Source: a virus | Virus record (IMG/VR): IMGVR_UViG_3300046516_000276 | Location: 1 to 63,289 of that record | Direction: 5' to 3' (one strand) | DNA: 63,289 bases | Shown: positions 1 through 63,289 of the stretch, piece by piece | Numbering within the stretch: the first letter of the stretch is position 1 | How the letters are laid out: each line of letters opens with the position of its first letter | Notes under the pieces: model-generated | Database searches by the model: none | The model's input: the letters and a program-made list of their open reading frames with translations, nothing else | Told to the model about the DNA's origin: nothing | Program-made: the position numbers and the translations under genes

Positions 1-127
1 GCGGCCGACAAGATCAGCAAGCTGCGCCAGATTCTGTGTGGCTCGATCAAGGACACCGAGACCGAGCAGTACGTGACGATCGACCACGCGCCGCGCCTCA
101 AGGTGTTGTTGGAAGTGATCGAGGAAG
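1..127. repeat. Terminal direct repeat, left copy (circular overlap)
   Basis: These 127 bases are identical to 63163-63289. The repeat lies inside a helicase reading frame that continues in frame from the right end to the left end. It therefore marks where a circular genome was opened. A length of exactly 127 is a common maximum k-mer of de Bruijn assemblers, so an assembly overlap is likelier than a packaged terminal repeat. Confidence 0.95.
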
Positions 128-579
128 CGAGCGCCAAGGTGCTGATCATCGTGCCGTTCAAGGGCATCGTGAACGTGCTGCGCGAGGAAATCCAAGAGTG
201 GCACAACAAGCGCGGCGACGGCCGGCGCGTCGAGATCGTGAACGGCGACGTGGCCAAGGGCAAGCGCGACCTGATCTTTCAGGACTTCCGCGACGACCCG
301 AGCCTGAACGAACTGGTGTGCCACCCGAAGGTCATGGCGCACGGCCTGAATCTGACGCAGGCCGACGTGATGGTGTTCTACGCGCCGATCTACTCGAACG
401 AGGAAAGCCTGCAGGTGATGGACCGGATCAACCGGCCGGGGCAGACCCGCAAGATGACGATCGTGCGCATTCAAGCCAACACGTTGGAGCGTGACATCTA
501 CGGCATGGTGAACGATCGCGCCGTGAACCAAGAGACGATCCTGCAGCTGTACAAGAAGCAGCTGGATATGTTCATTTGA
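1..579 (+). CDS. SNF2/DEAD-like helicase, C-terminal part (continues from 62149-63289)
   Basis: This is the 3' part (193 codons with stop) of a helicase gene that starts at 62149 and crosses the circular joint; the joined protein is about 530 aa. The part here is the second RecA-like domain of a superfamily 2 SNF2-type ATPase. It shows the domain-2 order: LIIVPFKGIV, then HGLNLTQADVMVFY, then the arginine-finger motif QVMDRINRPGQ. Such proteins translocate on duplex DNA. In phages they usually sit beside VRR-NUC and Cas4-like nucleases, as here. The frame is complete only on the circle, so this entry is an artefact of linearisation, not a truncated gene. Confidence 0.9.
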   Translation, partial: AADKISKLRQILCGSIKDTETEQYVTIDHAPRLKVLLEVIEEASAKVLIIVPFKGIVNVLREEIQEWHNKRGDGRRVEIVNGDVAKGKRDLIFQDFRDDPSLNELVCHPKVMAHGLNLTQADVMVFYAPIYSNEESLQVMDRINRPGQTRKMTIVRIQANTLERDIYGMVNDRAVNQETILQLYKKQLDMFI

Positions 580-609
580 AAGTATTCGGCACCCGAGGAA
601 AATAGAGAC

Positions 610-1053
610 ATGAGCACGATGGACGAAGCGACGCTGGTGGCGTTCCTCGGAACGATCTCCGGCCTGCCGGTCGAGAAGCGCGTCAAGCTGTACCTCAAGA
701 CGCGCGCGGCGAAGGCCGAGGCCACGAAGGCGTACGAGGATCAGAAGGGGCAGTTCGACAGGATCATGGACGCGTGCCAGAACACGATGCTGGCCGAGGC
801 CGACAAGCAGGGCGTGACGGGGTTCAAGACGCCATTCGGCACGACGTATGCCGATGAGACGGTGCGCTACTCGATCGCCGACGGCCATGCGTTCTACACG
901 TTCGTGCAGGAGCAGGCCGATCTGGACTTTCTGGAGCGGCGGGTGTCGTCCACGCACGTGAAAGAGTATATGGAAGCGAACGACGGCATGCTGCCGCCGG
1001 GGCTGAGTGTGTTTAGAGAGCGCGTGATGCGCGTAAGGAAGACTGGGAAATGA
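610..1053 (+). CDS. Conserved phage protein of unknown function
   Basis: 147 aa, preceded by a purine-rich GAGGAAA ribosome site and overlapping the next gene by ATGA. The N-terminal half is helical and charged (likely coiled coil, about residues 20-55). The C-terminal half carries a compact motif, GFKTPFGTTYADETV, followed by a helix-rich basic end. I do not recognise a catalytic signature. Its place between the helicase and the DEDDh exonuclease suggests a DNA-metabolism accessory role, which is inference from context only. Confidence 0.8.
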   Translation: MSTMDEATLVAFLGTISGLPVEKRVKLYLKTRAAKAEATKAYEDQKGQFDRIMDACQNTMLAEADKQGVTGFKTPFGTTYADETVRYSIADGHAFYTFVQEQADLDFLERRVSSTHVKEYMEANDGMLPPGLSVFRERVMRVRKTGK

Positions 1054-1604
1054 AAGAAGCACTCGATGTGATGCTCGATCTGGAGACGCTGGGCACGGAG
1101 CCGTTTGCCCCGATCCTGTCGATCGGCGCGTGCACGTTCTACTTGGGCGACACGGACGGCGCAGAGCCGATCGTCGACTCGTTCTATCAGGCGATCGACA
1201 TCGAGAGTTCGATCGCGCTGGGCATGCGCGTCTCGGGCGCGACGCTCAAGTGGTGGATGCTGCAGAGCCCCGAAGCGCAAGCAGTGTTCCACGACCCGGC
1301 AGCATGCAGCCTGCCGTGCGCGCTCGACGCGTTCACGGACTGGGTCAACAGCCGCCCGGTTCAGGTGTGGGGCAACTCGGCGCGCTTCGATTGCGGCCTG
1401 CTCGCGGCGGCCTACAAGGCGTGCAGCAAAGAACTGCCGTGGCAATTTTGGAATGAACGCTGCTATCGCACCTTCAAGAATGCACCGGGCGCGAACAGCG
1501 TAGCTTTGCAGCGTGTCGGGACGCACCACAACGCGTTGGACGATGCGATCTCGCAAGCCTTGCACCTGCGCGGTATCTACGGTGCGTTGGGACTGTCGGC
1601 GTAG
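1050..1604 (+). CDS. DEDDh-type 3'-5' exonuclease (RNase T / DexA-like)
   Basis: 184 aa. The DEDDh superfamily motifs are visible in order: D10-L-E12-T-L-G (Exo I), D114 in SARFDCGLL (Exo II), and the HHNALDD block at residues 159-165, where a His is followed five residues later by the last catalytic Asp (Exo III). These four acidic residues and the His coordinate two metal ions for 3'-5' hydrolysis. The family includes RNase T, the Rv2179c-like exoribonucleases and T4 DexA. It is translationally coupled to the upstream gene through ATGA. Substrate (ssDNA or RNA) cannot be told from sequence. Confidence 0.88.
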   Translation: MKEALDVMLDLETLGTEPFAPILSIGACTFYLGDTDGAEPIVDSFYQAIDIESSIALGMRVSGATLKWWMLQSPEAQAVFHDPAACSLPCALDAFTDWVNSRPVQVWGNSARFDCGLLAAAYKACSKELPWQFWNERCYRTFKNAPGANSVALQRVGTHHNALDDAISQALHLRGIYGALGLSA

Positions 1605-1616
1605 AAGTTACGCCAT

Positions 1617-1645
1617 TTGACATAAACATAGTGATCAACTTTTTA
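1617..1645 (+). promoter_or_regulatory. Possible sigma70-like promoter upstream of the ssDNA-binding-like gene
   Basis: A perfect TTGACA hexamer (1617-1622) is followed 17 bases later by T-rich TTTTTA (1640-1645), a poor -10. The segment is AT-rich compared with its surroundings and sits just before the ribosome site of the gene at 1660. Only the -35 is convincing. Confidence 0.35.
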
Positions 1646-1659
1646 AGGACCACTACATA

Positions 1660-2895
1660 ATGAGTAACCTCATTCCTTTCAACGGCGGCGCTGGCGTCCC
1701 GGCACACCTCGACTCGCTGTGGGGCGACGAAGCGAATATCGCTCAGCGCAATGGCATCAATGCTCTGAAGTTCAAGGGCAAGGTGTGGCGCACGTACATC
1801 GACGGCAGCGAGAACGATCTCATGCAGGACGTGAACGGCGACATGGTGCCGGCACAGATCGTGAACATCATCGTGCTCGACCACAACAAGAACCGCAGCC
1901 GCGCGTTTTACGAGGGCGGGTTCGAGGACGGCGCGAACAAGGCGCCGACGTGCGCATCGAGCGATGGCGTGAAGCCGGACGCGAACATCAAGGAACCGTG
2001 TGCACAGACGTGCGCCAGCTGCCCGAACGCGGTCAAGGGTTCCAAGATCAGCGACAACGGCAAGCCGACCACGGCATGCTCGCCGAACAAGCGCGTGGCA
2101 GTCGTCCCGGTCGGTGGCGTCGGCAAGCACGTGCCGCTGCTGCTGCGTCTGGCGCAGACGTCGGTGTGGGACAAGGACAACGCTGAGAACGAAGCGCAAG
2201 GCTGGTTCGCATGGGACCAATACCTCGACTTCCTGCGCGCACGCGGCGCGAAGCACACGGCGGCCGTCGAGACCCGCGCTAAGTTCGACAAGCGCATGGC
2301 CTATCCGAAGCTGCTGTTCTCGGCATCGCGCTGGCTGAACCCCGACGAGGCCGTGGCAGCGAAGGCAATGCTGAACGACGCGTCGGATGAGATCGCCAAG
2401 ATTCTGTCGGGCTCGGGCCTGAACGACGGCGCCACGGGCACGCCGGGCATCCCGTCCGATGGCCTGCCGTCGATTCCGGGCACGCAAGCCGACACGACGA
2501 AGGCCACGAAGGTCGCGGCGGCAACTGCAGCTGTGGACGCAATCGACGCGGTGGCGAAGGCGGAAGCGGCCAAGGCGGACGCAGAAGCCAAGGCGGCGGC
2601 TGAAGTGGCAGCGGCCGAGAAGGCGCGCAAGAAGGCGGCGAAGGAAGCCAAGGCCAAGGCGGCAGCGGAAGCAGCAGCGGCAGCTGCAGCGGCGGCAGCG
2701 GCAGCGGCGGCGGCGGCGGCCGACGAGGACGACGATGACGACGATGACGGCGTGACCGATGTGGTGGCCAAGCCGGTCGCCGCCGCGGCCCCGGCAGCTG
2801 AGCCGATCGCCCCGCAGGCTGGTGTGGGCACGGAATCCAGCACGCCGGACGGTCTGAAATCCCTGCTCGACGGCTGGGACGACAGCGACGAATAA
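1660..2895 (+). CDS. Putative ssDNA-binding protein with Cys cluster, Ala/Lys linker and acidic tail
   Basis: 411 aa. Residues 1-250 form a folded domain with a Cys-rich patch (CAQTCASCP near residue 111, further Cys at about 132) that may bind a metal. Residues 280-360 are an Ala/Lys/Glu-rich helical linker ending in a long poly-Ala run and a D/E stretch. The extreme C-terminus is acidic and aromatic (LLDGWDDSDE), the kind of tail that phage and bacterial SSBs use to recruit replication partners. Its place between exonuclease and primase fits an SSB role. The assignment rests on architecture, not on a recognised OB-fold signature. Confidence 0.55.
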   Translation: MSNLIPFNGGAGVPAHLDSLWGDEANIAQRNGINALKFKGKVWRTYIDGSENDLMQDVNGDMVPAQIVNIIVLDHNKNRSRAFYEGGFEDGANKAPTCASSDGVKPDANIKEPCAQTCASCPNAVKGSKISDNGKPTTACSPNKRVAVVPVGGVGKHVPLLLRLAQTSVWDKDNAENEAQGWFAWDQYLDFLRARGAKHTAAVETRAKFDKRMAYPKLLFSASRWLNPDEAVAAKAMLNDASDEIAKILSGSGLNDGATGTPGIPSDGLPSIPGTQADTTKATKVAAATAAVDAIDAVAKAEAAKADAEAKAAAEVAAAEKARKKAAKEAKAKAAAEAAAAAAAAAAAAAAAAADEDDDDDDDGVTDVVAKPVAAAAPAAEPIAPQAGVGTESSTPDGLKSLLDGWDDSDE

Positions 2896-2903
2896 GCCAC
2901 GTT

Positions 2904-2934
2904 CGGACAAACGGAGCGCCCCTCCGTTTGTCCG
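2904..2934 (+). repeat. Intergenic palindrome copy 1 (13-bp stem, 5-nt loop)
   Basis: CGGACAAACGGAG, loop CGCCC, CTCCGTTTGTCCG: a perfect 13-bp stem with a 5-nt loop. It begins 9 bases after a stop codon and ends 19 bases before the next start. There is no T-tract. It is the only copy of the family outside 42-53 kb and lies directly before an HTH protein gene. Confidence 0.95.
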
Positions 2935-2953
2935 GCTCACATAGGAAGAAAGA

Positions 2954-3310
2954 ATGTCACGCATCATCACCGCCGACCGCCTGCAGCAGATCGCAGACGC
3001 CCACGCAGCGGACCCGAACGCCCCCGGCCCGATCCTCGGCCAACTCATCATCGACGGCAACGTGCCGGTGGAAGCCGTGGCGCGCATGCTGCGCGTGTCC
3101 GATGTCACGATCTACCGCTGGATGTATGGCACCGCGCGCCCGCGCGATCAGGACAAGTTGGACAAATTGGAGAAGCTGCTAACGATTCTCCGCAAAGCCA
3201 AGCGGGCCAAGGAACTGCCGCTCGCCGGCACCGTGCCGCAACGGATCAAGCTGGTCGAAAAACTGGTTATCGCCTACCGCCCACTTCGTCGTCAGTCAGA
3301 AGCGGCATAG
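2954..3310 (+). CDS. Helix-turn-helix DNA-binding protein
   Basis: 118 aa, start supported by AGGAAG 9 bases upstream. Residues 36-57 (VPVEAVARMLRVSDVTIYRW) are a classical HTH with the recognition helix in DVTIYRWMYG. The rest is helical and basic. No enzymatic domain is present, so a small transcription regulator is the likely role. A copy of the dispersed palindrome lies immediately upstream, which makes autoregulation through that palindrome an attractive but untested idea. It could instead be a general nucleoid or replication accessory factor. Confidence 0.7.
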   Translation: MSRIITADRLQQIADAHAADPNAPGPILGQLIIDGNVPVEAVARMLRVSDVTIYRWMYGTARPRDQDKLDKLEKLLTILRKAKRAKELPLAGTVPQRIKLVEKLVIAYRPLRRQSEAA

Positions 3311-3340
3311 AATCTGACGCTCGACATTTCGGGGTCCATA

Positions 3341-6244
3341 ATGAACACGCGTGATTTTCTGCAGCTGCTTACCCCGTCGACGGGGGTGATCTTCGTCGCC
3401 ACGCCCAGTGCGACTGGCGGCTGGGTCAACATCCCCCACCGCACGCTCGATACCGCCGTCGAACTCGTCAACCAGTTGACGTTCGAAGGACGGCCCGCGT
3501 ACTTTTCCATGGCGGGGTTCGAGAAAGACAAATACTGGGACGAAGCAGCGCAGAAGTACCGCCGCCGCACGCAGAGCAACGCCAAGCACATCCGCTCGTT
3601 CTTCCTCGATCTGGACGTCGGGCAGGGCGACCCGCTCAAGTTCGAGTCCAAGGCGCAGGCGCTCACGAGCCTCAAGAGCTTCGTGAAAAAAATCGGCCTG
3701 CCCCGGCCGCTCATCGTCGACTCGGGCGGCGGCATCCACGCGTACTGGCCGCTGGCGCAGGACGTGACCACCTCGATATGGAAGCCGGTCGCCGAGCAGT
3801 TCAAGGCGATCTGCGTGCACGAGCAGTTTCAGGCCGACCGTAGTCTGACCTCGGACGAGGCGCGCGTGCTGCGTGTGCTCGGCAGCTACAACGTCAAGCG
3901 CGGCGCGCCGGTCTCGCTGCTCACCCCTCCCCCCTCCCCGATCTCGTTCGAAGACTTCGCCGGGCGCGTGACGGGCTATGCGGGCCAGCACGGCGTCGCA
4001 ACGGCGGCGGGTAGGTCCAAGGTCGGTGCCCTCGGCGGCGGCCCGGCTGCGGACGTGTGGGGCGCTGGCGACAACCTCGGCGCGACCAACGACCCGCTGA
4101 ACTTCGACCGCATCGTGTTCCACTGCCCGCAGCTGCAGAAGCAGGCGGGCGTGCGCGGGCGTGACACGGGCGAGCAGCTGTGGCGCGCGGGCCTCGGCGT
4201 CGTGAAGTTCTGCGAGCCGCAGCAGGCCGCCGCGCGCGTGATCTCGGACGGCCACCCGGACTTTGACACCGCGCGCACCGAGCAGAAGATCGTCAACTGG
4301 AACGCCGGGCCAACGAAGTGCTCGCACTTCCACCAGCTGCAGCCGTCCATCTGCGAGTCGTGCCCGCACTGGGGCAAGCTCACCTCGCCCGCGCAACTCG
4401 GGCGTCAGGTCGTTGACACCCCTGCCCCGCCCGTGGCGATCACGGTGCCACCGGCCCCGGACGCGATCGATCAGACGCCTGTCACGATCATGCTCACCCG
4501 GCCCGAGAACCCGACCGGCTATTCGCGCCGCGCCGATGGCGCTGTCGTGCGCGAGACGGAGGACTCGGAAGGCCGCCCGCTGTTCGAGGTGATCTGCCCG
4601 TACGACCTGTACCCGCTCGCGATCCGCAGCCAGAACGGCACCGACACGGAGATCGACGAGCACAGCACGTGGCGCGTGCACCTGCCCATGCGCAAGGACG
4701 CCGGCACCGAGCCGCGCGACTTCGTGGTGCCTCTCGGCCTGCTGGCAGATAGCCGCGGGCTGTCCAAGCTGCTGTTCGGCAAGGGCATCGTGCTGCATGG
4801 CGATCAACCGAAGATGACGCTACTCTATATGTCTGCCTACCTGCAAAAGCTGGCCAAGGAAGCGGGCCGCGATAAGCTGTACGAGCGCCTTGGCTGGCAC
4901 GACGAGCACACCACATTCGTGCTGGGCGACCGCCTGATCCACGCCGACGGCACCATGACGCCGCACATGGCGAGCGACGCGATCCGCGCGACGACCAAGA
5001 ACGGCCTCAAGACGGCCGGGACGCTGACCGGCTGGCAGCAGGCCATGCAGTTCTACAACCGCCCCGGCTACGAAGGCCACCGCTTCTTTCTGTACGCCAG
5101 CTTCGCGTCGCCCCTGTTCCACATGAACGACACCGGCAACCGTGGCGCGATGCTCGCGGCCGGCGGCGCCTCCGGGCGCGGCAAGACGACTTGCCTCAAG
5201 GCATGCTCGTCCGTGTGGGGCTCGCCCGATGCGCTGGTGGTGAACGGCAACCGCGAAGGCGCAACCACCAACGCGTTGTACAGTACGCTCGGCACCGTCC
5301 ACTCCCTGCCCTTCCTGCTCGACGACATCACCGAGCGCGACAGCGACGAGCTGCGCCGCCTTGCGCTGAATATCTCGCAGGGCGAAGGCAAGCGCCGCAT
5401 GCAAGCCGACGGCACGATGGTGGGCCGCCTCGACACGTGGGCGAACCTCACGCTCACGTCGACGAACGCCGACACCCTCACCTCGCTCATGTCCACCGGC
5501 AAGGACGTGGACCCCCACCTCATGCGCGTGATCTCGGTCGAGTTTTCGCTCGTCGATGCGCGCGCCGACGCCAAGATCGATGCCGACCGTTTCATCCGTG
5601 CCATGGGACAGAACTATGGCCACGCTGGCGCGATCTTTATGGGGTATATTGCTAAGCACTACGAACAAGTGAAGCGGCTGTACATCAAGAACGTCGAGAA
5701 GGTCGACCGCCTGCTGGCATCGCGCAACGCCTCGGCCGAGCGCTACTGGTCGGCAGTCGTCGCCGCCGCGTACACCGCCGCGCAGATCGCGAGCAAGGCA
5801 GGCATCCTCGCTTTCCCCTACGAGGACGACCTCAAGTGGATGATCAGCCTGCTCACGCGCCAGCGCGAAGCGATCCGCGAGTCGGGCTCGACGCCGGTCG
5901 AATTGCTGAGCCAGTTCCTCGATGGCCACGTGCGCAACACGCTGGCGCTGTCGCCGAAGGGCGCGACGAATCTGGACAACATCGTGATTAAGCCGTTCGA
6001 CGATCTGTTCATCCGGCACGAACTCGACACGGACACGATCTTTGTCGCGCGCTCGGCGGTGATGGCGTACTGCGCGGAGCACCGCACGAGCTTCCGGGCG
6101 TTCGAGCAGAACTTGGAGCGCGACGGCGTGCTGGCCAAGCGCAATGCGCAAAAGGTTCTCGGTGCCGACACCGTGTATTCGAAGGGCCAAACACGTTGCT
6201 GGATGCTCAGCGGCGCGGCCCTGCGTTCAACGACTGGAGTTTGA
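3341..6244 (+). CDS. Primase-helicase: AEP-like primase plus DUF927-type ATPase
   Basis: 967 aa. The N-terminal third resembles archaeo-eukaryotic primases of mobile elements: a DxD-type acidic motif in FFLDLDVG (about residues 88-95) and GGGIHAYW (about 129-136), which supplies the conserved His. The middle has a Cys/His patch (KCSHFHQLQPSICESCPHW, about 327-345). The C-terminal half is a DUF927/superfamily 3-like helicase with Walker A GGASGRGKTT (about 608-617) and Walker B LPFLLDDIT (about 656-664). Together these would prime and unwind DNA at the fork with the family A polymerase at 58109. Priming and helicase functions fused in one chain are common in phage and plasmid replicons. Confidence 0.85.
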   Translation: MNTRDFLQLLTPSTGVIFVATPSATGGWVNIPHRTLDTAVELVNQLTFEGRPAYFSMAGFEKDKYWDEAAQKYRRRTQSNAKHIRSFFLDLDVGQGDPLKFESKAQALTSLKSFVKKIGLPRPLIVDSGGGIHAYWPLAQDVTTSIWKPVAEQFKAICVHEQFQADRSLTSDEARVLRVLGSYNVKRGAPVSLLTPPPSPISFEDFAGRVTGYAGQHGVATAAGRSKVGALGGGPAADVWGAGDNLGATNDPLNFDRIVFHCPQLQKQAGVRGRDTGEQLWRAGLGVVKFCEPQQAAARVISDGHPDFDTARTEQKIVNWNAGPTKCSHFHQLQPSICESCPHWGKLTSPAQLGRQVVDTPAPPVAITVPPAPDAIDQTPVTIMLTRPENPTGYSRRADGAVVRETEDSEGRPLFEVICPYDLYPLAIRSQNGTDTEIDEHSTWRVHLPMRKDAGTEPRDFVVPLGLLADSRGLSKLLFGKGIVLHGDQPKMTLLYMSAYLQKLAKEAGRDKLYERLGWHDEHTTFVLGDRLIHADGTMTPHMASDAIRATTKNGLKTAGTLTGWQQAMQFYNRPGYEGHRFFLYASFASPLFHMNDTGNRGAMLAAGGASGRGKTTCLKACSSVWGSPDALVVNGNREGATTNALYSTLGTVHSLPFLLDDITERDSDELRRLALNISQGEGKRRMQADGTMVGRLDTWANLTLTSTNADTLTSLMSTGKDVDPHLMRVISVEFSLVDARADAKIDADRFIRAMGQNYGHAGAIFMGYIAKHYEQVKRLYIKNVEKVDRLLASRNASAERYWSAVVAAAYTAAQIASKAGILAFPYEDDLKWMISLLTRQREAIRESGSTPVELLSQFLDGHVRNTLALSPKGATNLDNIVIKPFDDLFIRHELDTDTIFVARSAVMAYCAEHRTSFRAFEQNLERDGVLAKRNAQKVLGADTVYSKGQTRCWMLSGAALRSTTGV

Positions 6245-6245
6245 T

Positions 6246-6518
6246 ATGGACATTAACGCCACCCTCGCCGAGCGCGGCGCGCGCTACGGCGACTTCGCCA
6301 CCCACGCGGCGATCTGCCAGCGGATCAAGGAATCGTTCTGGATCAACCCCGGCTGGTCCGGGCTCGCGGCCGACCAGAAGCAGGCGCTTGAGACCATCGC
6401 CGACAAGATCGCGCGCATGCTCAACGGCGACCCCACCTACCACGACAACTGGCACGACATCGTGGGCTACGCCAAGCTGGTCGCCGACCGCCTCGCCACC
6501 CGCGCAGACCCTTCTTGA
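6246..6518 (+). CDS. DUF6378-like small phage protein
   Basis: 90 aa, starting one base after the primase stop. It contains the phage signature LAERGARYGDFATHA at the N-terminus, LETIADKIARMLNGDP (about 53-68) and YHDNWHDIVGYAKL. This pattern is known from many tailed phages as DUF6378 and has no assigned biochemical role. It closes the primase operon, so co-expression with replication genes is likely. Confidence 0.75.
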   Translation: MDINATLAERGARYGDFATHAAICQRIKESFWINPGWSGLAADQKQALETIADKIARMLNGDPTYHDNWHDIVGYAKLVADRLATRADPS

Positions 6519-6655
6519 GTTGACGACAGCGGCGCTCAACGCAGCGGTGATCCCGGCAGACCGTGCCACAAGCCCCTCTCATAGTGAGCGCCCTATCCGC
6601 CCCGCTAGGCTGATAGTGTTATACGGTAAGAGAGGCGGCCGGGGCCAATACATGT
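6519..6655. other. Intergenic spacer before the par array
   Basis: No gene and no ribosome site are evident here. The 3' part becomes AT-richer and leads into the tandem array. I see no convincing terminator after the gene ending at 6518. Confidence 0.5.
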
Positions 6656-6787
6656 GGCTGTATGGGCAGCTATACATATGGCTGTACATACGCTGATACA
6701 TACGCGTCTACATACATCTATACATACATCTGTATTTAAAGCTGTACATCTATGTGGGCTTACATACATACAGATGTAAATATAAGT
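6656..6787 (+). repeat. 12-bp tandem array upstream of parA, candidate centromere (parS) and operator
   Basis: Successive 12-base units are GGCTGTATGGGC, AGCTATACATAT, GGCTGTACATAC, GCTGATACATAC, GCGTCTACATAC, ATCTATACATAC, ATCTGTATTTAA, AGCTGTACATCT, then more degenerate units with TACATAC up to 6787. The consensus is roughly NNCTNTACATAC. The array is AT-rich in a GC-rich genome and ends about 40 bases before parA. In type Ib plasmid partition loci, an iterated site upstream of a small parA binds the ribbon-helix-helix ParB and serves as both centromere and operator. Confidence 0.8.
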
Positions 6788-6824
6788 GTAGGATGGGAAC
6801 CCCTTACCACACAAGGAGTTCCAG

Positions 6825-7511
6825 ATGCCGACGATCGTTTTCATCAGCCCGAAAGGCGGGGTAGGCAAGACCACATCCTCGCTCGTTCTCGCCACGCAAT
6901 TCGCCAAGCGCGGCTACCCTACGACCATAATTGACGCCGACCCGAACCGCCCGCAAGTGGCGTGGTCGAAGGGCGGCGGAACCGACTATTTGAACATCGT
7001 CGGGGAGGTGGACGAGGACTCGATCATCGACGTGATCGACAAGGCGGCGGCAGCGTCGTCGGTGGTGATCGTCGATCTGGAAGGCTCGGCGGGTAAGGTG
7101 GCGTTGCTGGCCGTCAGCCAAGCAGATCTCGTGCTGATCCCGATGCAGGCGTCCGAACTGGACGCGGCGCAGGCCAGCAAGGCACTGCGCGTCATTCGCG
7201 ACTTCCACCGCATGTCGAATCGCACGGTGCCGCACGCCATCCTGTTCACCCGCACCTCGGGCGCGATCGTCACGAAGACGATGCGATCCATTTGCGACAA
7301 TCTGCGCGAGGCGGGCGTGCAGGTGATGACCACCGACCTGTGGGAGCGCGAGGCGTTCAAGCTCATGTTCTCGTACAACCAGACGCTCGAACAGCTGGAC
7401 TTGAAGGTTGCGCCGAGCCGCGACAAGGCCATCGCCAACGCCGAGAAGCTCATGGCCGAGGTGGCAAGCATGGTGGCGCAAGAGGGGGGTGAGGCATGGC
7501 TGAGCGCGTGA
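6825..7511 (+). CDS. parA: ParA-family partition ATPase (type Ib, small)
   Basis: 228 aa with ribosome site AAGGAG 8 bases upstream. The deviant Walker A KGGVGKTT is at residues 10-17 with signature Lys10. IIDADPNRPQ follows at about 34-43 and Walker B-like VVIVDLEGSAG at about 75-85. There is no N-terminal HTH extension, which places it with the small type Ib ParAs that do not repress transcription themselves. These ATPases form dynamic patterns on the nucleoid that segregate plasmid copies. It overlaps the ParB-like gene by 16 bases, and the tandem array lies directly upstream. Confidence 0.92.
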   Translation: MPTIVFISPKGGVGKTTSSLVLATQFAKRGYPTTIIDADPNRPQVAWSKGGGTDYLNIVGEVDEDSIIDVIDKAAAASSVVIVDLEGSAGKVALLAVSQADLVLIPMQASELDAAQASKALRVIRDFHRMSNRTVPHAILFTRTSGAIVTKTMRSICDNLREAGVQVMTTDLWEREAFKLMFSYNQTLEQLDLKVAPSRDKAIANAEKLMAEVASMVAQEGGEAWLSA

Positions 7512-7891
7512 ACTCGTTCATCGACCTCGATGATCTGCCGACCCTGAAACCTGATCCGGCCCACCACAAGCCAGTCGACCCGGCCGTGATCGAGCAGCTG
7601 TCGAAGGCGCACAACTTCCCGAGCCGCATCGTTCAGAACCCTAAACCCGTTGAGGAACCGGAGCCGCCGCCGGAGCCACAGGCGCCGGACGAACCCACCT
7701 CCCTGCAGACGCTTTTCAACAAGCCCGAGCAGACCAAAATGAGCACGTTCAACCTGCCGGTCTCGTTCCGGTCCTTGCTCAAGGAAATCTCGGAGGCCAC
7801 GGGGTCGGACATGACGCGCGTGATGCTCGCCGCTGCGCGCCCGCAGCTGGAGCAGTGGCGGGCCGAGATCAAGAAGCGCCGAAAGCGGTAA
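7496..7891 (+). CDS. ParB-like ribbon-helix-helix centromere-binding protein
   Basis: 131 aa, starting inside the end of parA with a G-rich ribosome site (AGGGGGGTGAGG). The N-terminal half is acidic and Pro-rich (VEEPEPPPEPQ) and unstructured. The C-terminal 55 residues look like an RHH fold: a beta strand MSTFNLP, then helices SFRSLLKEISEATG and DMTRVMLAAARPQL, and a basic tail (KKRRKR). A small RHH adaptor encoded just after a small ParA is the standard partner in type Ib partition. It would bind the 12-bp array at 6656 and stimulate ParA through its flexible N-terminus. Confidence 0.72.
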   Translation: MAERVNSFIDLDDLPTLKPDPAHHKPVDPAVIEQLSKAHNFPSRIVQNPKPVEEPEPPPEPQAPDEPTSLQTLFNKPEQTKMSTFNLPVSFRSLLKEISEATGSDMTRVMLAAARPQLEQWRAEIKKRRKR

Positions 7892-7941
7892 TTCATACGT
7901 TTACCCTAAGCCGCCCCGAAGAAAAAGTCCGATCTTATGAG

Positions 7942-7950
7942 TTATCCACA
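7942..7950 (+). promoter_or_regulatory. DnaA box
   Basis: TTATCCACA is an exact match to the E. coli consensus DnaA box, located in noncoding DNA 286 bases before the Rep start. Host DnaA boxes beside iterons are typical of Rep-dependent plasmid origins. Confidence 0.8.
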
Positions 7951-7981
7951 GGGGCGTGGGGCTAGAATTTTCTTCTTAGCA

Positions 7982-8050
7982 GGCACTTGCCCACCGACCC
8001 ACCCCCTCGGGCGTGATAGAGCGCTGGGGGTGGGTCCATGGACAAGTGCC
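7982..8050 (+). repeat. Long interrupted inverted repeat in the origin region
   Basis: The outer arms GGCACTTGCCC and GGACAAGTGCC pair with one G-U. The inner arms GACCCACCCCC (7996-8006) and GGGGGTGGGTC (8026-8036) pair perfectly. The central loop is 19 nt, with 3-nt internal loops between the arms. It may be a rho-independent-like stop for par transcripts without a T-tract, or a cruciform in the origin. Confidence 0.85.
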
Positions 8051-8061
8051 GCATCGGATTC

Positions 8062-8078
8062 CTTCTTTATATAAGAAG
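8062..8078. repeat. AT-rich palindrome CTTCTT-TATAT-AAGAAG
   Basis: A perfect 6-bp inverted repeat around TATAT. It is the most AT-rich spot in the origin region and could be part of an unwinding element or an operator over a -10-like TATATA. Confidence 0.6.
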
Positions 8079-8113
8079 CGAAATCCCGCAAACCCTTTGT
8101 TCATATAGCGCCA

Positions 8114-8222
8114 ACTACCAAAAATTGTCGCTGTAGCGACAGAATCGGGTGTCTGGGCTACCAAAAAATCGTTGCGTTTTTGTCGCTGCTGCTACAAACT
8201 GCGGGCCTTGGAGCGACAATTT
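8114..8222. repeat. Iteron-like TGTCGCT elements
   Basis: AAAATTGTCGCT (8121-8132) is followed by inverted AGCGACA (8135-8141). TTTTTGTCGCT recurs at about 8177-8187 and inverted AGCGACAATTT at 8212-8222. CTACCAAAAA occurs twice, near 8115 and 8158. The elements lie directly upstream of rep, in the position of Rep-binding iterons. Confidence 0.6.
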
Positions 8223-8229
8223 GAGGCCC
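8203..8229 (+). promoter_or_regulatory. Hairpin covering the rep ribosome site
   Basis: GGGCCT (8203-8208) pairs with AGGCCC (8224-8229). The only Shine-Dalgarno-like GAGG (8223-8226) lies in the 3' arm, and an AGCGACAATTT element lies in the loop. It could limit Rep translation and so copy number. Confidence 0.5.
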
Positions 8230-8235
8230 CCGAAA

Positions 8236-8829
8236 ATGGCACAGGACAGCCAAAATAACCCCGTGAATCGGTACGGGTACGAGTTGTACCGTTCGAACCC
8301 CACGATCCCGTCCGCTGGGCAGATCGCCAAGACGCGCCGCGCGAAGCTAGGCAACGACCGAAAGGGTATCGTCATCGACAACGATACTGGCGACGTGTTG
8401 GGCCATGGCGGCGCAATGGTCTACGAGTTCGAGGAAGTCGACAAAGAGCGGTTCGTGAAGCTCTATCTGGCCGGGCTCAAGCAGGCGATCGGCATGACGA
8501 AGCCGGGGCTACTCATGTTCCAGATGGTGTACGACCAGATGCGCAACCACAAGGATCGGGACTTTGTGATCCTCTCGGCGCTGGATGCCCCCGAGGGCGG
8601 CGAGCGGTCGTTCCAACGCGGCATCAAGGAACTGCTCGACAAGAAATTCCTGTTCCGCTCGACCGCGCGCGACCAGTACTGGGTCAACGTGCAGTACATG
8701 TTCAATGGCGACCGCCTCGCGTTCGTGAAGGCGTACAAGCTGCGGGACGATAACCCGCAGCAGGGCACACTGTTCGACGCGGCGGCCGAAGCGGAATCAG
8801 TTGCCGATGAGTTGGAGAGCGCCAAATGA
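8236..8829 (+). CDS. Plasmid-type replication initiator (Rep), winged-helix
   Basis: 197 aa. The ATG at 8236 is preferred over an upstream in-frame ATG at 8149, because that one would place coding sequence over the iteron-like repeats. The core (about residues 75-175) reads as a winged-helix replication protein of plasmids: GLLMFQMVYDQMRN, KDRDFVILSAL, RSFQRGIKELLDKKFLFRS, then WVNVQYMFNGDRLAFVKAY. That last block resembles the signature of RepL-type initiators. Its position after par and a DnaA box fits initiation at 7892-8235. A transcription factor with the same fold is the main alternative. Confidence 0.65.
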   Translation: MAQDSQNNPVNRYGYELYRSNPTIPSAGQIAKTRRAKLGNDRKGIVIDNDTGDVLGHGGAMVYEFEEVDKERFVKLYLAGLKQAIGMTKPGLLMFQMVYDQMRNHKDRDFVILSALDAPEGGERSFQRGIKELLDKKFLFRSTARDQYWVNVQYMFNGDRLAFVKAYKLRDDNPQQGTLFDAAAEAESVADELESAK

Positions 8830-9047
8830 AGAAGTGGTTCCCGAAAACGCCCGGCGGCACGATCGTCACGTGGCTGGCCAGCGACACCGCCGATGAGGCA
8901 TGGGCCAAGCTGTTGCAGGATGCCAGCCACATGCCGTACAAGACGAAGGCCGAATTCAAGCTGCGCGGCTACAGCGTGAAGCAGATGGACGCCAGCCTCG
9001 CCACGGACAAGCCGCCGATGAACTACAAGTTTTCGAGCGTGCGATGA
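8826..9047 (+). CDS. Small hypothetical protein
   Basis: 73 aa, coupled to rep by ATGA overlap and to the next gene by another ATGA. The sequence is basic and aromatic with no known domain; residues 20-60 look helical. I do not recognise it. The tight coupling suggests it is expressed with rep, perhaps as a copy-control or host-interaction protein, but nothing in the sequence proves that. Confidence 0.7.
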   Translation: MKKWFPKTPGGTIVTWLASDTADEAWAKLLQDASHMPYKTKAEFKLRGYSVKQMDASLATDKPPMNYKFSSVR

Positions 9048-9313
9048 ACGTCAAGGAACGATACCCGCCGGACACGCTCGGCTACCACTACCTCATGTGC
9101 TGCGCGGTGTTCGGTGAGGAAGGCAAGGCCGCGCAGTTCCTCGCCGAGAAAGCAGAGCGCGCGCCCAACGGATTCGATGAGCGCGTGATCGTGGAGGAAA
9201 GCATGATGGTGTCGCTGCTCGGCGCGATTGAGTTCGGCGCCGAAGAGGCAGACGTGACGCCCATAGGTCCGGGCGTCTTTGTCCTGAAGGCGACGAAAAA
9301 ACCTACTTCGTGA
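9044..9313 (+). CDS. Small hypothetical protein at the end of the rep operon
   Basis: 89 aa. The start at 9044 is chosen because it overlaps the previous stop as ATGA; longer versions would run through the upstream gene in another frame. The N-terminus has YHYLMCCAVFGEEGKAAQFL, a helix-rich stretch. The last 11 bases overlap the convergent holin gene, so the two transcripts meet tail to tail with no terminator between them. Function unknown. Confidence 0.7.
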   Translation: MNVKERYPPDTLGYHYLMCCAVFGEEGKAAQFLAEKAERAPNGFDERVIVEESMMVSLLGAIEFGAEEADVTPIGPGVFVLKATKKPTS

Positions 9314-9734
9314 GGCCCTTCTTTTTCTCCCAGCTGCGCGAGAGCGTGTAGCCGCAGTACGCCGTGCCGAACGTGCCCCACATGGCGTCAGGGATCGCAG
9401 CAAGCCACGCCTTCATGCCCATGGCGACCGTCGTGGCGGCGGCAGGCGAGAACACCGACAGCACGCCCATCGGGATCGAGCAGAGGATCAGGATGTACAT
9501 CACGTACATGAAGCTCGGCCGGGCGCGCGAGGTCCACGGGTCTTTGCTCTGCGCCTCGGCCAGCATCACCGACATCTGCTGCGTCAGCTGCGCGAGCGCC
9601 GCGTCGGCGTTCGCCTTGATCAGCGTGGCCTCGGCGGTCGCCTTGTCCTGCGGGTTCGGCCACACCTTGTCGATGCCGTCTTGGATCAGCTTGGACGCCG
9701 CGGTGACTGCATCACCGATCCCGAGCACGCTCAT
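9303..9734 (-). CDS. Three-TM holin-like membrane protein
   Basis: 143 aa. The start at 9734 is set by the 4-base overlap with the endolysin stop. Residues 1-65 are soluble and helical. Residues 74-95, 98-114 and 114-131 are three hydrophobic segments, followed by the basic end SRSWEKKKGLTK. This matches the layout of the 3-TM holin family seen in gene transfer agents and many proteobacterial phages. It would sit in the inner membrane and help time lysis. It is the last gene of the late operon and lies right after the endolysin. Confidence 0.75.
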   Translation of the reverse strand: MSVLGIGDAVTAASKLIQDGIDKVWPNPQDKATAEATLIKANADAALAQLTQQMSVMLAEAQSKDPWTSRARPSFMYVMYILILCSIPMGVLSVFSPAAATTVAMGMKAWLAAIPDAMWGTFGTAYCGYTLSRSWEKKKGLTK

Positions 9735-10243
9735 GCGAGCCTCCCACCAGCACCGATAAACACGTTGCGCAATGCCGCCATGGACGCTTGGCGCTGACCG
9801 TAGTTGTTGCCCGGCAGCGAGGCCCAAATGTTCGAGCAGCGCCCCACGGCGTTGTCGAGATCGCCCGCGATGATCGCCGGGATCGCACTGCGTTCCTTGA
9901 TCAACTGGAAGCACCAGCGATCCTGCGCGCCCGGCCCGAAGTCGGGGAGGTGCAGCAGATCGCGGTAGTGCGCCCAGTCCTTCAGCATGAACTGGTAGCG
10001 CCCGCTGGCGTTCGACGTGAGGCCCTTGCTGTTGACCACGACCGACTTGCGGCCATCCGCGAACGGGTGCTGCTTGTAGTCGTCGAAGCGGTGGCGACCG
10101 TCGACACCAGACACGATGATGTCGTAACCGTTGTTCTTCGTGATCGGGCTGGACGAAGTGCCCTCAGCTGCAGCGCTGGCGAGCATGTCCATGAATGCGG
10201 CGATGTTCGGATGGCCGAGTGCTTCGGCGGACATAACGGGCAT
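9731..10243 (-). CDS. Lambda R-like endolysin (lytic transglycosylase fold)
   Basis: 170 aa. The start at 10243 has ribosome site AAAGGA 7 bases upstream; longer frames run into the neighbouring gene. Alignment by eye to phage lambda R shows FMDMLASAAAEGT with catalytic Glu27, then NNGYDIIVSG, SNASGRYQF (78-85) and CSNIWASLPG (136-145), all diagnostic blocks of that family. The enzyme would cleave peptidoglycan glycan strands. No signal peptide is visible, so export through holin lesions is expected; the flanking genes on both sides encode holin candidates. Confidence 0.92.
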   Translation of the reverse strand: MPVMSAEALGHPNIAAFMDMLASAAAEGTSSSPITKNNGYDIIVSGVDGRHRFDDYKQHPFADGRKSVVVNSKGLTSNASGRYQFMLKDWAHYRDLLHLPDFGPGAQDRWCFQLIKERSAIPAIIAGDLDNAVGRCSNIWASLPGNNYGQRQASMAALRNVFIGAGGRLA

Positions 10244-10245
10244 GA

Positions 10246-10470
10246 TCAGTCCTTTCCCTTCAGCTTGCGATAGCGGTCCCACAGCAGAAACACGATCTGC
10301 AAAGACGTGTACGCGGCGGTCAGGACGAGAACCGTGTGGCTCCAGTCGACCCCCTTAAGAAAGCCCACGGACACCAACACGGGCGGTGTGGCCTTCACCG
10401 CGCTTGCCGCTGCTTCGCCGGTCAAAAAAGCGCCGACCATGCGGCCTCCCCGATCATTAGATGTACTCAT
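10246..10470 (-). CDS. T7-type class II holin
   Basis: 74 aa. It has the layout of T7 gp17.5: an N-terminal amphipathic region with VKATPPVLVSVG (25-36), a short loop (VDWSHT), one strong transmembrane segment (about 46-64, VLVLTAAYTSLQIVFLLW) and a basic tail DRYRKLKGKD. It directly precedes the endolysin, the usual holin position. With the 3-TM protein after the endolysin, the cassette has two membrane proteins; one may be an antiholin or a second holin. Confidence 0.78.
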   Translation of the reverse strand: MSTSNDRGGRMVGAFLTGEAAASAVKATPPVLVSVGFLKGVDWSHTVLVLTAAYTSLQIVFLLWDRYRKLKGKD

Positions 10471-10484
10471 TATTTGTGACCTGA

Positions 10485-11903
10485 TTATAGCTGCGCAACG
10501 GCCAGCGCTGTTACGGCAGTAACAATACAGTCCGCGGAATCGATCGATGACAACCCAACAACGTCTTGCACGATAGTTATCGCGAACGCCTCGTCAGCCG
10601 CCACGCGCGCAAACGCGATCGGGCCACCCCCGGCCCCAGCACCGACGTGGCCTGCACGTGCGGTCGCCTTCGCGCCGATGGGGGTGATGCTGCGCGCCGC
10701 GCGCACCGAGCCGACACGGCCCGCGCCTGCGACGCTATACAAACCTGTGGTATTTGTGAGACGCCCGATCGCCGTGGACGCCACAACGCCCGCCGCAGCC
10801 TTGGACATCGACGGTGCGAGCACGCCCGCGAGCAGCTGGCTGCGGGCGCCGGTGGGGGAGAGCGTTGCAGCAAGGGCCACCGCGCCGACCGCGCCGAGCG
10901 CTTGCACGCCGAGCAGCTGCCGATCCGCGCTGACGCTGACGCCCACCGAACCAACTTTGCAACTAATCGTCTGCCCCCGAACCGCCGCCATCGGACCAGC
11001 CACAACCCCGCCGACAGTGCCGACGGCTGGCGCCACGCCAGACAAGGGCTGGCCCCAGCTAGGAGTGGGCGAGTTTACGCGCCCCGACGCGGCGACACCG
11101 GAGACGAGCACCGGCTTGATCGCGATAACGCTGTGAACCTGTGCGCTGGCCGCCACTCTGCTAAGCCGCCTTGTTACGAGGCCGTTCACACCGTAGTCGC
11201 CGAGCAGTACCTTGGCCGGGTTGCCGATCAGGCGGATGGTTAGTTGCGTTGCCGTAACTGCCCCGGCATGTGTCGAGGCAACGACGCCCGCGAGCGTGAT
11301 CTGCGAGGCCAAGACTTGGCCCGTCTTGCTGGTGCCTTGCACGCCCGTGAGCAGGCGCACGACGCCCGAGCCGGCGACGACCGAGCCCAGCTTGCCAGAA
11401 GCCGCAGCACGGCCCTCGGCGAGCATCACCACATCCATCGACGACGGAGCCCCCACGCGCCCCGTGGCGGTCACGCGGGCGAGGCGCATGGTGGGGAAGT
11501 TCGGGCGGAAGATGTAGCCCGCGTATGCCGCGCCCTTGACGATTGAGAGGGGGGTGACGACGCGCGTGGTTGCGGCTGCCCCTACGCGGCCGGTCGCGGC
11601 GGCCTTCGTGAGCTTGGCCGCGCGCGTGTAGCCGATGGCCCCGAGGTGCGCGCTCGATGCGTTGCCGGCGGCTGGCGTGACGAGATTCGCGCCGGGCGTG
11701 CCAACGCGTGCGGTGCTGGCGTTGCCGGCGAGCGCGAGCAGTACGACCGGGACCGTCGTCGGCGAGAAATTGAACGGGTCGCCGTCAGCGCCCCACCCGA
11801 ACAGGGTCGTGTCGACAGACCCGCTCGGCGCGAGCAGCACGAAGGGGTCGCCGTCAGCGCCCCAGCCGAGTGTGAGAAGGTCGGACCCTTGGGGCAGGCT
11901 CAT
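10485..11903 (-). CDS. Repetitive Val/Gly/Ala-rich virion protein (beta-repeat)
   Basis: 472 aa. The N-terminus holds a duplicated LGWGADGDPF motif (about residues 12-21 and 35-44). The body is built of irregular repeats of 25-30 residues with a pattern like LxGVxAxGxVGxV and Ala/Thr substitutions. This suggests a long beta-solenoid or stacked-strand fold. No enzyme motif is visible. It lies between the fibre gene and the lysis genes in the late operon and overlaps the fibre by 4 bases, so a tail-fibre or appendage role is likely. A second protein of similar style is encoded at 27778-29028. Confidence 0.7.
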   Translation of the reverse strand: MSLPQGSDLLTLGWGADGDPFVLLAPSGSVDTTLFGWGADGDPFNFSPTTVPVVLLALAGNASTARVGTPGANLVTPAAGNASSAHLGAIGYTRAAKLTKAAATGRVGAAATTRVVTPLSIVKGAAYAGYIFRPNFPTMRLARVTATGRVGAPSSMDVVMLAEGRAAASGKLGSVVAGSGVVRLLTGVQGTSKTGQVLASQITLAGVVASTHAGAVTATQLTIRLIGNPAKVLLGDYGVNGLVTRRLSRVAASAQVHSVIAIKPVLVSGVAASGRVNSPTPSWGQPLSGVAPAVGTVGGVVAGPMAAVRGQTISCKVGSVGVSVSADRQLLGVQALGAVGAVALAATLSPTGARSQLLAGVLAPSMSKAAAGVVASTAIGRLTNTTGLYSVAGAGRVGSVRAARSITPIGAKATARAGHVGAGAGGGPIAFARVAADEAFAITIVQDVVGLSSIDSADCIVTAVTALAVAQL

Positions 11904-13900
11904 GTCGACGACACCGCCATATCGCTGAAGTAGGCCGACGCGTTATTGGCACCGACCACGTTAGCCGCCTGCAACCAGCCGAACACATCCACCACACCGT
12001 CCTCAGTCGGGGTGAACGTCAGCGCCAGCTGCTCCCACGTGCCCGACGTCGCGACGCCCGTCACCGTGATGTCGCCAACACCCGCGACACAGCCTCTCCA
12101 CGTGCGCAGGCCCGCGGTGATGTTCGGCGAGGAGCGCAGCACCCACGTGATGAATGTCACCGTCTTGCCCGACAGGCAAGCGACGCGCGCGAGCCGAACT
12201 TGGCGTGGGAGATCGTGGCTGTACTGGTAGTTGACCGCAGTGAGCATCACGCTGTACGGCGCCGTGCCGTGCGCGACAGACGATGTCACGGTCTGCGTGT
12301 GCGCCTGCGTGTACACGCGGTTATCCCACCGCACGCCGTTCGCCGCAGTGACTCGCACCACCGACGAGGCCACGGTCGTGTTGTACACCGTGCTGTCGCC
12401 AAGCGTCGGGCGGTCCAGTTCAACCAAGGCCCCGCCGCCGCCGTTCGTAAATTTGACCGTCGCGGTCTTGTTGTTTTTTGCGACCAAACCGCGCAAACGC
12501 ACCTTTGCGCCGCTCACCTGAACATTCACCGCGGATTCGCAGTTGTCGATCTGGTCGATCACGGTGTCGGCGTTCGAGTCGTCGTAGGTGTCGGAGGGGA
12601 TGAACCCCGGCGCGTAGGTCACGCTCGAAGTACCGGTGATCCGGCGCACGCGCAGCTTGAACACGCCCATCTGCGTAGACGAAAACGCGAGCCCTGCCGC
12701 GTTGTACACGATGTTGCCCAAGTCGTAGTCGTTGAGCATCCAGCCGCCGGAGCGGAACACCGGGGCGCCGCAGTTGACGATCCCCAAGATGCGGCGAATC
12801 ATGTTGTTCGCGCTGTTGTCGTAAAGGCCATACGCCGCGTAGCTGGCGAAGCCGATCGTATAGTCCGGCAGGTAAATCGCATCGAAATTGGCGGGGCCGT
12901 TGTAGAGGCCATACTGCTGCATGCCCTCGCCAGTGAGCCACGAGACGCCCGTCTGCGTCGACATATCGGTGCGGTTCCACCCACCAGTGATGGTGAGCGG
13001 CGCGGTCGAATTGATGCCGCCCGCGTTCCTGAGATAGTCGGTGGCGCGCGTGCGCAGCGGGTACAGCGCGTAAGTCGTGACCGCTTCGGTGGCGCCGCGG
13101 TACGCCCGCGTCGGGCTGGCGCCGGTATCGTACAGATTCCCGAGCACGATGGTGGTGCCATCGATCGACTGGATCGGATACCACTCGGGCTCGGCGGTGT
13201 TGTTCTTGCCAATCAGGACGCCGTGCGACAGGTGATCGGTCGCACCCCACGCCTTGGTCGCGATGATGTTGTCGACGTTAATCGACGACGTGACCGGCTT
13301 CGCATCGCAGTAGAAGGCGATCGAGTTGATGCCGCTCGGCAGCGCCGCGCCCCCATTCTCGTACAGCACCGAGAATGGCCGCGACGGGGGGGAGAGGCCA
13401 AGGAGCCATGCCGGCATCGGGAGCGTGACGATCGGCACCTGTCCGGCCGAGTCAGAGCACAGCGCCAGCTTGACGCCCGAGGTCAGCGCCTGCGCGGGCG
13501 CCATCCATAGCGAAATGCACGAGTACGCGCTGAGATCGAGCGCCACCGTGCGGTACGCGACGAGGCCGCCCGTGAAGCTCCCGAACGAGAAATTCGCGCA
13601 AAAGCTGCCCTGCTTACGGTTAGCCGAGGTCGCACTGGCCGTGGCGGTGACGTTCGCCCCCGCTGTCCACGCCGTCTCGCAGTTGTCGATCGTGAGGGTC
13701 TTCGCGGTGCCGAGATAGACGGTGTAGCTGTCGTCCGTCCACGACGCGACCCCGAGGCTTGCCGGGGCCGGCGACGCGATGATGCGCACGTTGTCGTTCG
13801 GGGAATAGCTGATCCCCACCATCGACTGCTTGCGGGTGGCGAACGACGTCCCGGCGTTCGCGTTGTTACCGCCCTCCGGGTCGATATAGTACGTCGCCAT
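11900..13900 (-). CDS. Tail fibre / receptor-binding protein (beta-helix-like)
   Basis: 666 aa. It begins with MATYYIDPEGGNNANAGTS, a start common to parallel beta-helix (pectate-lyase-like) phage adhesins. It continues with Asn/Gly/Ser-rich repeats and a region (about 400-500) with IDNCESAVNVQVSGA that fits beta-helix rungs. The last 130 residues resemble a carbohydrate-binding jelly-roll (GTWEQLALTFTPTEDGVVDVFGW). These features point to the host-recognition fibre or tailspike. Whether it has depolymerase activity cannot be judged; no clear catalytic acid set is visible. Confidence 0.7.
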   Translation of the reverse strand: MATYYIDPEGGNNANAGTSFATRKQSMVGISYSPNDNVRIIASPAPASLGVASWTDDSYTVYLGTAKTLTIDNCETAWTAGANVTATASATSANRKQGSFCANFSFGSFTGGLVAYRTVALDLSAYSCISLWMAPAQALTSGVKLALCSDSAGQVPIVTLPMPAWLLGLSPPSRPFSVLYENGGAALPSGINSIAFYCDAKPVTSSINVDNIIATKAWGATDHLSHGVLIGKNNTAEPEWYPIQSIDGTTIVLGNLYDTGASPTRAYRGATEAVTTYALYPLRTRATDYLRNAGGINSTAPLTITGGWNRTDMSTQTGVSWLTGEGMQQYGLYNGPANFDAIYLPDYTIGFASYAAYGLYDNSANNMIRRILGIVNCGAPVFRSGGWMLNDYDLGNIVYNAAGLAFSSTQMGVFKLRVRRITGTSSVTYAPGFIPSDTYDDSNADTVIDQIDNCESAVNVQVSGAKVRLRGLVAKNNKTATVKFTNGGGGALVELDRPTLGDSTVYNTTVASSVVRVTAANGVRWDNRVYTQAHTQTVTSSVAHGTAPYSVMLTAVNYQYSHDLPRQVRLARVACLSGKTVTFITWVLRSSPNITAGLRTWRGCVAGVGDITVTGVATSGTWEQLALTFTPTEDGVVDVFGWLQAANVVGANNASAYFSDMAVSST

Positions 13901-13911
13901 CCGCTACCCCC

Positions 13912-14370
13912 TTAGTCGATTTCGATGAGCGCGGTGCCGATCGCATTCACAGGCATCGTGAGCGTCAGCGTGCCGGCCGTGATGGTCTGCGAGCCGAACG
14001 TATGCACCGACACGGCGTTCTTGCCGGCTGCGGTGCCGTTGTAGAGCAGCACGCTGTCGAATGCCGTCGTGAGCGTCACGTTCGAGTAGACGATCGAGGC
14101 CGACGGGGTGACGAACGCCGAGTTGCCCGAGGTCGTCGGGGCATTGCCGAACGTCACCGAGACGCCGCCCGGCGTGTAGCCGCTGCCCGTCACTTCGCCG
14201 GTCGCCGAGTAGGCGGTGGTCGAGGCGCCGAGCGAGGCCGATGCCAGATAGAGCGCGGCCTTGAACGTGTCAGGCACGGTCGTGGCGCGCGCGACGGACG
14301 TGCCGAAGGCGTGGATGCCGTTCAAGAGGTCTTGCTTGAACGAAGTACACATAGCTTGTGCGTTGGCCAT
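13912..14370 (-). CDS. Small structural (tail) protein of a widespread phage family
   Basis: 152 aa. The N-terminus MANAQAMCTSFKQDLLNGIH followed by DTFKAALYLASAS is a pattern I recognise from many proteobacterial phage virion proteins of unknown role. The rest is beta-rich with Thr/Ser/Gly repeats and ends in GTALIEID. It sits among fibre and tail genes, so a fibre-base or tail-tip component is likely. Confidence 0.7.
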   Translation of the reverse strand: MANAQAMCTSFKQDLLNGIHAFGTSVARATTVPDTFKAALYLASASLGASTTAYSATGEVTGSGYTPGGVSVTFGNAPTTSGNSAFVTPSASIVYSNVTLTTAFDSVLLYNGTAAGKNAVSVHTFGSQTITAGTLTLTMPVNAIGTALIEID

Positions 14371-14379
14371 GATGGCTCC

Positions 14380-14577
14380 TTATCCAAAAGTTGCGATCGC
14401 GCCATCCGCAAACACCGTTTTGAGGTGCACGTGGGCGCTGCGGTGAACCATCGAGCCGTCCGCCGGCAGGTGGTACTGCACCCAGCGGACAACCTCAAGC
14501 TCATTTTCCATTCCGCCTTCCAGCTTCAGAAGTTCGGATTCCTCAATACTTCCGTGAATCGTGTTGATCAACGCCAT
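14380..14577 (-). CDS. Small hypothetical protein in the tail cluster
   Basis: 65 aa, spaced 9 bases from the next gene of the operon. The N-terminus MALINTIHGSIEESELLKLEG is acidic; the second half is rich in His and Val (MVHRSAHVHLKTVFADG). No known domain. Position suggests a minor virion or assembly protein. Confidence 0.65.
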   Translation of the reverse strand: MALINTIHGSIEESELLKLEGGMENELEVVRWVQYHLPADGSMVHRSAHVHLKTVFADGAIATFG

Positions 14578-14586
14578 GTCTTGCTC

Positions 14587-15171
14587 TTAGTCGATTGTGA
14601 TTGTGCCCGTCAGAATTCGCGTGACGATGCCCGCCGCGTCCGTCATGTCCAACTCGTAATACCCGATCCGCCACGTGAGGCCAGCCGTCTGCAACTCCGG
14701 GATGATCGTCATCGCCATCGAGTCCACCGTGATGCCCGAGCCCGTCGTGAGCGTCGCGATCGGCACGCCGGTGCGATCCGGGTTGTCGTAAATCGCCATG
14801 TGCGCGGCGACGCCTACGAGCGGCATCGGCGCGTTGTAGACCAGAAAGCCGCCCGTCGTGTACTCGGTAAAGTCTGCCGAGTTCACGCTGTTGAGCGACA
14901 CGCGCGCCGCGTCGAGCACGGTCGCACGGCGCCAGTCGGAGCCCTGCGGCGGGTAGCGCGTCGCGTTGATCTGCGGCATGCCTTGCGCCGAGACGACGGC
15001 CACCGGCCAACCGGGCGGTACGTTGTGGCCCGGCGCGGTGATGACGGCGGGGGCGGCTTGCGCGATAGCTTGGACCGGCACGGCGCTCAGCTGGTCCGAC
15101 CCCCACCTCACGGTGGGGTGGAACGTCGCGCCGGCATTTACATAGAAGTCCTGATTATTTACACAAGCCAT
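14587..15171 (-). CDS. Hypothetical tail-associated virion protein
   Basis: 194 aa. The start at 15171 (MACVNNQDFYVNAG) is preferred because the longer frame overlaps the giant-protein gene. The protein is beta-rich, with Pro/Gly turns and an aromatic strand TWRIGYYELDM near the C-terminus, as in small beta-sandwich tail or fibre-adaptor proteins. No catalytic motif. It lies between the ejected protein and the fibre cluster. Confidence 0.68.
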   Translation of the reverse strand: MACVNNQDFYVNAGATFHPTVRWGSDQLSAVPVQAIAQAAPAVITAPGHNVPPGWPVAVVSAQGMPQINATRYPPQGSDWRRATVLDAARVSLNSVNSADFTEYTTGGFLVYNAPMPLVGVAAHMAIYDNPDRTGVPIATLTTGSGITVDSMAMTIIPELQTAGLTWRIGYYELDMTDAAGIVTRILTGTITID

Positions 15172-15206
15172 GAACGCCCCTTGGAATAGGTGGGAGTGTA
15201 CATTTT

Positions 15207-18200
15207 TTACTGCCGCATGGGCATCGCCGCGTAACCCAGCTGCTGCTGTGCCACAGGCACTTGGCGCTTGGTCAGGTTGATGCCGAGGCCCGCGCCGAGC
15301 CCGTGTTCCATCATGTGCCGCTGGATCAGGCCGGCGATGTCGGTGATCGGCTGCGTCGGGTTGGCGCGGTTGAAATCGGCGACCTTCGCGATCGCGTCCT
15401 TCATATCGTCGGGGTTGCCCGACTGCGACGCCTTGAAAACCCGGTCGCCGATGATCTCGCGGCGATGCTGCAAAATTTGCTGATTCTGCGAGAACTCGTG
15501 CGCCGCCTCGTCGCGCGTGGCCTTCTCGTTGGTGCGGAAGCCCGCCGCCTGCAGGCCGACATCCCACGCGCCAGCCTTGTCGAACGGCGCCGGCAACGGG
15601 TTGCCCTTCGCGTCGGTGTAGCCGCCGGGGCCGATGGCGCCGCCCAGTTCCGCCGCCTTGTAGTAGGGCTTGATGCCCGACGGCAGCATCTGCTCCAGAC
15701 CCTTGATGTAGTTGCCTTCCATCATGGTGTGCGCGCCGAGGCCCACATCGATCAAGCCGTTGAGCGCCGGGCCGAGCAGCTGCTGCGACTGGTCCGCGAT
15801 GCGGTCCTTCACCTGCGCGCGCGAGGCCAAGAACTCGGAACCCGGCAGCAGGTTTTCGAGCCCGAACGTCGACGTGTCCATGTTGATGAGCGAGCCCGCG
15901 CCGTGCGCGATGAAATCGCCCGCGCCGTCGCCGAACGTCTTGCTGAGCCAGTTGCGGAAGTCGCCGCGGATGTCGCTCGGGTCGTCGTTGTCTTTCACCA
16001 ACGTGTTGTAGACGCCCGCGAACGCGTTGGCGAACGGCATGCCGAGCGCGCCCGAGATCGCGAACGTCGCGGCCATGAGGCCGGAGAACTCGCGGCGCGC
16101 TTCCTTCATGCGCTGCACGCCCTCGGGCGTGCCCTTGTCCTTCGCGAAATAGCCGTCCTGCACCGTGCGCGCCAGATGCTGCATCGTCTGCAAGTTGTAA
16201 TTCATGAAGGAGGTGAACAGCGGCGTGGACTTGCCCGCGAACCCGAACTTGCCGATCTGGCGCGCCGTGTTGTCCGGGTCGAAGTTATCCATCGCGTTGG
16301 TGACGGCGTCGTTCGCCCACTCCGTCGCGGCGTTCACATCCATCGGCCGGAAGCCCTTAGAGCCGGCGCGCGCCATGCGAAAGGCCGCGAGGCCCACCGT
16401 CAGGCGGTTGGTCATTTCCGCGTACTGCGCCGTCATCGAGGCGAGGCGCGCCACGTCCTGCTGACGCTGGCTCGACCCTTCCATCGCGTGCTGCAGCTGC
16501 TGCGCTTGGCCGAGCTTGAGCACGCCGCGATCGTGCAGTTCCTGAATGAACCCCTTGTCTTCGACCGACAGGCCCGGCAGGTTGTCGAACTTCATGCCGG
16601 TGCTTATCACGCCATGGATACCGTCAGCCTTCCAGCCGGCCGCGATCGAGTTGCGGATCACGTTCATCGCGGTGCCGGTGGCCTTGGCCATTTCCTTCGA
16701 AGCGCCGACGAAGCCGTAGCGCGCGCCGAGGATCGGCACCCCCCGATGGTAGGGTTGCGCCATCGTGCGGATGAAGAATGCCGGCGACACGGCCAGATAG
16801 AAGCTGTGGCCGAACGAGTTCAGCATGTTGATGTGCGTGTTGTCCACGCGCGTCATGCCGTTCTGGTAGCGCTTGTTGATCTCGCCCGCCACCATCGTCG
16901 CGCGCGCTGCCGCGTCGCTGTCCGTGCCCCGGTTCATCGCCTCGTTGGAGGTCTTCATGTCCCGCAGCGATTGCGCGAACTGGCGGTTCGTGTACGTGTT
17001 GCTCAAGTCCTGCACCATGCCGCTCGCGCGGCGCGCGAAGCTGCCGACGAAATCGCCGTCGTAGCCGGGCACGCCCTTGCGTTCCATCTTGGCGCTGCGG
17101 CCCGCCGTCTCCGGCAGCATCGAGAGCAGCTGGCGCGTGATGTTCTGCTTGACGGCCATGTGCTGCTCGGGCGTGAGCGACGCGTCGAGGTTCGCGTTAT
17201 CGTGCAACGCCTTTTCCAGCTGACGCAGGGCAGGGGTGACACCGGCCGCGCCCTGCATGTCGTTGATCGTCAGCATGCCCTTGCTCGACTGCGGCACGTC
17301 GACCACGTCCGCACCGCCGGCCTTCACCAGCTTGTCGAACAGACCCTGCGCTTGATCGAGCGAGTCCACGCGGAAGAACGCGTTTTTCTGGCCGTTCAGG
17401 TCGCCGAGCACCTTGTTCGAGCCGGCGAGGGCTTCCTCCAGCTTGGCCTGAATCTGCGGCGTGACCGTCACACCGTCCTTGAACTTGATGTTGACGTAGT
17501 GATCGCCATCGCGGCCGAGCGAGAAGTACGGGGCCTTGGTCTGCGCGTAGTACATGCGGCCCAGTTCCGCGAGCCCGCGCTGCAGCAGCGTATCCTCCGG
17601 CAGTTCTTTGGCCTCGGCGAACATGCTGCGCACGCGCGCGTCGAGTTCGGACGCCGCGCCATCCAGATGCAGATCAGCGTTGGCGTTGGCCTTGCCCCGC
17701 AACGCCTTGTCCATAAAGTCCATCTGGCCCATGTGCTTCGCCGCAAAGTCCGACTGCGCACGCGCGATCGCCAGCTGGTTCTCCAGACGCGCACGGGCTT
17801 CGTCGCCCGGCTGCAGGCGCGCGATCTCCGCTTCGAGGCGCGGCACCACGCCCGTGTGCACGCTCATCAGGTTCGCCGTGAGCGAGGACACCGTCTGCAC
17901 GTACGTCTTGCGGTTCTGCTTCGCGCCCTCCGCGAGCGCCGTCTGCAGCGACTCCGGCAGCTGGCGATACTCGCGGTGGATCGCGTTCACGTAGTCGGGC
18001 TTCGCGTCCAGTGCCTTGTTGATCTTGAGGTTGTCGGCGTAGTTTTTCGTGAAGTCGAAACCGTTGATCGACGCCTCGCCAGCGATGCGCATGAGCTTGA
18101 AGTTGAACGCCTTGGCATCCTTCGTCGCGCGCAGTGCCGCCTTGGTGCGCTCGGCATAATCGCCCAGCGACTGGCTCAGCTGCTCGGCCACGACACGGCG

Positions 18201-21200
18201 CGCGTCGCGCGCGGCGCGGTAGCCGTCAACCGCCTTGGCGAACCCGGACTCGACCATGGCCGGGGTCGTGCGCACTTGATGCGCAATGAAGTCCACGGTT
18301 TTCCAGCCGAGCATCTTCTGGAACAGGCCACGGTTCGCCGTGGGCAGCTTGTCGGTGATCCGTTCGAGGTGGTCGGCGGCGCTCGCCATCGAGTGCAACA
18401 CCTGACCCGTCGACTCCAGCGCGCCGGCCGGCGATGAGTCGAAGTCGCGTTGCATCTTGGCCACGTCGAAATACTCGTCGTTGAGGCTCATCGCGCGGTC
18501 GAAGAACGAAGTGGCCGGGGCTTCCTTGCCGGTCGCGCCGAACAGCTTCTTGACGAACTCCACAGCACGTTGCCACAAAGACTTAGGCGCGGCGCTGCCC
18601 TCGGCGGCCGGCACCGTGTCCTTAAGGAACTGCTGGAACGACGGGTTGCTGTTGAGTTCAGCCAAGAACTCGTGGTTGTTCGTGAGGCCGTACTCATTCG
18701 CGTACTTGTCGGCCGAAGCGTGCAGAATCACCTCGTTGCGCAGCGCGTCGAGTTCCTGACCCATGCGCAGCATGCGCGCTTCGAACTGGTTGCGCGGCGC
18801 GTAGCCCTTAGCCACGGCCTTCACCAAGCTATCAGCGAAGTTGATCAGGTGCGCTTGCGCCGCGTGCGTCGCCTCGTGCAGCAGGACATGCTCGCTCATG
18901 CCCGTGCGGAACAGATCGACCGCGTCGTGCGCGGGCGTGTACTGGCCTTGGATGCCGGCGTCCGTGGGGTGATCCATGTCGCCATGGCCCATGATCTTCG
19001 TCGGCAGGTTCAGGGTCTGCAGGAACTTCGCGTAAGTGCGAACCCAGCCCTTCGAGCCCGTCTCGGCCAGATTGCCGAGCACGTCATGCAGCTTGCCCTC
19101 AACGTGTTGGCCGCCGATCGAGTCGAGCAGGTTCGGGTTCGTCTGGCCCGGCAGGTTCGAACGGCTCGCCAGCGATTCGCCGGTCTGGCCTTCGATCGCG
19201 TCGCGGCCATACTCCAGCATGCCGTCGATGTAGTCGTTCGCGCGCTTGCTGCCGTCGCTCATATTCTTGAACTTGCGGCCGGTGATGTCCTTGAACGCGC
19301 TGAGGATCGAGTTCACGTGCTTCGCGTGCTCGGCCTGCTCGGGCGTGAGCGTGCCCTTGGCGGCATACTCGTCCGCGATGGACTTGAGCGCGTCGCGCAT
19401 GTCGAACGCTTGCTCGATGGGCTTCTTACCCGTGTTGTCGGGCAGGGTGGCCATCACGCGCGCGGTGCCGGCGGGCGGCGGTTCGCTGATCGGCACGACA
19501 GGGGCATCATTGGCGGCTGGTGTCGCGACAGCCTTATCCATCTGCGCACGCCGCGCGTCGCCACGCTCCAGCGCGTTGTCCAGCACTTCAGCGAGCGCCA
19601 TGCGGTCCTGCGCGCCGCGCGCATCCGCCAACGTCTTGCTCTGTTCTTCGGGCGTGTGCAGACCCTGCTCGCCTTGGCGGTCCAGTTCCTTCGCCGCCCA
19701 GCCGGTGTGCATATCGGTCGCCTTGTCCACTGCCTCGGCGACCTTGCGGTTCTGCTCCTGCCAGCGCGCGGTGCGCAGCTTGTTCTCGAACGACCCTTCG
19801 GTGCTGGCCTCGCCGGTCTGGCGTGCGGCCTCAGCCTCCAGCAGATCGGCGTGCGCCTGCGGCGAGTAACCGGCCTCGATCGCCTGATCGCGAATCCCTT
19901 CCAGCGCGGTACGGGCGCGCACGTCATCGCCATACGCGCGGCGCACTGCGGCCTCGCCTTGATCGACACGTTCGAAGCCCTTGATCTGCTCGGGCGTGTA
20001 TCCGTACTGGCCAGTCTTATAGCCGCCGTCCGACTTGAAAAAGCCGGGGTGTTCCGCGAGCCAGTCCCCCGATACACCAGCATCCTTCGCCATCTGGGCA
20101 ACGGCTTCGTCGCTCGGGCGCGACGGGTCCAGCGCCTGCATGCGGTCGCTTTCCTCGCGCGACAAGCCATCAGAGCGCAGCTTGTTGAGCAGCGTCTCAT
20201 ACTCGGCCGCGCGCGGGTCAACCTGCGCGGCCGGTTCTTCGGCCTTGGGCATGGCCTCTTTCCACTGCGCGGAAAGCGCCGCCAGACGGTCGCGCGTGGT
20301 CTGGCCGATCTTCGCGTCCTTATCCGCCAACAGGTTGTCGAGCGCGTCGATCTGCTCTTGATGCGTGGCCATCTTGTCGATGCCGAGCTTGTCCAGCTGC
20401 TTCTGCACCGGCACCAGCGCCTGTTTCTTGATCGTGTCCTGACCCGTCACCGTCTTGTTCGCGGCGGTGATGTCGGTCGTGATCTCGTCGGTCGCCTTCG
20501 TCGCGTTCGCCTCGCGCGGCGCGGGGGCAGCGGTTGCAGGTTCTTGCGCAGCGGTTGCAGGTTCTTGCGCAGCGGTTGCAGGTTCTTGCGCAGCGGTCGC
20601 AGGCTCCTGCGCAGCGGCCGGCGCCTCTGCCTGCTCGGGGTACAGCTGGTTGGCGCGATCCTGCACCGTCAGTTCGCGCTCGTGCCCGGTCGCGGCGTCC
20701 TGGCCCCACACGCCAGACGGCGCGTTGAACGCGGCCTCGGCATCGGCCTTGGCCGCCTCCGTCTGCTTCTTCGTCGGCTTGCGCGAGTCGGCGCCCGTCA
20801 ACTGGTTGATGAATGCCTGCGTCGACATCGCGGGCGGCGTCTGCGGCACCTGCACCGGCTCGGTCGGGGCGGGCGGTGCGCTCAGATCGAGTTCGGCCTG
20901 ATCGCCAGTGCGCTCGGGCGCGGCCGGCTGTTCGAACAGATCCCCCTGATTCGGGTTCTCGTTCGCCTCGCGCATGCCGCCACCACCAAACATGTCGCCT
21001 TGCTCGCCCGGCGCGAGCGGCGCGCCAGACCCCGCGGCCGGGGGCGCGCCGAACATTTCCCGCTGGCCATCGGTGTACTGCGGCCCCTGAATCGTGTCCG
21101 GCGTGAACAGGCTCGCGTCGATCGGCAGCGGCTTGTTTTCGAGGATCGCGTTCTGCGCGTTCTGGCGGAACGCGGCGGCCTTCTGCGGGTCGGCCTTGGC

Positions 21201-22145
21201 CAGCGCCACGGCGTATTGATCGGCCAGTTGCGAGCGAATTTCCGGCGTCGCGTCGGTGCCCGCCAGCGACTTTGCGCGATCCTGCGCATTGCGCACAGAA
21301 AGCGCGCGGCCGGCGAGACCCAGCGGCGACATCACAGCCGTCAGCCCCAGCATCGGGCCGATCTGCTCTTTCATCGATTCCCACGGGCTGCGGTCGTCAA
21401 CACCGTATGCGTTCTCGATGCCCGCCGATACACCGGCCTGCCCCATGCCCAAGCCCACGTTCTCAGCCGCGAGGCCCGGCAACGACTTGGCCAACGGCTT
21501 GAGAATGCCGTCCTGTCCGGCCATCTGGCCGAGGATGCCCTCAGCCGTCGACTTGCCCTCAATGCCGATCACCTTGCCGATCGCCGTGCCAGCGCCGCCG
21601 AGCAACCGGCCGCCGACCATGCCCATCGCCGTCTGGCCAGCGAACGTCGCGCCCGCGTTGAGCGCAGCGGCATGCCGCGCCGTCTCGTCGTCGAGGCCCT
21701 TGGCCTTCGCTTTCTCCAGCGTGTCTTGACCAGCTGAGCCGCCACCCAACGCGCCGAGCGACGCGGCACCGATCGCCGTGGCCGCGAGCGCCGGAGCGCC
21801 GAGCGTCGCCGCGCCTGCACCGATCGCCATCGCCGGCAAAGCCGCGCCCGCGATCTCCGCACCTTGCGCCAAGTTGTTGACGAGCCACCCGTGATCCTCG
21901 GGGCGCAGCTGCATGCTCGGCTTCGCGCCCATGTCCTCGCCGAACTTGCGCACCGACGCACCGACGTTATCCGCGCCAGCGTACTGCAGCGTCTTGCCGG
22001 CCATGGTGGGGAGGTCTACGAGCGCGCTGCGCGCGATACCCGTGCCGATTTCCCCGAGCGCGCCGCGCGGGGCGGCGGGCGGGTCGACGGTTACAGCGCT
22101 CGGGTTGATTTCGTCAGGGACGACAGCGTTTTGATCGATCGGCAT
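15207..22145 (-). CDS. Giant internal virion (polyvalent-type) protein with HExxH metallopeptidase motif
   Basis: 2312 aa, the largest gene. The N-terminus (about 90-200) is Gly/Ala-rich and hydrophobic, suggesting membrane-interacting helices. Residues about 440-640 are low-complexity, including four AAQEPAT repeats. Around residues 1085-1098 is LLHEATHAAQAHL, an HExxH zinc-peptidase motif, with a downstream Glu candidate in NNHEFLAEL near 1160. Long helical regions follow. Near 1990, STPLFTSFMNYN resembles the C-terminal block of large PLxRFG-type phage proteins. Such proteins are carried in podovirus heads and ejected with the DNA. The order next to two further internal proteins agrees. 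Confidence 0.82.
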   Translation of the reverse strand: MPIDQNAVVPDEINPSAVTVDPPAAPRGALGEIGTGIARSALVDLPTMAGKTLQYAGADNVGASVRKFGEDMGAKPSMQLRPEDHGWLVNNLAQGAEIAGAALPAMAIGAGAATLGAPALAATAIGAASLGALGGGSAGQDTLEKAKAKGLDDETARHAAALNAGATFAGQTAMGMVGGRLLGGAGTAIGKVIGIEGKSTAEGILGQMAGQDGILKPLAKSLPGLAAENVGLGMGQAGVSAGIENAYGVDDRSPWESMKEQIGPMLGLTAVMSPLGLAGRALSVRNAQDRAKSLAGTDATPEIRSQLADQYAVALAKADPQKAAAFRQNAQNAILENKPLPIDASLFTPDTIQGPQYTDGQREMFGAPPAAGSGAPLAPGEQGDMFGGGGMREANENPNQGDLFEQPAAPERTGDQAELDLSAPPAPTEPVQVPQTPPAMSTQAFINQLTGADSRKPTKKQTEAAKADAEAAFNAPSGVWGQDAATGHERELTVQDRANQLYPEQAEAPAAAQEPATAAQEPATAAQEPATAAQEPATAAPAPREANATKATDEITTDITAANKTVTGQDTIKKQALVPVQKQLDKLGIDKMATHQEQIDALDNLLADKDAKIGQTTRDRLAALSAQWKEAMPKAEEPAAQVDPRAAEYETLLNKLRSDGLSREESDRMQALDPSRPSDEAVAQMAKDAGVSGDWLAEHPGFFKSDGGYKTGQYGYTPEQIKGFERVDQGEAAVRRAYGDDVRARTALEGIRDQAIEAGYSPQAHADLLEAEAARQTGEASTEGSFENKLRTARWQEQNRKVAEAVDKATDMHTGWAAKELDRQGEQGLHTPEEQSKTLADARGAQDRMALAEVLDNALERGDARRAQMDKAVATPAANDAPVVPISEPPPAGTARVMATLPDNTGKKPIEQAFDMRDALKSIADEYAAKGTLTPEQAEHAKHVNSILSAFKDITGRKFKNMSDGSKRANDYIDGMLEYGRDAIEGQTGESLASRSNLPGQTNPNLLDSIGGQHVEGKLHDVLGNLAETGSKGWVRTYAKFLQTLNLPTKIMGHGDMDHPTDAGIQGQYTPAHDAVDLFRTGMSEHVLLHEATHAAQAHLINFADSLVKAVAKGYAPRNQFEARMLRMGQELDALRNEVILHASADKYANEYGLTNNHEFLAELNSNPSFQQFLKDTVPAAEGSAAPKSLWQRAVEFVKKLFGATGKEAPATSFFDRAMSLNDEYFDVAKMQRDFDSSPAGALESTGQVLHSMASAADHLERITDKLPTANRGLFQKMLGWKTVDFIAHQVRTTPAMVESGFAKAVDGYRAARDARRVVAEQLSQSLGDYAERTKAALRATKDAKAFNFKLMRIAGEASINGFDFTKNYADNLKINKALDAKPDYVNAIHREYRQLPESLQTALAEGAKQNRKTYVQTVSSLTANLMSVHTGVVPRLEAEIARLQPGDEARARLENQLAIARAQSDFAAKHMGQMDFMDKALRGKANANADLHLDGAASELDARVRSMFAEAKELPEDTLLQRGLAELGRMYYAQTKAPYFSLGRDGDHYVNIKFKDGVTVTPQIQAKLEEALAGSNKVLGDLNGQKNAFFRVDSLDQAQGLFDKLVKAGGADVVDVPQSSKGMLTINDMQGAAGVTPALRQLEKALHDNANLDASLTPEQHMAVKQNITRQLLSMLPETAGRSAKMERKGVPGYDGDFVGSFARRASGMVQDLSNTYTNRQFAQSLRDMKTSNEAMNRGTDSDAAARATMVAGEINKRYQNGMTRVDNTHINMLNSFGHSFYLAVSPAFFIRTMAQPYHRGVPILGARYGFVGASKEMAKATGTAMNVIRNSIAAGWKADGIHGVISTGMKFDNLPGLSVEDKGFIQELHDRGVLKLGQAQQLQHAMEGSSQRQQDVARLASMTAQYAEMTNRLTVGLAAFRMARAGSKGFRPMDVNAATEWANDAVTNAMDNFDPDNTARQIGKFGFAGKSTPLFTSFMNYNLQTMQHLARTVQDGYFAKDKGTPEGVQRMKEARREFSGLMAATFAISGALGMPFANAFAGVYNTLVKDNDDPSDIRGDFRNWLSKTFGDGAGDFIAHGAGSLINMDTSTFGLENLLPGSEFLASRAQVKDRIADQSQQLLGPALNGLIDVGLGAHTMMEGNYIKGLEQMLPSGIKPYYKAAELGGAIGPGGYTDAKGNPLPAPFDKAGAWDVGLQAAGFRTNEKATRDEAAHEFSQNQQILQHRREIIGDRVFKASQSGNPDDMKDAIAKVADFNRANPTQPITDIAGLIQRHMMEHGLGAGLGINLTKRQVPVAQQQLGYAAMPMRQ
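20527..20610 (-). repeat. 21-bp tandem repeat (4 copies) inside the giant protein gene
   Basis: Four consecutive 21-base units (first three identical, fourth with three changes) encode the heptad AAQEPAT four times on the - strand. It is a flexible linker prone to length change by slippage. Confidence 0.9.
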
Positions 22146-22148
22146 GGT

Positions 22149-23795
22149 TTAGTTCGTTGCGTTTGCGTATTCCCACTTGCCGTTGCGAACAACGACAGGG
22201 CGGCCTTGATAGTTGCCGGTCTGGCCTTCCCTCGGCTTGGCGGCCTCTTGGCGCGTAGCTGCGCCGCCGACAGGGCGCGGGGGCTGCGCTTGGCCACCAG
22301 ACACGCCGCCCGGCAGGCCGTACGACGGCAGGTTCGGGTAGTACGGCCCCATGGGGTTCGCCTCGGCGCCCGTGGTGATCGGCGTCTGCGCGAACTCGCT
22401 GGCGCGCTCGCCAGTCGCGGCAAGTTGCCCGATCAGGCCCGAATCCGCGCCGTGCATCGAAGCGTTGGCGTACGTGTTGGCGTTCGTCATACCTGCCACC
22501 GCGTTGTTGAACGCGTCGGCGCCTTGGCCCATGACCGAGCCTTGGTTGTTCGGCCCCATCACCGACTGCAGGATGCTGCCGATTGCACGGCCACGCGTGG
22601 CGCGATCGAAGATGTCGCCGCCGTCGTTGATGTAGCTGAGCGCGCGATCCATGAACGCGTTGGCGCGCTGGCCTTGCGCAGCGAAACCCGCGTTGATCGC
22701 GGCGTACGGGTCACGCATGCCAGCCGGCATCGCGTAGCCCGCGGCGGCCGGGGCGGCGACAGGAGCCGGGTTTGCCAGACGATCCGCCAGCGCCGGGGCG
22801 ATCTGGCCACCATCAGCGCCAACACCCGCGCGCGCGAGGCGTTCGGGCGTATAGGTCGGCGCGGCGGCAGAGGCGGCGGCCGGGGCGGGCGTAGCGGCGG
22901 GCGCGGCGGGCTGCGCGGCCTTCGCTTCCGAGGCGTTCAGCTGATCCGAAAACGGCGTCAAGCTGGAGATCATGTGATCCGTGTCGGGGATGTACGGGAT
23001 ACCCGCGCCGAACGCGTTGGGCACGCGCAGCACGGTGTTGATGACCCCTGCACCCGCGCGCGGCACCGCCGTGGCGAGATCGAGCCCAGCCGCGCCCAAG
23101 TGGTTGAGGCCGCTCATCGTCGGATTCACCACGTTGTCCATGATCGCGGCGCGGTCGCCTCTGGCCTGCACCTGCGCGGCCAGCTGGCTCGGTCCCGGAG
23201 GACCGACCGGCCCCGGCGCGCTGCCGAACAGGTCTTGATCAGCAGCGCGTTGCGCGGCCAGAAACCGATCCGGTGCGGCGGGGGCAGCGGGGGCAGCGGG
23301 GGCAGCGGGGGCGGCGGGGGCGGCGGGGGCGGCGGCCACCGGCGTACCACCACCGTAGGCGCGCGGCGAGACATTGCTCGCTAGGTCCGGCGTCGACATC
23401 CCGCGCGTCATCATCGTGAAATTCGGATCGGCCGCAGGGGGGACGTACTGCGACTGAGGCACGTGCGGGGGCAGCGCGGCCGATGCAGGTGCGGCGGGCG
23501 CGGCGGCGGCAGGCTGATTCCAGCCCGCGAAGTAGGCGCGGTCGGCCGGAGTCATCGTGTTGTCGATCGTCGGCAGGCCGCTACGCAGCTGCGCGTCGGC
23601 GACTCGGTTCGCCGCACCGTAGGCGCGATCGGCCGGCGTCGCGATGGGACCGGCGGGGGCGGCGGGCGCGGCGGGCGCGGCATTGCCGAACGAGTTGGGG
23701 GCCACCATGCTGCCCACGTTGGGCGTGCGCATGTTCGGCAGCATCAGCTGCAAGTTCGGATCAACCGCGTTCGGGTTGTACAAAGGGTTGGCCAT
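22149..23795 (-). CDS. Ala/Pro-rich internal virion protein
   Basis: 548 aa, 3 bases upstream of the giant-protein gene. It begins MANPLYNPNAVDPNLQLMLPNMRTPN and has several NxxDRAYxA-like repeats and PAA runs. The centre contains a short helix-rich region (GLNHLGAAGLDLATAVPRAGAG). The C-terminus is EYANATN. Composition and place fit an internal head or ejection protein that works with the giant protein, but no family is recognised. Confidence 0.7.
   Translation of the reverse strand: MANPLYNPNAVDPNLQLMLPNMRTPNVGSMVAPNSFGNAAPAAPAAPAGPIATPADRAYGAANRVADAQLRSGLPTIDNTMTPADRAYFAGWNQPAAAAPAAPASAALPPHVPQSQYVPPAADPNFTMMTRGMSTPDLASNVSPRAYGGGTPVAAAPAAPAAPAAPAAPAAPAAPDRFLAAQRAADQDLFGSAPGPVGPPGPSQLAAQVQARGDRAAIMDNVVNPTMSGLNHLGAAGLDLATAVPRAGAGVINTVLRVPNAFGAGIPYIPDTDHMISSLTPFSDQLNASEAKAAQPAAPAATPAPAAASAAAPTYTPERLARAGVGADGGQIAPALADRLANPAPVAAPAAAGYAMPAGMRDPYAAINAGFAAQGQRANAFMDRALSYINDGGDIFDRATRGRAIGSILQSVMGPNNQGSVMGQGADAFNNAVAGMTNANTYANASMHGADSGLIGQLAATGERASEFAQTPITTGAEANPMGPYYPNLPSYGLPGGVSGGQAQPPRPVGGAATRQEAAKPREGQTGNYQGRPVVVRNGKWEYANATN
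23275..23335 (-). repeat. 9-bp tandem repeat coding for Pro-Ala-Ala
   Basis: About six to seven GGGGGCAGC/GGGGGCGGC units encode (PAA)n in the Ala/Pro-rich virion protein. It is a low-complexity linker. Confidence 0.85.
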
Positions 23796-23805
23796 GGCGG
23801 TGTCC

Positions 23806-25842
23806 TTAATTGCTGTAGCTGTAGTTGTGCGCGGTCGAGTCGCTCGTCGACACCTGCGTGCTGGTGTTCGTGTTCGCGTTCGTCGACGTGCTGGTGAGTT
23901 CCGAGGTGCTCGACGAACGCGAGTCCGAAGTGCTTGTCGAATTCACCGTGCTGTTGTTGATGCCGAACGCGTTGCTCACGTTGTAGCCCACGCCGTAGCT
24001 GGTGTGGTCGCCGATCTGGCCCGAGAGGTTCACCGCCGAGAGCGCGGACGCGGCCAGCTGCGCCGCCACTTGTGCGCCGCCCTTGATGGACTCCACGAGG
24101 TAGTTGACCTGTTGCATCAGCGCGTTGATGTTCGCCTTCGCCGCCTCGATGCGCAGATTGCCGGTCGCCGTCGCGATGTCGGTATCGGCCTTGATCACCG
24201 CCACCTCGCTGTTCACGCGCGCCGTTTCGCCCTGCACTTCGGCTGTGAAAACGCTCGTACCGGCCTCGTAGGTTTTCACGAGCGCGCCGACCCGTTCCGT
24301 CTCCGCGCCGACCTGAGTGCGGTATGCTTCTGTCAACGACTTGAACAGATCGAGCGGCACCTCTTGGCCAACCTTGATCTCGATGTTTTTCTGCGCCACG
24401 AGCGCGTCGACGGTCGCCTTGAAGCCCTGAACCTGACTGTTATATGCGCTCGCCTGCGCGCTGAACACGTCGACCTTGGAAACCTCGGCCTTGACGCGCG
24501 TCGCATACATGTCGTACTCCGAAGCTTTTGCGCGAACGGTTTCGGCGTAGGCGCCGACGGTCGCCGCGTAGGCTTCGATTTGCGTTTTGTTGATCGATGC
24601 CTCGGTATTCGCGGCGTCAACCGATGCCTTGAAGATTTCGATCACGGCCTGCGCGGCGCCAATGCGCGCCTTGTAGACCTCAACGGCTTGCATGTTGAGT
24701 TCGCCGATCAGCTTCTGGCCTTCAAGCTCTGCCTTGTAGACATCGAGCTTGGCGAGTTCGCCGGTCAGCGTCGCCTTGTAGGCTTCAACGCGCGCGGCGA
24801 ACGCCTGAATATCCGCGCCGTAGCGCGCGACGGTCTCGTGATAGATGTCGATGCCGATCTGCTGAGCGTACTTGGCGGTCTCGAACGAGCGCTGCGCGAT
24901 CTGACTGTTGTACGTGATCAGACCTTCCTCGACCTTCCACGCCAGATCGAACGCGTATTTGCGGTTCGCCTGCTCCATATCGGCCTGCTTGATCATCACG
25001 TCGCGCGACTGATCCACCAGTGTCGACTGCGACTCCTGCAGGCCCTGCGCGATCTCAAGCGCGAGCGCGCCCGGCGGCTTCGTGAACCCGAGCCGCGCGA
25101 AGCTGCGCATGCTTTCCGCCAGCTTGCGGCCGGACGCCGTCACCTCACGGTCGCGGCCACGATTCCAGATCGCGGCTTCCACGGCCGGGGAGAGGCCCGT
25201 CGCCGCGCCATTCACCCACGTGTCGAGCGTTGAGCGCAGATCGTTCAGCAGGCTGGAGGTGTACGCTCGCTCGCTGAAACTAAAAATGTAGTCGGGCGCG
25301 AGCGGCGAGTCCGGCGTGACCGCCGTGAACGTCGGCAGCGCGAGCAGCGGCGCGAGCGGCACGTTGACCCCGAGCAGCGTCGGCACATCCGGCAGCACCA
25401 CATCAGGAGCGTCTGGCACCACGACCGCGTTGAGCGTCGGCGCCGTCGGCACGACAGCCGTCAGCGGGCCGGGCGCGGCGAACGTCAGATCGATCGGCGG
25501 CATCTGCGCGGTGAATTCCGGCGCGGCGCTCGACTCGAACCCAACGACGGGCGTGAGCGTCGGCTGCGCGGGCACCGGCGGCAGGTTCATCGACAGATCG
25601 GCGGGCGCGACCGGCAGCGCCGGCATCGTGAAACCGTCCACCAGCGTAGCCACAGGCGGCAGCGTGCCGTCGACCGGCGCGATCGTCTGCAGCTTGGCGG
25701 CGGTCTGCGACAACTCGCCGAGAAATCCGATCGCTTCGTTAAATGCGGCGCCTGCGTAGCCCTGCGCACTGGCGAAACCTTGCGTCACCAGCGCCGCGGC
25801 ACCATTCGATGGCGCGGCCGGCGGCAAAAGCTCGTCACTCAT
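23806..25842 (-). CDS. Coiled-coil internal virion / tail-tip protein
   Basis: 678 aa in three parts. Residues 1-190 are Pro/Val-rich (VPDAPDVVLPDVPTLLGV). Residues about 190-590 form one long helical coiled-coil region with repeated A-Y-K/T patterns (AYKATLTGELAKLDVYKAELEG) every 20-25 residues. The last 80 residues are almost entirely Ser/Thr/Asn (STSDSRSSSTSELTS). This suggests a filamentous or rod-shaped component such as an ejection-channel or needle protein. It is next to two other presumed ejection proteins. No enzyme motif. Confidence 0.7.
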   Translation of the reverse strand: MSDELLPPAAPSNGAAALVTQGFASAQGYAGAAFNEAIGFLGELSQTAAKLQTIAPVDGTLPPVATLVDGFTMPALPVAPADLSMNLPPVPAQPTLTPVVGFESSAAPEFTAQMPPIDLTFAAPGPLTAVVPTAPTLNAVVVPDAPDVVLPDVPTLLGVNVPLAPLLALPTFTAVTPDSPLAPDYIFSFSERAYTSSLLNDLRSTLDTWVNGAATGLSPAVEAAIWNRGRDREVTASGRKLAESMRSFARLGFTKPPGALALEIAQGLQESQSTLVDQSRDVMIKQADMEQANRKYAFDLAWKVEEGLITYNSQIAQRSFETAKYAQQIGIDIYHETVARYGADIQAFAARVEAYKATLTGELAKLDVYKAELEGQKLIGELNMQAVEVYKARIGAAQAVIEIFKASVDAANTEASINKTQIEAYAATVGAYAETVRAKASEYDMYATRVKAEVSKVDVFSAQASAYNSQVQGFKATVDALVAQKNIEIKVGQEVPLDLFKSLTEAYRTQVGAETERVGALVKTYEAGTSVFTAEVQGETARVNSEVAVIKADTDIATATGNLRIEAAKANINALMQQVNYLVESIKGGAQVAAQLAASALSAVNLSGQIGDHTSYGVGYNVSNAFGINNSTVNSTSTSDSRSSSTSELTSTSTNANTNTSTQVSTSDSTAHNYSYSN

Positions 25843-25895
25843 GTGGTCCTCCTAAATATCGACCAGATGATACGCGATCGCCGATTAACTTAGTA

Positions 25896-27785
25896 TCACT
25901 GACTTACTTGCAACTGTCCAATATCGTAGCGGCCGATCACCCACGGGAAGGGGTCCACCGACCCGTCGTCGGCGCAATCCCGGATACCCTTCGTGTCGTA
26001 CACCGTTGGGGTGGGGGCGAAGTTGATCGCATACCCCACGCCCTGTCGCCCGAGGTCCGCGCGCCAACCGGGCGCCCGCTGCTCGGGGTAGTAGTGGGCC
26101 GGCATGCCGCGCGGGGCGGCGGTCCACGGCCATTTCCACACGTCGGTGTCAGCTTCCTCGACCACCCACGGCACGAACGACCCGCTGTTCGAGCCCGCGC
26201 CCTTTCCGGTGGTGCCGTCCCACGGCAACGCGTAGGTGATCAGCAGGGCGCCGCCGATGAACTGCGTCGGGTAGATCATTTTCGGGTCGCGCGTCGGCGG
26301 GTGCGCGAACACCAGCTTGAACGGGTCTACGGGCTGGCCGGTCGGCGTGTGCCCGTTGAAAATCCACGCGCCGCTCGCGTCACTCATCACGATCGCAACC
26401 GCATCCGTCACCGCGTCGTGCAGCACGGAGCGCGGGGCACCGGTGCCCTTGAGCACCAGCGGCGACCACACGCCGGCCGAGTAACGGTATGCGCCGGTCT
26501 TCGAGATCGCGTACGCCTGCTTCTCGCTTTTCGTCACCACGATGTCGACGATGTCGGTCGGCGGGGTGCCGATGTCGAGCGCGCTCGTGCCGATCTGCAC
26601 TGGCTTGAGCACGCCCGCGACGGACAAAACCGCGTTCCCTGCCGGGGTGATGTGCGCCCACGGGTCGCAGCGCGTTGCGATCGACCAGTCACTGCCACCA
26701 TTCCATACCGCACGCCAGTTTCCGAGCGCGGTGCCGCGCCAGACGATCGACTGCGAGGCGGTGCTCCACAGGATCGGGTAGCCGTGAATCTCCGGCGCCG
26801 AGCCGTCCGTCAGATTGACGTCGCCCTGATACATCGCCGCGATCAGCCCCGACGTTGACGGCTGCGACAGCGGGAACTGTTGGGCGTCCCGGTTCGTGCC
26901 GATCGTGCCGTAGAGCTTGCCGACGGTGGCGTAGATGCCGTATTTCCCACTGCCGTTCGGATTACGCCCGAGGATCGTGTCGCTGAGCCAGTAGTTGGTG
27001 GTGCCCCACAGGTAATTCTGGTACGACGCGTCGGTAACAGAGATCAGGGGCTCGCTCATCACGGTCTGAGCGCCGCCCTTCGTGATCTGCAACAGGCTGC
27101 GGTGCGGCGTAGGCACAGCGGGCGTGAGGGTGCCGCCGCCCTGAAACAAGTCCTTAGACGTTAGATACCGCGAGTCCGTAGCCGCAAACACGTTGAGGTA
27201 AAAGCAGTCCGTCTTGAAGTCGTAGGCGAACTGGCCGCCCCAATCCGGCGCGGCGATCGCCGAGCGGGTAACTTCCTTGAGGCCGCGGTTCAGCCGCACC
27301 AGCTGGCTCGTGTTCGGCACCGGCGCGCTATAGAGCCCGAACGTCTGGTCGACATTGGGCCACGCGTAGGCCAGATACGTGACGTTCGTGGTCTTGTCCA
27401 TCACGGCGCCCAACAGGACGCTGCTCATGTAGGTCTGCGAGTAGACCTCAGTGGTGCCGATCACGACCGGGAACGTCTCGTCGGGCACTTCCACCGGCGG
27501 CGCCTCGTCGGCGACGAACGAGGGCGGCAACCACAGCGGCGACTCCGCGCGCGAGAGGGTGCCGGCCGAAACCGGGGAGATTCGCACCGTGTCTTGTCCC
27601 ATACGGGACGCGACGGTGATGATCGTGCCGTCTGCCAGCTGCGTCGTCTGCGACAGCTGCGTGAGCCCGCCGCGCGCCATGCGATCCTTCAGGACGCCCA
27701 GCAGGGTGCGGGCGTGGCCGACGTAGGGCGCCGCCGCCTCGGCGTCATCCCCGAAGTCCTTACGGACCTCGCCGACCTCACGCAT
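25896..27785 (-). CDS. Large beta-rich tail protein
   Basis: 629 aa. It overlaps the upstream gene by 8 bases. After a short helical start (MREVGEVRKDFGDD) it is almost all beta, with aromatic strands and Gly turns spaced as in beta-propeller or phage tail-hub proteins (for example GKYGIYATVGKLYGTIGTN, SQSIVWRGTALGNW). I cannot assign a named family. In the late order it follows the stabilisation-like protein and precedes the coiled-coil protein, so a tail-tube or hub role is likely. Confidence 0.68.
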   Translation of the reverse strand: MREVGEVRKDFGDDAEAAAPYVGHARTLLGVLKDRMARGGLTQLSQTTQLADGTIITVASRMGQDTVRISPVSAGTLSRAESPLWLPPSFVADEAPPVEVPDETFPVVIGTTEVYSQTYMSSVLLGAVMDKTTNVTYLAYAWPNVDQTFGLYSAPVPNTSQLVRLNRGLKEVTRSAIAAPDWGGQFAYDFKTDCFYLNVFAATDSRYLTSKDLFQGGGTLTPAVPTPHRSLLQITKGGAQTVMSEPLISVTDASYQNYLWGTTNYWLSDTILGRNPNGSGKYGIYATVGKLYGTIGTNRDAQQFPLSQPSTSGLIAAMYQGDVNLTDGSAPEIHGYPILWSTASQSIVWRGTALGNWRAVWNGGSDWSIATRCDPWAHITPAGNAVLSVAGVLKPVQIGTSALDIGTPPTDIVDIVVTKSEKQAYAISKTGAYRYSAGVWSPLVLKGTGAPRSVLHDAVTDAVAIVMSDASGAWIFNGHTPTGQPVDPFKLVFAHPPTRDPKMIYPTQFIGGALLITYALPWDGTTGKGAGSNSGSFVPWVVEEADTDVWKWPWTAAPRGMPAHYYPEQRAPGWRADLGRQGVGYAINFAPTPTVYDTKGIRDCADDGSVDPFPWVIGRYDIGQLQVSQ

Positions 27786-29028
27786 CCCGGCCCCCGACGC
27801 GGCGGCGCAGGGTCGTCGGCTTGAGTTCGATCGTGTTGATGTCGAAGTCTGCGCCGTTCATGTTGCGCACCTCGAACTGCCAGTAGCGCGCTTCCACGCC
27901 ACGGCCGAGGCGGGCATGGCTGCCGTGCAGGCCGCTCGCGCCCGCGCGCAGCAAGTAGTCGCGCTGCTGGGTCTCATCCGTCAACACGCGCAGCACCAGA
28001 TCGCCATCAGCGCGATACCCGACGTAGATGCGATCGACGCGCTTCAGATGCGACGTGCCGAAATCGGTGATGCCAACGCGCGCGAACGCGTTGATCGCCG
28101 CGCCGTTGTCCGTTGCGCCGGAGAGCGCGAACAGGCCGTCAGCCGAAGCGCCGAGCGTGACCCCGTTGAACTGCGCGAAGCTGTTGAACGGGAAGTTGTC
28201 GTACTGCGTGAGCGCCATCGTCTCGGTGTGGATCGCGACGGTCTTCGGGGCGCCCGCCGAGACGCGCCCGGTAGCGACGAGCCGCAGCATCGGCAGCGTC
28301 AGCTGCGCGATACCAACCTGCGGGCCGTAGCCATTCGCCCCGAAGCGCAGCACCGGCAGCGCGAGTGCGACTTTGCCGACAACACCTGTATGGCCAGACA
28401 CGGCCAGCGCGAGCCGGCGCAGCTGGAGGGCGACCGACGCCGACCGGCCCGTGGCCGCATCGATCGAGAGCACCGGGCGCGGGAGCGCCAGCGCGGCCCC
28501 GGCGATGCCCGGCACGAACGCCGTGCTTACTATGCTCAGCGACGGCCGGCGCAACGACACCGATCCGGCAACGCCCGTCACCGCATCGATCGACAGGCGC
28601 GGGGCGCCCAAACGCAGCTTGGTGCCGTCAGCGCTGGAGGTAGCGATCGACAGGTGCGGCAGAGCCAGCGCGACGCTCGCGACGGTGCCCGCAAAGCCAC
28701 TGATCGACAGGCGCGGCGCGGGCAGGCGAATCCCGCTCGTATCCACCGACGCGTTGCCGACAGCCGCCTTAATCGACAGCGTGGGGCGCAGCGTCATGCC
28801 GACACTCACCGCCGCCCCGATGTTGGCGGTCGCCACCAGCGCCATGTGCGGCAGCGAGAACGTGACGGCACCCACCGGCGGCGGCCCCGCGACATAGCCG
28901 ACGCGGCTCGTTGCCTTCGCGCCCGTGAGCCCGATGGAACGGCCAGTCAGGTACAGCAACGAGTTGCCGTACCCGCCCTGATAGTAGGCGACGTTGCCGT
29001 TGGCTGTATTGCCGGTGAGTGCGGTCAT
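27778..29028 (-). CDS. Beta-repeat virion protein (second paralogue-like)
   Basis: 416 aa. Residues about 30-270 contain repeats of roughly 25 residues with the pattern G-x-V-x-L-A-L-P-x-L-S-I (for example GTVASVALALPHLSI, GSVSLRRPSLSI, GKVALALPVLRFG), as in a beta-solenoid. The C-terminal 140 residues are a separate domain (MALTQYDNFPFNSFAQFNG ... FDINTIELKP) that looks like an attachment domain. Repeat style resembles the protein at 10485-11903. Likely a tail appendage. Confidence 0.68.
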   Translation of the reverse strand: MTALTGNTANGNVAYYQGGYGNSLLYLTGRSIGLTGAKATSRVGYVAGPPPVGAVTFSLPHMALVATANIGAAVSVGMTLRPTLSIKAAVGNASVDTSGIRLPAPRLSISGFAGTVASVALALPHLSIATSSADGTKLRLGAPRLSIDAVTGVAGSVSLRRPSLSIVSTAFVPGIAGAALALPRPVLSIDAATGRSASVALQLRRLALAVSGHTGVVGKVALALPVLRFGANGYGPQVGIAQLTLPMLRLVATGRVSAGAPKTVAIHTETMALTQYDNFPFNSFAQFNGVTLGASADGLFALSGATDNGAAINAFARVGITDFGTSHLKRVDRIYVGYRADGDLVLRVLTDETQQRDYLLRAGASGLHGSHARLGRGVEARYWQFEVRNMNGADFDINTIELKPTTLRRRVGGRDA

Positions 29029-29043
29029 ATACCTAGCTGGTGA

Positions 29044-29817
29044 TTACTGGTTCGGGACCGTCATCGCCCAATTTTGCAGCGTCGTGGTCGCGCCAGAAAC
29101 GAAGCCCGTCGAGTTCATGTTCATTTCCGAGCCCGCCGTCGCGATCGAGCCATCGATGCGCAGCAGCACGCCTGCCGAGTCGAGCAGGTTGCCGTCGGCG
29201 ACCGCGCCGTGTTGGCGGAACCAGCCGGCCACGCCGTTCGCGAGATTCAGGCCGCTCCACGTCTGCGTGCTCAGCTTCGAAAGCACACCCGCGATCGAGT
29301 TGTCGAACAGCAAGCCGTTCGACCCAGCGCTGCCGCTCGACATGTTGCTGGTCGTCGCCGAGAGCGTGGTGGTCGTTGCGGCCACCGCGAAGCCGTTCGG
29401 CGTAGCTGCGGCGCCCAAGCCAGCGTAGATCGTCACGACGTTGCCGCTCGCGATCGCGGTGTAATCCGGCGACGACTTGTAGCGGTTGATCTGCGCTGCG
29501 ATGTCGAGCGCGGTCTGCGCGAGCGTCGAGTTGAACGGGACCGCGGCGCCGAGAATGTCGAGGCCGTTGACCGTCAACGTGTTGAGAGAGCCGGCCGCGC
29601 CCGAGTTGAGCGTCACCGAGCCCGCCGACTGAACTTCGTTGACGAGCGCGAGCGACGCGTTCGTGACGCGGCACAGCAGCGTGCCCGTCGCTGCAGCGTC
29701 TGCCGAAGCGGGCTGCGCGCCCGTGAAAATGTCGATCCAGCCATTGCGCAGAGCACCGTCGATGCTGCCTTGCTTGGCGAGGTAATTGATCATGCCGGTC
29801 GAAAGCCGCATCGTCAT
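29044..29817 (-). CDS. Virion structural protein, Ser/Thr/Ala-rich
   Basis: 257 aa. The N-terminus MTMRLSTGMINYLAKQGSID leads to GWIDIFTGAQPASADAA, a block seen in many phage minor virion proteins. The middle has a small alpha/beta region (AQTALDIAAQINRYKSS). The rest is beta with Thr/Ser repeats. It sits between two tail-type genes of the late operon. Function is not known. Confidence 0.7.
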   Translation of the reverse strand: MTMRLSTGMINYLAKQGSIDGALRNGWIDIFTGAQPASADAAATGTLLCRVTNASLALVNEVQSAGSVTLNSGAAGSLNTLTVNGLDILGAAVPFNSTLAQTALDIAAQINRYKSSPDYTAIASGNVVTIYAGLGAAATPNGFAVAATTTTLSATTSNMSSGSAGSNGLLFDNSIAGVLSKLSTQTWSGLNLANGVAGWFRQHGAVADGNLLDSAGVLLRIDGSIATAGSEMNMNSTGFVSGATTTLQNWAMTVPNQ

Positions 29818-29829
29818 GTTTGGTACTCC

Positions 29830-31077
29830 TTAGAGATTATGCGAAGCCAAGAAACGGTTCGGGCCGGGCATGAATACCGCCGCGCCAGAACCGGAAGCAG
29901 AAAGCGTGAACTTCGAACGCGTGAGGTTGCGGATCGACAGATCGGGTTGGCCCACGCAGATACCCTGCGTCGAGAGCCACATCGGCAACTCGCGCGCACC
30001 CGCGCTGTTGTCACCGAACAGTGCGCCGTCCACGTAGTCGACCGCGCCCGCGATCGCGCCGTACGGCACGCGCTGCACGTACTGGAACTCGCTGGGGTCG
30101 CTGCCCACGAGCAGGCCGCAGCTGCGATCCGTGCCGACGAAAAAGCCGCTGTTCGCGCCCTTGTCGTAAAGCTCTTTCTCGACCATCGGCGCGAGCATCG
30201 TGATCCGGCCGTCCAGCTGGATGTACTCGCGCAGATCGAACAGTTCAGGCGCGAAGGGCCGCGACGGGTAGAGCGTGTCGCCCACCGCCACATAGGCCCG
30301 GCCGCGATAGAACGTCACCAGTTGCCCCGGCGGGCAAGGCGCGAGGAATTGTGTCGCGAGCGGGGCCGAAAGCTCGCTCGTATCGTTGCCGTATGTCCAG
30401 AAACGCGTCCCGGCCAGCACGAGCCCGGCGAGAAACAGCGTTGTCCCATTAGGCGTCGACAGATAAATCGCCTGCGTCGTCACGCCCCAGTCGACGGCGT
30501 GCGGCAACGTGAAGGTGAGGCTGCTGGAGTCCGGCACCTCAACCACGCCCGCGAGCGGCTGCGCGCCGGACTCTTGCCCGTCGGCGCGCATCTGCGTCAC
30601 AACGAATTGATAGGAACCCGCGGGCATGGCGCCCGGCCCGATCGAGACGCCCGGCAGCGGCGGCACCGGCAGGCCCCACGAGCGCGTCGCACCGTTCTCG
30701 AACACGCCCGTGTCGGTGCCGTTGTTGAAGTACACGCGGTCGTTCACACGCACGTACGACATCGGCTGATCAGCGGCGTACAGGGCGGCGACCGGCGTCG
30801 CGCTCATGTCGGCGTTCAGCTGCTGCAGCTGGCCACCGGACACGAACAGACACGCCAGACCTTGCGGGTCGGACCACACGGAATGCGCGGCGCCCGCGCG
30901 CACCGACGTGTAGCCGTCGCGGCGGGAGAGGCGTCCCGTCTTGTCCAGATCGACGTTCATCGCCGAGGCGAGATCGGAGACCGTGAAACGCTCGGGCGTG
31001 ACCTCGTTGCGGAGGCCGCTAAACGACTGATAGGCGACTACATCTTGGTCGCGCTGCGGGGTTTGATTGTCGGCCAT
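29830..31077 (-). CDS. Tail/virion stabilisation-type protein, beta-propeller-like
   Basis: 415 aa. The N-terminus has SFSGLRNEVTPERFTVSDLASAMNVDLDKTGRLSRRDG, a start typical of phage proteins encoded after head-tail connectors. Repeated strands such as LYAADQPMSYVRVNDRVYFNNG suggest a propeller or stacked sheet. It starts 6 bases after the adaptor gene stop. By order it could close the portal channel (P22 gp10-like role) or build the tail hub. The family name is uncertain. Confidence 0.65.
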   Translation of the reverse strand: MADNQTPQRDQDVVAYQSFSGLRNEVTPERFTVSDLASAMNVDLDKTGRLSRRDGYTSVRAGAAHSVWSDPQGLACLFVSGGQLQQLNADMSATPVAALYAADQPMSYVRVNDRVYFNNGTDTGVFENGATRSWGLPVPPLPGVSIGPGAMPAGSYQFVVTQMRADGQESGAQPLAGVVEVPDSSSLTFTLPHAVDWGVTTQAIYLSTPNGTTLFLAGLVLAGTRFWTYGNDTSELSAPLATQFLAPCPPGQLVTFYRGRAYVAVGDTLYPSRPFAPELFDLREYIQLDGRITMLAPMVEKELYDKGANSGFFVGTDRSCGLLVGSDPSEFQYVQRVPYGAIAGAVDYVDGALFGDNSAGARELPMWLSTQGICVGQPDLSIRNLTRSKFTLSASGSGAAVFMPGPNRFLASHNL

Positions 31078-31083
31078 GGTCCC

Positions 31084-31860
31084 TCATCGCGTCCACGAGA
31101 AGCCGTTCGCGCCGTAGGCGACGGAGGTGCCGACGAACATCTTGCGCTTCGCCTCGCGCGTGGCCTGCGAGACCGCATCATCGAACGCTTTCTTGTGCGC
31201 ATCCGCCGAAGTCGGCGCGCCCGCGTCCGCATCGAACGTGCGCTGCGCGCGGTATGCCGCCCACTCCAGCACGTCCAGCTGATAGTCCTCGGGCAGTTCC
31301 GACTCGCGATCGAGACAATCGGGGCTATAGCCCGTCATGGGCAGGCGCACGACGCGCAACGCGACGATCTGGCCTTCCTCGTTTGCCGAGGGCACCGGGT
31401 AGACGTTGAACGTCACGCGCGACTGGCGCGCATACACCAACGTCTCGTCGGTGAAGTACGCGAGCGGCGCGCCCGGCGGCAGCATCGAGCTATACGGGTC
31501 CAGCGGATCGAAGAACACCACTTCGACCGGCGCGGCCTGCGTCACGAGAGCGTGACCGGAGCGCTGCAGATCGTAGGGCGTTTTCGAGACCGGGTCGGTG
31601 TACTGCGCGGAGATCACCGAGATCACGCTCGGGTGCAGCGGGTACTCTTGAACGCCCGCCTTCAGGCGCACCTGCGTCGCGGCCGGCGTCGTCGAATCCC
31701 GCAGGATGAGCGACTGGCGCGCGAAGCGGCGTTCAGCGTCCTTGATGTACAGGAGCAACGTCTCGTCCGTCCACAACGAGTCACTGTCGCCAGCGATCAG
31801 ATCGCTGCGATCACGCAACACGTTGAAGCGCAGTTCGTTCAGCTGCTCCCCGAGATTCAT
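31084..31860 (-). CDS. Head-tail adaptor / connector protein
   Basis: 258 aa. The N-terminal helix region LWTDETLLLYIKDAERRFARQSLIL, then GVQEYPLHPSVISV and a C-terminal helix pair (LPEDYQLDVLEWAAYRAQRTFDAD), match the layout of podoviral head-tail adaptors such as those of phage SU10-like and P22-like viruses. These form a 12-mer ring under the portal. It lies after the capsid and before the stabilisation-type protein, the expected place. Confidence 0.75.
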   Translation of the reverse strand: MNLGEQLNELRFNVLRDRSDLIAGDSDSLWTDETLLLYIKDAERRFARQSLILRDSTTPAATQVRLKAGVQEYPLHPSVISVISAQYTDPVSKTPYDLQRSGHALVTQAAPVEVVFFDPLDPYSSMLPPGAPLAYFTDETLVYARQSRVTFNVYPVPSANEEGQIVALRVVRLPMTGYSPDCLDRESELPEDYQLDVLEWAAYRAQRTFDADAGAPTSADAHKKAFDDAVSQATREAKRKMFVGTSVAYGANGFSWTR

Positions 31861-32226
31861 TTACGCTCCGCGCGTGCTGGTGATGACGCGGTACGGGAAG
31901 CGCAGACGATCGCGATAGCCGATGACCGTGTTCATGTTGTCGGTGATCGGCACGGACTTGACGGCGTGATCCAGCACGTCGCAAACCGAGCGCGGCACGT
32001 CGACCTCATGACCCGCTTGGATCAGGAAGCTACGGCCGTTGACTTGGACGAATTGCCCGCCGGGCGGGATTTCATCGTTGTCTTCGATCATGATTCGCAC
32101 CTTCTGCTCCACTTCAGGAGCGGCCTTGCGGGCCTTCGGTGCGGCTTTCTTGTCGATGTTCAACGAGGGCATGCCGTCATCCAGCGCGCTGCCGAGGTTG
32201 TCGCCAAGTTCGTCGTGTTTGGTCAT
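31861..32226 (-). CDS. Small conserved virion-cluster protein
   Basis: 121 aa. Residues 1-40 are charged and disordered (KKAAPKARKAAPEVEQ); residues 42-115 form a compact domain (VRIMIEDNDEIPPGGQFVQVNG ... VIGYRDRLRFPYRV). Its stop is immediately followed by the adaptor start (TAA-ATG). A rho-independent-like terminator precedes it, so its expression is probably lower than that of the capsid genes. Function unknown; perhaps a head-completion factor. Confidence 0.68.
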   Translation of the reverse strand: MTKHDELGDNLGSALDDGMPSLNIDKKAAPKARKAAPEVEQKVRIMIEDNDEIPPGGQFVQVNGRSFLIQAGHEVDVPRSVCDVLDHAVKSVPITDNMNTVIGYRDRLRFPYRVITSTRGA

Positions 32227-32249
32227 GTGTTTGAACGCGTTCCGTGAGA

Positions 32250-32287
32250 GGAAAAAGAAGCCGGGCGCTACGGGTGGAACGCCCGGC
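32250..32287 (-). terminator. Rho-independent terminator after capsid genes
   Basis: On the - strand GCCGGGCG, a 12-nt loop, then CGCCCGGC (plus-strand 32260-32287) is followed by TTCTTTTT. It is a perfect 8-bp GC stem with a T-tract, in the gap between the genes at 32302-32697 and 31861-32226. It is probably a partial terminator that keeps capsid mRNA more abundant than downstream tail mRNA. Confidence 0.75.
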
Positions 32288-32301
32288 CAAGGCGCTGAGG
32301 C

Positions 32302-32697
32302 TTAAGCTTGAATCTGGTACACGTACGTTGCCGAGGCGTCGAACGCGCCGGCCGGGATCAGCACGTAGTTCAGGTTGCCCTGATTCGGGTTCGCCCCGAC
32401 GACCGTCGGGCCGAGCGTCGCGCTGATCGCCTTCGAGGCCGCGCTGCCGCTACCCGTCGTCAGCGTCGTCACGAGCGCCGCGCCGTCAGCCATGCCGTCG
32501 AACCATTCGATTTCGCGGCCGACGTTGTTGGCGACCGAACTGGCGATACACACCAGACGGAAGTAGCGCGGCACGAAGCCGACCGGCAGTTGATAGGCGG
32601 CCGGCGTGCCAGCGTCGCCCACGAGCTTGCCCGTGGAGAAGTTAACGACCGATTCCGACAGGCCCGTGGTGGGCTGCGAGATAACTTGATTGGGCAT
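32302..32697 (-). CDS. Putative capsid decoration / structural protein
   Basis: 131 aa, directly after the major capsid gene. Beta-rich and small: LPVGFVPRYFRLVCIASS, then Gly/Ser/Thr stretches and a C-terminal strand TYVYQIQA. Size and position are those of head decoration or cement proteins, and it shares a terminator-bounded unit with the capsid gene. No family is recognised, so the role is inferred from position. Confidence 0.65.
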   Translation of the reverse strand: MPNQVISQPTTGLSESVVNFSTGKLVGDAGTPAAYQLPVGFVPRYFRLVCIASSVANNVGREIEWFDGMADGAALVTTLTTGSGSAASKAISATLGPTVVGANPNQGNLNYVLIPAGAFDASATYVYQIQA

Positions 32698-32725
32698 TTG
32701 GTGCTCCTAAATGATGTTCGCAAGC

Positions 32726-32745
32726 GAGGCCCCCGCAGGGGCCTC
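32726..32745 (-). terminator. GC-rich hairpin between capsid and next gene
   Basis: GAGGCCCC, 4-nt loop, GGGGCCTC: a perfect 8-bp stem without a T-tract, 5 bases after the capsid stop in the transcribed direction. It may stabilise the capsid mRNA 3' end or act as an attenuator. Confidence 0.5.
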
Positions 32746-32750
32746 AGCTA

Positions 32751-33788
32751 TTAGGCGGTTGCGCAGACTTCGAGGCGCGCCATCCATGCGTCATTCAGGA
32801 TGACAGCTGCAGTCATGGCCTTCCAGCCGATCGTGCCACGTTGCGCGAGCGGGTCCGATACGGAAGGCGAAGGGTTGACCACCATCGGGGTCAGCGAGTC
32901 CTTGCCCTTCAACGGGACCAGCCCGAACGCGTCGCGCGCGAGATACAGGACCGGGTACACGTCAGCGTTCGTGCCGCTGGTCGAGCGCATCGCGCCCGTT
33001 GCACCGCCTGCGTCCGTCCACGGTGCGAACACCGTCGACTGCAGATAGCGCACTTGCTCAACCGAGCCAACTTCGTTTTCCCACGGCGTCACGGTGCCGT
33101 ACTGCTTCGTCGGGATGAAGCCGGTCATGTTGCGGATGTCGCTTTCGAGGTCCGGGTGGCAGATCGCCACGTATGCGGCTTCGATCGGCTCCGTGCGGAA
33201 ATCCGGCGTCGACTTCACGATCTGCGTGATGCGCTTCGCGTTCTGGCGGGTGAGGCCAGTCGTGATCTTGCGCTGCGTCGCGAGCGACATCGTGGTGTTG
33301 ACCTGCGAACGGGCGGAGCCGTTTGCAAACCACACGTTGACGCCTGCCTTCAAAATGTTGAAGCGGATCGTCTCGATCGTTTGTGCGGCCGATTCGCCGA
33401 GCGCTTCGGTCGCTTGCGCGAGAACCTGATCTTCCGCGGTGTCGCGCACGACATCGGTGATCGTCAGGTAGTCGCCGTATTGCACGAGCGTCACGGTGTA
33501 GTCGACGTTCGCCAGCTTCTTGCCGGTCGGCGTCACACCTTCCACCAGCGGGTTGATAGCCAGCGGCGTGCTGAATGCGTTCGCCGGGTTGCCATCACCA
33601 GCCGCGCCGGTTGCGCCAGCGAGGAAGTAGCGACGGAACTTGGCGATCTTCGTCGAGTTCGTCGGGATCGGATAGCTCTGGCCGAACTTCTCGATCACGA
33701 GATACGGAAGGCCACGCTTGAGCAGTTGCGAGACAGCATAGGCTGCAACTCGCGGGGAAATGTCACCGTATTGGGTAACTGCGGCCAT
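32751..33788 (-). CDS. Major capsid protein (N4-gp56 family)
   Basis: 345 aa with a strong ribosome site (AAAGGAG). The sequence follows the N4 gp56 capsid family: an N-terminal arm (VAAYAVSQLLKRGLPYLVIEKFGQ), KIAKFRRYFLAG, the central VTPTGKKLANVDYTVTLVQYGDYLTITDVV block, a long spine-like helix (VLAQATEALGESAAQTIETIRFNIL), and a C-terminal IGWKAMTAAVILNDAWMARLE. It adopts the HK97 fold in this family. The scaffold gene precedes it in the same operon, and a hairpin and a terminator lie downstream, consistent with high expression. Confidence 0.93.
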   Translation of the reverse strand: MAAVTQYGDISPRVAAYAVSQLLKRGLPYLVIEKFGQSYPIPTNSTKIAKFRRYFLAGATGAAGDGNPANAFSTPLAINPLVEGVTPTGKKLANVDYTVTLVQYGDYLTITDVVRDTAEDQVLAQATEALGESAAQTIETIRFNILKAGVNVWFANGSARSQVNTTMSLATQRKITTGLTRQNAKRITQIVKSTPDFRTEPIEAAYVAICHPDLESDIRNMTGFIPTKQYGTVTPWENEVGSVEQVRYLQSTVFAPWTDAGGATGAMRSTSGTNADVYPVLYLARDAFGLVPLKGKDSLTPMVVNPSPSVSDPLAQRGTIGWKAMTAAVILNDAWMARLEVCATA

Positions 33789-33912
33789 GGTTGGCTCCTT
33801 TAAAAAGGCAAGATTTATTCAGTAATCCTGACTTTGCAGTGCCAGTCACAACCCGCTTTCATGGGTGTCTCGCAGTGCTCAGTACAACAGACGAAACTAT
33901 AGTGCGCGATTT
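33789..33912 (-). promoter_or_regulatory. Leader region of the capsid gene
   Basis: A 124-bp gap unusually long for this operon. On the - strand it carries a TATAGT hexamer (33901-33896) without a matching -35 and a strong AAAGGAG ribosome site. It may hold an extra capsid promoter; evidence is weak. Confidence 0.3.
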
Positions 33913-34152
33913 TTACACGTTCGCGATCGAAAGCGCAATGGCTTTGAACGGCAAAGGCAGTTCGCGCGCTTCAATACCGACACGTGTGGCGGTGGTAGCG
34001 AGCAGTTCGCGCGCCACCGCCTTCTCGTCGAGATTCAAGAGCGAGGCGTTAATGTCGATCGCCGTGGCCGCGCCATCGTTGATCTTTTGCAGCAAATTGC
34101 GGGCGTTTTGCGAGAGCGCGGCGCCCTGAATGGCTTGGGTGGTGATCGACAT
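33913..34152 (-). CDS. Small helical protein between scaffold and capsid genes
   Basis: 79 aa. Wholly helical by composition (QNARNLLQKINDGAATAIDINASLLNLDEKAVARELLATTA). It begins 9 bases after the scaffold stop. No family is recognised. It may be a minor capsid or scaffold-linked protein. Confidence 0.65.
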   Translation of the reverse strand: MSITTQAIQGAALSQNARNLLQKINDGAATAIDINASLLNLDEKAVARELLATTATRVGIEARELPLPFKAIALSIANV

Positions 34153-34161
34153 CGTTTCTCC

Positions 34162-35142
34162 TTAGTCTTTCTTCGCGGCGAATTCCGCGAAAGCGGCATC
34201 AAAATCGTTCGGGTCGGCCGATGCCGGCGGCTCGCTGCGGCTCGTCTTGACCACCTTCAGCGCAGCAGCAGCGGCGGCGGCGGCCGGCGCGAGTGCACCA
34301 GCAGCGGGGGCAGGGGCTGCGGGGGCTGCGGCAGCAGGTGCAGCAGCAGGAGCAGCGGCAGAAGCAGCGGGCGCCACATAGTTGGTCTCTTTCTTGAAGC
34401 GTGTGATGAGATCAGCCACGTCGTCGGGCGAGCCTTGTGCAGCAACCTGTTGGTAGGCAGATTTCAGATACGAGGGTTGGCTGTCGATCCACGAGAGCGT
34501 CGCGTCGCGCACCTGATCATAGTCGGGCACGCGGTCCACGATGTCGCTGTACTGGGTGCGCGTCGTCGTGCGCTGCACGCCAGCCTCAAGCGCTTGGATG
34601 CGCGGGCCGATCTGAGCGAACACGTGGTTGATCAGCTGGTGATACTCGGCGCGACGCATCAGGCGCTCGCCGTTCATCACGTCCGGCCACTCTTTCGCGT
34701 ACGCGTCGATCGCGGCTTGCTCGTCGGTGTTGTAGACAGGAGCGGCGGGCTCAGCCGGTGCGGCCGGCTCGGCGGCGGGCGCCGGGGCGGGGGCGGGCTT
34801 CTTGAGTTCCGCGATCTGCGCGTTCAGCGCGGCGATCTGCGCGGCGAGGTCAACAGCGGGCTCTGCCGGTTCAACCGATGCAGTCGTTGCAGCGTCCGTC
34901 GAGACTGCCGAAGCGGAACCACTGCCCGCACCAGCGGCAACGCCGTTTCCCGGTGCGGCGGGTTCCGCAGGGGGTACATCAGCAGCTGCGACCGCCTGTT
35001 CGGGCGTGGTGTCAGCGGACGGGGACGCTTCGGCCAGTTCCGGCGTGGCCGGCGCAGCTGCAGATGTTGGGGCCGATTCCGGGGCCTGCAGTTCCGCGAA
35101 CGCGGCTGCGAAGTCGTCTTCGGGATTAGTGTTCTGTGTCAT
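34162..35142 (-). CDS. Scaffolding protein
   Basis: 326 aa, Ala/Pro/Glu-rich, flanked by portal and capsid genes. The only well-folded stretch is about residues 140-235, including a helical region (RLMRRAEYHQLINHVFAQIGPRIQALE). Both ends carry a similar acidic-aromatic motif: EDDFAAAFAEL near residue 8 and NDFDAAFAEFAAKKD at the C-terminus. Scaffolds of N4-like and P22-like phages bind capsid protein through a C-terminal helix-turn-helix; the repeated motif may provide two such contacts. Low-complexity Pro-Ala linkers separate the parts. Confidence 0.75.
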   Translation of the reverse strand: MTQNTNPEDDFAAAFAELQAPESAPTSAAAPATPELAEASPSADTTPEQAVAAADVPPAEPAAPGNGVAAGAGSGSASAVSTDAATTASVEPAEPAVDLAAQIAALNAQIAELKKPAPAPAPAAEPAAPAEPAAPVYNTDEQAAIDAYAKEWPDVMNGERLMRRAEYHQLINHVFAQIGPRIQALEAGVQRTTTRTQYSDIVDRVPDYDQVRDATLSWIDSQPSYLKSAYQQVAAQGSPDDVADLITRFKKETNYVAPAASAAAPAAAPAAAAPAAPAPAAGALAPAAAAAAAALKVVKTSRSEPPASADPNDFDAAFAEFAAKKD

Positions 35143-35172
35143 GTCGCTTTCTACGCAAGTTGGTTAGTAAAG

Positions 35173-35430
35173 TCAAGCATTCCTAAAGAATAGCTCGTCG
35201 AGAAGTTGCTCATACAGCTGCGCCCGTGCTTGGACCGCTTGCACTTCCGCTAGCTGGCATCGCCGCAGCGAATTGTCCGACTGGATCAGCCGCTGCTGCA
35301 AGAGCTGACGCAGAGCCCACAGGCCCGGCTCCTGCCGATGCAGGCGCACTGTCTGCACCCATTCCGCCTCCTGCGCCCGGCGCGCTTGCGCCTCCCGCGC
35401 CGACGGCGCCACCGCCACCTTCAGATCCAT
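35173..35430 (-). CDS. Small charged helical protein overlapping the portal 3' end
   Basis: 85 aa in a different frame from the portal C-terminus, overlapping it by about 220 bases. It looks like a real protein: high in Gln/Arg/Glu/Leu with a continuous amphipathic helix (REAQARRAQEAEWVQTVRLHRQEPGLWALRQLLQQRL). A G-rich site (GGGGG) precedes its ATG. In contrast, the portal reading in this stretch is Gly/Ala/Ser low complexity. It may be a portal-associated or small head protein. Confidence 0.6.
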   Translation of the reverse strand: MDLKVAVAPSAREAQARRAQEAEWVQTVRLHRQEPGLWALRQLLQQRLIQSDNSLRRCQLAEVQAVQARAQLYEQLLDELFFRNA

Positions 35431-37537
35431 TTTGTGCCCCCATCATGGCGTTCGGGCTCACCTGATCAGGGTTGAGCCCCTTTTGCAAAGCATCGAGGAT
35501 GACGTTCGCCGTGGTCGCCTCAGCCGCCGCCGAGTTCTTGCCGGCTTGCGACAAGTCCTTGAGCGCCGCCGCGAGGGTCTGGCGGATCGTCGCCTCGGTC
35601 ATCTGGTGCTGCTGCTGTTGCGCCTGCTGCTGTTGCGCCTGCGTGTTCGCGTCGATCTCGTCGCACTTCTCGTCGTCATAAACGAGGTCTTCGACTTCCA
35701 GATCGCGCACGCGCACGCGAGCCCGCGCGAGGTTGCGCATGTTGATGTACTTCTTTTCCTCGGGAGTGAGCGTCGTCGCGAAGTTGTCCAGCTGCATGCC
35801 GAGCACTTCCTTCGCGATCAGGCTCGTCGCGCCGCGCGCCACCGGCTTGAAGTCGCCGCGAATCGCCGGGTTCGGGTTGAAGTTCCGGTTGAACACCAGC
35901 AGGGCCGCGATCACCGACTCCGTGAAAATGTCGAAGTTGCGCACCACGTCCTTAAACGGCAGGGCAGCATCGCCACGCAGCATCGAGGCCCCGGTCGCCG
36001 TGCGGAACGGCTCGCTCGGGCCTTTCTGCATGTCGCCGCCGGTCGCCGCATTAACGAACGTCTCCTGATCGGCGAACTCCTGAAACATCCGGGCGAGGCC
36101 CTGCATCTTGTCGATGTTCATCGGTAGTTCGATCGGGCGCACCGCCGGGTACTGCGCGGTCGCCGGATTGTCGTCGTCGCGATGGATCACCATGTCCGGG
36201 TTGATCGTCGTGATGTCGGAGTCGATGCGCAACAGCGCGTCGTTGACCTCGAAAATCCGCTGCACCGCGCCGTTGTCGAGCGCCATGCGCACCGCCGCGC
36301 ACACGCCCAGCTGCGAGTCGCGCATGATCGCCGGCAGGCCGTTGCCGAGCAGGAACGACTCATCTTCCTCGAAAATGAAGTGGTGATACATCTTCACCAC
36401 CCCATCGGTGTCGAGATCGCTCCATGGGTCGATCTGCGCCTTCACGACGTAGTTCTCCATGATCCAGACGATCGCCCGCACGTCTTCCGTCAACTTGTCG
36501 TCAGGCACCGCCACGCCGCACGCGGCCAGCTGCGAGCCCGCCACATGGCCGGTCCACACCAACGCCTCGAACTTGTTCGTTTCGCCGGTCTCCGACGTGT
36601 TCAGCTGCACGCCCATCGCGCGCAGTTCGGTCTCGAACGCGCGGCGCTTGTAGTTGCCGGTCGGGCGGTTGCGCAGGAACGCGTCGATCTGCGCGGCGAA
36701 GAAGTCGCTGCGCTTTTTCAACTCGATGACTTGGTGGCGGCTCATCACCACGCGCTCGTACTGGCCGTCCATCTGGCCCAAGTGCTTCGCGCTCATGTCG
36801 GGGTAGTAGTCCCACAGGCTCACGAATTCGAAGCACGGCCGGTAGGCGGTGTACGGCACCGCGAGCAGCTGCCCTTGCGCCGACACTTCCCACTTGCGCA
36901 GCTGTTCCTCGCGCGTGAACGGCCCCTTGAGCACGCCCGCGCCGTACTGGATGCCACTTGCCAACACCTTGCGGCACAACGCCACGTAGTCGAGCAGGTG
37001 GGTGCCGCCCAGTTCCTGCAGCTGGTCCTCAATTTCGAGTTCCATGCGCGTCGCGCGCTTCTTCGCGAACTCGCGGATCGCCGACTCGATCACCTCATCG
37101 CTCGGAACGGCCGGCGCGCCGGTCATGCCGCCCTCGGCGCCTTCCTCCTTCTGCTGATCGGCCATCACCTTGTCCAGAACCTGCTGCAGATCAGCCTGTT
37201 CCAGATCGGGCACCGGGCTTGCCGCCACGGTCCAGTTCTTATCGCCCGCCTGAAACAGTAGATTCATCAGCCGCGAGAGCATCGACACGCACTTGACCCG
37301 AGTGAGCTTCGGGTACGCCTGAGAGCGGTTTTTGTCGATGTTTTTCTCGATTTCCGGGTCATAAATGCCCAAAAACTGCCGCGCGTTGCGCTCCCACTTC
37401 AGTTCGGCCAAGCGCCGGTCGCTCTCATAGCGCCGAAACTGGCTGTGAAGGTCGTGGCCGAGCCGCGCCATGCCTTCCGGGTCGATTTTCACAGTGCCCG
37501 CGGCGACGGCAGGCGTCGGATCAGCTAACGATGTCAT
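35210..37537 (-). CDS. Portal protein
   Basis: 775 aa. It lies between TerL and the scaffold, and the size fits podoviral portals. Features: an N-terminal clip/stem region with RRLAELKWERNARQFLGIYD, the block VSLWDYYPDMSAKHLGQMDGQYERVVMSRHQ (about 240-270), a long helical section, and a Gln-rich helix (QAQQQQAQQQQHQ) before the C-terminus. The dodecameric portal is the channel for DNA packaging and ejection. The last 75 residues are Gly/Ala-rich and overlap another gene, so the true end is less certain than the core. Confidence 0.85.
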   Translation of the reverse strand: MTSLADPTPAVAAGTVKIDPEGMARLGHDLHSQFRRYESDRRLAELKWERNARQFLGIYDPEIEKNIDKNRSQAYPKLTRVKCVSMLSRLMNLLFQAGDKNWTVAASPVPDLEQADLQQVLDKVMADQQKEEGAEGGMTGAPAVPSDEVIESAIREFAKKRATRMELEIEDQLQELGGTHLLDYVALCRKVLASGIQYGAGVLKGPFTREEQLRKWEVSAQGQLLAVPYTAYRPCFEFVSLWDYYPDMSAKHLGQMDGQYERVVMSRHQVIELKKRSDFFAAQIDAFLRNRPTGNYKRRAFETELRAMGVQLNTSETGETNKFEALVWTGHVAGSQLAACGVAVPDDKLTEDVRAIVWIMENYVVKAQIDPWSDLDTDGVVKMYHHFIFEEDESFLLGNGLPAIMRDSQLGVCAAVRMALDNGAVQRIFEVNDALLRIDSDITTINPDMVIHRDDDNPATAQYPAVRPIELPMNIDKMQGLARMFQEFADQETFVNAATGGDMQKGPSEPFRTATGASMLRGDAALPFKDVVRNFDIFTESVIAALLVFNRNFNPNPAIRGDFKPVARGATSLIAKEVLGMQLDNFATTLTPEEKKYINMRNLARARVRVRDLEVEDLVYDDEKCDEIDANTQAQQQQAQQQQHQMTEATIRQTLAAALKDLSQAGKNSAAAEATTANVILDALQKGLNPDQVSPNAMMGAQNGSEGGGGAVGAGGASAPGAGGGMGADSAPASAGAGPVGSASALAAAADPVGQFAAAMPASGSASGPSTGAAV

Positions 37538-37555
37538 GGAGTCCTCACTAATTTG
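37538..37555 (-). promoter_or_regulatory. Leader motif shared with terS (copy before portal)
   Basis: The - strand sequence CAAATTAGTGAGGACTCC directly precedes the portal ATG and matches the terS leader at 40803-40820 in 16 of 18 positions. It includes the AGGA ribosome site. It may be a duplicated translation or processing signal. Confidence 0.55.
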
Positions 37556-37564
37556 GCCGTGAGT

Positions 37565-39001
37565 CTATCGCATGGCGTAACTATTGCCCACAGGGCGACG
37601 CCCAAAACGCTGTTTTTGCACCGTTTTCCGTCCCGCATGGTCCTCGCCCTTCTTCGCGTGCCGGCACAGGTACGTGAAGGCGTCCGCAATGTTCGAATGC
37701 ACGTTCTTGTCGGGGATGTCGCGCTGCACATCCGACTTGGACACCGTGTATTTGTACCCGCCGGTGAGCGCGCGGATCAGCTTCGTGCACGACGGGTCGA
37801 TTTCGAGGCCGGGGCCGTCGCCGGTGAGCCGCATCATGTAGTACATCGCCGGGTCGAGCCGCGAGTCGATCGAATTGTCCGCGTTGTAGACCACCGCGAA
37901 GTGCTTGCGAAGCTCGTTGATCACGCTCGAACCCTGCTTAGCCTGCGACGAGTTGACGGATGACGGATCGGGGACCACCAGCACCTCATACCCGCGATAC
38001 TTCACGGCCAGTTTCGGCCGCAATTTCTCGCTGATAAAGCGGTCGGTCGCGAAGTCGTCGAGCGCGAACTCGTCGAAAATGCGCACCTTGCCCACCGTGT
38101 CGTCGTACTGGCCGATGCAGCAGCCCATGCGCTTGCCCGGATCGTACGAGACCAGCAGCTGGCGCGCCGGGTTCGGCACGAGCGGGCGCTTGGCGATGTG
38201 GATGTCCCGGTTGAACATCGGGAACACGGGCTTCCCGGACATCGAGTAGCCCCATTCGACGTCGATGAACTGCTTGACCCAGTGCAGCGTCTTGCCCTTG
38301 GCCAAGTTCGTGTAGTAGTCGCGCTTGCCCGGCAGGTTCTCAGTGTTCTCGGCGTCCTTGCTGAAGCCCGAGGGCTGTTTGAAGTACGTCCAGTTGTCCG
38401 GCACCGGTTGCTCGGGCGGCAGCGCGTCGTGGTCCTCCAGCATCGGATACCACCAGTCGGTTTCCATGCCCGGATTCGATGCGCCCCACATGCCCCAGTT
38501 CGTCGCGCCCCCGTCGATCTCCGGCGGGTAGCGCCCGCAGCGCGCGGAGAGCGCTTCCACAATCTCTTGAGGGATTTGCACGAACTCGTCGATGATCGCG
38601 AACGTCACTTCGAGCGAGAGCACGCGGTTCACGTCGTCGGGCGTATCGAGCGGGCGGAACATCACCTCGCACTCGACATCGCCGAAGCGCAAAATGAAGT
38701 CGCTCGTCGTCGCCTTCCACTTGCCGGCCTGCCCGTCCTTGAACCAGTAGTTGAAGCTCTTGATCGTCGTGTCGCGCAGCTGCGGCATCGTCGACCGGAC
38801 GATCACGCACCGCGAGCGGCGGATGCCGTCGATCGGGGAGGGCGCCTGCAGGCCCGCCATGTAGACGAGCTTGAAAAAGATGCCGGTCGTTTTCCCCGAG
38901 CCGACCGGGCCAATGATCCAGTCGAGGAACAGTTCGGACGATTTGTAGTGCTTAATAAAATCCCGAACCGTTGCCGGCGGGGTGTAATCGACTGACGCCA
39001 T
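37565..39001 (-). CDS. terL: Terminase large subunit (TerL)
   Basis: 478 aa. Walker A GPVGSGKTTG at residues 31-40 and Walker B with catalytic Glu in VTFAIIDEFVQ (about 130-141) define the packaging ATPase. The C-terminal nuclease shows VSYDPGKRMGCCIGQYD (about 283-299), VVPDPSS and the late Asp in HSNIADAFTYLCRH (about 445-460). It cuts and pumps DNA into the prohead through the portal encoded next. It starts 3 bases before a tiny membrane-protein gene ends. Confidence 0.95.
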   Translation of the reverse strand: MASVDYTPPATVRDFIKHYKSSELFLDWIIGPVGSGKTTGIFFKLVYMAGLQAPSPIDGIRRSRCVIVRSTMPQLRDTTIKSFNYWFKDGQAGKWKATTSDFILRFGDVECEVMFRPLDTPDDVNRVLSLEVTFAIIDEFVQIPQEIVEALSARCGRYPPEIDGGATNWGMWGASNPGMETDWWYPMLEDHDALPPEQPVPDNWTYFKQPSGFSKDAENTENLPGKRDYYTNLAKGKTLHWVKQFIDVEWGYSMSGKPVFPMFNRDIHIAKRPLVPNPARQLLVSYDPGKRMGCCIGQYDDTVGKVRIFDEFALDDFATDRFISEKLRPKLAVKYRGYEVLVVPDPSSVNSSQAKQGSSVINELRKHFAVVYNADNSIDSRLDPAMYYMMRLTGDGPGLEIDPSCTKLIRALTGGYKYTVSKSDVQRDIPDKNVHSNIADAFTYLCRHAKKGEDHAGRKTVQKQRFGRRPVGNSYAMR

Positions 39002-39004
39002 GGA

Positions 39005-39124
39005 TTACCCGAAGTGTGTGAGCAGGAGGACGGCGAGCGCGCCCATCACGAAGCCCGAGATCGCGCACACGCCCACGGTCAGCAGGAATGCGCTGCGCAA
39101 TTGATCCTCTTCGACGTTTATCAT
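39005..39124 (-). CDS. 39-aa single-pass membrane protein
   Basis: The start at 39124 overlaps the upstream stop as ATGA. A charged head MINVEEDQLR is followed by one hydrophobic segment (SAFLLTVGVCAISGFVMGAL, extending to VLLL) and a short tail THFG. It is one of several very small membrane proteins in this genome. It could be a spanin-like, superinfection-exclusion or packaging-membrane factor; sequence alone does not decide. Confidence 0.6.
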   Translation of the reverse strand: MINVEEDQLRSAFLLTVGVCAISGFVMGALAVLLLTHFG

Positions 39125-39612
39125 GCCAGTGCTGCCTCTTTCTGCAACTTGTTGTGGATTTCGATCGCGATCGATGCGCGCTGCACCAGATCGCTCGCGT
39201 ATCGGATCGTCATGTTCGCCGCCTCGGCTTTCATCGCCGCCACGCTCTCGCGAGCGCACTGAATGTCCAGCTGGCACAGGTCGGCCCCGGTCTCCAGCAG
39301 CTGCATGAGGTCGCGCAGGCCCTCTGAGAGCACCGGGCGCTGCCACTTGCGGGCGTGCATGTCGAAGCTGTCGCACAGCCCCTCCAGCGACGGTTTGATG
39401 GGGTAGGTGCAGCCGTCCATGAAGTGCTTGAAGCAGGGCACCTCCACGCCGTCGTCGACCATGATCATCACTTCCTCGTTCACGTCGAGATCGGTGAGGA
39501 TGTGATCGATGGGCGCGAAAACGGCCTGCAGCCGCCAAGGCTCGTGTCGCAGGAGCTTGCCGCCGCGATCCCAGCCTTGGGCGCGGGGTTTCGGTTTCTT
39601 GTTGCCGGGCAT
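39121..39612 (-). CDS. Conserved hypothetical protein in the terminase cluster
   Basis: 163 aa. Starts basic (MPGNKKPKPRAQGWDRGGK), then a folded domain with PIDHILTDLDVNEEVMIMVDDG (about 35-55), CFKHFMDGCTYP and a helical C-terminal half (ETGADLCQLDIQCARESVAAMKAEA). Coupled at both ends by 1- to 4-base overlaps. I do not recognise a family; location suggests packaging or early-late regulation. Confidence 0.68.
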   Translation of the reverse strand: MPGNKKPKPRAQGWDRGGKLLRHEPWRLQAVFAPIDHILTDLDVNEEVMIMVDDGVEVPCFKHFMDGCTYPIKPSLEGLCDSFDMHARKWQRPVLSEGLRDLMQLLETGADLCQLDIQCARESVAAMKAEAANMTIRYASDLVQRASIAIEIHNKLQKEAALA

Positions 39613-39839
39613 TACTGAAAGACCTCATCCGGGCCGGGCAGCGCTTCGCGCGCCACGACCATCAGCTGTACGCTGCCGTCAGGACGGCAGCCGATGACCA
39701 CCGCGCGCCCGCGCATCGCTTGGGCGGCGGCCAGTTCCTCGTCGTTGGTGATGCCGATCGACTCGATCCCCAACTTCTGCATGAGAATGGCCACGATCCG
39801 GGCGTCGGCGTCGGTGTCGTGCTGCAGGACGCGGATCAT
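39612..39839 (-). CDS. Small hypothetical protein (75 aa)
   Basis: The start at 39839 (MIRVLQHDTD) is chosen because it falls one base after the preceding stop (TGA-T-ATG). A longer in-frame start at 39881 would overlap the small membrane-protein gene. It is an alpha/beta-looking domain: DADARIVAILMQKLGIESIGITN, then RAVVIGCRPDGSVQLMVVARE. It overlaps the next gene by one base. No known family. Confidence 0.62.
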   Translation of the reverse strand: MIRVLQHDTDADARIVAILMQKLGIESIGITNDEELAAAQAMRGRAVVIGCRPDGSVQLMVVAREALPGPDEVFQ

Positions 39840-39840
39840 A

Positions 39841-39969
39841 TCAATCTTCGAGTGAGTAGAGCGCCTCCCGAATATGCTCACCGAGCACGTTCAGGCCATT
39901 GCCGATGAAATACCCGCAGGCCGCGATACACAGCCCGATCCAGAAGCAGCCCCATGCGTCCATGATCAT
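39841..39969 (-). CDS. 42-aa single-pass membrane protein
   Basis: The start overlaps the upstream stop as ATGA. One hydrophobic segment (CFWIGLCIAACGYFIGNGL) follows a four-residue head; the C-terminal half is amphipathic and acidic (EHIREALYSLED). The tight overlaps with both neighbours support translation. Function unknown. Confidence 0.6.
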   Translation of the reverse strand: MIMDAWGCFWIGLCIAACGYFIGNGLNVLGEHIREALYSLED

Positions 39970-40349
39970 TGCTCATCCCCCAATGCGTTGTCGAATAACC
40001 CCGCGGCGCGCCGCTCGGCGGCCTCGCGGTGCAGGGCGTCTTTCAGCTGGTAGCCAAGGATCGGCCAAATTTGCTCGATCGCGTCCTCGCGGGCCAGATC
40101 GCGGCCGATCGACGCCTCGAACATCGCCGGGTGCGCGCAGCAGCTGGAGCCGATGATCTTGAACCCGTTCTTGAGCACCACCACGCAGATCGTGACGAGG
40201 CCCAGTTCGGCGTCGTCCTCGTGCGCATTGCCCACCCAGCGCGCGCCCTCGTGCATCGCGCCTTGGGCGCCGGTGAAATAGTAGGTCCGGTCGATTACGG
40301 CCTCGACATCGGAGGGTTTGACGCGCGGCACGCCGTTCTGCTGATCCAT
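39966..40349 (-). CDS. N4 gp49 / Sf6 gene 66 family protein
   Basis: 127 aa. The family block is clear: VTICVVVLKNGFKIIGSSCCAHPAMFEASIGRDLAREDAIEQIWPILGYQLKD (about residues 52-104), which matches the pattern shared by phage N4 gp49 and Sf6 gp66. The role of that family is not known. Encoded 3 bases after TerS, and 4 bases overlapping the next tiny membrane-protein gene. Confidence 0.8.
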   Translation of the reverse strand: MDQQNGVPRVKPSDVEAVIDRTYYFTGAQGAMHEGARWVGNAHEDDAELGLVTICVVVLKNGFKIIGSSCCAHPAMFEASIGRDLAREDAIEQIWPILGYQLKDALHREAAERRAAGLFDNALGDEQ

Positions 40350-40352
40350 GGG

Positions 40353-40796
40353 TTAGCCCAAATTGAGAATGATGTTGAAGCCCGTCCCGGCGCTCGTGTC
40401 TTCGGCTTTCTTGTCGAGACCCGCCCACCGGACTGTGTTTTCGATGATCCGGCTACGCACGGCGTCGCTCGTGCCGGGGTTCTGCGCCATCCTGAACGCG
40501 GTGTCGAGATACGCCTCGGCCTGCAGTCTCGCCTTGACCTTGAACGACATGCCCTCGACTTTCAGGGCCTCCACGGCATCCTGAAACGCCTTGATGAATA
40601 CCGGGTGCTTGATGAGCGCGGCGAACTGGTCGTGCGTGAGCCCGTACGCCTTGCAGATGTTCTGCGGCGAATCCACCTGCATCGCCAACTCGTACGGGAG
40701 CATCGGCGAGAACGCGACATCGATCGGGTTGCGCATGTCGATGTCTGTCAGGCCGGGCAGATTCGGTGTGGGTGGCAGCGCCAGCGGGTTGTCCAT
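40353..40796 (-). CDS. terS: Terminase small subunit (TerS)
   Basis: 147 aa, the first gene of the late operon. After a Pro-rich start, residues about 45-65 (SPQNICKAYGLTHDQFAALI) form a helix-turn-helix, as used by small terminases to bind pac DNA. Helices KVEGMSFKVKARLQAEAYLDTAF and RSRIIENTVRWAGL then suit oligomerisation. The short beta tail (GFNIILNL) is common in TerS. It would recognise the genome end and stimulate TerL. Confidence 0.75.
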   Translation of the reverse strand: MDNPLALPPTPNLPGLTDIDMRNPIDVAFSPMLPYELAMQVDSPQNICKAYGLTHDQFAALIKHPVFIKAFQDAVEALKVEGMSFKVKARLQAEAYLDTAFRMAQNPGTSDAVRSRIIENTVRWAGLDKKAEDTSAGTGFNIILNLG

Positions 40797-40802
40797 TACG
40801 CG

Positions 40803-40820
40803 GGAATCCTAACTAATTTG
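40803..40820 (-). promoter_or_regulatory. Leader motif shared with portal (copy before terS)
   Basis: CAAATTAGTTAGGATTCC on the - strand, 16 of 18 identical to the portal leader at 37538-37555, just upstream of the terS start. Confidence 0.55.
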
Positions 40821-40905
40821 CGGCAAGCATATAGCAACACCGCCCCGCCGGGAAGTGTAAGTAAGAGGAATTTTTAGGGTGAGATTTTTCGGGGGGATGA
40901 CGAAG

Positions 40906-40932
40906 AAGGCCCGGCTTATGAGGCCGGGCCTT
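40906..40932. terminator. Bidirectional-type GC hairpin in the divergent region
   Basis: AAGGCCCGGC, 7-nt loop, GCCGGGCCTT: a perfect 10-bp stem with short A and T ends on each side but no long T-tract. Its position between the two divergent units fits an insulating terminator. Confidence 0.6.
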
Positions 40933-41178
40933 GTCGCGGTGACTAGCCGCTATCTCCGGGCGTCCGGGTAGTCAGGTCCGGCACGCCGAGCGCGATTGTA
41001 GCTGGTGAAACTAAATCCGAGTGTAACTAAGTGGTTTTTGGCCGGATTTTATATGCGGGGCCATGGACGCCGCCCCACCCCCCGGTGAGCCTTTCCCCCC
41101 TCGGGGGGGTCTGTCTGGGGGAAAAGAATTACTAGGGTCGGCGGGCTCTGAGGCATACGGGGCGGACGTCGGCGCCGT

Positions 41179-41207
41179 TTGATACACAACCTGTTGTGGG
41201 GTAAATT
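41179..41207 (+). promoter_or_regulatory. Sigma70-like promoter with operator-like palindrome in the spacer
   Basis: TTGATA (41179-41184) and TAAATT (41202-41207) are 17 bases apart. The spacer contains the perfect inverted repeat CACAAC-CT-GTTGTG (41185-41198). A dimeric repressor on that site would block RNA polymerase. It points toward the gene at 41396, giving a leader of about 180 nt. Confidence 0.65.
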
Positions 41208-41243
41208 GTTAGTGCGGTAGATGTAGATGTGAGATGTAGCAGG

Positions 41244-41335
41244 GTGCACGGAAGGGACCGGTTTTGACCGGTGCTTATCCCGGTGCACGTAACCCAGTGT
41301 TTAGGGGTTACGTGCACGGCTGAGGTTTCGTGCAC
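41244..41335 (+). promoter_or_regulatory. Cluster of GTGCAC sites and GACCGGT direct repeats
   Basis: GTGCAC occurs at 41244, 41283, 41312 and 41330, each within a consensus near CGTGCACGG. GACCGGT occurs twice, exactly 10 bases apart (41256 and 41266), which is one helical turn. This looks like a regulator-binding or RNA-structured leader. Confidence 0.6.
41283..41317 (+). promoter_or_regulatory. 13-bp stem-loop in the early leader
   Basis: GTGCACGTAACCC, 9-nt loop, GGGTTACGTGCAC: a perfect 13-bp stem, no T-tract. It precedes the boxA-like element, the order (hairpin then boxA) seen in rrn antitermination leaders. Confidence 0.75.
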
Positions 41336-41366
41336 CGTTTAGCGCGCGCTGCATGGTGCGGCGCAC

Positions 41367-41380
41367 GTTCTTTAACAATT
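41367..41380 (+). promoter_or_regulatory. boxA-like antitermination element
   Basis: GTTCTTTAACAATT contains the boxA core CTTTAACA (rrn boxA is close to TGCTCTTTAACA). It lies 16 bases before the first gene of the + strand cluster. It could recruit NusB/NusE-type antitermination. Confidence 0.5.
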
Positions 41381-41395
41381 CGGGGATTTTCACTC

Positions 41396-42088
41396 ATGGC
41401 AAACAAAACTGTTGTTTCGTCTGGCGTCGCTGTCGTCGTTTCCGCTTGGCATTACGGCATTGCCGATGCTTTCCAAGCGACGCTTAAGGCGAAAGACAAG
41501 GCAGTAGCAATGGTCCAAAAGCAGTATAGCGAGCGTCCGACGTTCGATCAGTACAAGCTGGACCTAGCAGCATTGAAGAGCATTGCCGAAGAGAAAGGCC
41601 GATCCTATGAATGGTTGCGCAAGTGTTACGCTGCCGCCATCGTGGAATTGTTTGAGGCTTTGCCCATATCGGATGACCCCGAAGCGGCGCGCAAGCGCGC
41701 AGAACGGGCAGAGAAGAAGGCGCAACAAAAACAGGTGTTGATTGACGCCGGATTGACCCAAAAGCCGAAAGACTGGGTTCCTGTTGAGGTTGACGCGCCG
41801 AAGGGTAAAAGCAAGGCTGGCGCGCCGAAGGGCCAGACTCAAGATCACCCGGTATCCCGCGATGAGTCAGTCGAACAATTGGTCGCGCGCTTCGACACAT
41901 TCGAGTTGTTAGACGCATTGGCGCGCATTCTCGCCGATGACAAAACGACCGAACTTGAGGCGGCCGGATTGGCGAGCATTGCATCGAAGTTGCGCACGGT
42001 CCTAAAACCGCGCGAGGTGGCAAAGGCAGTGCCTGACAAGGCACCGCGCAAGCCGCGCGCCACGCAGAGTAACCAGAAGGTGGCATAG
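41396..42088 (+). CDS. Leading early protein with basic C-terminus, unknown function
   Basis: 230 aa. The start at 41396 (MANKTVVSS) is preferred; an upstream in-frame ATG at 41330 would lie within the GTGCAC/boxA leader. Residues 1-90 are helical (QKQYSERPTFDQYKLDLAALKSIAEEKG, SYEWLRKCYAAAIVELFEAL). Residues 100-160 are Lys/Ala/Pro-rich, then a helical domain (VEQLVARFDTFELLDALARIL) and a basic tail. First gene behind the regulated promoter, so it is a candidate regulator or host-takeover protein. No family recognised. Confidence 0.75.
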   Translation: MANKTVVSSGVAVVVSAWHYGIADAFQATLKAKDKAVAMVQKQYSERPTFDQYKLDLAALKSIAEEKGRSYEWLRKCYAAAIVELFEALPISDDPEAARKRAERAEKKAQQKQVLIDAGLTQKPKDWVPVEVDAPKGKSKAGAPKGQTQDHPVSRDESVEQLVARFDTFELLDALARILADDKTTELEAAGLASIASKLRTVLKPREVAKAVPDKAPRKPRATQSNQKVA

Positions 42089-42099
42089 CAGTAAAACCC

Positions 42100-42128
42100 G
42101 GACAAACGGAGCAACCCTCCGTTTGTCC
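42100..42128 (+). repeat. Intergenic palindrome copy 2
   Basis: GGACAAACGGAG, loop CAACC, CTCCGTTTGTCC: a 12-bp perfect stem with a 5-nt loop. It is followed by the shared leader AACGTGTTGAAAGGAAA and the ATG at 42154. Confidence 0.95.
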
Positions 42129-42153
42129 TCAACGTGTTGAAAGGAAAAGACCC

Positions 42154-42234
42154 ATGAAACTAGAGATAATCCAACTGGCTGTCGTTCTGCTAGGGCAAGT
42201 CATTTTAGTTGTCGCCATGGCGCTCGCGCGCTGA
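42154..42234 (+). CDS. 26-aa membrane peptide
   Basis: The ATG sits 10 bases after GAAAGGAAA, within the palindrome-plus-leader module used by other genes here. The product is short: a head MKLEIIQ, then a continuous hydrophobic helix (LAVVLLGQVILVVAMALA) and a final Arg. It resembles tiny single-pass phage membrane peptides. It is followed 21 bases later by a strong terminator. Translation is likely given the leader, but function is unknown. Confidence 0.6.
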   Translation: MKLEIIQLAVVLLGQVILVVAMALAR

Positions 42235-42255
42235 GTGAAAATCCCGAACTACCAC

Positions 42256-42286
42256 GCCCACTAGGTCACGCCTAGTGGGCTTTTTT
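42256..42286 (+). terminator. Rho-independent terminator
   Basis: GCCCACTAGG, loop TCACG, CCTAGTGGGC, then TTTTTT: a perfect 10-bp stem, 5-nt loop and six T. It ends the short operon 41396-42234. Confidence 0.93.
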
Positions 42287-42315
42287 ACGTCTGCGTTTTC
42301 CCCACAACACGTTGG

Positions 42316-42346
42316 CGGACAAACGGAGTTTGCCTCCGTTTGTCCG
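42316..42346 (+). repeat. Intergenic palindrome copy 3
   Basis: CGGACAAACGGAG, loop TTTGC, CTCCGTTTGTCCG: a perfect 13-bp stem. Unlike most copies it is not followed closely by a start codon. Confidence 0.95.
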
Positions 42347-42369
42347 CGCGTCGTATCCCGTCTCACTAG

Positions 42370-42386
42370 ACAGGCTCAGAGCCTGT
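42370..42386. repeat. 17-bp perfect palindrome ACAGGCTC-A-GAGCCTGT
   Basis: Two 8-bp arms around a single A. The half-site recurs at least seven more times in the next 770 bases in both orientations, like dispersed binding sites of one DNA-binding protein. Confidence 0.85.
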
Positions 42387-43110
42387 AGGTGTGTTGATTA
42401 TCGGTCTCATCACGTAACTATCCCTATTCATCGGTGCACAAACACGCTTAGTTGCACAAAAGTCTCCACAGTTACACTGTAAGCAACCGTAAGTAAGAAA
42501 GCTTTTTCTCTAATCCATTGATTGATAAGGAAAAAAGCGCGTCTCATAGTTTCGTTACATTTGCTGGTGTAACTACTGCTTATTGGTGCCAGACTCGATG
42601 TGCTTGATTCCATTGGTAAATCCATCGTTCTGTGTAACTCAATAAGCTAATAAACTTAAAAAGCAGGTTTAAAAAGGTAGGGTACTTAGGTCGCCTCGAC
42701 AGAGCCTGAGTCTGTAGCAGCATGCAAGACTTCCCTTGAGCCTGTACTACCGGCTCTAAGCCGTGACGTTTTCCTTGTAGACGCCCCCTATCTCTGAAAA
42801 CCTGCTTTTTCTGCTTTTTACGTTTTTTCCCTTATAAATCAATGCCCATTTTTTCGCTTACTTACACCACTTTGCTTAGTGCCTGCTTTTTACGCAGCGA
42901 TTCATGGCTACAGGCTCCACCTGAGTGCAGGCCATAGGAGGCTACAGGCTCCACCTACGACAGAGCCTGTGGATACGACGTGCGCTGAGGCGGTATCAAT
43001 ACAGACTCCACTCAGGTGGAGCGCGTAAAACATCACAGGCTCCACTCCGTTCGTCTTTACATGAGCCTGTAGCGTGGATATAGTTCGGTTTCCTAACAAC
43101 TTCCCGAGCC

Positions 43111-43141
43111 CGGACAAACGGAGGCCGACTCCGAATGTCCG
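43111..43141 (+). repeat. Intergenic palindrome copy 4 (hybrid arms)
   Basis: Left arm CGGACAAACGGAG, loop GCCGA, right arm CTCCGAATGTCCG. The left arm is of the common type and the right arm is of the copy-5 type, giving two A-A mismatches. Confidence 0.9.
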
Positions 43142-43167
43142 CTACAGGCTCAACCCGCGACTACATC

Positions 43168-43713
43168 ATGGCTACTGCATTGGACCTGAAAGGCAAGCGC
43201 TTCGGCTCGCTCACAGCGCTCGATAGATACGAGAACGACGAGAACGGGCGAGCGCAATGGGTATGTGTGTGCGACTGCGGCGGCGCTCATATCGTGCGTG
43301 CCACCTATCTGAGAGAGGGGCGCGTTACTCGCTGCCCGGAGTGCGTGCGCAACGACAGCGGCGTGCTGATCGAGGCGTGGTATCACACGACGTTGACTGA
43401 GGCGGTAAGCGGTGGCTATGGGCAGGGCGCGGCAGGGTTCTGCGTGGCGACACGGCAGGGCACCGTGATCCTCGAACCGTTCTGGCTTGAGCGGCAGCAC
43501 ATCGCGAGGCGCCCGGCACCTGTACTGGTGGAGACGGTGCGCAAGCTCGCGGCCAAGGGTGACGTCAAGTGCGCGCTCGACAATGTGAACATCACGCGCT
43601 GGTTGAAGCGCAACGCGGGCAAGATCACCTATCACGTGCACAACGAGGGCGACGCGGTGTGGCGCGCGTGGCATCACCGCACAGGCGAATGGCTCGGGCC
43701 AGCGCGCGCGTAA
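43168..43713 (+). CDS. Zinc-ribbon protein related to HNH-associated phage domains
   Basis: 181 aa from the ATG at 43168 (MATALDLKGKRFGSL). The first 55 residues match the pattern GKRFGSLTALDRYxNDxNGRAxWVCxCDCGG ... RVTRCPEC, a four-Cys ribbon often found before HNH endonuclease domains. The rest (WYHTTLTEAVSGG ... VNITRWLKRNAGKI) lacks an HNH signature, so this looks like a ribbon domain fused to an unknown alpha/beta domain. A DNA-binding role is likely. It follows the noncoding island. Confidence 0.65.
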   Translation: MATALDLKGKRFGSLTALDRYENDENGRAQWVCVCDCGGAHIVRATYLREGRVTRCPECVRNDSGVLIEAWYHTTLTEAVSGGYGQGAAGFCVATRQGTVILEPFWLERQHIARRPAPVLVETVRKLAAKGDVKCALDNVNITRWLKRNAGKITYHVHNEGDAVWRAWHHRTGEWLGPARA

Positions 43714-44094
43714 GCGAACGATCGGTCGTCTGTCAACAATGTCCTACGAATCAGTCAGGTAATAGTTACAGTGCGCACCCTCAAAATGTGTAAATCGTGT
43801 GTCAACCGATTGCCGGCCGCTGCGTTGTCCCGCCCCCGAACATCGCTTAAGTCGTTGATAGATAAGACAACGCAAACATGTAACTTTGTGTGCGCAAACG
43901 TTGCCAGAGGTTTTACAAAACTTAAGACATTTTTACCTTGCGGTTCCTAAATGATCATTTCATAATCCATTCCACTGACCGACTGGACAAGATACGAACA
44001 GGCGGCAGCAGCAAATACCGGTCGGACATTCGGAGTGTGGCTCCGAATGTCCGGTGATAACGAGAACATTCCCCCACGCGTAAGGCGCACGTCA
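43714..44094. other. Intergenic region with palindrome copy 5
   Basis: About 380 bp without a credible gene. AT-rich at 43840-43980 with two CTTAAG sites. A TTGATA near 43850 lacks a good -10. Palindrome copy 5 lies at its end. Confidence 0.5.
44023..44053 (+). repeat. Intergenic palindrome copy 5 (covarying stem)
   Basis: CGGACATTCGGAG, loop TGTGG, CTCCGAATGTCCG: perfect 13-bp stem. Compared with the common form both arms changed together (AA to TT left, TT to AA right), which preserves pairing. Confidence 0.95.
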
Positions 44095-44415
44095 ATGAAA
44101 GTGGTATTCAGCAAAGGTTTCCCGATCCCTAAGACCCGTTGGGCCGGTATTGAGGACATCGAAGCGTTGGAACAAGAGGCCGAGCAGCGTTCGGTTGTCG
44201 TGCAGGGCGTGCGCAACGTGCGCATGGTGGACGGCCAGCTGACGCTGGAGTTCCACGACCCCATCAAGGCGTGCGTCGCGTGCACGGAGACGGGCTGGAA
44301 GGGCGCGAAGGACGAGCGCACGGTGAAGGCACCGGTGCGGTATCGCGACGGCGTACACGGCGCGGTGGTGATCGGCAGCTATGCGTACAGCGACTACGAG
44401 ATCAAGACGCGGTGA
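44095..44415 (+). CDS. Small hypothetical protein (106 aa)
   Basis: The start at 44095 (MKVVFSKGF) is chosen with AAGG 11 bases upstream; earlier in-frame ATGs fall inside palindrome copy 5. Beta-rich: VVVQGVRNVRMVDGQLTLEFHD, then GVHGAVVIGSYAYSDYEIKTR. Two Cys (CVACT) near residue 61. Unknown function. Confidence 0.65.
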   Translation: MKVVFSKGFPIPKTRWAGIEDIEALEQEAEQRSVVVQGVRNVRMVDGQLTLEFHDPIKACVACTETGWKGAKDERTVKAPVRYRDGVHGAVVIGSYAYSDYEIKTR

Positions 44416-44478
44416 TCGAATCGCTCAAGCGCTTGACACATAGAGGCGTTTGAAAGTATCCGAGGAAAGGAGGACAAT

Positions 44479-44517
44479 ATGTACTCCTGTCCAGAGAAGG
44501 GCAGCGACAAGCGGTAA
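44479..44517 (+). CDS. Possible 12-aa leader peptide
   Basis: ATG with an excellent ribosome site (GAAAGGAGG, 5 bases upstream) opens a frame of only 12 codons (MYSCPEKGSDKR) and stops 13 bases before palindrome copy 6. The site may belong to a translated leader, or be the remnant of a lost gene. Confidence 0.3.
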   Translation: MYSCPEKGSDKR

Positions 44518-44529
44518 GCAGTAACGAGA

Positions 44530-44560
44530 CGGACAAACGGAGGCCAACTCCTTTTGTCCG
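44530..44560 (+). repeat. Intergenic palindrome copy 6
   Basis: CGGACAAACGGAG, loop GCCAA, CTCCTTTTGTCCG: one mismatch in 13 bp, followed by TTTT. Of all copies this one most resembles a terminator. Confidence 0.92.
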
Positions 44561-44592
44561 TTTTCACATCCACGAGCTAAAAGGAGTGCAAC

Positions 44593-45048
44593 ATGATGGA
44601 TTCGGTTTATGTCCATGGCTGGAGCGACGCGCCGCTGGCGCTTGGCATTCAACACCTGACGGGCGAAGCGTGTGCGTACAGCATGCGATCGCTGATCGAC
44701 CTGAACGAAGACGGGTTGGAGAACATGATCGCGTTCCTCGGCCTGCCGTATGACACGAAGTTCGCGAAGAACAGCAACAGCATGGTGGCAGACAAGCCGG
44801 CGGTGGCGAGCATGATGTTCAGCCACGCGATGCTGTATCCGTTCGCGAAGTTCGTGTTCGCCCGCAACGGCGCGCTTGCGATCGTCGATCGCGGCACCGA
44901 TGGCGTCGGCGGCCTGTTCACCGAAGGCATGGTCAAGGCGTATGAGAAGGCCATACTTGGGAGCAACCTGCCGTACTGGGTCGAGCGCTTGCAAACGCCG
45001 CCCGGCCCGCGTGTCGATGACCGCATGATCCCTGCGATGTGGAGGTGA
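44593..45048 (+). CDS. Hypothetical protein (151 aa)
   Basis: Strong ribosome site AAAAGGAG 8 bases before the ATG. The sequence has alternating helices (SMRSLIDLNEDGLENMIAFLGLP) and a middle stretch rich in Met/Phe (VASMMFSHAMLYPFAKFVFARNG). No known domain. It opens a small operon behind palindrome copy 6. Confidence 0.68.
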   Translation: MMDSVYVHGWSDAPLALGIQHLTGEACAYSMRSLIDLNEDGLENMIAFLGLPYDTKFAKNSNSMVADKPAVASMMFSHAMLYPFAKFVFARNGALAIVDRGTDGVGGLFTEGMVKAYEKAILGSNLPYWVERLQTPPGPRVDDRMIPAMWR

Positions 45049-45052
45049 TCAC

Positions 45053-45304
45053 ATGGTCGTCAGCAAACGTGCATATGTGAGCGTGATTGCCGAGCGCAAG
45101 CACGAAGGGCAGCGCTATGTGTACCTCCAGATACCGAACGGCACGATCTTCGAGTGGACGGCAGGCACGCAGGTGATCTCAACGAAGAAGTACCCGGAGC
45201 TTTCGAGCCCGCCGCGTACCATCTTCACGATCAGCAAGGAAAACCCGTGCATGCTCGCAGCGAAAGACGCGTGCATGAACTTCGCCAATGGCAGGCCGTA
45301 TTAA
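45053..45304 (+). CDS. Small hypothetical protein (83 aa)
   Basis: Begins 5 bases after the previous stop; the ribosome site lies in that gene's last codons (GGAGG). Beta-rich: KRAYVSVIAERKHEGQRYVYLQIPNGTIFEW, then a helix AAKDACMNFANG. Unknown. Confidence 0.65.
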   Translation: MVVSKRAYVSVIAERKHEGQRYVYLQIPNGTIFEWTAGTQVISTKKYPELSSPPRTIFTISKENPCMLAAKDACMNFANGRPY

Positions 45305-45316
45305 AGGGGGTGTGTG

Positions 45317-45466
45317 ATGGAACTAGCAACCGCAATGCAGATCGTGCTCGATCTGGCTAAACAGAATGTGATCGACCACCGCGAGCACGAGGAAGAACAC
45401 GCTCGCCAGAACGAAGCGATCGACACGGTCGAGGATTTCGCTGTCAACCATCTTGGCGACGAGTAG
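45317..45466 (+). CDS. 49-aa acidic helical protein
   Basis: AAAGGGGG lies 7 bases before the ATG. The product is one amphipathic helix rich in Glu/His/Asp (VIDHREHEEEHARQNEAIDTVEDF). It completes the operon before palindrome copy 7. Too short for family assignment; the strong ribosome site and tight packing support translation. Confidence 0.6.
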   Translation: MELATAMQIVLDLAKQNVIDHREHEEEHARQNEAIDTVEDFAVNHLGDE

Positions 45467-45475
45467 TAAACAACC

Positions 45476-45504
45476 GGACAAACGGAGTCAGCCTCCGTTT
45501 GTCC
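45476..45504 (+). repeat. Intergenic palindrome copy 7
   Basis: 12-bp perfect stem, loop TCAGC. Followed by CAACGTGGGAAAAGGAAAA and the ATG at 45530. Confidence 0.95.
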
Positions 45505-45529
45505 ATCAACGTGGGAAAAGGAAAACAGC

Positions 45530-45724
45530 ATGAAGATCAGCAAACGCATTCGCACCATCGGTGCACGCATCGCCGCAGCAACGGCGCCCTACGATGTGCC
45601 GGCCGACCACGCATACAGCAGGCAGTCGATCGACGCACAGCGCGAAGCGTATCCCGCGCCCATCGAGCGGCATGACGAAGCGCGGCACGCAGTACCGTCC
45701 CTCAACGGCATGAAGGAGGCTTGA
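45530..45724 (+). CDS. Small basic hypothetical protein (64 aa)
   Basis: Directly behind palindrome copy 7 and its leader. N-terminus is strongly basic (MKISKRIRTIGARIAAATA), then a polar, probably disordered segment with many His/Asp/Pro. Could bind nucleic acid or membrane; no family is seen. Confidence 0.6.
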   Translation: MKISKRIRTIGARIAAATAPYDVPADHAYSRQSIDAQREAYPAPIERHDEARHAVPSLNGMKEA

Positions 45725-45726
45725 CC

Positions 45727-46281
45727 ATGGCTAAGCGTTACCGTGATGCGTTCGCAATTCAGCAGGGTGCATGCAACCCCATCGCAATCGTCAACGCGTT
45801 GAAGAATGCGATCGACGAATGCCGCGCCGAGAACATGGGCACCGATGCAATCAACGGCGACATGGCCGTGCGTGCGATGGTGCACCAGCTGGCGCACCTG
45901 ACGAGCGTGCAGTACTTCGACCAGACTGCATACGAGGCGATGATGGAGCGCGTCGAGAAGGGCAAGCAGGCCGAGATCGAATGGCAACGCGATGAGTCGT
46001 ACATGGGCGCGCGGCCGGCGCAGCCTGTGATCACGTTCGGCAAGAAGGGCGTGGACGTTGTACACAAACGAGCGCCCGAGGTGTACCAGTACATGCCGCA
46101 GTACGCGAAGATCGCAATCGAGCGCATCGACGCAGACAGTGACCTGCGCACGCACGCCAAGCTCGACGAACTGCTCGACGCCTACGCCAAGACGCACGGT
46201 GAACAGGTGGACCAGCACACCCGTGACTCGGCGCACTGCATCTGCAAGCGTCGGTTCCCCGACTTCAAGGTGCAAGCATGA
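45727..46281 (+). CDS. Hypothetical protein upstream of the resolvase
   Basis: 184 aa with AAGGAGG 7 bases before the ATG at 45727. Mostly helical: [56 protein letters not shown]. Its final 20 residues include HCICKRRF. It overlaps the resolvase start as ATGA. It may be a cofactor of recombination or simply an operon neighbour. Confidence 0.68.
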
Positions 46282-46856
46282 GCCGCGTCTTTGTGTATGC
46301 CCGTGTGTCGACGGCGGACCAGACGACTGACAACCAGCTGCGCGAGATCGAGAGCGCAGGGTTCAAGGTCGAGCCGCGGCGCACTGTGACCGAGAGCATA
46401 TCGGGCAGCGTAGCAGCGAGCGAGCGGCCGGGCTTCAGCAAGTTGGTGGATAGGCTGGAGGTGGGCGACGTGCTGATCGTGACCAAGCTCGATCGCTTGG
46501 GCCGCAATGCGATGGATGTGCGCACGACTGTGACGACGCTCACCACGCTCGGCGTGCGTGTGCATTGCTTGGCGTTGGGTGGCATGGACCTGACGAGCCC
46601 CGCCGGCAAGATGACGATGGGTGTGATCAGTGCGATGGCTGAGTTCGAGCGGGATCTGCTGATCGAGCGAACGAACGCAGGCTTAGATCGTGCACGTGCG
46701 CAGGGCAAGACGTTCGGCCGTCCGTCGGCACTGAGCGAGGCGCAGCAGACCGAGGCGCGCATGCGTCTCAACAAGGGCGAGACAGTCTCACAGCTGGCTC
46801 GTGAGTTCAAGACTAGCCGCACCACGATACAGCGGCTGAGAGATAGGGGAGTGTGA
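46278..46856 (+). CDS. Serine recombinase, resolvase/invertase type
   Basis: 192 aa, the length of Tn3/Gin-type recombinases. Catalytic Ser11 is in [16 protein letters not shown] with Arg9. [15 protein letters not shown] supplies further active-site Arg residues, and the E-helix region [18 protein letters not shown] (about 115-132) precedes a C-terminal HTH ([17 protein letters not shown]). Such enzymes resolve multimers or invert segments; they do not normally integrate phages. In a genome with par and rep, dimer resolution is the natural role. No clear res site was identified. Confidence 0.93.
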
Positions 46857-47065
46857 TGTACCCGTCCCGCAAGATACCGCCGGGGGCTAAGTGCATCACA
46901 CCGAAAGAGGTGATGGCCAAGCTGGCGCGCCGTAAGAGTTGGTTATGGGGCAAGGTGAAGAACGATCCGACGTTCCCACGACCGATTCATTACGGGCCGC
47001 GTGCGACGGTGTTTATCGAGCAAGAGATAGACGCATGGCTTGAGCGCCTTGCGAACCAGCAGTAA
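46856..47065 (+). CDS. AlpA-like small DNA-binding protein
   Basis: 69 aa from the ATG overlapping the resolvase stop. Layout of AlpA/excisionase-type winged helix proteins: ITPKEVMAKLARRKSWLWGKVKNDPTFPRPIHYGPRATVFIEQEIDAWL, with the typical xxFPxPxxxGxRxxxFxxxEIxxWL pattern. These act as regulators or directionality factors beside recombinases. The coupling to the resolvase suggests that it controls recombination direction or expression. Confidence 0.82.
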   Translation: MYPSRKIPPGAKCITPKEVMAKLARRKSWLWGKVKNDPTFPRPIHYGPRATVFIEQEIDAWLERLANQQ

Positions 47066-47072
47066 CAACCCC

Positions 47073-47101
47073 GGACAAACGGAGTCAGCCTCCGTTTGTC
47101 C
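47073..47101 (+). repeat. Intergenic palindrome copy 8
   Basis: 12-bp perfect stem, loop TCAGC (same loop as copies 7 and 9). Followed by CAACGAGTGGAGAGGAAAG and the ATG at 47122. Confidence 0.95.
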
Positions 47102-47121
47102 CAACGAGTGGAGAGGAAAGC

Positions 47122-47535
47122 ATGAGCGCATGGGTATGCAGTGAGTTGCACATCAACACGCTGGCCACGTTTCTCGCGGCGCGTGAGATCGAGGTCAAGT
47201 GGCGAGGCAACACGTTCAAGTGCATCGAGCAGCCCGCGAACGTGGCCAACATCTTGATGAGCGAGAACGTCGCGTCGGTGAACTATCGCTACGGCGAGAA
47301 CGACATGCCGAGCATCGCGTATGCGCTGGTCACGCCATTGCCCGAACTGATCCCGCTGCACAAGGCGTTCGGCTGCTATGACTATCAGGCGTGCGAGCAT
47401 CCCGAGTACGAGCAATCACTGGCCAAGCGGTTGTGCGATGCGGGCCTGCATCATATCGAGACGCGGCTCGGCAAGACGAAAGAGGAAGTCGAGAAGATGG
47501 CCGAATGGGATAACGCACCGTGGGGGATTAACTAA
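47122..47535 (+). CDS. Hypothetical protein (137 aa)
   Basis: First gene of a five-gene unit (47122-48619) with overlapping starts and stops. Mixed alpha/beta; has ASVNYRYGENDMPSIAYAL and a Cys/His patch (FGCYDYQACEHPEY). The stop overlaps the next ATG by one base. Unknown function. Confidence 0.68.
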   Translation: MSAWVCSELHINTLATFLAAREIEVKWRGNTFKCIEQPANVANILMSENVASVNYRYGENDMPSIAYALVTPLPELIPLHKAFGCYDYQACEHPEYEQSLAKRLCDAGLHHIETRLGKTKEEVEKMAEWDNAPWGIN

Positions 47536-47750
47536 TGCACTTCGAGATCAACGTAAGCAAGAACGGCCAGCATGTGTTCGCCACGGCGGAGCACTCGGCA
47601 CGCGACCAGAACAAGGCGCGCGAGTTGTATGCGCTGTTCGTCAAGCTGTTCCCGGAAGCCGAAGGCTATAGCATTCGCGTGACCCGTTGGGATACGGTGG
47701 GCACGCGCCAACAATTCAACGGGGTGAGTGATGGAACTCAAGTTCTTTAA
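47535..47750 (+). CDS. Small hypothetical protein (71 aa)
   Basis: Beta-alpha-beta looking: MHFEINVSKNGQHVFATAEHS, helix NKARELYALFVKLFPEAEGY, strand SIRVTRWD. Its 3' end overlaps the next gene by 20 bases. Similar small proteins are common in phages, without known function. Confidence 0.68.
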   Translation: MHFEINVSKNGQHVFATAEHSARDQNKARELYALFVKLFPEAEGYSIRVTRWDTVGTRQQFNGVSDGTQVL

Positions 47751-48189
47751 GAGCGTGCCCGAAGTGCATGCGTATGTGTGGCGCGAACTGATCGAGACGT
47801 TGCAGGATGATCTGGCTCGCATGATCAAGGAAGAACGTCAGCACTACGACGACAACGACCGCGATGAAATGCGCCGCAAGATCGCAGACATCGCGGCTGT
47901 CTGCCCGGTCGAGTTGCCGAAGTTCGCTGATCTGCTGTGCTTGGAGTACGACCGTAGTGCGCGCGTGGATGGGCAGGGCAGCACGCTTTACGACGAGCGT
48001 ATCCGTGGCCAGTACATCGAGTGGTATGCGTGGGGTGATGGCAGCGACGAGGTGAAGGCGCTCGATAGCGCATCACGCGATCACATCGACGCGCTGCTGG
48101 CCGAGGACTATCGCGAAGGCGAGTTGCAGTTCTGCCTGCCGCACAAGGGCGACATGATCGTGCGTGGCTACTGGAGGCGCAAGACATGA
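47731..48189 (+). CDS. Hypothetical protein (152 aa)
   Basis: The ATG at 47731 is preferred to the GTG at 47728. Acidic and helical, with KSVPEVHAYVWRELIETLQDDLARMIKEERQHYDD at the N-terminus; the C-terminus is LQFCLPHKGDMIVRGYWRRK. Coupled to its neighbours by overlap. No recognised domain. Confidence 0.68.
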   Translation: MELKFFKSVPEVHAYVWRELIETLQDDLARMIKEERQHYDDNDRDEMRRKIADIAAVCPVELPKFADLLCLEYDRSARVDGQGSTLYDERIRGQYIEWYAWGDGSDEVKALDSASRDHIDALLAEDYREGELQFCLPHKGDMIVRGYWRRKT

Positions 48190-48383
48190 GCCAGCAACCT
48201 GTATCCGACGAACTGGCCGGCGAGATCGCCGACTTCCTCGTTGAGTTGTCCGAGTGCTACAGCCGCGATGGTGAGTTCAACAACTTCACCGCGCCGCTCG
48301 GAACGAGTGACATTCGCGAGAAAGCAATCGAACTGGCGAAGCAGCTGGGCGCACAGTTCCCTGACGAAGAGGTGGATGAATGA
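48186..48383 (+). CDS. Small acidic hypothetical protein (65 aa)
   Basis: ATGA overlap with the previous gene. Two helices (ELAGEIADFLVELSECY; IREKAIELAKQLGAQF) separated by a short loop. Unknown. Confidence 0.65.
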   Translation: MSQQPVSDELAGEIADFLVELSECYSRDGEFNNFTAPLGTSDIREKAIELAKQLGAQFPDEEVDE

Positions 48384-48619
48384 GCACGAAGGTAAAGGTA
48401 GAACTCACGCCCAGTGGCGGCGTCGATCTGATCGAGGCGCACCTGAAGCATGAGAGCGAGGGCTTCTGGTTCAACGTCACGGAAGTGAACAAGGCCGGCG
48501 GGTCGGGTGCCGCCGTGATGGAACTGAGCATCGGCGGTGTCGAACAGGGCACATTCATCATGTTGAACTCCGATGGTACGTGGGGGATGACGACAGAGGT
48601 CTACGTCGCAGTCGACTAA
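48380..48619 (+). CDS. Small hypothetical protein (79 aa)
   Basis: ATGA overlap upstream. Beta-rich: KVKVELTPSGGVDLIEAHLKHESEGFWFNV, VMELSIGGVEQGTFIMLNSDGTWGM. It ends the unit just before palindrome copy 9. Unknown. Confidence 0.65.
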   Translation: MSTKVKVELTPSGGVDLIEAHLKHESEGFWFNVTEVNKAGGSGAAVMELSIGGVEQGTFIMLNSDGTWGMTTEVYVAVD

Positions 48620-48629
48620 GCAGTATCCC

Positions 48630-48658
48630 GGACAAACGGAGTCAGCCTCCGTTTGTCC
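48630..48658 (+). repeat. Intergenic palindrome copy 9
   Basis: 12-bp perfect stem, loop TCAGC. Followed by CAACGTGTTGAAAGGAGAA and the ATG at 48684. Confidence 0.95.
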
Positions 48659-48683
48659 ACCAACGTGTTGAAAGGAGAATGAC

Positions 48684-49088
48684 ATGCAGTTCAAGCTCAA
48701 GCATGACTGCCCGCGTTGCGCGGGCAAGAAGGTGCAACTGTGCGGTGTCAACGAACTGTCGTTCAAGGGCGTTACCGCAACGTTCGAGGGTGTTTGTGTG
48801 GCGTGCGGAATGTACGTACATACACAGCGCCGGGCCGGCGTGGGCGTGATGCGCAGCTGGGGCGGCGACGGCCGACTGCTGTACAAGTGGGTGTACAACG
48901 GGCGCATCACGAAGGTCGGCATAGCGGTGCCCTACAGCATGTTGTCTGCCCACGGCGAGACCGAGTTCTGGCTCGGCACGGTGAAGCTCAAGCTGATCCA
49001 CAGGCACCGCACGTTCACCGGGATGCTGCCCGAATCGTGGCTAACTGACATCAGTGGAGAGGTTGTGGAACAGCTGGAAACCCTTTAG
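48684..49088 (+). CDS. Zinc-ribbon hypothetical protein
   Basis: 134 aa. Two Cys pairs, CPRC (9-12) and CVAC (about 38-41), form a likely treble-clef or ribbon at the N-terminus (HDCPRCAGKKVQLCGVNE ... EGVCVACGMYV). The rest is beta-rich (GTVKLKLIHRHRTFTGMLP). It may bind nucleic acid. It is preceded by the palindrome-leader module. Confidence 0.68.
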   Translation: MQFKLKHDCPRCAGKKVQLCGVNELSFKGVTATFEGVCVACGMYVHTQRRAGVGVMRSWGGDGRLLYKWVYNGRITKVGIAVPYSMLSAHGETEFWLGTVKLKLIHRHRTFTGMLPESWLTDISGEVVEQLETL

Positions 49089-49112
49089 TTACAAGGGACG
49101 TTATACAATATG

Positions 49113-49130
49113 TCAGTCAAATCTGACTGA
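49113..49130 (+). promoter_or_regulatory. Inverted repeat abutting a ribosome site
   Basis: TCAGTCA-AATC-TGACTGA, a perfect 7-bp repeat ending two bases before the AGGAGG ribosome site of the gene at 49146; TATACAAT lies 5 bases upstream. It may be an operator over a promoter, or an RNA hairpin that affects translation. Confidence 0.55.
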
Positions 49131-49145
49131 TAGGAGGTAGAGAGA

Positions 49146-50627
49146 ATGGCGCAGTTTCCACCCCGAGCAGTCCGCACCCCGCGAGACGTTCGACAGAAGA
49201 ACATAGGCGCGCGAGCGGGCAGCGTGTTCTGGACTCACGACGAGAAGCGGAAGATAGCAGACGAAGCGTTTGTTAGATTGCAGCGCGATAAGTCGTTATC
49301 GAACATGGACGCGATCGAGCAGGCACAGCGCAAGGTGTTGCCGAAAGATCGCCAGCGCGAGGGCCTAACGCACCTTGGGTTCGGCAAGTTCAAGAACTGG
49401 ATCGAACCGATGTGGCATGAGATCGGCGAGAAGCGAGGTAAGCAGGCCGATGCACGGGAGAAAGCTGAGCAGCTGTTCCTTACCAAACCATCGGAGGCAC
49501 AGCCGGAGCAGGAGCCGGCTGTGCCCGAACCAGCAGCAGAAATCGAGAACGCAGAAATGGCAGCGAACAATCAACAAGAGATTCAGACCGTAGTCGGCAC
49601 GGCACTGGCAGCGGCTATGCAAAAGAATGGCGTCGAGAAGCTAGAGGCAAAGCCGAACCCACCGGGCAAAGCCGGTGGCGTGCGCAGGCAGGTGCATTGG
49701 AACGAGGCTGAGAAGCGGCAGGTGATCGAGCGCGCCGACTATCTCATGCAGCAGTTCGCCGGCATGAGTGCGTCTGAGGCAACCCGAAAGGCCAACCTAG
49801 AACTGCCCGAGGAACGACAGCGCAAGCCCGAGAACCTAGCGTGGAGCATGATTTCGGCGTGGGCCGAGCCGATGATGAGGCTGGTCAAGTCCGAGCGTCT
49901 GGCCCGTGAGCACAAGGCCAAGGAGGAAGCGGAAGCGGCACGCCGGGAAGCTATCGAAGCTGAGGCTAGAGCCAAGGCCGAGGCCGAGACGCAAGAGGCG
50001 CGAGACCGCGCTGAGCGTGGCGCGGTTGAGGCAGCGCAGCGAGAGATCGAGTCGCGCATCGACGAAGAAGTTGCAGCACGAGTGGCGGCGATCGAGCAGC
50101 GTATGCGTACTGAGCAGGTGGCGCGGCCAATGGAGAGCATCATCCAGATGTTCACCGATCGGTTTGCTGAGGTGGCAGTGAAGGCGTTTGCAGGCAGCAT
50201 TAACCGAGCGATTCAGGATCAGATGCTGGCTATGCGTATCGACGCAGCAGTGCCGACGCCGCGCGCAGCTGTACAGGTTGAGAAGGTCATCGCACCGCCG
50301 CGCGAGCGTCTGCCCAAGGTGCTAGTGGTTGGCCTCATCAACCAGCAGGAGCAGGACGTGAAGCAGGCGTTCGCGGACCGGATCGAGTTCGTGTTCGTGA
50401 AGTCGCAGACGCAGGGTGGCAGCGGCGCGCACGGCGGCGCAGGCATGCTGGCCAAGGCGAACAGCTGCGACATCGTGGTGACGATGGCGGACTTCATTGG
50501 CCACGATGTTGACAGAAACCTGAAGGGGCTGAGCATCCCCTACTACCGAGTCAACGGCTCCGTGTCCGGCCTCAAAAGGTGGCTGACAGGGTGGCTGACT
50601 GGAGAGTATTCAGGGAACGGAGGATAA
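49146..50627 (+). CDS. Coiled-coil protein with duplicated N-terminal domain and DUF2325-like C-terminus
   Basis: 493 aa with ribosome site AGGAGG. Residues about 27-92 and 183-243 are diverged copies of one helical domain (WTHDEKRKIADEAFVRL ... KFKNWIEPMW and HWNEAEKRQVIERADYL ... MISAWAEPMM), possibly DNA binding. Residues 245-335 are a charged coiled coil. The end (about 393-485) resembles the Rossmann-like DUF2325 fold: KVLVVGLINQQEQDVKQAF, NSCDIVVTMADFIGHDVDRNL, IPYYRVNGSVSGLKRWL. Known DUF2325 proteins are poorly understood. Its own operator-like repeat suggests separate control. Confidence 0.72.
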   Translation: MAQFPPRAVRTPRDVRQKNIGARAGSVFWTHDEKRKIADEAFVRLQRDKSLSNMDAIEQAQRKVLPKDRQREGLTHLGFGKFKNWIEPMWHEIGEKRGKQADAREKAEQLFLTKPSEAQPEQEPAVPEPAAEIENAEMAANNQQEIQTVVGTALAAAMQKNGVEKLEAKPNPPGKAGGVRRQVHWNEAEKRQVIERADYLMQQFAGMSASEATRKANLELPEERQRKPENLAWSMISAWAEPMMRLVKSERLAREHKAKEEAEAARREAIEAEARAKAEAETQEARDRAERGAVEAAQREIESRIDEEVAARVAAIEQRMRTEQVARPMESIIQMFTDRFAEVAVKAFAGSINRAIQDQMLAMRIDAAVPTPRAAVQVEKVIAPPRERLPKVLVVGLINQQEQDVKQAFADRIEFVFVKSQTQGGSGAHGGAGMLAKANSCDIVVTMADFIGHDVDRNLKGLSIPYYRVNGSVSGLKRWLTGWLTGEYSGNGG

Positions 50628-50676
50628 TAGTATTTGTTGTACGGTAGCAACGGTGATGGACGGTGTTACCACCCCC

Positions 50677-50705
50677 GGACAAACGGAGTTCCCCTCCGTT
50701 TGTCC
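50677..50705 (+). repeat. Intergenic palindrome copy 10
   Basis: 12-bp perfect stem, loop TTCCC. Followed by CAACGTGAGGAAAGGAGAG and the ATG at 50733. Confidence 0.95.
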
Positions 50706-50732
50706 ACCAACGTGAGGAAAGGAGAGATCACC

Positions 50733-51374
50733 ATGGATGATGTAGCCGTGGAAGAAAAGACAGAGTTCAAGTTCAGCGAACTGAGCGAACGCGCCAAGCA
50801 GAAGGCACGCGAGGCGTACATCGACGGCGTGGAGTTCGACGCCGAGTACACCATCGACGACGCCGAGACAGTCCTCGGGTTCCTCGGGTTCTCGATCGAC
50901 GATCGGCAAGTGCGCATGATGAACGGCAAGACACGCGGCACGCCCGACGTGTACTACAACGCAGGCTGGGGCCACCACTGGGTAGCGTTCAACGGCAACT
51001 GGCGCGCGTTCGAGGTGAACAATGCCGGGCTGCTCGACTACGCAGGCGGCGACGAGATCAAGAAGCTAGGCGCTAAAGCGATGGCGGTGTTTCTGCGTTA
51101 CCCGAATGCTCGGGCCGACGTGAAGCGCAGCCCGCGCGGCGAGAGCATGAGCATTGAGAACGCCGTGCCGGACCCCGACGCCGACGACTCGGAAAACCCG
51201 GAAGCGTTCGAGCGAGTCGAGGCTGACCTCAACGATCTGCTAGAGGAAGTCGAGGCGTGGTTCTCCACGCGGCTGTCGGATGAGTACGACTACCAGATGG
51301 ACTATGAGCGCGCCGACGAGTATTACAACAACGACGAGGATGTTCTATTCGATGAGGACGGGGAGGAACTATGA
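50733..51374 (+). CDS. Conserved acidic phage protein of unknown function
   Basis: 213 aa from the ATG at 50733 (MDDVAVEEK). The opening KFSELSERAKQKAREAYIDG is a motif I know from many tailed-phage proteins of unknown role. The middle contains WGHHWVAFNGNWRAFEVNN, and the last 60 residues are very acidic and Tyr-rich (YERADEYYNNDEDVLFDEDGEEL). Such acidity could mimic DNA, so an anti-host or anti-restriction role is possible; that is speculation. Confidence 0.7.
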   Translation: MDDVAVEEKTEFKFSELSERAKQKAREAYIDGVEFDAEYTIDDAETVLGFLGFSIDDRQVRMMNGKTRGTPDVYYNAGWGHHWVAFNGNWRAFEVNNAGLLDYAGGDEIKKLGAKAMAVFLRYPNARADVKRSPRGESMSIENAVPDPDADDSENPEAFERVEADLNDLLEEVEAWFSTRLSDEYDYQMDYERADEYYNNDEDVLFDEDGEEL

Positions 51375-51658
51375 GCGGAGAACTTGAGCCACGCGTCAGC
51401 AAGCTGGAAGAACAGATGGTGCAGACGCGCGAGGAAATGATTCGCGAGGTGGCAGGCGTGCGCGGTGAGATCATCACGCTGCGCGCCGACTTCAAGGCGC
51501 AGATGGCCGAATTCAAGGCCGAGGTCTATAGGTCGCTGTCGGACATATCCGACAAGATGAACGCGCAGACGTGGAAGTATCTATGGGTGTCCGCATTCAT
51601 CAACGGCTTGATGGTTACGGGTGTCTATTACATCGCGCGGCATGTCGCATCGCAGTAG
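51371..51658 (+). CDS. Coiled-coil protein with C-terminal membrane anchor
   Basis: 95 aa, ATGA overlap upstream. Residues 1-65 are a parallel coiled coil (KLEEQMVQTREEMIREVAGVRGEI ...). Residues about 70-90 (YLWVSAFINGLMVTGVYYIA) form one transmembrane helix. The same layout is seen in tail-anchored scaffolds and some inner-membrane exclusion proteins. Function unknown. Confidence 0.7.
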   Translation: MSGELEPRVSKLEEQMVQTREEMIREVAGVRGEIITLRADFKAQMAEFKAEVYRSLSDISDKMNAQTWKYLWVSAFINGLMVTGVYYIARHVASQ

Positions 51659-51682
51659 TGTAGTTTTTTGTATGAGTAGTCG

Positions 51683-51711
51683 TTAGCTATTCTAACTAAT
51701 GCAGTTATAAT
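51683..51711 (+). promoter_or_regulatory. Sigma70-like promoter of the DUF3150-MoxR-VWA module
   Basis: TTAGCT (51683-51688), spacer 17, TATAAT (51706-51711): a perfect -10 with a 3-of-6 -35. It lies 20 bases before the ATG at 51732, in a short AT-rich gap, with the ACGTGAGGAAAGGAAA leader but no palindrome. Confidence 0.6.
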
Positions 51712-51731
51712 TCACGTGAGGAAAGGAAACC

Positions 51732-52880
51732 ATGAGTCTGCGTAATTCGACCCTTCTGTATCGCCCGTCCCTGTCCATCTGGACCGCCCGCAAGCTCGAC
51801 AAGACGCAGAGCGTTCTCGTCGCGCACAACGCTGACGCCAAGGAAGGCGTGGCCAACGTGCACAAGCAGCTGCTGCCGGAGTGCAAGGAACTGGAGAACG
51901 TTACCAAGTGGGCGACTCAGTTCCGCACGTTCATCTACACGTCGACGCTGCCGTGGGATGACAGCGGTTGGCGCATCGGGCAGGTGGCTCGCCACATGGA
52001 GTTCATGCAGGAGATCGGCGACCGCATCACACTCGGCAACCTGTTGGTGGATGCCCTCATGGGTGTGTACCAGTCGCGCGTCGAGGAAGCCAAGTTCACG
52101 CTGAACAAGATGTTCAACCCGATGGACTACCCGAGCGTGCAAGAGGTGCGCAGCCGGTTCAGCTTCGAGGTGAACGTGATGCCGATGCCTGCGGCGTCGG
52201 ACTTCCGCGCGGTCGAGGGTATCCCCAAGGCCGAGGTCGAGAAGCTGGAGAAAGCGGCGGCCGATGCTGTCGAGGCGCGCATCGCCGATGCCATGAAGGA
52301 GGCGTACGAGCGCCTGTACGAAGTGGTGTCGGCGATGGCGAACACACTGGAAGGGTACGACGGCGGCACGATCAGGAAATTCAACGACTCGTTGGTGGAT
52401 AACATCGCCAAGATCGTGAAGGTCATGCCTGCGTTGAACTTGACCAACGACCCGAAGCTTGCATCGCTCGCGAGCGACGCGGAGGAACTGGCGAACTATG
52501 CGGCCATGGACCTGCGCCAGCACGCACCGACTCGCGAGGCAGCGATGAACGAGGCGCGCAAGTTGCAGATGAAGTTCAAGGGTGCGATCGCTGCGTCGAT
52601 TGCCGACACGAAGGTGCCGAAGGCCAAGGCCCCGGCGAAGAAGGTGGCAGCGGCACCGCAGAAGCCGACGCCTGTCGGGAAGAAGGCGATCGAGCAGGCC
52701 AAGGCCACGGTGGCGAAGAAGGCCCCGGCCAAGAAGGTCGCGGCGAAGAAGGCCGCGCCCGCGCCGAGCGCGCCGAAGCGCCGAGCGAAGCCGACCGTAG
52801 TCGCCGCGCCGATGGACGACATGCCGATGGCCGCCGCGCCGAACAAGCGCGCGCTGTTCGCCGACATGCTGAGCGTGTAA
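51732..52880 (+). CDS. DUF3150-like protein with basic Ala/Lys tail
   Basis: 382 aa. Residues 1-280 fit the DUF3150 layout: NSTLLYRPSLSIWTARKLDKT, then long helices and a conserved middle (SRFSFEVNVMPMPAASDFRAVEGIPKAEVEKLE). DUF3150 proteins of phages are typically encoded beside an AAA ATPase and a VWA protein, exactly as here. Residues 290-365 are a Lys/Ala/Pro tail resembling histone H1 (AKAPAKKVAAAPQKPTPVGKK), likely nucleic-acid binding. Role unknown; probably the partner of the MoxR ATPase. Confidence 0.72.
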   Translation: MSLRNSTLLYRPSLSIWTARKLDKTQSVLVAHNADAKEGVANVHKQLLPECKELENVTKWATQFRTFIYTSTLPWDDSGWRIGQVARHMEFMQEIGDRITLGNLLVDALMGVYQSRVEEAKFTLNKMFNPMDYPSVQEVRSRFSFEVNVMPMPAASDFRAVEGIPKAEVEKLEKAAADAVEARIADAMKEAYERLYEVVSAMANTLEGYDGGTIRKFNDSLVDNIAKIVKVMPALNLTNDPKLASLASDAEELANYAAMDLRQHAPTREAAMNEARKLQMKFKGAIAASIADTKVPKAKAPAKKVAAAPQKPTPVGKKAIEQAKATVAKKAPAKKVAAKKAAPAPSAPKRRAKPTVVAAPMDDMPMAAAPNKRALFADMLSV

Positions 52881-52887
52881 GAAAACC

Positions 52888-52918
52888 CGGACAAACGGAG
52901 GTGCACTCCGTTTGTCCG
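52888..52918 (+). repeat. Intergenic palindrome copy 11
   Basis: CGGACAAACGGAG, loop GTGCA, CTCCGTTTGTCCG: perfect 13-bp stem between the DUF3150 and MoxR genes. The following leader differs from the common one. Confidence 0.95.
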
Positions 52919-52973
52919 GCAATTGGCGGTAAATAACCACCCTACCTAATGCGTTTAAAGGATAACACCAATC

Positions 52974-54089
52974 ATGGCTGTCAAGCTCAAAGAACTCCCG
53001 CCGATCCTCGTTCGTAACTACATCGCCAAGACGAACACGGCGATCACCAGTAAGCCCGCGCTCGGCAAGACGCAGACCATCGAACTGTTCGTCAAGCAGA
53101 TGCAAAAGCGCATCAAGGGTTTCAAGGGCTGGGCGTTCTATGCCCCCACGATGTCGCCCATGGACATCCAAGCGAGCGCGCCGGACGCTGAGACCGGCAA
53201 GCTGCGGCTCTACAACAACGAGGCGCTGCCGAACGCCTACACCGACCCGGACGTGCAAGGCGCGCTGTTCATCGACGAAATGTTCAACGCCGACCAAGCG
53301 ACGCTCAAGCTGCTGCAGAAGTACGTCAACGGCGAAGACATGTCGGGCGTTCTCCGCAAGCCCGATGGCGTGATGGTGATCGCAGCAGGCAATCGCTTGA
53401 GCGACAAGTCGAGCGTGCAGCAGCATGGCCGTGCGTTCATGTCGCGCTTCGAGCAGCTGGAGGTCTACAGCGACGCGCAAGACAACACGGAGTACGCCGC
53501 CAAGAACTCGTGGCACCCGAACGTGCAGACCTTTTTCAAGGACAACCCGGCGCTCATCGACAACTACGACGAGGTGTTCGAGACGGCGGGCAGCGCAGCG
53601 GGCACCAAGCTGGCAGGCGCGCAGCGCAACGACACGATGACCGAGGAAGGCAAGCGCGGCATTTGGGCGAACATGCGCAGCTGGGAGCGCATCAGCCGCA
53701 AGGAATACGCCGCTGACGAGCTTGGCACGCCCCTCGTGCTGGCTGAGGCTGTCGGCAACCTCGGCAGCGGCGTGGGGGCCGCATACGAGGCCCACAAGCG
53801 CAACCTCGCGAAGCTGCCTGCGTTCGAGGCTGTGATGGCTGATCCGCGCGGCGTGGCGATCCCGACGGCGATGGACGAGCAGTATGCGCTGACGATGGTC
53901 GTGGCGCTCAAGTGCGCGGCCGAGCAGATGCCCAAGGTCAAGGCGTTCGGTGAGCGCATGCCGTTGGAGTTGCAGGCTGCTATCCTGCGCCACCTCATGC
54001 AGCGCAAGAACTTCGACGTGAGCGGCACCGATGCGTATGTCGACTGGATCAGCAACCCGAAGCTGTCCAAGCTGCTGAACGGACGTTGA
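52974..54089 (+). CDS. MoxR-type AAA+ ATPase
   Basis: 371 aa. Walker A SKPALGKTQT with Lys32 (about 26-35) is a variant of the usual GxxGxGKT. Walker B GALFIDEMF is at about 95-104, sensor 1 VIAAGNRLS at about 134-142, and an arginine-rich region follows (HGRAFMSRFEQLEV). MoxR ATPases remodel partner complexes together with a VWA-domain adaptor that carries a metal-ion site; the protein at 54487 supplies that. Likely a chaperone for a phage or host complex. Confidence 0.85.
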   Translation: MAVKLKELPPILVRNYIAKTNTAITSKPALGKTQTIELFVKQMQKRIKGFKGWAFYAPTMSPMDIQASAPDAETGKLRLYNNEALPNAYTDPDVQGALFIDEMFNADQATLKLLQKYVNGEDMSGVLRKPDGVMVIAAGNRLSDKSSVQQHGRAFMSRFEQLEVYSDAQDNTEYAAKNSWHPNVQTFFKDNPALIDNYDEVFETAGSAAGTKLAGAQRNDTMTEEGKRGIWANMRSWERISRKEYAADELGTPLVLAEAVGNLGSGVGAAYEAHKRNLAKLPAFEAVMADPRGVAIPTAMDEQYALTMVVALKCAAEQMPKVKAFGERMPLELQAAILRHLMQRKNFDVSGTDAYVDWISNPKLSKLLNGR

Positions 54090-54092
54090 TCG

Positions 54093-54293
54093 ATGCCGAT
54101 GTTCAAGGTCCAAGTGGACAAGCTTGTGGTCTACGAGGTCGAGGTGGAGGCCGACACGCGCGACGCTGCGCTGCTGTCGGCCGTCGAGATCATCGTGTCC
54201 AGCGAACACAAGGCGTCGTACCTCAAGGAGTCGTACGACTACGAGGCGAACTACGCTGAAGAAGTGAAACCGAAGACGCGGAGGAAGGAATGA
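54093..54293 (+). CDS. Small DpnD/PcfM-like protein, copy A
   Basis: 66 aa. Pattern FKVQVDKLVVYEVEVEADTRDAALLSAVEII: a beta-beta-alpha unit as in small proteins of the DpnD/PcfM kind. It overlaps copy B by ATGA. It lies between the MoxR and VWA genes. Confidence 0.6.
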   Translation: MPMFKVQVDKLVVYEVEVEADTRDAALLSAVEIIVSSEHKASYLKESYDYEANYAEEVKPKTRRKE

Positions 54294-54487
54294 ACCAGCA
54301 GCCCCTGAAGGTGTTCGAGGTCGAGATCGAGGAAACGGTGCGATACACGTACTCGATCCGCGCGAAGGACAAGACGCAGGCGAAGCGCTTGGCTTCGCTG
54401 GCCCATCGTGATGACGGTGCCGATCGCGCAGCTGCGAACACTGAAGTCACCGAGCAGGACGTAACGTACATCAACGAGGTGGCGTGA
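54290..54487 (+). CDS. Small DpnD/PcfM-like protein, copy B
   Basis: 65 aa, similar layout to copy A (KVFEVEIEETVRYTYSIRAKDKTQAKRLASLA). A diverged tandem duplicate. One-base overlap with the metallopeptidase-VWA gene. Role unknown. Confidence 0.6.
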   Translation: MNQQPLKVFEVEIEETVRYTYSIRAKDKTQAKRLASLAHRDDGADRAAANTEVTEQDVTYINEVA

Positions 54488-55656
54488 TGAGCGAGAGCGT
54501 CGCAGCTGCAGCCGCAGTGCGGATGACGATTCGCCATCCGTTCTGGACGGAGATTTACTACTCGATGACGGTCATCGAGTCGGACGGCTCGGATGGTGTC
54601 GAGACGCAGGCCACCGATGGCCGCAACCTGTGGATCAACAAAGCGTTCTTTCAGTCGATCCCGCTCGATCAGCAGGTGGCCGAGATCGTGCACGAGTTGT
54701 GCCACAAGATCTTCTTGCACACCACGCGCCGGGGCCACCGTGACCCGAAGCTGTGGAACATCGCATGCGATTACGTGATCAACGCGATGATGAAGAAGAA
54801 CGGTTTTCAGCTGGGCGCGGACTGGCTGCTCGACATGCAATACGACGGCTGGCTCGCCGAGGCTGTGTATGCCGATCTGGTGAAGAATCAGCAGGACCAG
54901 CAGAAGCAGCAGGGCGGCGGGCAGGGCAAGGGCCAGCCGCAGCCGGGCCAAGGGCCGCAGATGCCGAAGGGCCGCGAGGACATCCGCGAGCCGCAGGGCA
55001 CGCCCGAGGAAAAGGACAAGCACGAGGACGAGGTGAAAGCGCTCGTCGATCGCGCGATCGCCAACGCGAAAGCCATGGGCAACATGCCCGCGGGCATCGA
55101 GCAAGGCGCGGCGGAGGCGTTCAAGTCGCCGGCTGAGCCGTGGTACAACCACTTGCACCGCTACATGCAGTCCCTTTGCGTGTCGCAGTATGACTGGGCT
55201 CGCATCAACCGGCGCGCGCTGATCACGCATGGCTTGTTCGCACCGCTGCATTACTCGGAAGCGCTCGGCGATGTGGCGCTGTTCATCGACACGTCGGGCA
55301 GCTGCTTCGCCGCAGCTGAGCAGGCCCGGTTCGCTGAGCACCTGAACGCGATCATGGCCGAGGCCAAGCCGCGCCGCATCATCGTCAACTACTTCGACAC
55401 GAAGGTGTACGAGGGCGAGGTGTACGACGCGGGCGAGATCGACATCGCGACGAAGCCGAGGGGAGGTGGAGGCACGTCGTTCGTCCCCATCTTCGAGTGG
55501 ATGGATGAGCAGGGCATCGCGCCCGAGGTGTGCATCATCCTGACGGACTTGATGGGCCGGTTCCCGAAGGATGAGCCGGAGTGTCCGGTAGTGTGGGCCA
55601 ACACCATGCCGTATGGCGAGGCCCCGTTTGGTGAGACGATCTATCTTGTTGACTAA
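54487..55656 (+). CDS. DUF2201-type metallopeptidase-like plus VWA-like protein
   Basis: 389 aa from the ATG at 54487. The N-terminal domain has a zinc-peptidase helix EIVHELCHKIFLH (HExxH at 69-73) and a following NIACDYVIN (91-99) that may supply the third ligand. A Gln/Gly/Pro-rich linker (about 135-170) leads to a VWA-like domain with metal-site motif LFIDTSGSC (about 265-273) and a late LTDLMGRFP. It is the natural partner of the MoxR ATPase at 52974. Whether the peptidase site is active, or serves as a structural lid, is unknown. Confidence 0.85.
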   Translation: MSESVAAAAAVRMTIRHPFWTEIYYSMTVIESDGSDGVETQATDGRNLWINKAFFQSIPLDQQVAEIVHELCHKIFLHTTRRGHRDPKLWNIACDYVINAMMKKNGFQLGADWLLDMQYDGWLAEAVYADLVKNQQDQQKQQGGGQGKGQPQPGQGPQMPKGREDIREPQGTPEEKDKHEDEVKALVDRAIANAKAMGNMPAGIEQGAAEAFKSPAEPWYNHLHRYMQSLCVSQYDWARINRRALITHGLFAPLHYSEALGDVALFIDTSGSCFAAAEQARFAEHLNAIMAEAKPRRIIVNYFDTKVYEGEVYDAGEIDIATKPRGGGGTSFVPIFEWMDEQGIAPEVCIILTDLMGRFPKDEPECPVVWANTMPYGEAPFGETIYLVD

Positions 55657-55918
55657 CGATCGCGGCGTGATGGAGGCGCACCTTGCCCTGCTGGGCTGGG
55701 TGCCCTTCGACTGGGACAAGGGTGGGGCGCATAACCCGGCGATGAGTGACATCGTGGTGTGGGTGACGCAGTTCCCGGATAACGACGACGACATCGGGTG
55801 GACAAAGCGCAGCATGTTCCCGACCGCGCTGGACCCGGAGCCAGCCGAATGGGTAGCAGACGATGCAGTGTTTTGGCGGCTCGCCAAGGCGTTGACAGAA
55901 GATGAGAGGTTCACGTGA
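55646..55918 (+). CDS. Tandem paralogue A, small hypothetical protein
   Basis: 90 aa if started at the TTG at 55646, which aligns its N-terminus with that of paralogue B (xxxxNxxxMEAHLxLxGWVP); the first ATG in the aligned core is 55670. The frame overlaps the VWA gene by 11 bases. Core motifs MEAHLALLGWVPFDWD and DDAVFWRLAKALTEDERF. Function unknown. Confidence 0.6.
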   Translation: MLTNDRGVMEAHLALLGWVPFDWDKGGAHNPAMSDIVVWVTQFPDNDDDIGWTKRSMFPTALDPEPAEWVADDAVFWRLAKALTEDERFT

Positions 55919-56217
55919 AGATCGTCAATCGTGAAGCCATGGAGGCGCACCTGACGTTGGCGGGCTGGGTTCCATGTGTGTATGGCTCGATCGGCGCGCG
56001 CAAGGGCAACATCGTCTGGTACATGTACCGTGAGTTCAAAAAAGCCGGCGGGGGCGAGAGCTACAAGTTCGGGCACTCGCTGATCGCCGAAGCAGGTGAG
56101 CGACATGACCTCGAAACGTGGTTCTGGAGTGATGAGTTGTTCTGGCCGCTGGCGCGGCACCTGCAGACTGATCAGGTGCGCATCAAGACCGAGAGCGCGA
56201 ACAGCGCACTGATTTAA
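55915..56217 (+). CDS. Tandem paralogue B, small hypothetical protein
   Basis: 100 aa with a GTG start overlapping the previous stop (GTGA). Shares MEAHLTLAGWVPCVY and SDELFWPLARHLQTD with paralogue A, so the two arose by duplication. Contains a central aromatic strand NIVWYMYREFKK. Unknown role. Confidence 0.65.
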   Translation: MKIVNREAMEAHLTLAGWVPCVYGSIGARKGNIVWYMYREFKKAGGGESYKFGHSLIAEAGERHDLETWFWSDELFWPLARHLQTDQVRIKTESANSALI

Positions 56218-56243
56218 CCGACCGTAGTTGAGAAGGAGGGCGT

Positions 56244-56534
56244 ATGCCTAACGTTGAAGAAAGGATTGCAGAACTCAGGGACCGGCTGGTGCGCATGGAG
56301 TCGCGCATGGTGCAGCTGGGCGACCACGTGGGCGCGAACTTGCGCGTCCGCGAAAAGATCGACGTGAAGCGCGACGCGCAGGGCGATGCGTTTGTCGAGA
56401 TCGACTCGCCGGAACAGTCGTTGTCTCGCATCGTGCGCATCATGCGCGAAGAAGGCGTTACGGCGGGCGAAGTCCCGTTGCTTATCGGCGGCCTGCGTGT
56501 GGCCGTCATTTACCCCGCACGCATCACCAACTAG
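56244..56534 (+). CDS. Small helical hypothetical protein (96 aa)
   Basis: Ribosome site AAGGAGGG before the ATG. N-terminal 40 residues are a coiled coil (EERIAELRDRLVRMESRMVQLGDHVG); the C-terminal half is a small alpha/beta domain (SRIVRIMREEGVTAGEVPLLIGGLRVAVIYP). Unknown. Confidence 0.65.
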   Translation: MPNVEERIAELRDRLVRMESRMVQLGDHVGANLRVREKIDVKRDAQGDAFVEIDSPEQSLSRIVRIMREEGVTAGEVPLLIGGLRVAVIYPARITN

Positions 56535-56541
56535 GAACATC

Positions 56542-56805
56542 ATGGAACAGGCAGTCAACCCGAACACCACCGACCTCATTACGCCCGAGCAGCCGCCCGA
56601 AGTGGCGGCCATGCTCGACGCGCTGCCGGGCCTCGTCGGTGCGATCGACAATGCGCTCAAGGACACGGCAGGCAAGCCCCTGCCGTTCGTGCTGCTCGTG
56701 TTCCCCGGACAAGGCGCGCTGCACGCGACCAACATCGCCCCGGCATCCGACGCTGTGAAGCTGATCAAGCAGCTGGCGCACGAGTGGAACGAACAGGGGG
56801 CGTAG
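56542..56805 (+). CDS. Small hypothetical protein (87 aa)
   Basis: The start at 56542 (MEQAVNPNTT, AGGAA upstream) is preferred; the longer frame overlaps the previous gene. Amphipathic helices and a central strand (LPFVLLVFPGQGALH). It precedes the tRNA-like element. Unknown. Confidence 0.62.
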   Translation: MEQAVNPNTTDLITPEQPPEVAAMLDALPGLVGAIDNALKDTAGKPLPFVLLVFPGQGALHATNIAPASDAVKLIKQLAHEWNEQGA

Positions 56806-56830
56806 TTCGCTCATCCTTATTATGGAAACT

Positions 56831-57044
56831 GGCGGCGCAGCATATGGCGTATGCGCGCGTAATCATGGAACGCGAGGGGTAACACCCAGCCGGTCGCAAG
56901 TGCGTGAGGGTATGGTTTGCGGATGCACCGAGCGGCGCTCCTTCCAATGGGGTCCGCAGGGAAGCGCGTGTCCAACCGAGCGCAGCCGGGGAGTAATGCC
57001 CCCGGTATCAGGTGATGCCGGTTCGAGTCCGGCCGCCGCCACCA
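56831..57044 (+). ncRNA. tRNA-like element: acceptor arms 200 nt apart, T-arm and CCA
   Basis: The 3' end reads as a tRNA end: T-stem GCCGG (57017-57021), loop TTCGAGT, CCGGC (57029-57033), acceptor CGCCGCC (57034-57040), discriminator A and CCA (57042-57044). A perfectly complementary GGCGGCG is at 56831-56837, followed by a D-arm-like GCAT-ATGGCGT-ATGC and an anticodon-like arm with CAT in its loop. The total of 214 nt is too long for a tRNA and short for a tmRNA. It may be an intron-containing tRNA, an unusual structured RNA, or a tRNA 3' end kept as an attachment core. Confidence 0.45.
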
Positions 57045-57095
57045 AGGGCAAAAAGGCTCGTCGTGGGAAAACGTCAAAGTTCGATAGAAACAATT

Positions 57096-57383
57096 ATGTC
57101 AATCAAACCAGTCGCAGAAGTTGGCGAACCATTTGGCGAACAGGTCAAGTGGCTCGACCGCGTGCCGCCGACCGGCACGAAGCTATACGTTGCGCTGCCA
57201 TTTGAGGATGATGGCATAGCGCCCGAGGACCGGAACGGCGACGTGCTGGATGTCATCAACCGAATGGACAGGATCATGCGCGATCAGACGTTCCCTATCG
57301 AGCGGCGCATCCATGACCTTGAGCATATCGCGGCGTTCGCGTTGCGGTTCCGGGATCACTTGAGCCAACTGAAACATGATTAA
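57096..57383 (+). CDS. Small hypothetical protein (95 aa)
   Basis: The start at 57096 (MSIKPVAEVG) is preferred; longer frames run into the tRNA-like element. The second half is helical (VLDVINRMDRIMRDQTFPIERRIHDLEHIAAFALRFRDHL). No clear ribosome site. Unknown. Confidence 0.62.
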   Translation: MSIKPVAEVGEPFGEQVKWLDRVPPTGTKLYVALPFEDDGIAPEDRNGDVLDVINRMDRIMRDQTFPIERRIHDLEHIAAFALRFRDHLSQLKHD

Positions 57384-57442
57384 AGCACGCGCAGGAAACA
57401 CGGTTATTTTCTAAATTCATTTATGTCTAGTTAGGAGGCAAC

Positions 57443-57832
57443 ATGCTGCTGGCTGACTTCGTTGGCCGGGCGCACAAGCTGACCGAGGACGACCGGCAGG
57501 TGCCGGTCGATCTGCATCAGGTCAAAGCTTTTGAGTTCGGTGAGCAGTACCTCATCCACATGAAGAACGGTAAGACGTTCGACGTGCGCGATCTCGATGT
57601 GATGCTGGAGGTGTTGCGTGATGAGTTCCATCTGTGGCGCAACCAGTGGGTGCCCGAAATGGAACTGGGGTCGAAGTTCAAGGCCGCGCGCACGCTGACA
57701 GTCAAGGCTGTAGAAGCAAGCACCTTCGTGCCGGCCCCGCCTGTGCAGAAATTCGTAGACCGCCTGCGGAAGTACATCACAATGTACAACCTGTCGGGCT
57801 CGTGGGATCAATTCGCAAAGGAAAACCTGTAA
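57443..57832 (+). CDS. Hypothetical protein (129 aa)
   Basis: Strong ribosome site TTAGGAGG 6 bases upstream. Beta-then-alpha layout: VKAFEFGEQYLIHMKNGKTFDVRDLDVMLEVLRDEFHLW, then a helical C-terminus. Coupled to the GntR-type gene (TAATG). Unknown. Confidence 0.68.
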   Translation: MLLADFVGRAHKLTEDDRQVPVDLHQVKAFEFGEQYLIHMKNGKTFDVRDLDVMLEVLRDEFHLWRNQWVPEMELGSKFKAARTLTVKAVEASTFVPAPPVQKFVDRLRKYITMYNLSGSWDQFAKENL

Positions 57833-58107
57833 TGACTGTCAAATCCATGGTCGACGTGACCCTCGAAAATTTAGTAGAACTTGTCATCAAGAGCGGCGCG
57901 GGCGCGAAGATGCCGCCGCAGGACGTGCTCGCCAAGCAGTTCAGCGTGAGCCGCACGGTGCTGCGCGAGGCGCTTGTCGTGCTGGAATACCTCAAGGTGC
58001 TGCATGTGCGCCCGAAGATCGGCACGACCGTCAACGCACTGGATCAGTGGAAAACGCGCAACCACGACATCATCGAGTGGCGCGCTCGTGCGGAAGGAAA
58101 GAAGTAA
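57832..58107 (+). CDS. GntR-type winged-helix regulator (DNA-binding domain only)
   Basis: 91 aa. Residues 8-70 are a GntR winged helix: LENLVELVIKSGAGAKMPPQDVLAKQFSVSRTVLREALVVLEYLKVLHVRPKIGTTVN, including the family mark SRTVLREAL before the wing. There is no effector-binding domain; the protein ends 20 residues later. It is the first strong regulator candidate of this arm and is coupled to the DNA polymerase gene, which starts one base after its stop. Binding sites are not known. Confidence 0.85.
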   Translation: MTVKSMVDVTLENLVELVIKSGAGAKMPPQDVLAKQFSVSRTVLREALVVLEYLKVLHVRPKIGTTVNALDQWKTRNHDIIEWRARAEGKK

Positions 58108-58108
58108 A

Positions 58109-59986
58109 ATGGACCTCGTGACGCTCGACTTCGAGACGTTCTACGGGGACGACTACACGCTGTCGAAGCTCACGACAGAGGCGTACGTTCGCGACCCGCG
58201 TTTCGAGTCCATCATGGTCGGCATCAAGATCAACAACGACCGGCCGTTTTGGGTGCCGGGGCCGTCGATCAAGCTGCACCTCGACTCCCTGCAGCTGCAC
58301 AAGAAAGCCGTGCTGTGCCATCACGCGCACTTCGATGGCTTCATTCTCACGCACCACTACGGCATCTATCCGCGCATCTATTTCGATACGCTCGGCATGG
58401 GGCGCGCGCTGTTCGGCGCCCATGGCCGCTTGTCCCTCGACAAGTTGGCAGAGCGCTATGGCATCGGCAAAAAAGGAACAGAGGTACACAATGTCAAAGG
58501 CATGCGGCTGCAAGACTTCTCGCCGGCGGGGCTTGAGCGCTACGGCACTTATTGCTGTACTGACGTTCAGCTTACTTACGATCTGTTCAATAAAATGGTG
58601 GGCCAGTTCTCGCGACACGAACTCGAACTCAACGACCAGATCATCCGAATGTTCACAGAGCCAAGTCTCATGCTCGACGAGGCCATGCTCGAACAGTACC
58701 GACAGGATTTACGCAACGAGAAAATTACTCTGCTCCTGAAGTCCGGCGCGCAGGCTGACGATCTCATGAGCAATGAGAAGTTCGCCCAGCTGCTGCGCGA
58801 CAACGGCGTGGAGCCGCCCCTCAAGATCAGCCCGCGCACGCAGAAGCTCACCTATGCGTTCGCGAAGACGGATCAGGGCATGCAGGCGTTGCAGGAGCAC
58901 CCGGACGAGCGTATCCAGATCATCGTGGAGGCGCGCCTCAAGAACAAGACGACGATCGCGGAGCGCGGCGCCGAGCGGCTGATCGCCATGGGTCGACGCG
59001 GGCCGGCGACGATTTACCTGAAGTACAGCGGCGCGGCCGGCACGCACCGGCTCAGCGCAGGCGACAAGATTAACTGGCAGGCATTCAAGCGCGGCAGTGC
59101 CACGCGCAAGGCCGTCATGGCGCCCGAGGGCGAGGAGCTGGTGGTCGGCGACTCGTCGAACATCGAGGCGCGCCTGCTCGACTGGCTGGCGGGCCAAGAC
59201 GACATGGTTGAGGTGTACATCAAGGCCGACAAGAAGTTGGGGCCTGACATGTACTGCGTGATCGGCGGCCTGATCTACAAGACCGATGTGGTCAAGGGCC
59301 GCAGCGATCTCGACAACGACCGTCGGCAGATGGGCAAGGTGACGAAACTCGGGCTCGGTTTTGGCATGGGCGACGACAAGTTCATCGTCTCCGTGCGCGG
59401 GCAGGCCAAGGACAAGGACGGCCGGCCGCTCGTGCTCGAACGGGACTTCGCCCACTACATCGTGCATGACGTGTATCGCGGTAAGCACCCGCATGTTGTG
59501 AAGCTCTGGAAGCGCGCCGAGCACGCGCTTGAATGTATTCTGAAAGGGCTGGAAGATATGCCTGTGGACCCGCGCGGCGTCGTTCGGACGTGCCGCGACG
59601 GTCTCGTGATGCCGGGCGGAATGAAGATCAACTACCCCGAACTGCGTCGAGAAAAGAACGACGAGGGCAGGTGGCAGTGGACGTTCTGGAACGGCAAGAT
59701 GCGCGAGCATCTGTACGGGGCCAAGGTGGTCGAGAACATCATCCAGTGCCTCGCGCGGCTGGTGGTGTTCGCACAGTGTCTGGAAACGCGTAAGGAGGCG
59801 GGGGCGCTCGCGCAGTGGGTCCATTCGGTCCACGACGAGGGGATTTTCCGCACCCAGCAGTTCTACGCGCCGTGGTTGCAGGAAAGGCTGTTGGCGAATA
59901 TGCGGGTGTCGCCGGACTGGGCGCCGGGCTTGCCGCTCAACAGCGAAGGGGGTTTCAACCGGCGGTACGGGTTGGCCAAGTCGTAA
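58109..59986 (+). CDS. DNA polymerase, family A, with 3'-5' exonuclease
   Basis: 625 aa from the ATG at 58109. The N-terminal exonuclease begins with LDFETFY (D7, E9). The polymerase has motif A VGDSSNIEARLLDWL (about 346-360), motif B DRRQMGKVTKLGLGFGMG (about 405-422) and motif C VHSVHDEG (about 572-579). This is the size and order of T7-like and other podoviral family A polymerases. It would copy the genome with the primase-helicase at 3341. The start follows the GntR stop by one base. Confidence 0.95.
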   Translation: MDLVTLDFETFYGDDYTLSKLTTEAYVRDPRFESIMVGIKINNDRPFWVPGPSIKLHLDSLQLHKKAVLCHHAHFDGFILTHHYGIYPRIYFDTLGMGRALFGAHGRLSLDKLAERYGIGKKGTEVHNVKGMRLQDFSPAGLERYGTYCCTDVQLTYDLFNKMVGQFSRHELELNDQIIRMFTEPSLMLDEAMLEQYRQDLRNEKITLLLKSGAQADDLMSNEKFAQLLRDNGVEPPLKISPRTQKLTYAFAKTDQGMQALQEHPDERIQIIVEARLKNKTTIAERGAERLIAMGRRGPATIYLKYSGAAGTHRLSAGDKINWQAFKRGSATRKAVMAPEGEELVVGDSSNIEARLLDWLAGQDDMVEVYIKADKKLGPDMYCVIGGLIYKTDVVKGRSDLDNDRRQMGKVTKLGLGFGMGDDKFIVSVRGQAKDKDGRPLVLERDFAHYIVHDVYRGKHPHVVKLWKRAEHALECILKGLEDMPVDPRGVVRTCRDGLVMPGGMKINYPELRREKNDEGRWQWTFWNGKMREHLYGAKVVENIIQCLARLVVFAQCLETRKEAGALAQWVHSVHDEGIFRTQQFYAPWLQERLLANMRVSPDWAPGLPLNSEGGFNRRYGLAKS

Positions 59987-60012
59987 TTATTGCCATAACA
60001 GACGGGGGTCTC

Positions 60013-60222
60013 ATGGCTAAAAAATTAGTTCGGAATACGGATCAAGTTGCGGATATACTTACAACCCTGATCGAAGCCGCCAAGAAACAGGCGCTGGCCG
60101 GTGTGACTAACACGGGCCGTAAGGTCACGCAGAAGGATTTTGAAATCTTGAACAGGGCGCGCCGGGCGAAGAAGAAGCTCGACGACCCCCCCCAAATAGT
60201 CGGGAGTCCGAACAATGTCTGA
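60013..60222 (+). CDS. Small basic hypothetical protein (69 aa)
   Basis: The start at 60013 (MAKKLVRNTD) has GGGGG upstream. Basic helices (QVADILTTLIEAAKKQALAGV; FEILNRARRAKKKLDD). It may bind nucleic acid. It overlaps the next gene by 8 bases. Confidence 0.62.
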   Translation: MAKKLVRNTDQVADILTTLIEAAKKQALAGVTNTGRKVTQKDFEILNRARRAKKKLDDPPQIVGSPNNV

Positions 60223-60511
60223 AGTCCAAGCCGAAGTCGTGGAACAATCCGTGGAACAAGTTGCCGGTCAGGAAGCCACGACGGCAATCGAACCGCAGTC
60301 GGAAGAAGGCACCGGGGTGCACGCCGCGAGCGCGCCGCACGACTTCGCGCAGGCAGTCGTGGAAGCTCACGCCGCTGCCGCCGAGGTGGTCGGGCACGTG
60401 CACGCGGCCGAGGGCCATCTGGCCAGCATCGAAGCCATCGCGCTGACGTGGGGCGGCGACATCGGGATCATGCTGCGCAATCTGGTCGGCAAGATTCGCG
60501 AAGTGCTGTAA
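60215..60511 (+). CDS. Acidic Ala-rich hypothetical protein (98 aa)
   Basis: Acidic N-terminal half (EVQAEVVEQSVEQVAGQE), then a hydrophobic helical end (IEAIALTWGGDIGIMLRNLVGKIREVL). Unknown; perhaps an adaptor. Confidence 0.6.
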   Translation: MSEVQAEVVEQSVEQVAGQEATTAIEPQSEEGTGVHAASAPHDFAQAVVEAHAAAAEVVGHVHAAEGHLASIEAIALTWGGDIGIMLRNLVGKIREVL

Positions 60512-60531
60512 GCGCCACGACGGGGGTCACA

Positions 60532-60720
60532 ATGGCTTGGTATGTCGTATCGACGAAAGCGCCGGGGTTGAAGTTCCGCATCGTCAAGTTGGATAAGGAT
60601 TCCATGCAGGCCACGCTCAAGGGCGATACCGGCGTGGAATTCGACAAGACGTTGACGCAAGATGTGCTGGACAAGTTCGGCTACCGCATCGAGCGCATCA
60701 AAGAAGCGGCGGCTGTGTAG
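60532..60720 (+). CDS. Small hypothetical protein (62 aa)
   Basis: The start at 60532 (MAWYVVSTKA) has GGGGG 9 bases upstream. Small beta-rich domain (LKFRIVKLDKDSMQATLKGDTGVEF) and a helix. Its stop overlaps the next GTG start by one base. Confidence 0.62.
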   Translation: MAWYVVSTKAPGLKFRIVKLDKDSMQATLKGDTGVEFDKTLTQDVLDKFGYRIERIKEAAAV

Positions 60721-60914
60721 TGCGGCTGTTCATCACGGCCAAGACGAAGCAGCTGGCGTTCGAAGTGGTTGAGTATGATCCTGCGGCGCACCGAGCGGTG
60801 CTCCGTGGGATTAACGGTATCGTGGTAGATCACAATTTCCACCTGTATATGGTTCGCCGGGTCTACGCGTTAGTGCACGACGAGCCGGATTTTTTGCGGG
60901 GTAAGAATGCCTAG
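60720..60914 (+). CDS. Small hypothetical protein (64 aa)
   Basis: GTG start overlapping the previous stop. Pattern KTKQLAFEVVEYDPAAHRAVLRGINGIVVDHNF is similar in style to the preceding small protein (strand, turn, strand), so the two may be diverged duplicates. Unknown. Confidence 0.6.
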   Translation: MRLFITAKTKQLAFEVVEYDPAAHRAVLRGINGIVVDHNFHLYMVRRVYALVHDEPDFLRGKNA

Positions 60915-61176
60915 CTCTCCTAATTACGTCCGCGATTACAAGCAGGAAAAGAAGACTTCCGACGCGCGCGGCGAGAAGAAAAAGCGCAACGCGCGGGACC
61001 GTGCACGCTACGAGCTTGAGAAGCTCGGCATGGTGCACAAGCACGACGGCAAGGATGTGGATCACATCAAGCCGTTGAGCGAGGGCGGGGCGGAAACAAA
61101 GCGCGAGAACCTGCGTGTCGTGAGCGAGCACAAGAACCGCTCGTTCCCGCGTAAGAGTGACGGGAGCATGAAGTGA
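60907..61176 (+). CDS. Small HNH endonuclease
   Basis: 89 aa. The HNH core is DVDHIKPLSEGGAETKRENLRVVSEHKNRSF (about 50-80): DH at 52-53, N in RENLRVV and HKN at the end. The N-terminus is very basic (KKTSDARGEKKKRNARDRARY), suited to DNA contact. In phages such proteins assist packaging or are stand-alone nickases. It overlaps both neighbours (ATGA downstream), forming a nuclease-helicase operon. Confidence 0.82.
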   Translation: MPSSPNYVRDYKQEKKTSDARGEKKKRNARDRARYELEKLGMVHKHDGKDVDHIKPLSEGGAETKRENLRVVSEHKNRSFPRKSDGSMK

Positions 61177-61868
61177 AGCCGTACGCATGGAGCCATAGCG
61201 CGTTGTCGGCGTTCGACACCTGCCCGCGCCAGTACGAGGAAATCAAGGTACTGCGCAACTTTCAGGACACGAGCAACGCGGCGGCGCTGTGGGGCGATGA
61301 GTTCCACAAGCATGCCGAGAAGTACATCGCCGATGCGTGCGCGCAGAAGGCCGTGGCGCTGCCTGCGAACATGCAGATGTATGCCGAGTACTTGATGCCG
61401 TTCATCACGCGTCCCGGCAACACGTTGGTAGAGCAGAAGTACGCGCTCACTCAGCAACTTGCGCCTTGTTCGTTCTATGACAAGAATGTGTGGTGCCGGG
61501 GCATCGTGGACGTACTCACGATCAACGGCCACGTGGCGCATGTGGATGACCACAAGACGGGCAAGAACCGTAAGAAGGACATGCAGCAGCTGATCATCTT
61601 CGCGCTGTTGACCTTCTACCATCACCCGGAAGTGGACACCTGCCACACGGCGTTTCACTGGCTGCAGCATGGGTTCAGTGAGACGGCGAAGGATCGCGAG
61701 ACGTTCTATCGGCACCAGATTCCGCAGCTGTGGGAGTCGTTGCTGCCGAAGCTGCAGCGGTACAAGGCAGCGTTTCAGAACGGCGTGTTCCCGCCGAAGC
61801 CGAGCGGGTTGTGCCGCAAGTACTGCGCGGTGCAGACGTGTGAGTACTTTGGCAGTGGGCGTCGATGA
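61173..61868 (+). CDS. Cas4/RecB-like PD-(D/E)XK nuclease with Fe-S cysteine set
   Basis: 231 aa. His45 lies in GDEFHKHAEK; Asp113 in RGIVDVL; the catalytic pair is in HVDDHKTGK (D126 and K128). Four Cys (C17 and C214-x3-C218-x4-C223) are placed as in Cas4/AddB-type nucleases that hold a 4Fe-4S cluster. These enzymes degrade or trim DNA ends in recombination. Encoded between HNH and VRR-NUC with 4-base overlaps, suggesting one DNA-processing complex. Confidence 0.88.
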   Translation: MKPYAWSHSALSAFDTCPRQYEEIKVLRNFQDTSNAAALWGDEFHKHAEKYIADACAQKAVALPANMQMYAEYLMPFITRPGNTLVEQKYALTQQLAPCSFYDKNVWCRGIVDVLTINGHVAHVDDHKTGKNRKKDMQQLIIFALLTFYHHPEVDTCHTAFHWLQHGFSETAKDRETFYRHQIPQLWESLLPKLQRYKAAFQNGVFPPKPSGLCRKYCAVQTCEYFGSGRR

Positions 61869-62152
61869 CGCCTGAAGGAAAAGTAAAGGCGAAGGTGAAG
61901 GCCCTCCTGAAGCAATGGGGGGCTTACTACCACATGCCAGTGCAGAACGGGATGGGCGAGCCGACGTTAGATTTCATCGCTTGCCTGAACGGTAGGTTCA
62001 TTGCGATTGAGACCAAAGCGCCGGGCAAGAAGCCGACGAAGCGACAGGAAGTGACGATGACACAGATGGGCGCATCAGGTGCGTTCGTGTTCGTCGTGGC
62101 CACTGACGCCGACTTGGACGTGCTCGGGGCATACCTCGCATTACTATCATGA
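61865..62152 (+). CDS. VRR-NUC domain nuclease
   Basis: 95 aa, a stand-alone VRR-NUC: Asp36 in EPTLDFIACLNGRFIAIETKAPG, then Glu49-Thr-Lys51 and Gln61, the PD-(D/E)XK residues of that family. Phage VRR-NUC proteins act on branched DNA (Holliday-junction-type). It overlaps the helicase start by ATGA, a coupling common in phages. Confidence 0.9.
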   Translation: MTPEGKVKAKVKALLKQWGAYYHMPVQNGMGEPTLDFIACLNGRFIAIETKAPGKKPTKRQEVTMTQMGASGAFVFVVATDADLDVLGAYLALLS

Positions 62153-63289
62153 TCGTACACACACCATCCAAGAGCCTCTTGCTCAAGCTGAGGCCGAAGA
62201 AGCTCGCTGAAGTGATGGCGATCTTCCCGTCACACAGCAAGTTGATCGACCACGACGGGCACAACCTCGCGGTGCCGCACAACCTCGCCGTGGTGAAGGT
62301 GCTGCGCAACATGGGGATCAAGGCCCCGAGCCCGATCCGGTATTACTACAGCTGGCCCCGGCCGGCGCGTTTCTCCAAGGTGTTCGATCACCAGTACGCC
62401 ACCGCGGACTTTCTGACGATGCACCCGCGCTGCTTCGTCTTGAACGAACAGGGCACGAGCAAGACGGCATCGAGCATTTGGGCCGCCGACTATCTCATGT
62501 CGCTCGGGCGCGTGAAGCGCGTCCTGATCGCTGGCAAGTTGTCGACGCTCGATCACGTGTGGCGTGATGAAATTTTTGACGTTGCGATGCACCGCACCGC
62601 TCTCGTGCTGCACGCCGATGCCGAGAAGCGCCGCGCGCTGTTGGCTCAGCCGGTGGACTTCTACATCACGAATCACGATGGCCTGAAAATCCTCGCGAAC
62701 GACATCAAGGCGCGCAAGGACATCGACCTGATCATCGTGGACGAGGCGAGCGCATTCCGTAACGCGCAGACCGGGCTGTACGACGTGCTGAAGGACATCA
62801 GCAAGGGCCGCAAGCTGTGGCTGCTCACCGGAACGCCGTGCCCGAACGCGCCGACGGACGCATGGGCGCTGGCCCGGCTCGTGGACCCCACGCGCGTGCC
62901 GCAGTTTTTCACGCAGTTCAAGCGCAAGACGATGCAGCAGCTGAGCACGTACAAGTGGGTGCCGATGCCGGGCAGTCACGAGACGGCGTTCGAGGCCATG
63001 CAGCCGGCGATCCGCTTCAAGAAAAGCGAGTGCCTGTCGCTGCCGCCTGTCACGTACCAGACGCGCCAGTGCGATCTTTCGAAGGACCAGAAGGACGCGT
63101 ATCAGGCGATGAAGAATCACCTCGTGCTCGAAGCGAAGAACCAGCAGATCACGGCGGCCAATGCGGCCGACAAGATCAGCAAGCTGCGCCAGATTCTGTG
63201 TGGCTCGATCAAGGACACCGAGACCGAGCAGTACGTGACGATCGACCACGCGCCGCGCCTCAAGGTGTTGTTGGAAGTGATCGAGGAAG
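62149..63289 (+). CDS. SNF2/DEAD-like helicase, N-terminal part (continues at 1-579)
   Basis: 380 codons to the window end; on the circle the gene joins 1-579 to give about 530 aa. Motif I is a variant Walker A, NEQGTSKTAS (99-108, Lys105), motif II is DEAS (198-201) and motif III is LLTGTPCPNAP (225-235). The last 42 codons duplicate the first bases of the window. Coupled to VRR-NUC by ATGA. Such nuclease-helicase pairs process recombination intermediates during replication. Confidence 0.92.
   Translation, partial: MIVHTPSKSLLLKLRPKKLAEVMAIFPSHSKLIDHDGHNLAVPHNLAVVKVLRNMGIKAPSPIRYYYSWPRPARFSKVFDHQYATADFLTMHPRCFVLNEQGTSKTASSIWAADYLMSLGRVKRVLIAGKLSTLDHVWRDEIFDVAMHRTALVLHADAEKRRALLAQPVDFYITNHDGLKILANDIKARKDIDLIIVDEASAFRNAQTGLYDVLKDISKGRKLWLLTGTPCPNAPTDAWALARLVDPTRVPQFFTQFKRKTMQQLSTYKWVPMPGSHETAFEAMQPAIRFKKSECLSLPPVTYQTRQCDLSKDQKDAYQAMKNHLVLEAKNQQITAANAADKISKLRQILCGSIKDTETEQYVTIDHAPRLKVLLEVIEE
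63163..63289. repeat. Terminal direct repeat, right copy
   Basis: Identical to 1-127. Removing one copy gives a 63,162-bp circle with an intact helicase frame. Confidence 0.95.

Follow-up and report, generated by a model that had tools for sequence, protein, structure and literature searches.

The DNA studied here, referred to as the window, is the whole of IMG/VR record IMGVR_UViG_3300046516_000276 (positions 1 to 63,289; 63,289 bases). Its ends share an exact overlap of 127 nt and thus give a circular map of 63,162 bp, although the length of this overlap could equally be that of an assembler k-mer rather than of a real terminal repeat. Phage structural and lysis genes are present in the record (major head protein, large terminase, portal-like adaptor and holin), and both components of the lytic replisome claimed by a previous sequence-only reading, a family-A-type polymerase and a DUF927 primase-helicase, were found. 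In contrast, no Phage_integrase match was detected in the window. The features relevant to this work are shown in Table 1.

Table 1. Position, strand and supporting evidence of the features analysed (numbering of the window).
Feature	Position	Strand	Evidence or remarks
DUF927 primase-helicase (lytic)	3341..6244	+	Conserved left flank of the cassette slot
Exchangeable maintenance cassette (partition, origin and rep)	6645..8824		Exchanged as one block in G030, the closest relative
Centromere-like array of 12-bp-phased TACATA-type direct repeats	~6648..6790		Directly upstream of parA
ParA-type partition ATPase, 228 aa	6825..7511	+	Pfam VirC1/AAA_31/CbiA; PHROG ParA-like partition protein
ParA partner with RHH-like C-terminus, ParG-like candidate centromere-binding protein	7496..7891	+	C-terminal alignment
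DnaA box TTATCCACA	7942..7950	+	Single match in the genome; enriched upstream of Rep homologs
Conserved hairpin, probably a leftward RNA (away from rep)	7980..8051	-	Covariation, G.U strand bias, covariance-model matches
AT palindrome TTCTTTATATAAGAA followed by a CAAACCC-type conserved block	8064..8095		Homolog alignment
Four TGTCGCT boxes overlapping the rep leader, candidate operators or binding sites of Rep	8126..8218		Homologs have repeats of their own at similar positions
Rep, RepL/RepY-like winged-helix replication initiator, 197 aa	8236..8829	+	tblastn, BLASTP, profile match, AlphaFold
Serine resolvase/invertase, 192 aa, candidate multimer-resolution enzyme	46278..46856	+	Pfam Resolvase, E 1e-37
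DNA polymerase, Pol I-like/family-A-type (lytic replisome)	57974..59986	+	PHROG DNA polymerase; NCBIfam Pol I-type

Several observations concern the rest of the genome. The serine resolvase, which was absent from all 21 related phage records searched, is followed by an AlpA-type regulator (46278-47065) and could resolve plasmid multimers. Between two gene arms, a region of about 1 kb (42089-43134) shows a lower G+C and lacks long ORFs; in 2-kb windows across 41-44 kb the G+C was 0.52-0.53. A 2312-aa protein encoded on the minus strand (15207-22145) resembles, in its C-terminal third, DarB-like antirestriction/PLxRFG proteins of other phages. The 60.5-kb circular Escherichia coli plasmid pSTEC648_2 (L227) has a replication block in common with the phage (exoribonuclease, polymerase, nuclease, SNF2 helicase and DUF927 primase) and carries a RelE/HigA toxin-antitoxin pair downstream of the primase.

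When the region downstream of the primase-helicase gene was compared with that of related phages, its content was seen to be exchangeable. In G030, the closest relative with this region available (primase-helicase 88% identical), the flanks are 88% (5001-6644) and 91% (8825-9035) identical to those of the phage and the segment between them, 6645-8824, is unrelated at the nucleotide level; the slot is occupied there by another ParA gene, another RHH-like gene and another wHTH Rep-like gene, followed by a DnaA box of its own. In G008, which also has a circular map, the primase is followed by a Firmicute-type RepL (E 1e-32), ParA and an RHH-like gene, and in G003, G004 and G025 a tyrosine integrase is located 1-1.5 kb downstream of the same primase. 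Integrase and ParA were not found together in any of the 22 records searched, the remaining records, several of which are fragments, having neither. As relatives hold either other Par/Rep cassettes or an integrase at this position, the slot is an exchangeable prophage-maintenance locus, filled either by an integrase or by any of three or more cassettes that combine partition and replicon. A Rep profile search of 34 related records, a set without a positive control, did not detect this Rep in any of them. Relatives identified by the capsid are common in public viral contigs, and they also occur on plasmids, since the cultured Massilia violaceinigra has a circular 87-kb plasmid with a 53%-identical capsid gene, a related portal gene and ParA/ParB, together with site-specific integrases.

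The partition part of the cassette was overlooked in the sequence-only reading. ParA, with its Walker motif beginning near residue 10 of 228, matched NCBIfam ParA_partition with an E value of 7e-31, yet under the cut-off of the model, and a search for close relatives of the protein found none. Its partner had no Pfam match; its C-terminus aligns with proteins that accompany other ParA genes, one of them annotated as ParG, and it is on this alignment, in place of a family match, that the RHH fold is proposed. The array upstream of parA is a family of direct repeats spaced by 12 bp (TRF period 12) that includes 7 of the 11 copies of TACATA in the genome, and its autocorrelation at 12 (0.53) was reached by 0 of 5000 mononucleotide shuffles and by 9 of 3157 other genome windows. 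A period of 12 was also detected in the ParA region of G008. This previously unreported array would be the centromere. Type Ib (ParA/ParG-like) systems combine a small ParA lacking an N-terminal HTH with an RHH partner and an upstream repeat array; the ParA of 228 aa and the 12-bp array would fit this type, and the RHH-like partner may do so. The order ParA-RHH-origin-Rep is shared with the viral contigs L195 and L197, and Rep is found beside ParA/ParG on plasmids. In these two contigs, obtained from one sample, ParA, the RHH-like gene, the hairpin and Rep lie beside phage-type genes (L195 8635-10525; L197 4-1919), likely representing another phage-plasmid lineage with this replicon.

The start of Rep at ATG 8236 is backed by the alignment of its homologs. 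No useful match to the protein was given by any Pfam, PHROG or NCBIfam family, and it stayed under the score of PF05732 (RepL), a family that was matched by 16 of 37 homologs at E <= 0.01. The relation to RepL was supported by hhalign, in which the profile of the 37 homologs aligned to bona fide RepL (E 3e-5, probability 73%) through the TGE, FVK and N..FNGD motifs; the profile shared with the RepL/RepY superfamily includes VDxxTGE, FVK and N..FNGDR. The winged helix was also recovered, as the core of the AlphaFold model (residues 70-150, pLDDT mostly 79-96), for which Foldseek gave no significant match and only weak generic wHTH ones.

By tblastn, Rep matched 187 plasmid records, the best match being a 13-kb Acidisoma plasmid (47% identity, 2e-42) in which rep adjoins parA and parG. 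The Rep of Paracoccus pMOS6 is among these homologs, RepY of Sulfitobacter pDSM110277_f is 34% identical (BLASTP E 4e-26), and the Rep nearest to that of the phage is encoded by a 3.4-kb circular contig with 1341x coverage (L117). The family extends over Proteobacteria, Bacteroidota, Acidobacteriota, Cyanobacteriota, Planctomycetota and Verrucomicrobiota, with no tblastn match among 50,697 records of isolate phages. Against viral contigs, a close-relative search with Rep alone as query returned nothing, whereas the Rep profile search did succeed. Large planctomycete contigs often carry homologs that share the TAAGAA leader (L128-L156, L162), with two copies on one complete chromosome. Regarding function, RepY with at least 450 bp of upstream sequence replicates in Phaeobacter (PMC9025767), and in the minimal replicon of pMOS6 Rep is sufficient, with oriV upstream of rep (PMC3832669); by analogy with these homologs, autonomous replication would be expected from the origin described here. 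The annotation by itself is no proof of it, because SEN1990 of Salmonella, a RepL-annotated wHTH protein, is a regulator that does not replicate its island (PMC10655114). No study on copy control in this Rep family was found in the literature.

The gap that precedes the Rep ORF (7892-8235, 344 bp) contains every feature previously listed for it. The perfect DnaA box is the sole match in both strands of the window, even with the relaxed pattern TTWTNCACA, and it is not a product of chance, because such boxes are enriched upstream of Rep homologs: 14 of 50 have a perfect one within 450 nt, compared to 1.5% of windows drawn at random from the same loci (19-fold, p = 2e-14). The AT palindrome occupies 8064-8078, and TAAGAA lies 164 nt ahead of the rep start in most close homologs and within -178 to -152 in 40 of 119 (mode -164; random 0.5%). 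TGTCGCT was found in both orientations, at 8126 (+), 8135 (-), 8181 (+) and 8212 (-). These boxes are weak alone, as a 7-mer was equally frequent in 34 of 2000 dinucleotide shuffles and the genome contains 20 copies of TGTCGCT; they become convincing through the homologs, which have Rep-specific repeats, different in sequence, at the same place. The description of iteron-like repeats is valid for short inverted and direct elements similar to Rep boxes and not for classical 17-22-bp iterons, as the boxes are of 7 bp only and in both orientations; the initiator gave no Rep_3 match. When the DNA upstream of rep was compared among homologs from genomes, plasmids and viruses, a common layout was observed, consisting of the hairpin, an AT-rich TATATAAGAA block located some 164 nt upstream of the start, homolog-specific repeats and rep. 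The GC skew, suggested as a check for the origin, showed no switch at the site, and a sigma-70 promoter scan of the gap gave no match. The presence of a plasmid-like origin with its Rep is backed by homology, synteny and cassette exchange with relatives.

The interrupted inverted repeat, flanked by the DnaA box and the AT element, was confirmed as two 25-nt arms (7982-8006 and 8026-8050), 88% complementary and spanning 69 nt overall. About 27 Rep homologs, belonging to several phyla, have the hairpin conserved ahead of their genes. Its distribution is clustered on the Rep tree, where the studied phage sits in a well-supported group of hairpin-bearing Reps. In an alignment of 22 sequences, the outer 12-bp stem had 31 double-changed cells compared to 9.4 in shuffles, one pair changed from G-C to C-G in 8 of the sequences, and the pairing was lost when the partner strand was slid. 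A covariance model found the hairpin upstream of Rep in loci outside its training set (L117, L178, L199 and, weakly, L185). No gathering-threshold match to Rfam 15 was obtained in the gap or at the hairpin in 12 homologous loci; sub-threshold matches in the gap, to animal microRNA models of GC-rich hairpins, were put down to chance.

The variation of the stem differs between strands. Two positions show C-A mismatches on the rep strand in 18 and 7 sequences that are U-G pairs on the opposite one; at these mostly non-Watson-Crick positions, 25 of 26 such cells pair as G·U on the minus strand only, and minus-strand folds were the more stable in 21 of 23 hairpins (p = 4e-5). Because the non-Watson-Crick pairs are G·U exclusively on the strand opposite rep, the hairpin is read as a leftward RNA, and probably corresponds to a non-coding RNA transcribed in this direction with a role in origin function or copy control. 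It would not be the leader of the left gene, a possibility rejected because left genes run rightward in the phage and leftward in loci L002 and L116. A search by eye for a promoter of the leftward RNA around TTCTTATA found no consistent -35. Readings as an attC-like site and as an intrinsic terminator were dropped, the core motif being absent in the former and the distance to the T-run being variable in the latter.

That the hairpin acts as a terminator, or as DNA in the form of a cruciform, of paired DnaA-like boxes or of a single-strand origin, instead of as a leftward RNA, is considered less likely than not. Its arms look like inverted DnaA boxes (TTATCCAC), compensatory changes would likewise be produced by ssDNA hairpins, and in some homologs the hairpin is followed by a T-run on the rep strand; the strand bias in G·U cells and in fold stability argues against a DNA element, and the variable distance of the T-run against a terminator. 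Quite tentatively, the origin of this widespread Rep clade could be a two-part initiator, in which the wHTH Rep would require an obligatory conserved leftward hairpin RNA of about 70 nt, made at the origin and acting as primer or copy-number regulator; it would represent a new RNA family that plasmids and phages from several phyla carry and exchange with one another as one module.

Phage genes, a plasmid-type initiator by homology and a partition system coexist in the same replicon, as in phage-plasmids. We conclude that the phage is most probably a phage-plasmid, maintained in the prophage state as a low-copy circular plasmid (probability of about 0.85). Rep would bind the TGTCGCT boxes next to its own gene and DnaA the single upstream box, leading to the opening of the AT-rich element, and the circle would be copied by the host replisome after a Rep-dependent theta-type initiation at the gap, as judged from relatives. 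Rep probably represses its own promoter, since the boxes overlap the rep leader. ParA and the RHH-like protein would segregate the copies through the 12-bp-phased array, whereas in the lytic phase the genome would be copied from another origin by the phage polymerase and primase-helicase. As the cassette sits where some relatives hold an integrase, the lineage may alternate between integrated and plasmid prophages through the swap of this block.

It is unlikely that the wHTH protein is instead a transcription regulator (repressor or immunity protein), with the gap as its operator region and persistence of the phage by other means. The behaviour of SEN1990 (PMC10655114), the generic winged-helix fold and the homologs on large chromosomal contigs, two of them on one planctomycete chromosome, would fit this role; however, small plasmids carry close homologs as their sole recognisable initiator, two family members replicate experimentally, and ParA/RHH, the centromere-like array and the enrichment in DnaA boxes suit an origin over an operator. 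Slightly less probable still is that the Rep-origin serves lytic replication instead of plasmid maintenance. A P1 protein named RepL does so (PMC9948254), and the Rep-origin would provide the otherwise missing lytic origin of the phage, but Rep is grouped with parA, the gene of the RHH partner and the array and exchanged together with them as one block, this Rep is missing from most related phages that share the replisome, and in three of these an integrase fills the slot.

Maintenance as a plasmid being the preferred reading, the locus offers a view, at base-pair resolution and between close relatives, of how one phage lineage changes prophage lifestyle by replacing a single 2-kb locus; because only this locus is replaced, the evolution from integrating phage to phage-plasmid can be directly tested by a one-block swap. 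A second outcome is a conserved origin element whose covariation is RNA-like, in a Rep family spread over the phyla named above. This hairpin, not listed before, is the most novel part, and together with the exchange locus it deserves attention. Regarding the sequence-only reading, its outline of origin and Rep stood, and its inverted repeat is recast as a conserved structured element that favours a minus-strand RNA.

Among known systems, the Acidisoma plasmid unnamed4 (L002) and the 3.4-kb Ochrobactrum plasmid (L117) have a Rep 47-52% identical with the same hairpin upstream, and the former also ParA/ParG neighbours as in the phage, but they are mobilisable or cryptic plasmids without phage genes. 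Phage P1 is likewise a phage-plasmid in which plasmid and lytic replication are separate, but its plasmid origin is based on RepA and iterons. A further difference is that RepL of P1 is the lytic initiator (PMC9948254). The RepY and pMOS6 replicons (PMC9025767, PMC3832669) are similar in their Rep (about 32-34% identical) and in an origin with short repeats upstream of rep, but belong to another clade of the Rep tree, and the hairpin model had no match in the stretches examined upstream of their rep genes. The pSN2-type RepL plasmids of Firmicutes (PF05732; PMC5703833) also have a small wHTH Rep with distant profile similarity; they are filed as rolling-circle replicons and the phage Rep does not reach their model, while the DnaA box and AT element suggest a theta-type opening here. 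In cluster A mycobacteriophages, parABS takes the place of the integration cassette, and the origins rely on either a Rep or an RNA (Wetzel et al., 2020; PMC7157519). As here, one slot holds either an integrase or partition plus origin, with some of those phages using a Rep protein and others a non-coding RNA beside parA, although the phages are unrelated and their Rep and Par types are different. The phage studied here would be a new variety of phage-plasmid and not a new category, differing from cluster A in having Rep and a candidate RNA element in one origin and a Rep type that is swapped between close relatives.

Follow-up and report, generated by a model that had tools for sequence, protein, structure and literature searches.

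A MoxR-type ATPase, an HExxH-VWA protein and a DUF3150-like protein form a gene module of phages and plasmids with a possible role on replicating DNA

Midasin/Rea1, RavA-ViaA, CbbQO, NorQD and CobST all couple an AAA+ motor of one broad type to a partner with a MIDAS/VWA domain. Their substrates are pre-ribosomes or metalloenzymes, with CobST, NorQD and CbbQO serving the assembly or maturation of their own targets, and we know of no member of these systems that carries DUF2201_N or DUF3150. In jumbo phages, a MoxR ATPase is paired with a metallopeptidase-vWA protein, and for the pair a part in virion assembly and processing has been proposed (Iyer et al. 2021, PMC7824862); in 25 N4-like phages, gp24 and gp25 are middle genes and belong to the core of unknown function (PMC4193335); and transcript mapping of a plasmid noted that the MoxR and VWA genes of pCAR1 are conserved in R478, Rts1, SXT and R391 (PMC2642839).

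Here we describe a locus with a motor and partner of the same broad type, joined by a third protein, in the virus record IMGVR_UViG_3300046516_000276; by the window we mean the whole stretch of DNA analysed, which is this one record of 63,289 bases. The ATPase and zincin-VWA genes have the order and strand of gp24 and gp25 in N4, where they are part of the Schitoviridae core, and in G7C: homologues of both proteins adjoin on one strand, and G7C gp25 and the window protein share 31% identity (E 3e-32). The jumbo-phage pair has the same domain pairing (PMC7824862), and in PA5oct the ATPase and VWA genes lie 4 kb apart. Unlike the window, neither the G7C genome nor PA5oct yielded a detectable DUF3150-like protein. 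An earlier note on this DNA, written from its letters alone, had taken the role of such pairs in phages to be undescribed, a view that these precedents (PMC4193335, PMC7824862) do not support; what looks new is that the pair is linked to a third protein and also occurs with it on plasmids. DUF3150 is named in no paper of the literature searched, which takes in few subscription journals; within that literature a trio common to phages and plasmids therefore seems not to have been described. The search likewise returned no paper on N4-like phages with von Willebrand, or on cobS with IncC or TraDIS, and MoxR and vWA are absent from the main text of the CRISPRi-ART phage screens. Of the five core genes of unknown function in N4-like phages (PMC4193335), two lie in the module, and once the phage and plasmid sets are considered together, two families without an explanation become a single problem open to test.

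The module and its genome

The ends of the window (1-127 and 63163-63289) are identical 127-base terminal repeats, and the window is therefore probably a complete genome. Genes for terminase, portal, major head protein and a 2,312-aa virion-type protein occupy the - strand at about 15-39 kb, and those for primase, DNA polymerase, exonuclease and helicase the + strand; the module is also on the + strand, opposite to the structural genes examined and a few kb before the DNA polymerase gene (57974-59986). ERF and SSB families were not found in this genome. The nearest terminase in the phage collection searched is that of Pseudomonas phage Rollin (45% identity), and no nucleotide relative was found in that collection. 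A further nucleotide search for relatives gave only short matches, around the Lys/Ala tail described below. A helicase-like gene at 7-579 aligns only to the middle-to-late part of its family and so probably runs on across the contig junction. A ParA/VirC1-like ATPase (6825-7511), a serine resolvase (46278-46856) and an AlpA-like regulator (46853-47065) are of kinds frequent on plasmids, making a phage-plasmid lifestyle possible.

Five open reading frames make up the module, at the place given in the earlier note: a DUF3150-like gene (51732..52880), then, after a gap of 93 nt, an ATPase gene (52974..54089), two small genes that we call s1 (54093..54293) and s2 (54290..54487), and a zincin-VWA gene (54484..55656), all on the + strand. 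The last four overlap or almost abut, which suggests that they may be translationally coupled. The two neighbouring genes immediately 3' of the module, 55638-55918 and 55915-56217, clearly arose by duplication of one another (0/1000 shuffles as good; alignment z 11.7).

The promoter of its own that had been ascribed to the module, with a perfect TATAAT, does not stand: the hexamer occurs at chance level (2 in the window against 2.4 expected) and lacks a -35 partner, and no sigma-70-like pair was found at the first gene. Upstream of the module lies the palindrome GTTAGctattCTAAC (51682..51696), the sole exact match within the window; when the 74-nt leader was shuffled 20000 times, it arose once. 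A relative, L008, has one palindrome of this type (7093-7107), likewise upstream of its DUF gene, and the element is a possible operator or other regulatory site. Between the DUF and ATPase genes lies a perfect 14-bp hairpin (52887..52919, + strand; -27.4 kcal/mol, z -5.3), with a T-rich tail on the - strand only. Hairpins stand at the equivalent place in L008 and in a second relative, L009, and none was found there in L010 or L022; this one is possibly an attenuator or an RNA-processing site.

The encoded proteins

The ATPase (371 aa) belongs to the N4 gp24 family and matches phrog_1297, annotated 'ATPase', at 1.6e-37. Conserved in it are P28/G31/K32 of Walker A, the FIDE of Walker B near D101, N140 of sensor 1, R158 and R235; with an arginine finger and a sensor 2 beside both Walker motifs and sensor 1, the protein has the intact motif set of the MoxR type to which it had been assigned. 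Searched against solved structures, the family profile finds midasin best (1.6e-34). The window protein reaches the Pfam cut-off of neither AAA_5 (13 bits against the 22 required) nor AAA_3, and relatives in MinM2 and on plasmids lie above that of AAA_5. In the homologue of L009 (7200-8303), FIGE replaces the FIDE of Walker B; the sequence is a metagenome contig, and the change may be real or an assembly error.

The last gene, which starts at ATG 54487, overlapping the s2 stop, or at GTG 54484, encodes a member of the N4 gp25 family (phrog_1314, 5e-91). The proposed union of HExxH metallopeptidase-like and VWA-like domains in one protein is borne out by two Pfam matches above their cut-offs, DUF2201_N, a putative metallopeptidase (117.8 bits, 8.9e-34), and the VWA-like DUF2201 (71.5 bits, 8.6e-20). 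The motifs run HExxHxxxxH ... WNxACD and, in the MIDAS, DxSGS ... T ... D; the HExxH(4)H and the key MIDAS residues are invariant in an alignment of 42 rows, and HExxH is present in 79/79 loci. The predicted structure (mean pLDDT about 88) has a C-terminal integrin-I/VWA fold (Z 11-12 over residues about 256-390), with MDN1-MIDAS among the fold matches. The family is named 'HNH endonuclease' in PHROGs (phrog_1314) and in many phage records (NC_054970, NC_071039 and NC_049456 among those with such names), or 'homing endonuclease' in some. We considered and rejected this naming, which the DUF2201_N/DUF2201 match contradicts, so that the label looks like a propagated error.

For the DUF3150-like protein (382 aa), the proposed likeness survives as remote homology. 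A profile of 29 sequences, compared by hhalign with seven plasmid DUF3150 (PF11348) proteins, one of them the pCAR1 protein that itself matches PF11348 at 8.3e-92, aligns over most of its length (probability 94%, E 1.3e-7, 232 columns). PF11348 gave no match at E<=1 in an hmmscan of the window protein, and in a one-genome search it scored 11.1 bits (E 0.0047), short of the gathering score of 24.9. Below the cut-off and yet homologous to genuine members, the protein is, as judged from these profiles, a remote DUF3150 relative and not a Pfam member. Its AlphaFold2 model (mean pLDDT 81.6) combines a mixed alpha/beta N-terminal part with a long helical bundle, for which no clear PDB match emerged and no Foldseek match below 0.16; structure matches of the bundle reach Z 10.9 at most, within the range of common arrangements.

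The histone-like Lys/Ala tail described for this protein is indeed there, 16 K and 24 A being counted among 74 residues, but it is private to the window phage and predicted to be disordered (pLDDT < 50). The closest relatives (46-60% identity) pass directly into the C-terminal KRALFADML or a variant of it, the short helix RALFADML being common to them and the window protein, and the tail is, on this alignment, an insertion in the window phage only. We therefore set it aside as a clue to nucleoid targeting, missing as it is from all relatives and disordered.

The description of s1 and s2 as duplicated fits more loosely. The two proteins, of 66 and 65 aa, overlap at an ATGA, and both match one small protein of L008 (for s1, alignment score 64, 0/1000 shuffles as good). 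Likeness between them is weak, with 9/1000 shuffles as good, leaving s2 a probable paralogue of s1. In shape s1 is DpnD/PcfM-like; s2 matches PF14207 (DpnD-PcfM) at 0.0047, under the cut-off.

Linkage in phages and on plasmids

Scanning IMG/VR with a profile of the VWA protein gave 80 loci, and in 71 of them the VWA gene has an ATPase gene on its own strand no more than 8 kb away. Where at least 4 kb of upstream sequence was available the ATPase gene was beside VWA in 53/54 loci, so the conserved synteny that the earlier note had named as its check is present. A DUF3150-like gene occurs in 41/80, and viral loci with all three genes are arranged ATPase-DUF-VWA (32), DUF-ATPase-VWA (8) or ATPase-VWA-DUF (2), counts that include some near-duplicate loci (L009 and L021 are one contig). 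The trio thus stays linked despite three different orders, and this linkage across loci upholds the proposal that a MoxR-type ATPase, its HExxH-VWA co-factor and a third, DUF3150-like protein make up one module. Among the 37 trios that remained after dereplication, the three proteins have correlated pairwise distances (Mantel 0.77, 0.83 and 0.89; 0/2000 permutations reach them). The correlation shows joint inheritance; a linked block passed on as a unit would also produce it, and it does not alone establish interaction. In the VWA tree, two-part and three-part forms are interleaved and the plasmid sequences require at least two label changes on starred branches. Near the plasmid clade, some of the IMG/VR loci may be pieces of plasmids wrongly classed as viral.

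By tblastn the VWA protein matches 65 plasmid records and the DUF protein 39, mainly from Burkholderiales, and trios of the window type sit on Burkholderiales and Rhodovastum plasmids. In each of the nine plasmid regions examined the trio is arranged ATPase-DUF-VWA. Five of these nine Burkholderiales-type loci have type IV secretion genes next to them; the five share their gene order and are probably one lineage. On a Burkholderia plasmid (L019), an IS21 element splits the DUF3150-like gene of the trio (2715-5900).

A second plasmid set, comprising pCAR1 (ORF101-103), IncC and others, also has three components, usually in the commonest phage order: an ATPase, a PF11348-type DUF3150 protein and a longer protein with an N-terminal HExxH and a C-terminal VWA domain. 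Profile-profile comparison finds the DUF3150 and ATPase components homologous to those of phages. The VWA protein, in which HExxH precedes VWA as in the phage protein, is by contrast about 580-640 aa long, NorD/CobT-like and not DUF2201, and homology of the two types outside the common HExxH region is weak. The genomic setting differs too, as this set, unlike the phage set, adjoins RecT or Bet plus a lambda-type or YqaJ exonuclease (7/7 regions). Relatives of DUF3150 extend to more than 1000 plasmid records of the collection searched, mostly conjugative.

In phages the company is different. Among 89 proteins within 6.5 kb of the module, picked by ORF length from about 50 dereplicated loci, the leading PHROGs by raw count are DNA polymerase (15), DnaB-like helicase (15), primase/helicase (14), helicase (8) and exonuclease (6); the 25 most frequent of 101 neighbour PHROGs are DNA polymerase, primase, helicase, exonuclease or unknown, and no structural family is among them. 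Chosen by length and read without a background rate, this neighbourhood of mainly replication genes is suggestive of a replication role. PF00476 polymerases occur in 19/27 genomes checked and RecT in only 2/27, and we rejected RecT as a common partner, rare as it is in phages though it stands beside the plasmid trio; its linkage is not carried over to phages, and no single recombination partner is therefore indicated. Among the neighbours scanned, none gave a Pfam match to a third component of the MoxR-vWA ternary conflict systems (VMAP, iSTAND, FtsH or beta-propeller), and bpMoxR scored 13.6 bits, where 27 are required; the third component here is DUF3150-like.

A possible role on replicating or recombining DNA

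The reading we favour, at a probability of roughly 0.5, is that the module encodes an ATP-driven ring with a MIDAS co-factor, and that this machine remodels proteins, and perhaps also cuts them, on DNA undergoing replication or recombination. The MoxR-type protein would form the motor ring and the zincin-VWA protein would be its co-factor, its MIDAS, like that of midasin, docking a partner or substrate which its HExxH domain perhaps cuts; the helical DUF3150-like protein, often absent, may be a third subunit or a substrate adaptor. Made together with the replication genes, such a machine would load, remodel or remove proteins in phage replication or recombination complexes. We infer that the three proteins form a physical complex and that its substrate is DNA-bound. 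Of the targets suggested earlier, the replisome fits the gene neighbourhood best, and the host nucleoid and a defence complex have no direct support here, PADLOC being negative for the window proteins.

Could the module instead build the virion? On this account the ATPase and zincin-VWA protein would be a chaperone and peptidase that assemble and cut structural proteins (PMC7824862), an idea in keeping with the case, cited in that paper, of an archaeal virus whose tail assembly needs a MoxR-vWA pair, and with the four RPP1 virion proteins encoded near gp24/gp25 homologues (PMC4193335). Yet conjugative plasmids, which make no virions, carry the trio, which argues against a purely virion role and for one at the level of the genome; the phage neighbourhood is dominated by replication rather than virion genes, and in the window the module and the structural genes examined are on opposite strands. 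Virion assembly is thereby weakened as a general explanation, and we consider it unlikely. We give similarly little credence to counter-defence or host takeover, in which the machine would dismantle or cleave host proteins, defence complexes included. The patchy third component, the spread across unrelated phages and conjugative plasmids that must survive in a new host, and the occurrence of MoxR-vWA modules in predicted conflict systems (PMC7159879) all speak for it, but the ATPase and VWA genes belong to the core set of 25 N4-like phages (PMC4193335), which is not typical of accessory counter-defence genes, and this core status argues against a purely accessory role; PADLOC, which covers defence rather than counter-defence, matched neither the window proteins nor the corresponding proteins of Burkholderia plasmids.

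Least probable, and in our view improbable, is that the module assembles or matures one particular metalloenzyme or envelope machine, on plasmids perhaps the type IV secretion machinery. The pCAR1 ATPase does resemble CobS (2.8e-36), far under the equivalog cut-off, and secretion genes do adjoin the five Burkholderiales-type loci; against this, those loci with their common gene order probably count as a single lineage, and the top phage neighbour families include no common metalloenzyme or secretion gene. A bolder form of the reading that we favour, distinctly speculative and less likely than it, would be a three-part machine, exchanged between phages and conjugative plasmids, that removes or degrades proteins bound to replicating or recombining DNA, the equivalent among mobile elements of midasin and of DNA-protein-crosslink proteases.

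One homologue of the zincin-VWA protein, on a Variovorax plasmid (L017, 6950-8233), has lost the HE of HExxH and kept its MIDAS, and offers a natural test of the need for peptidase activity.
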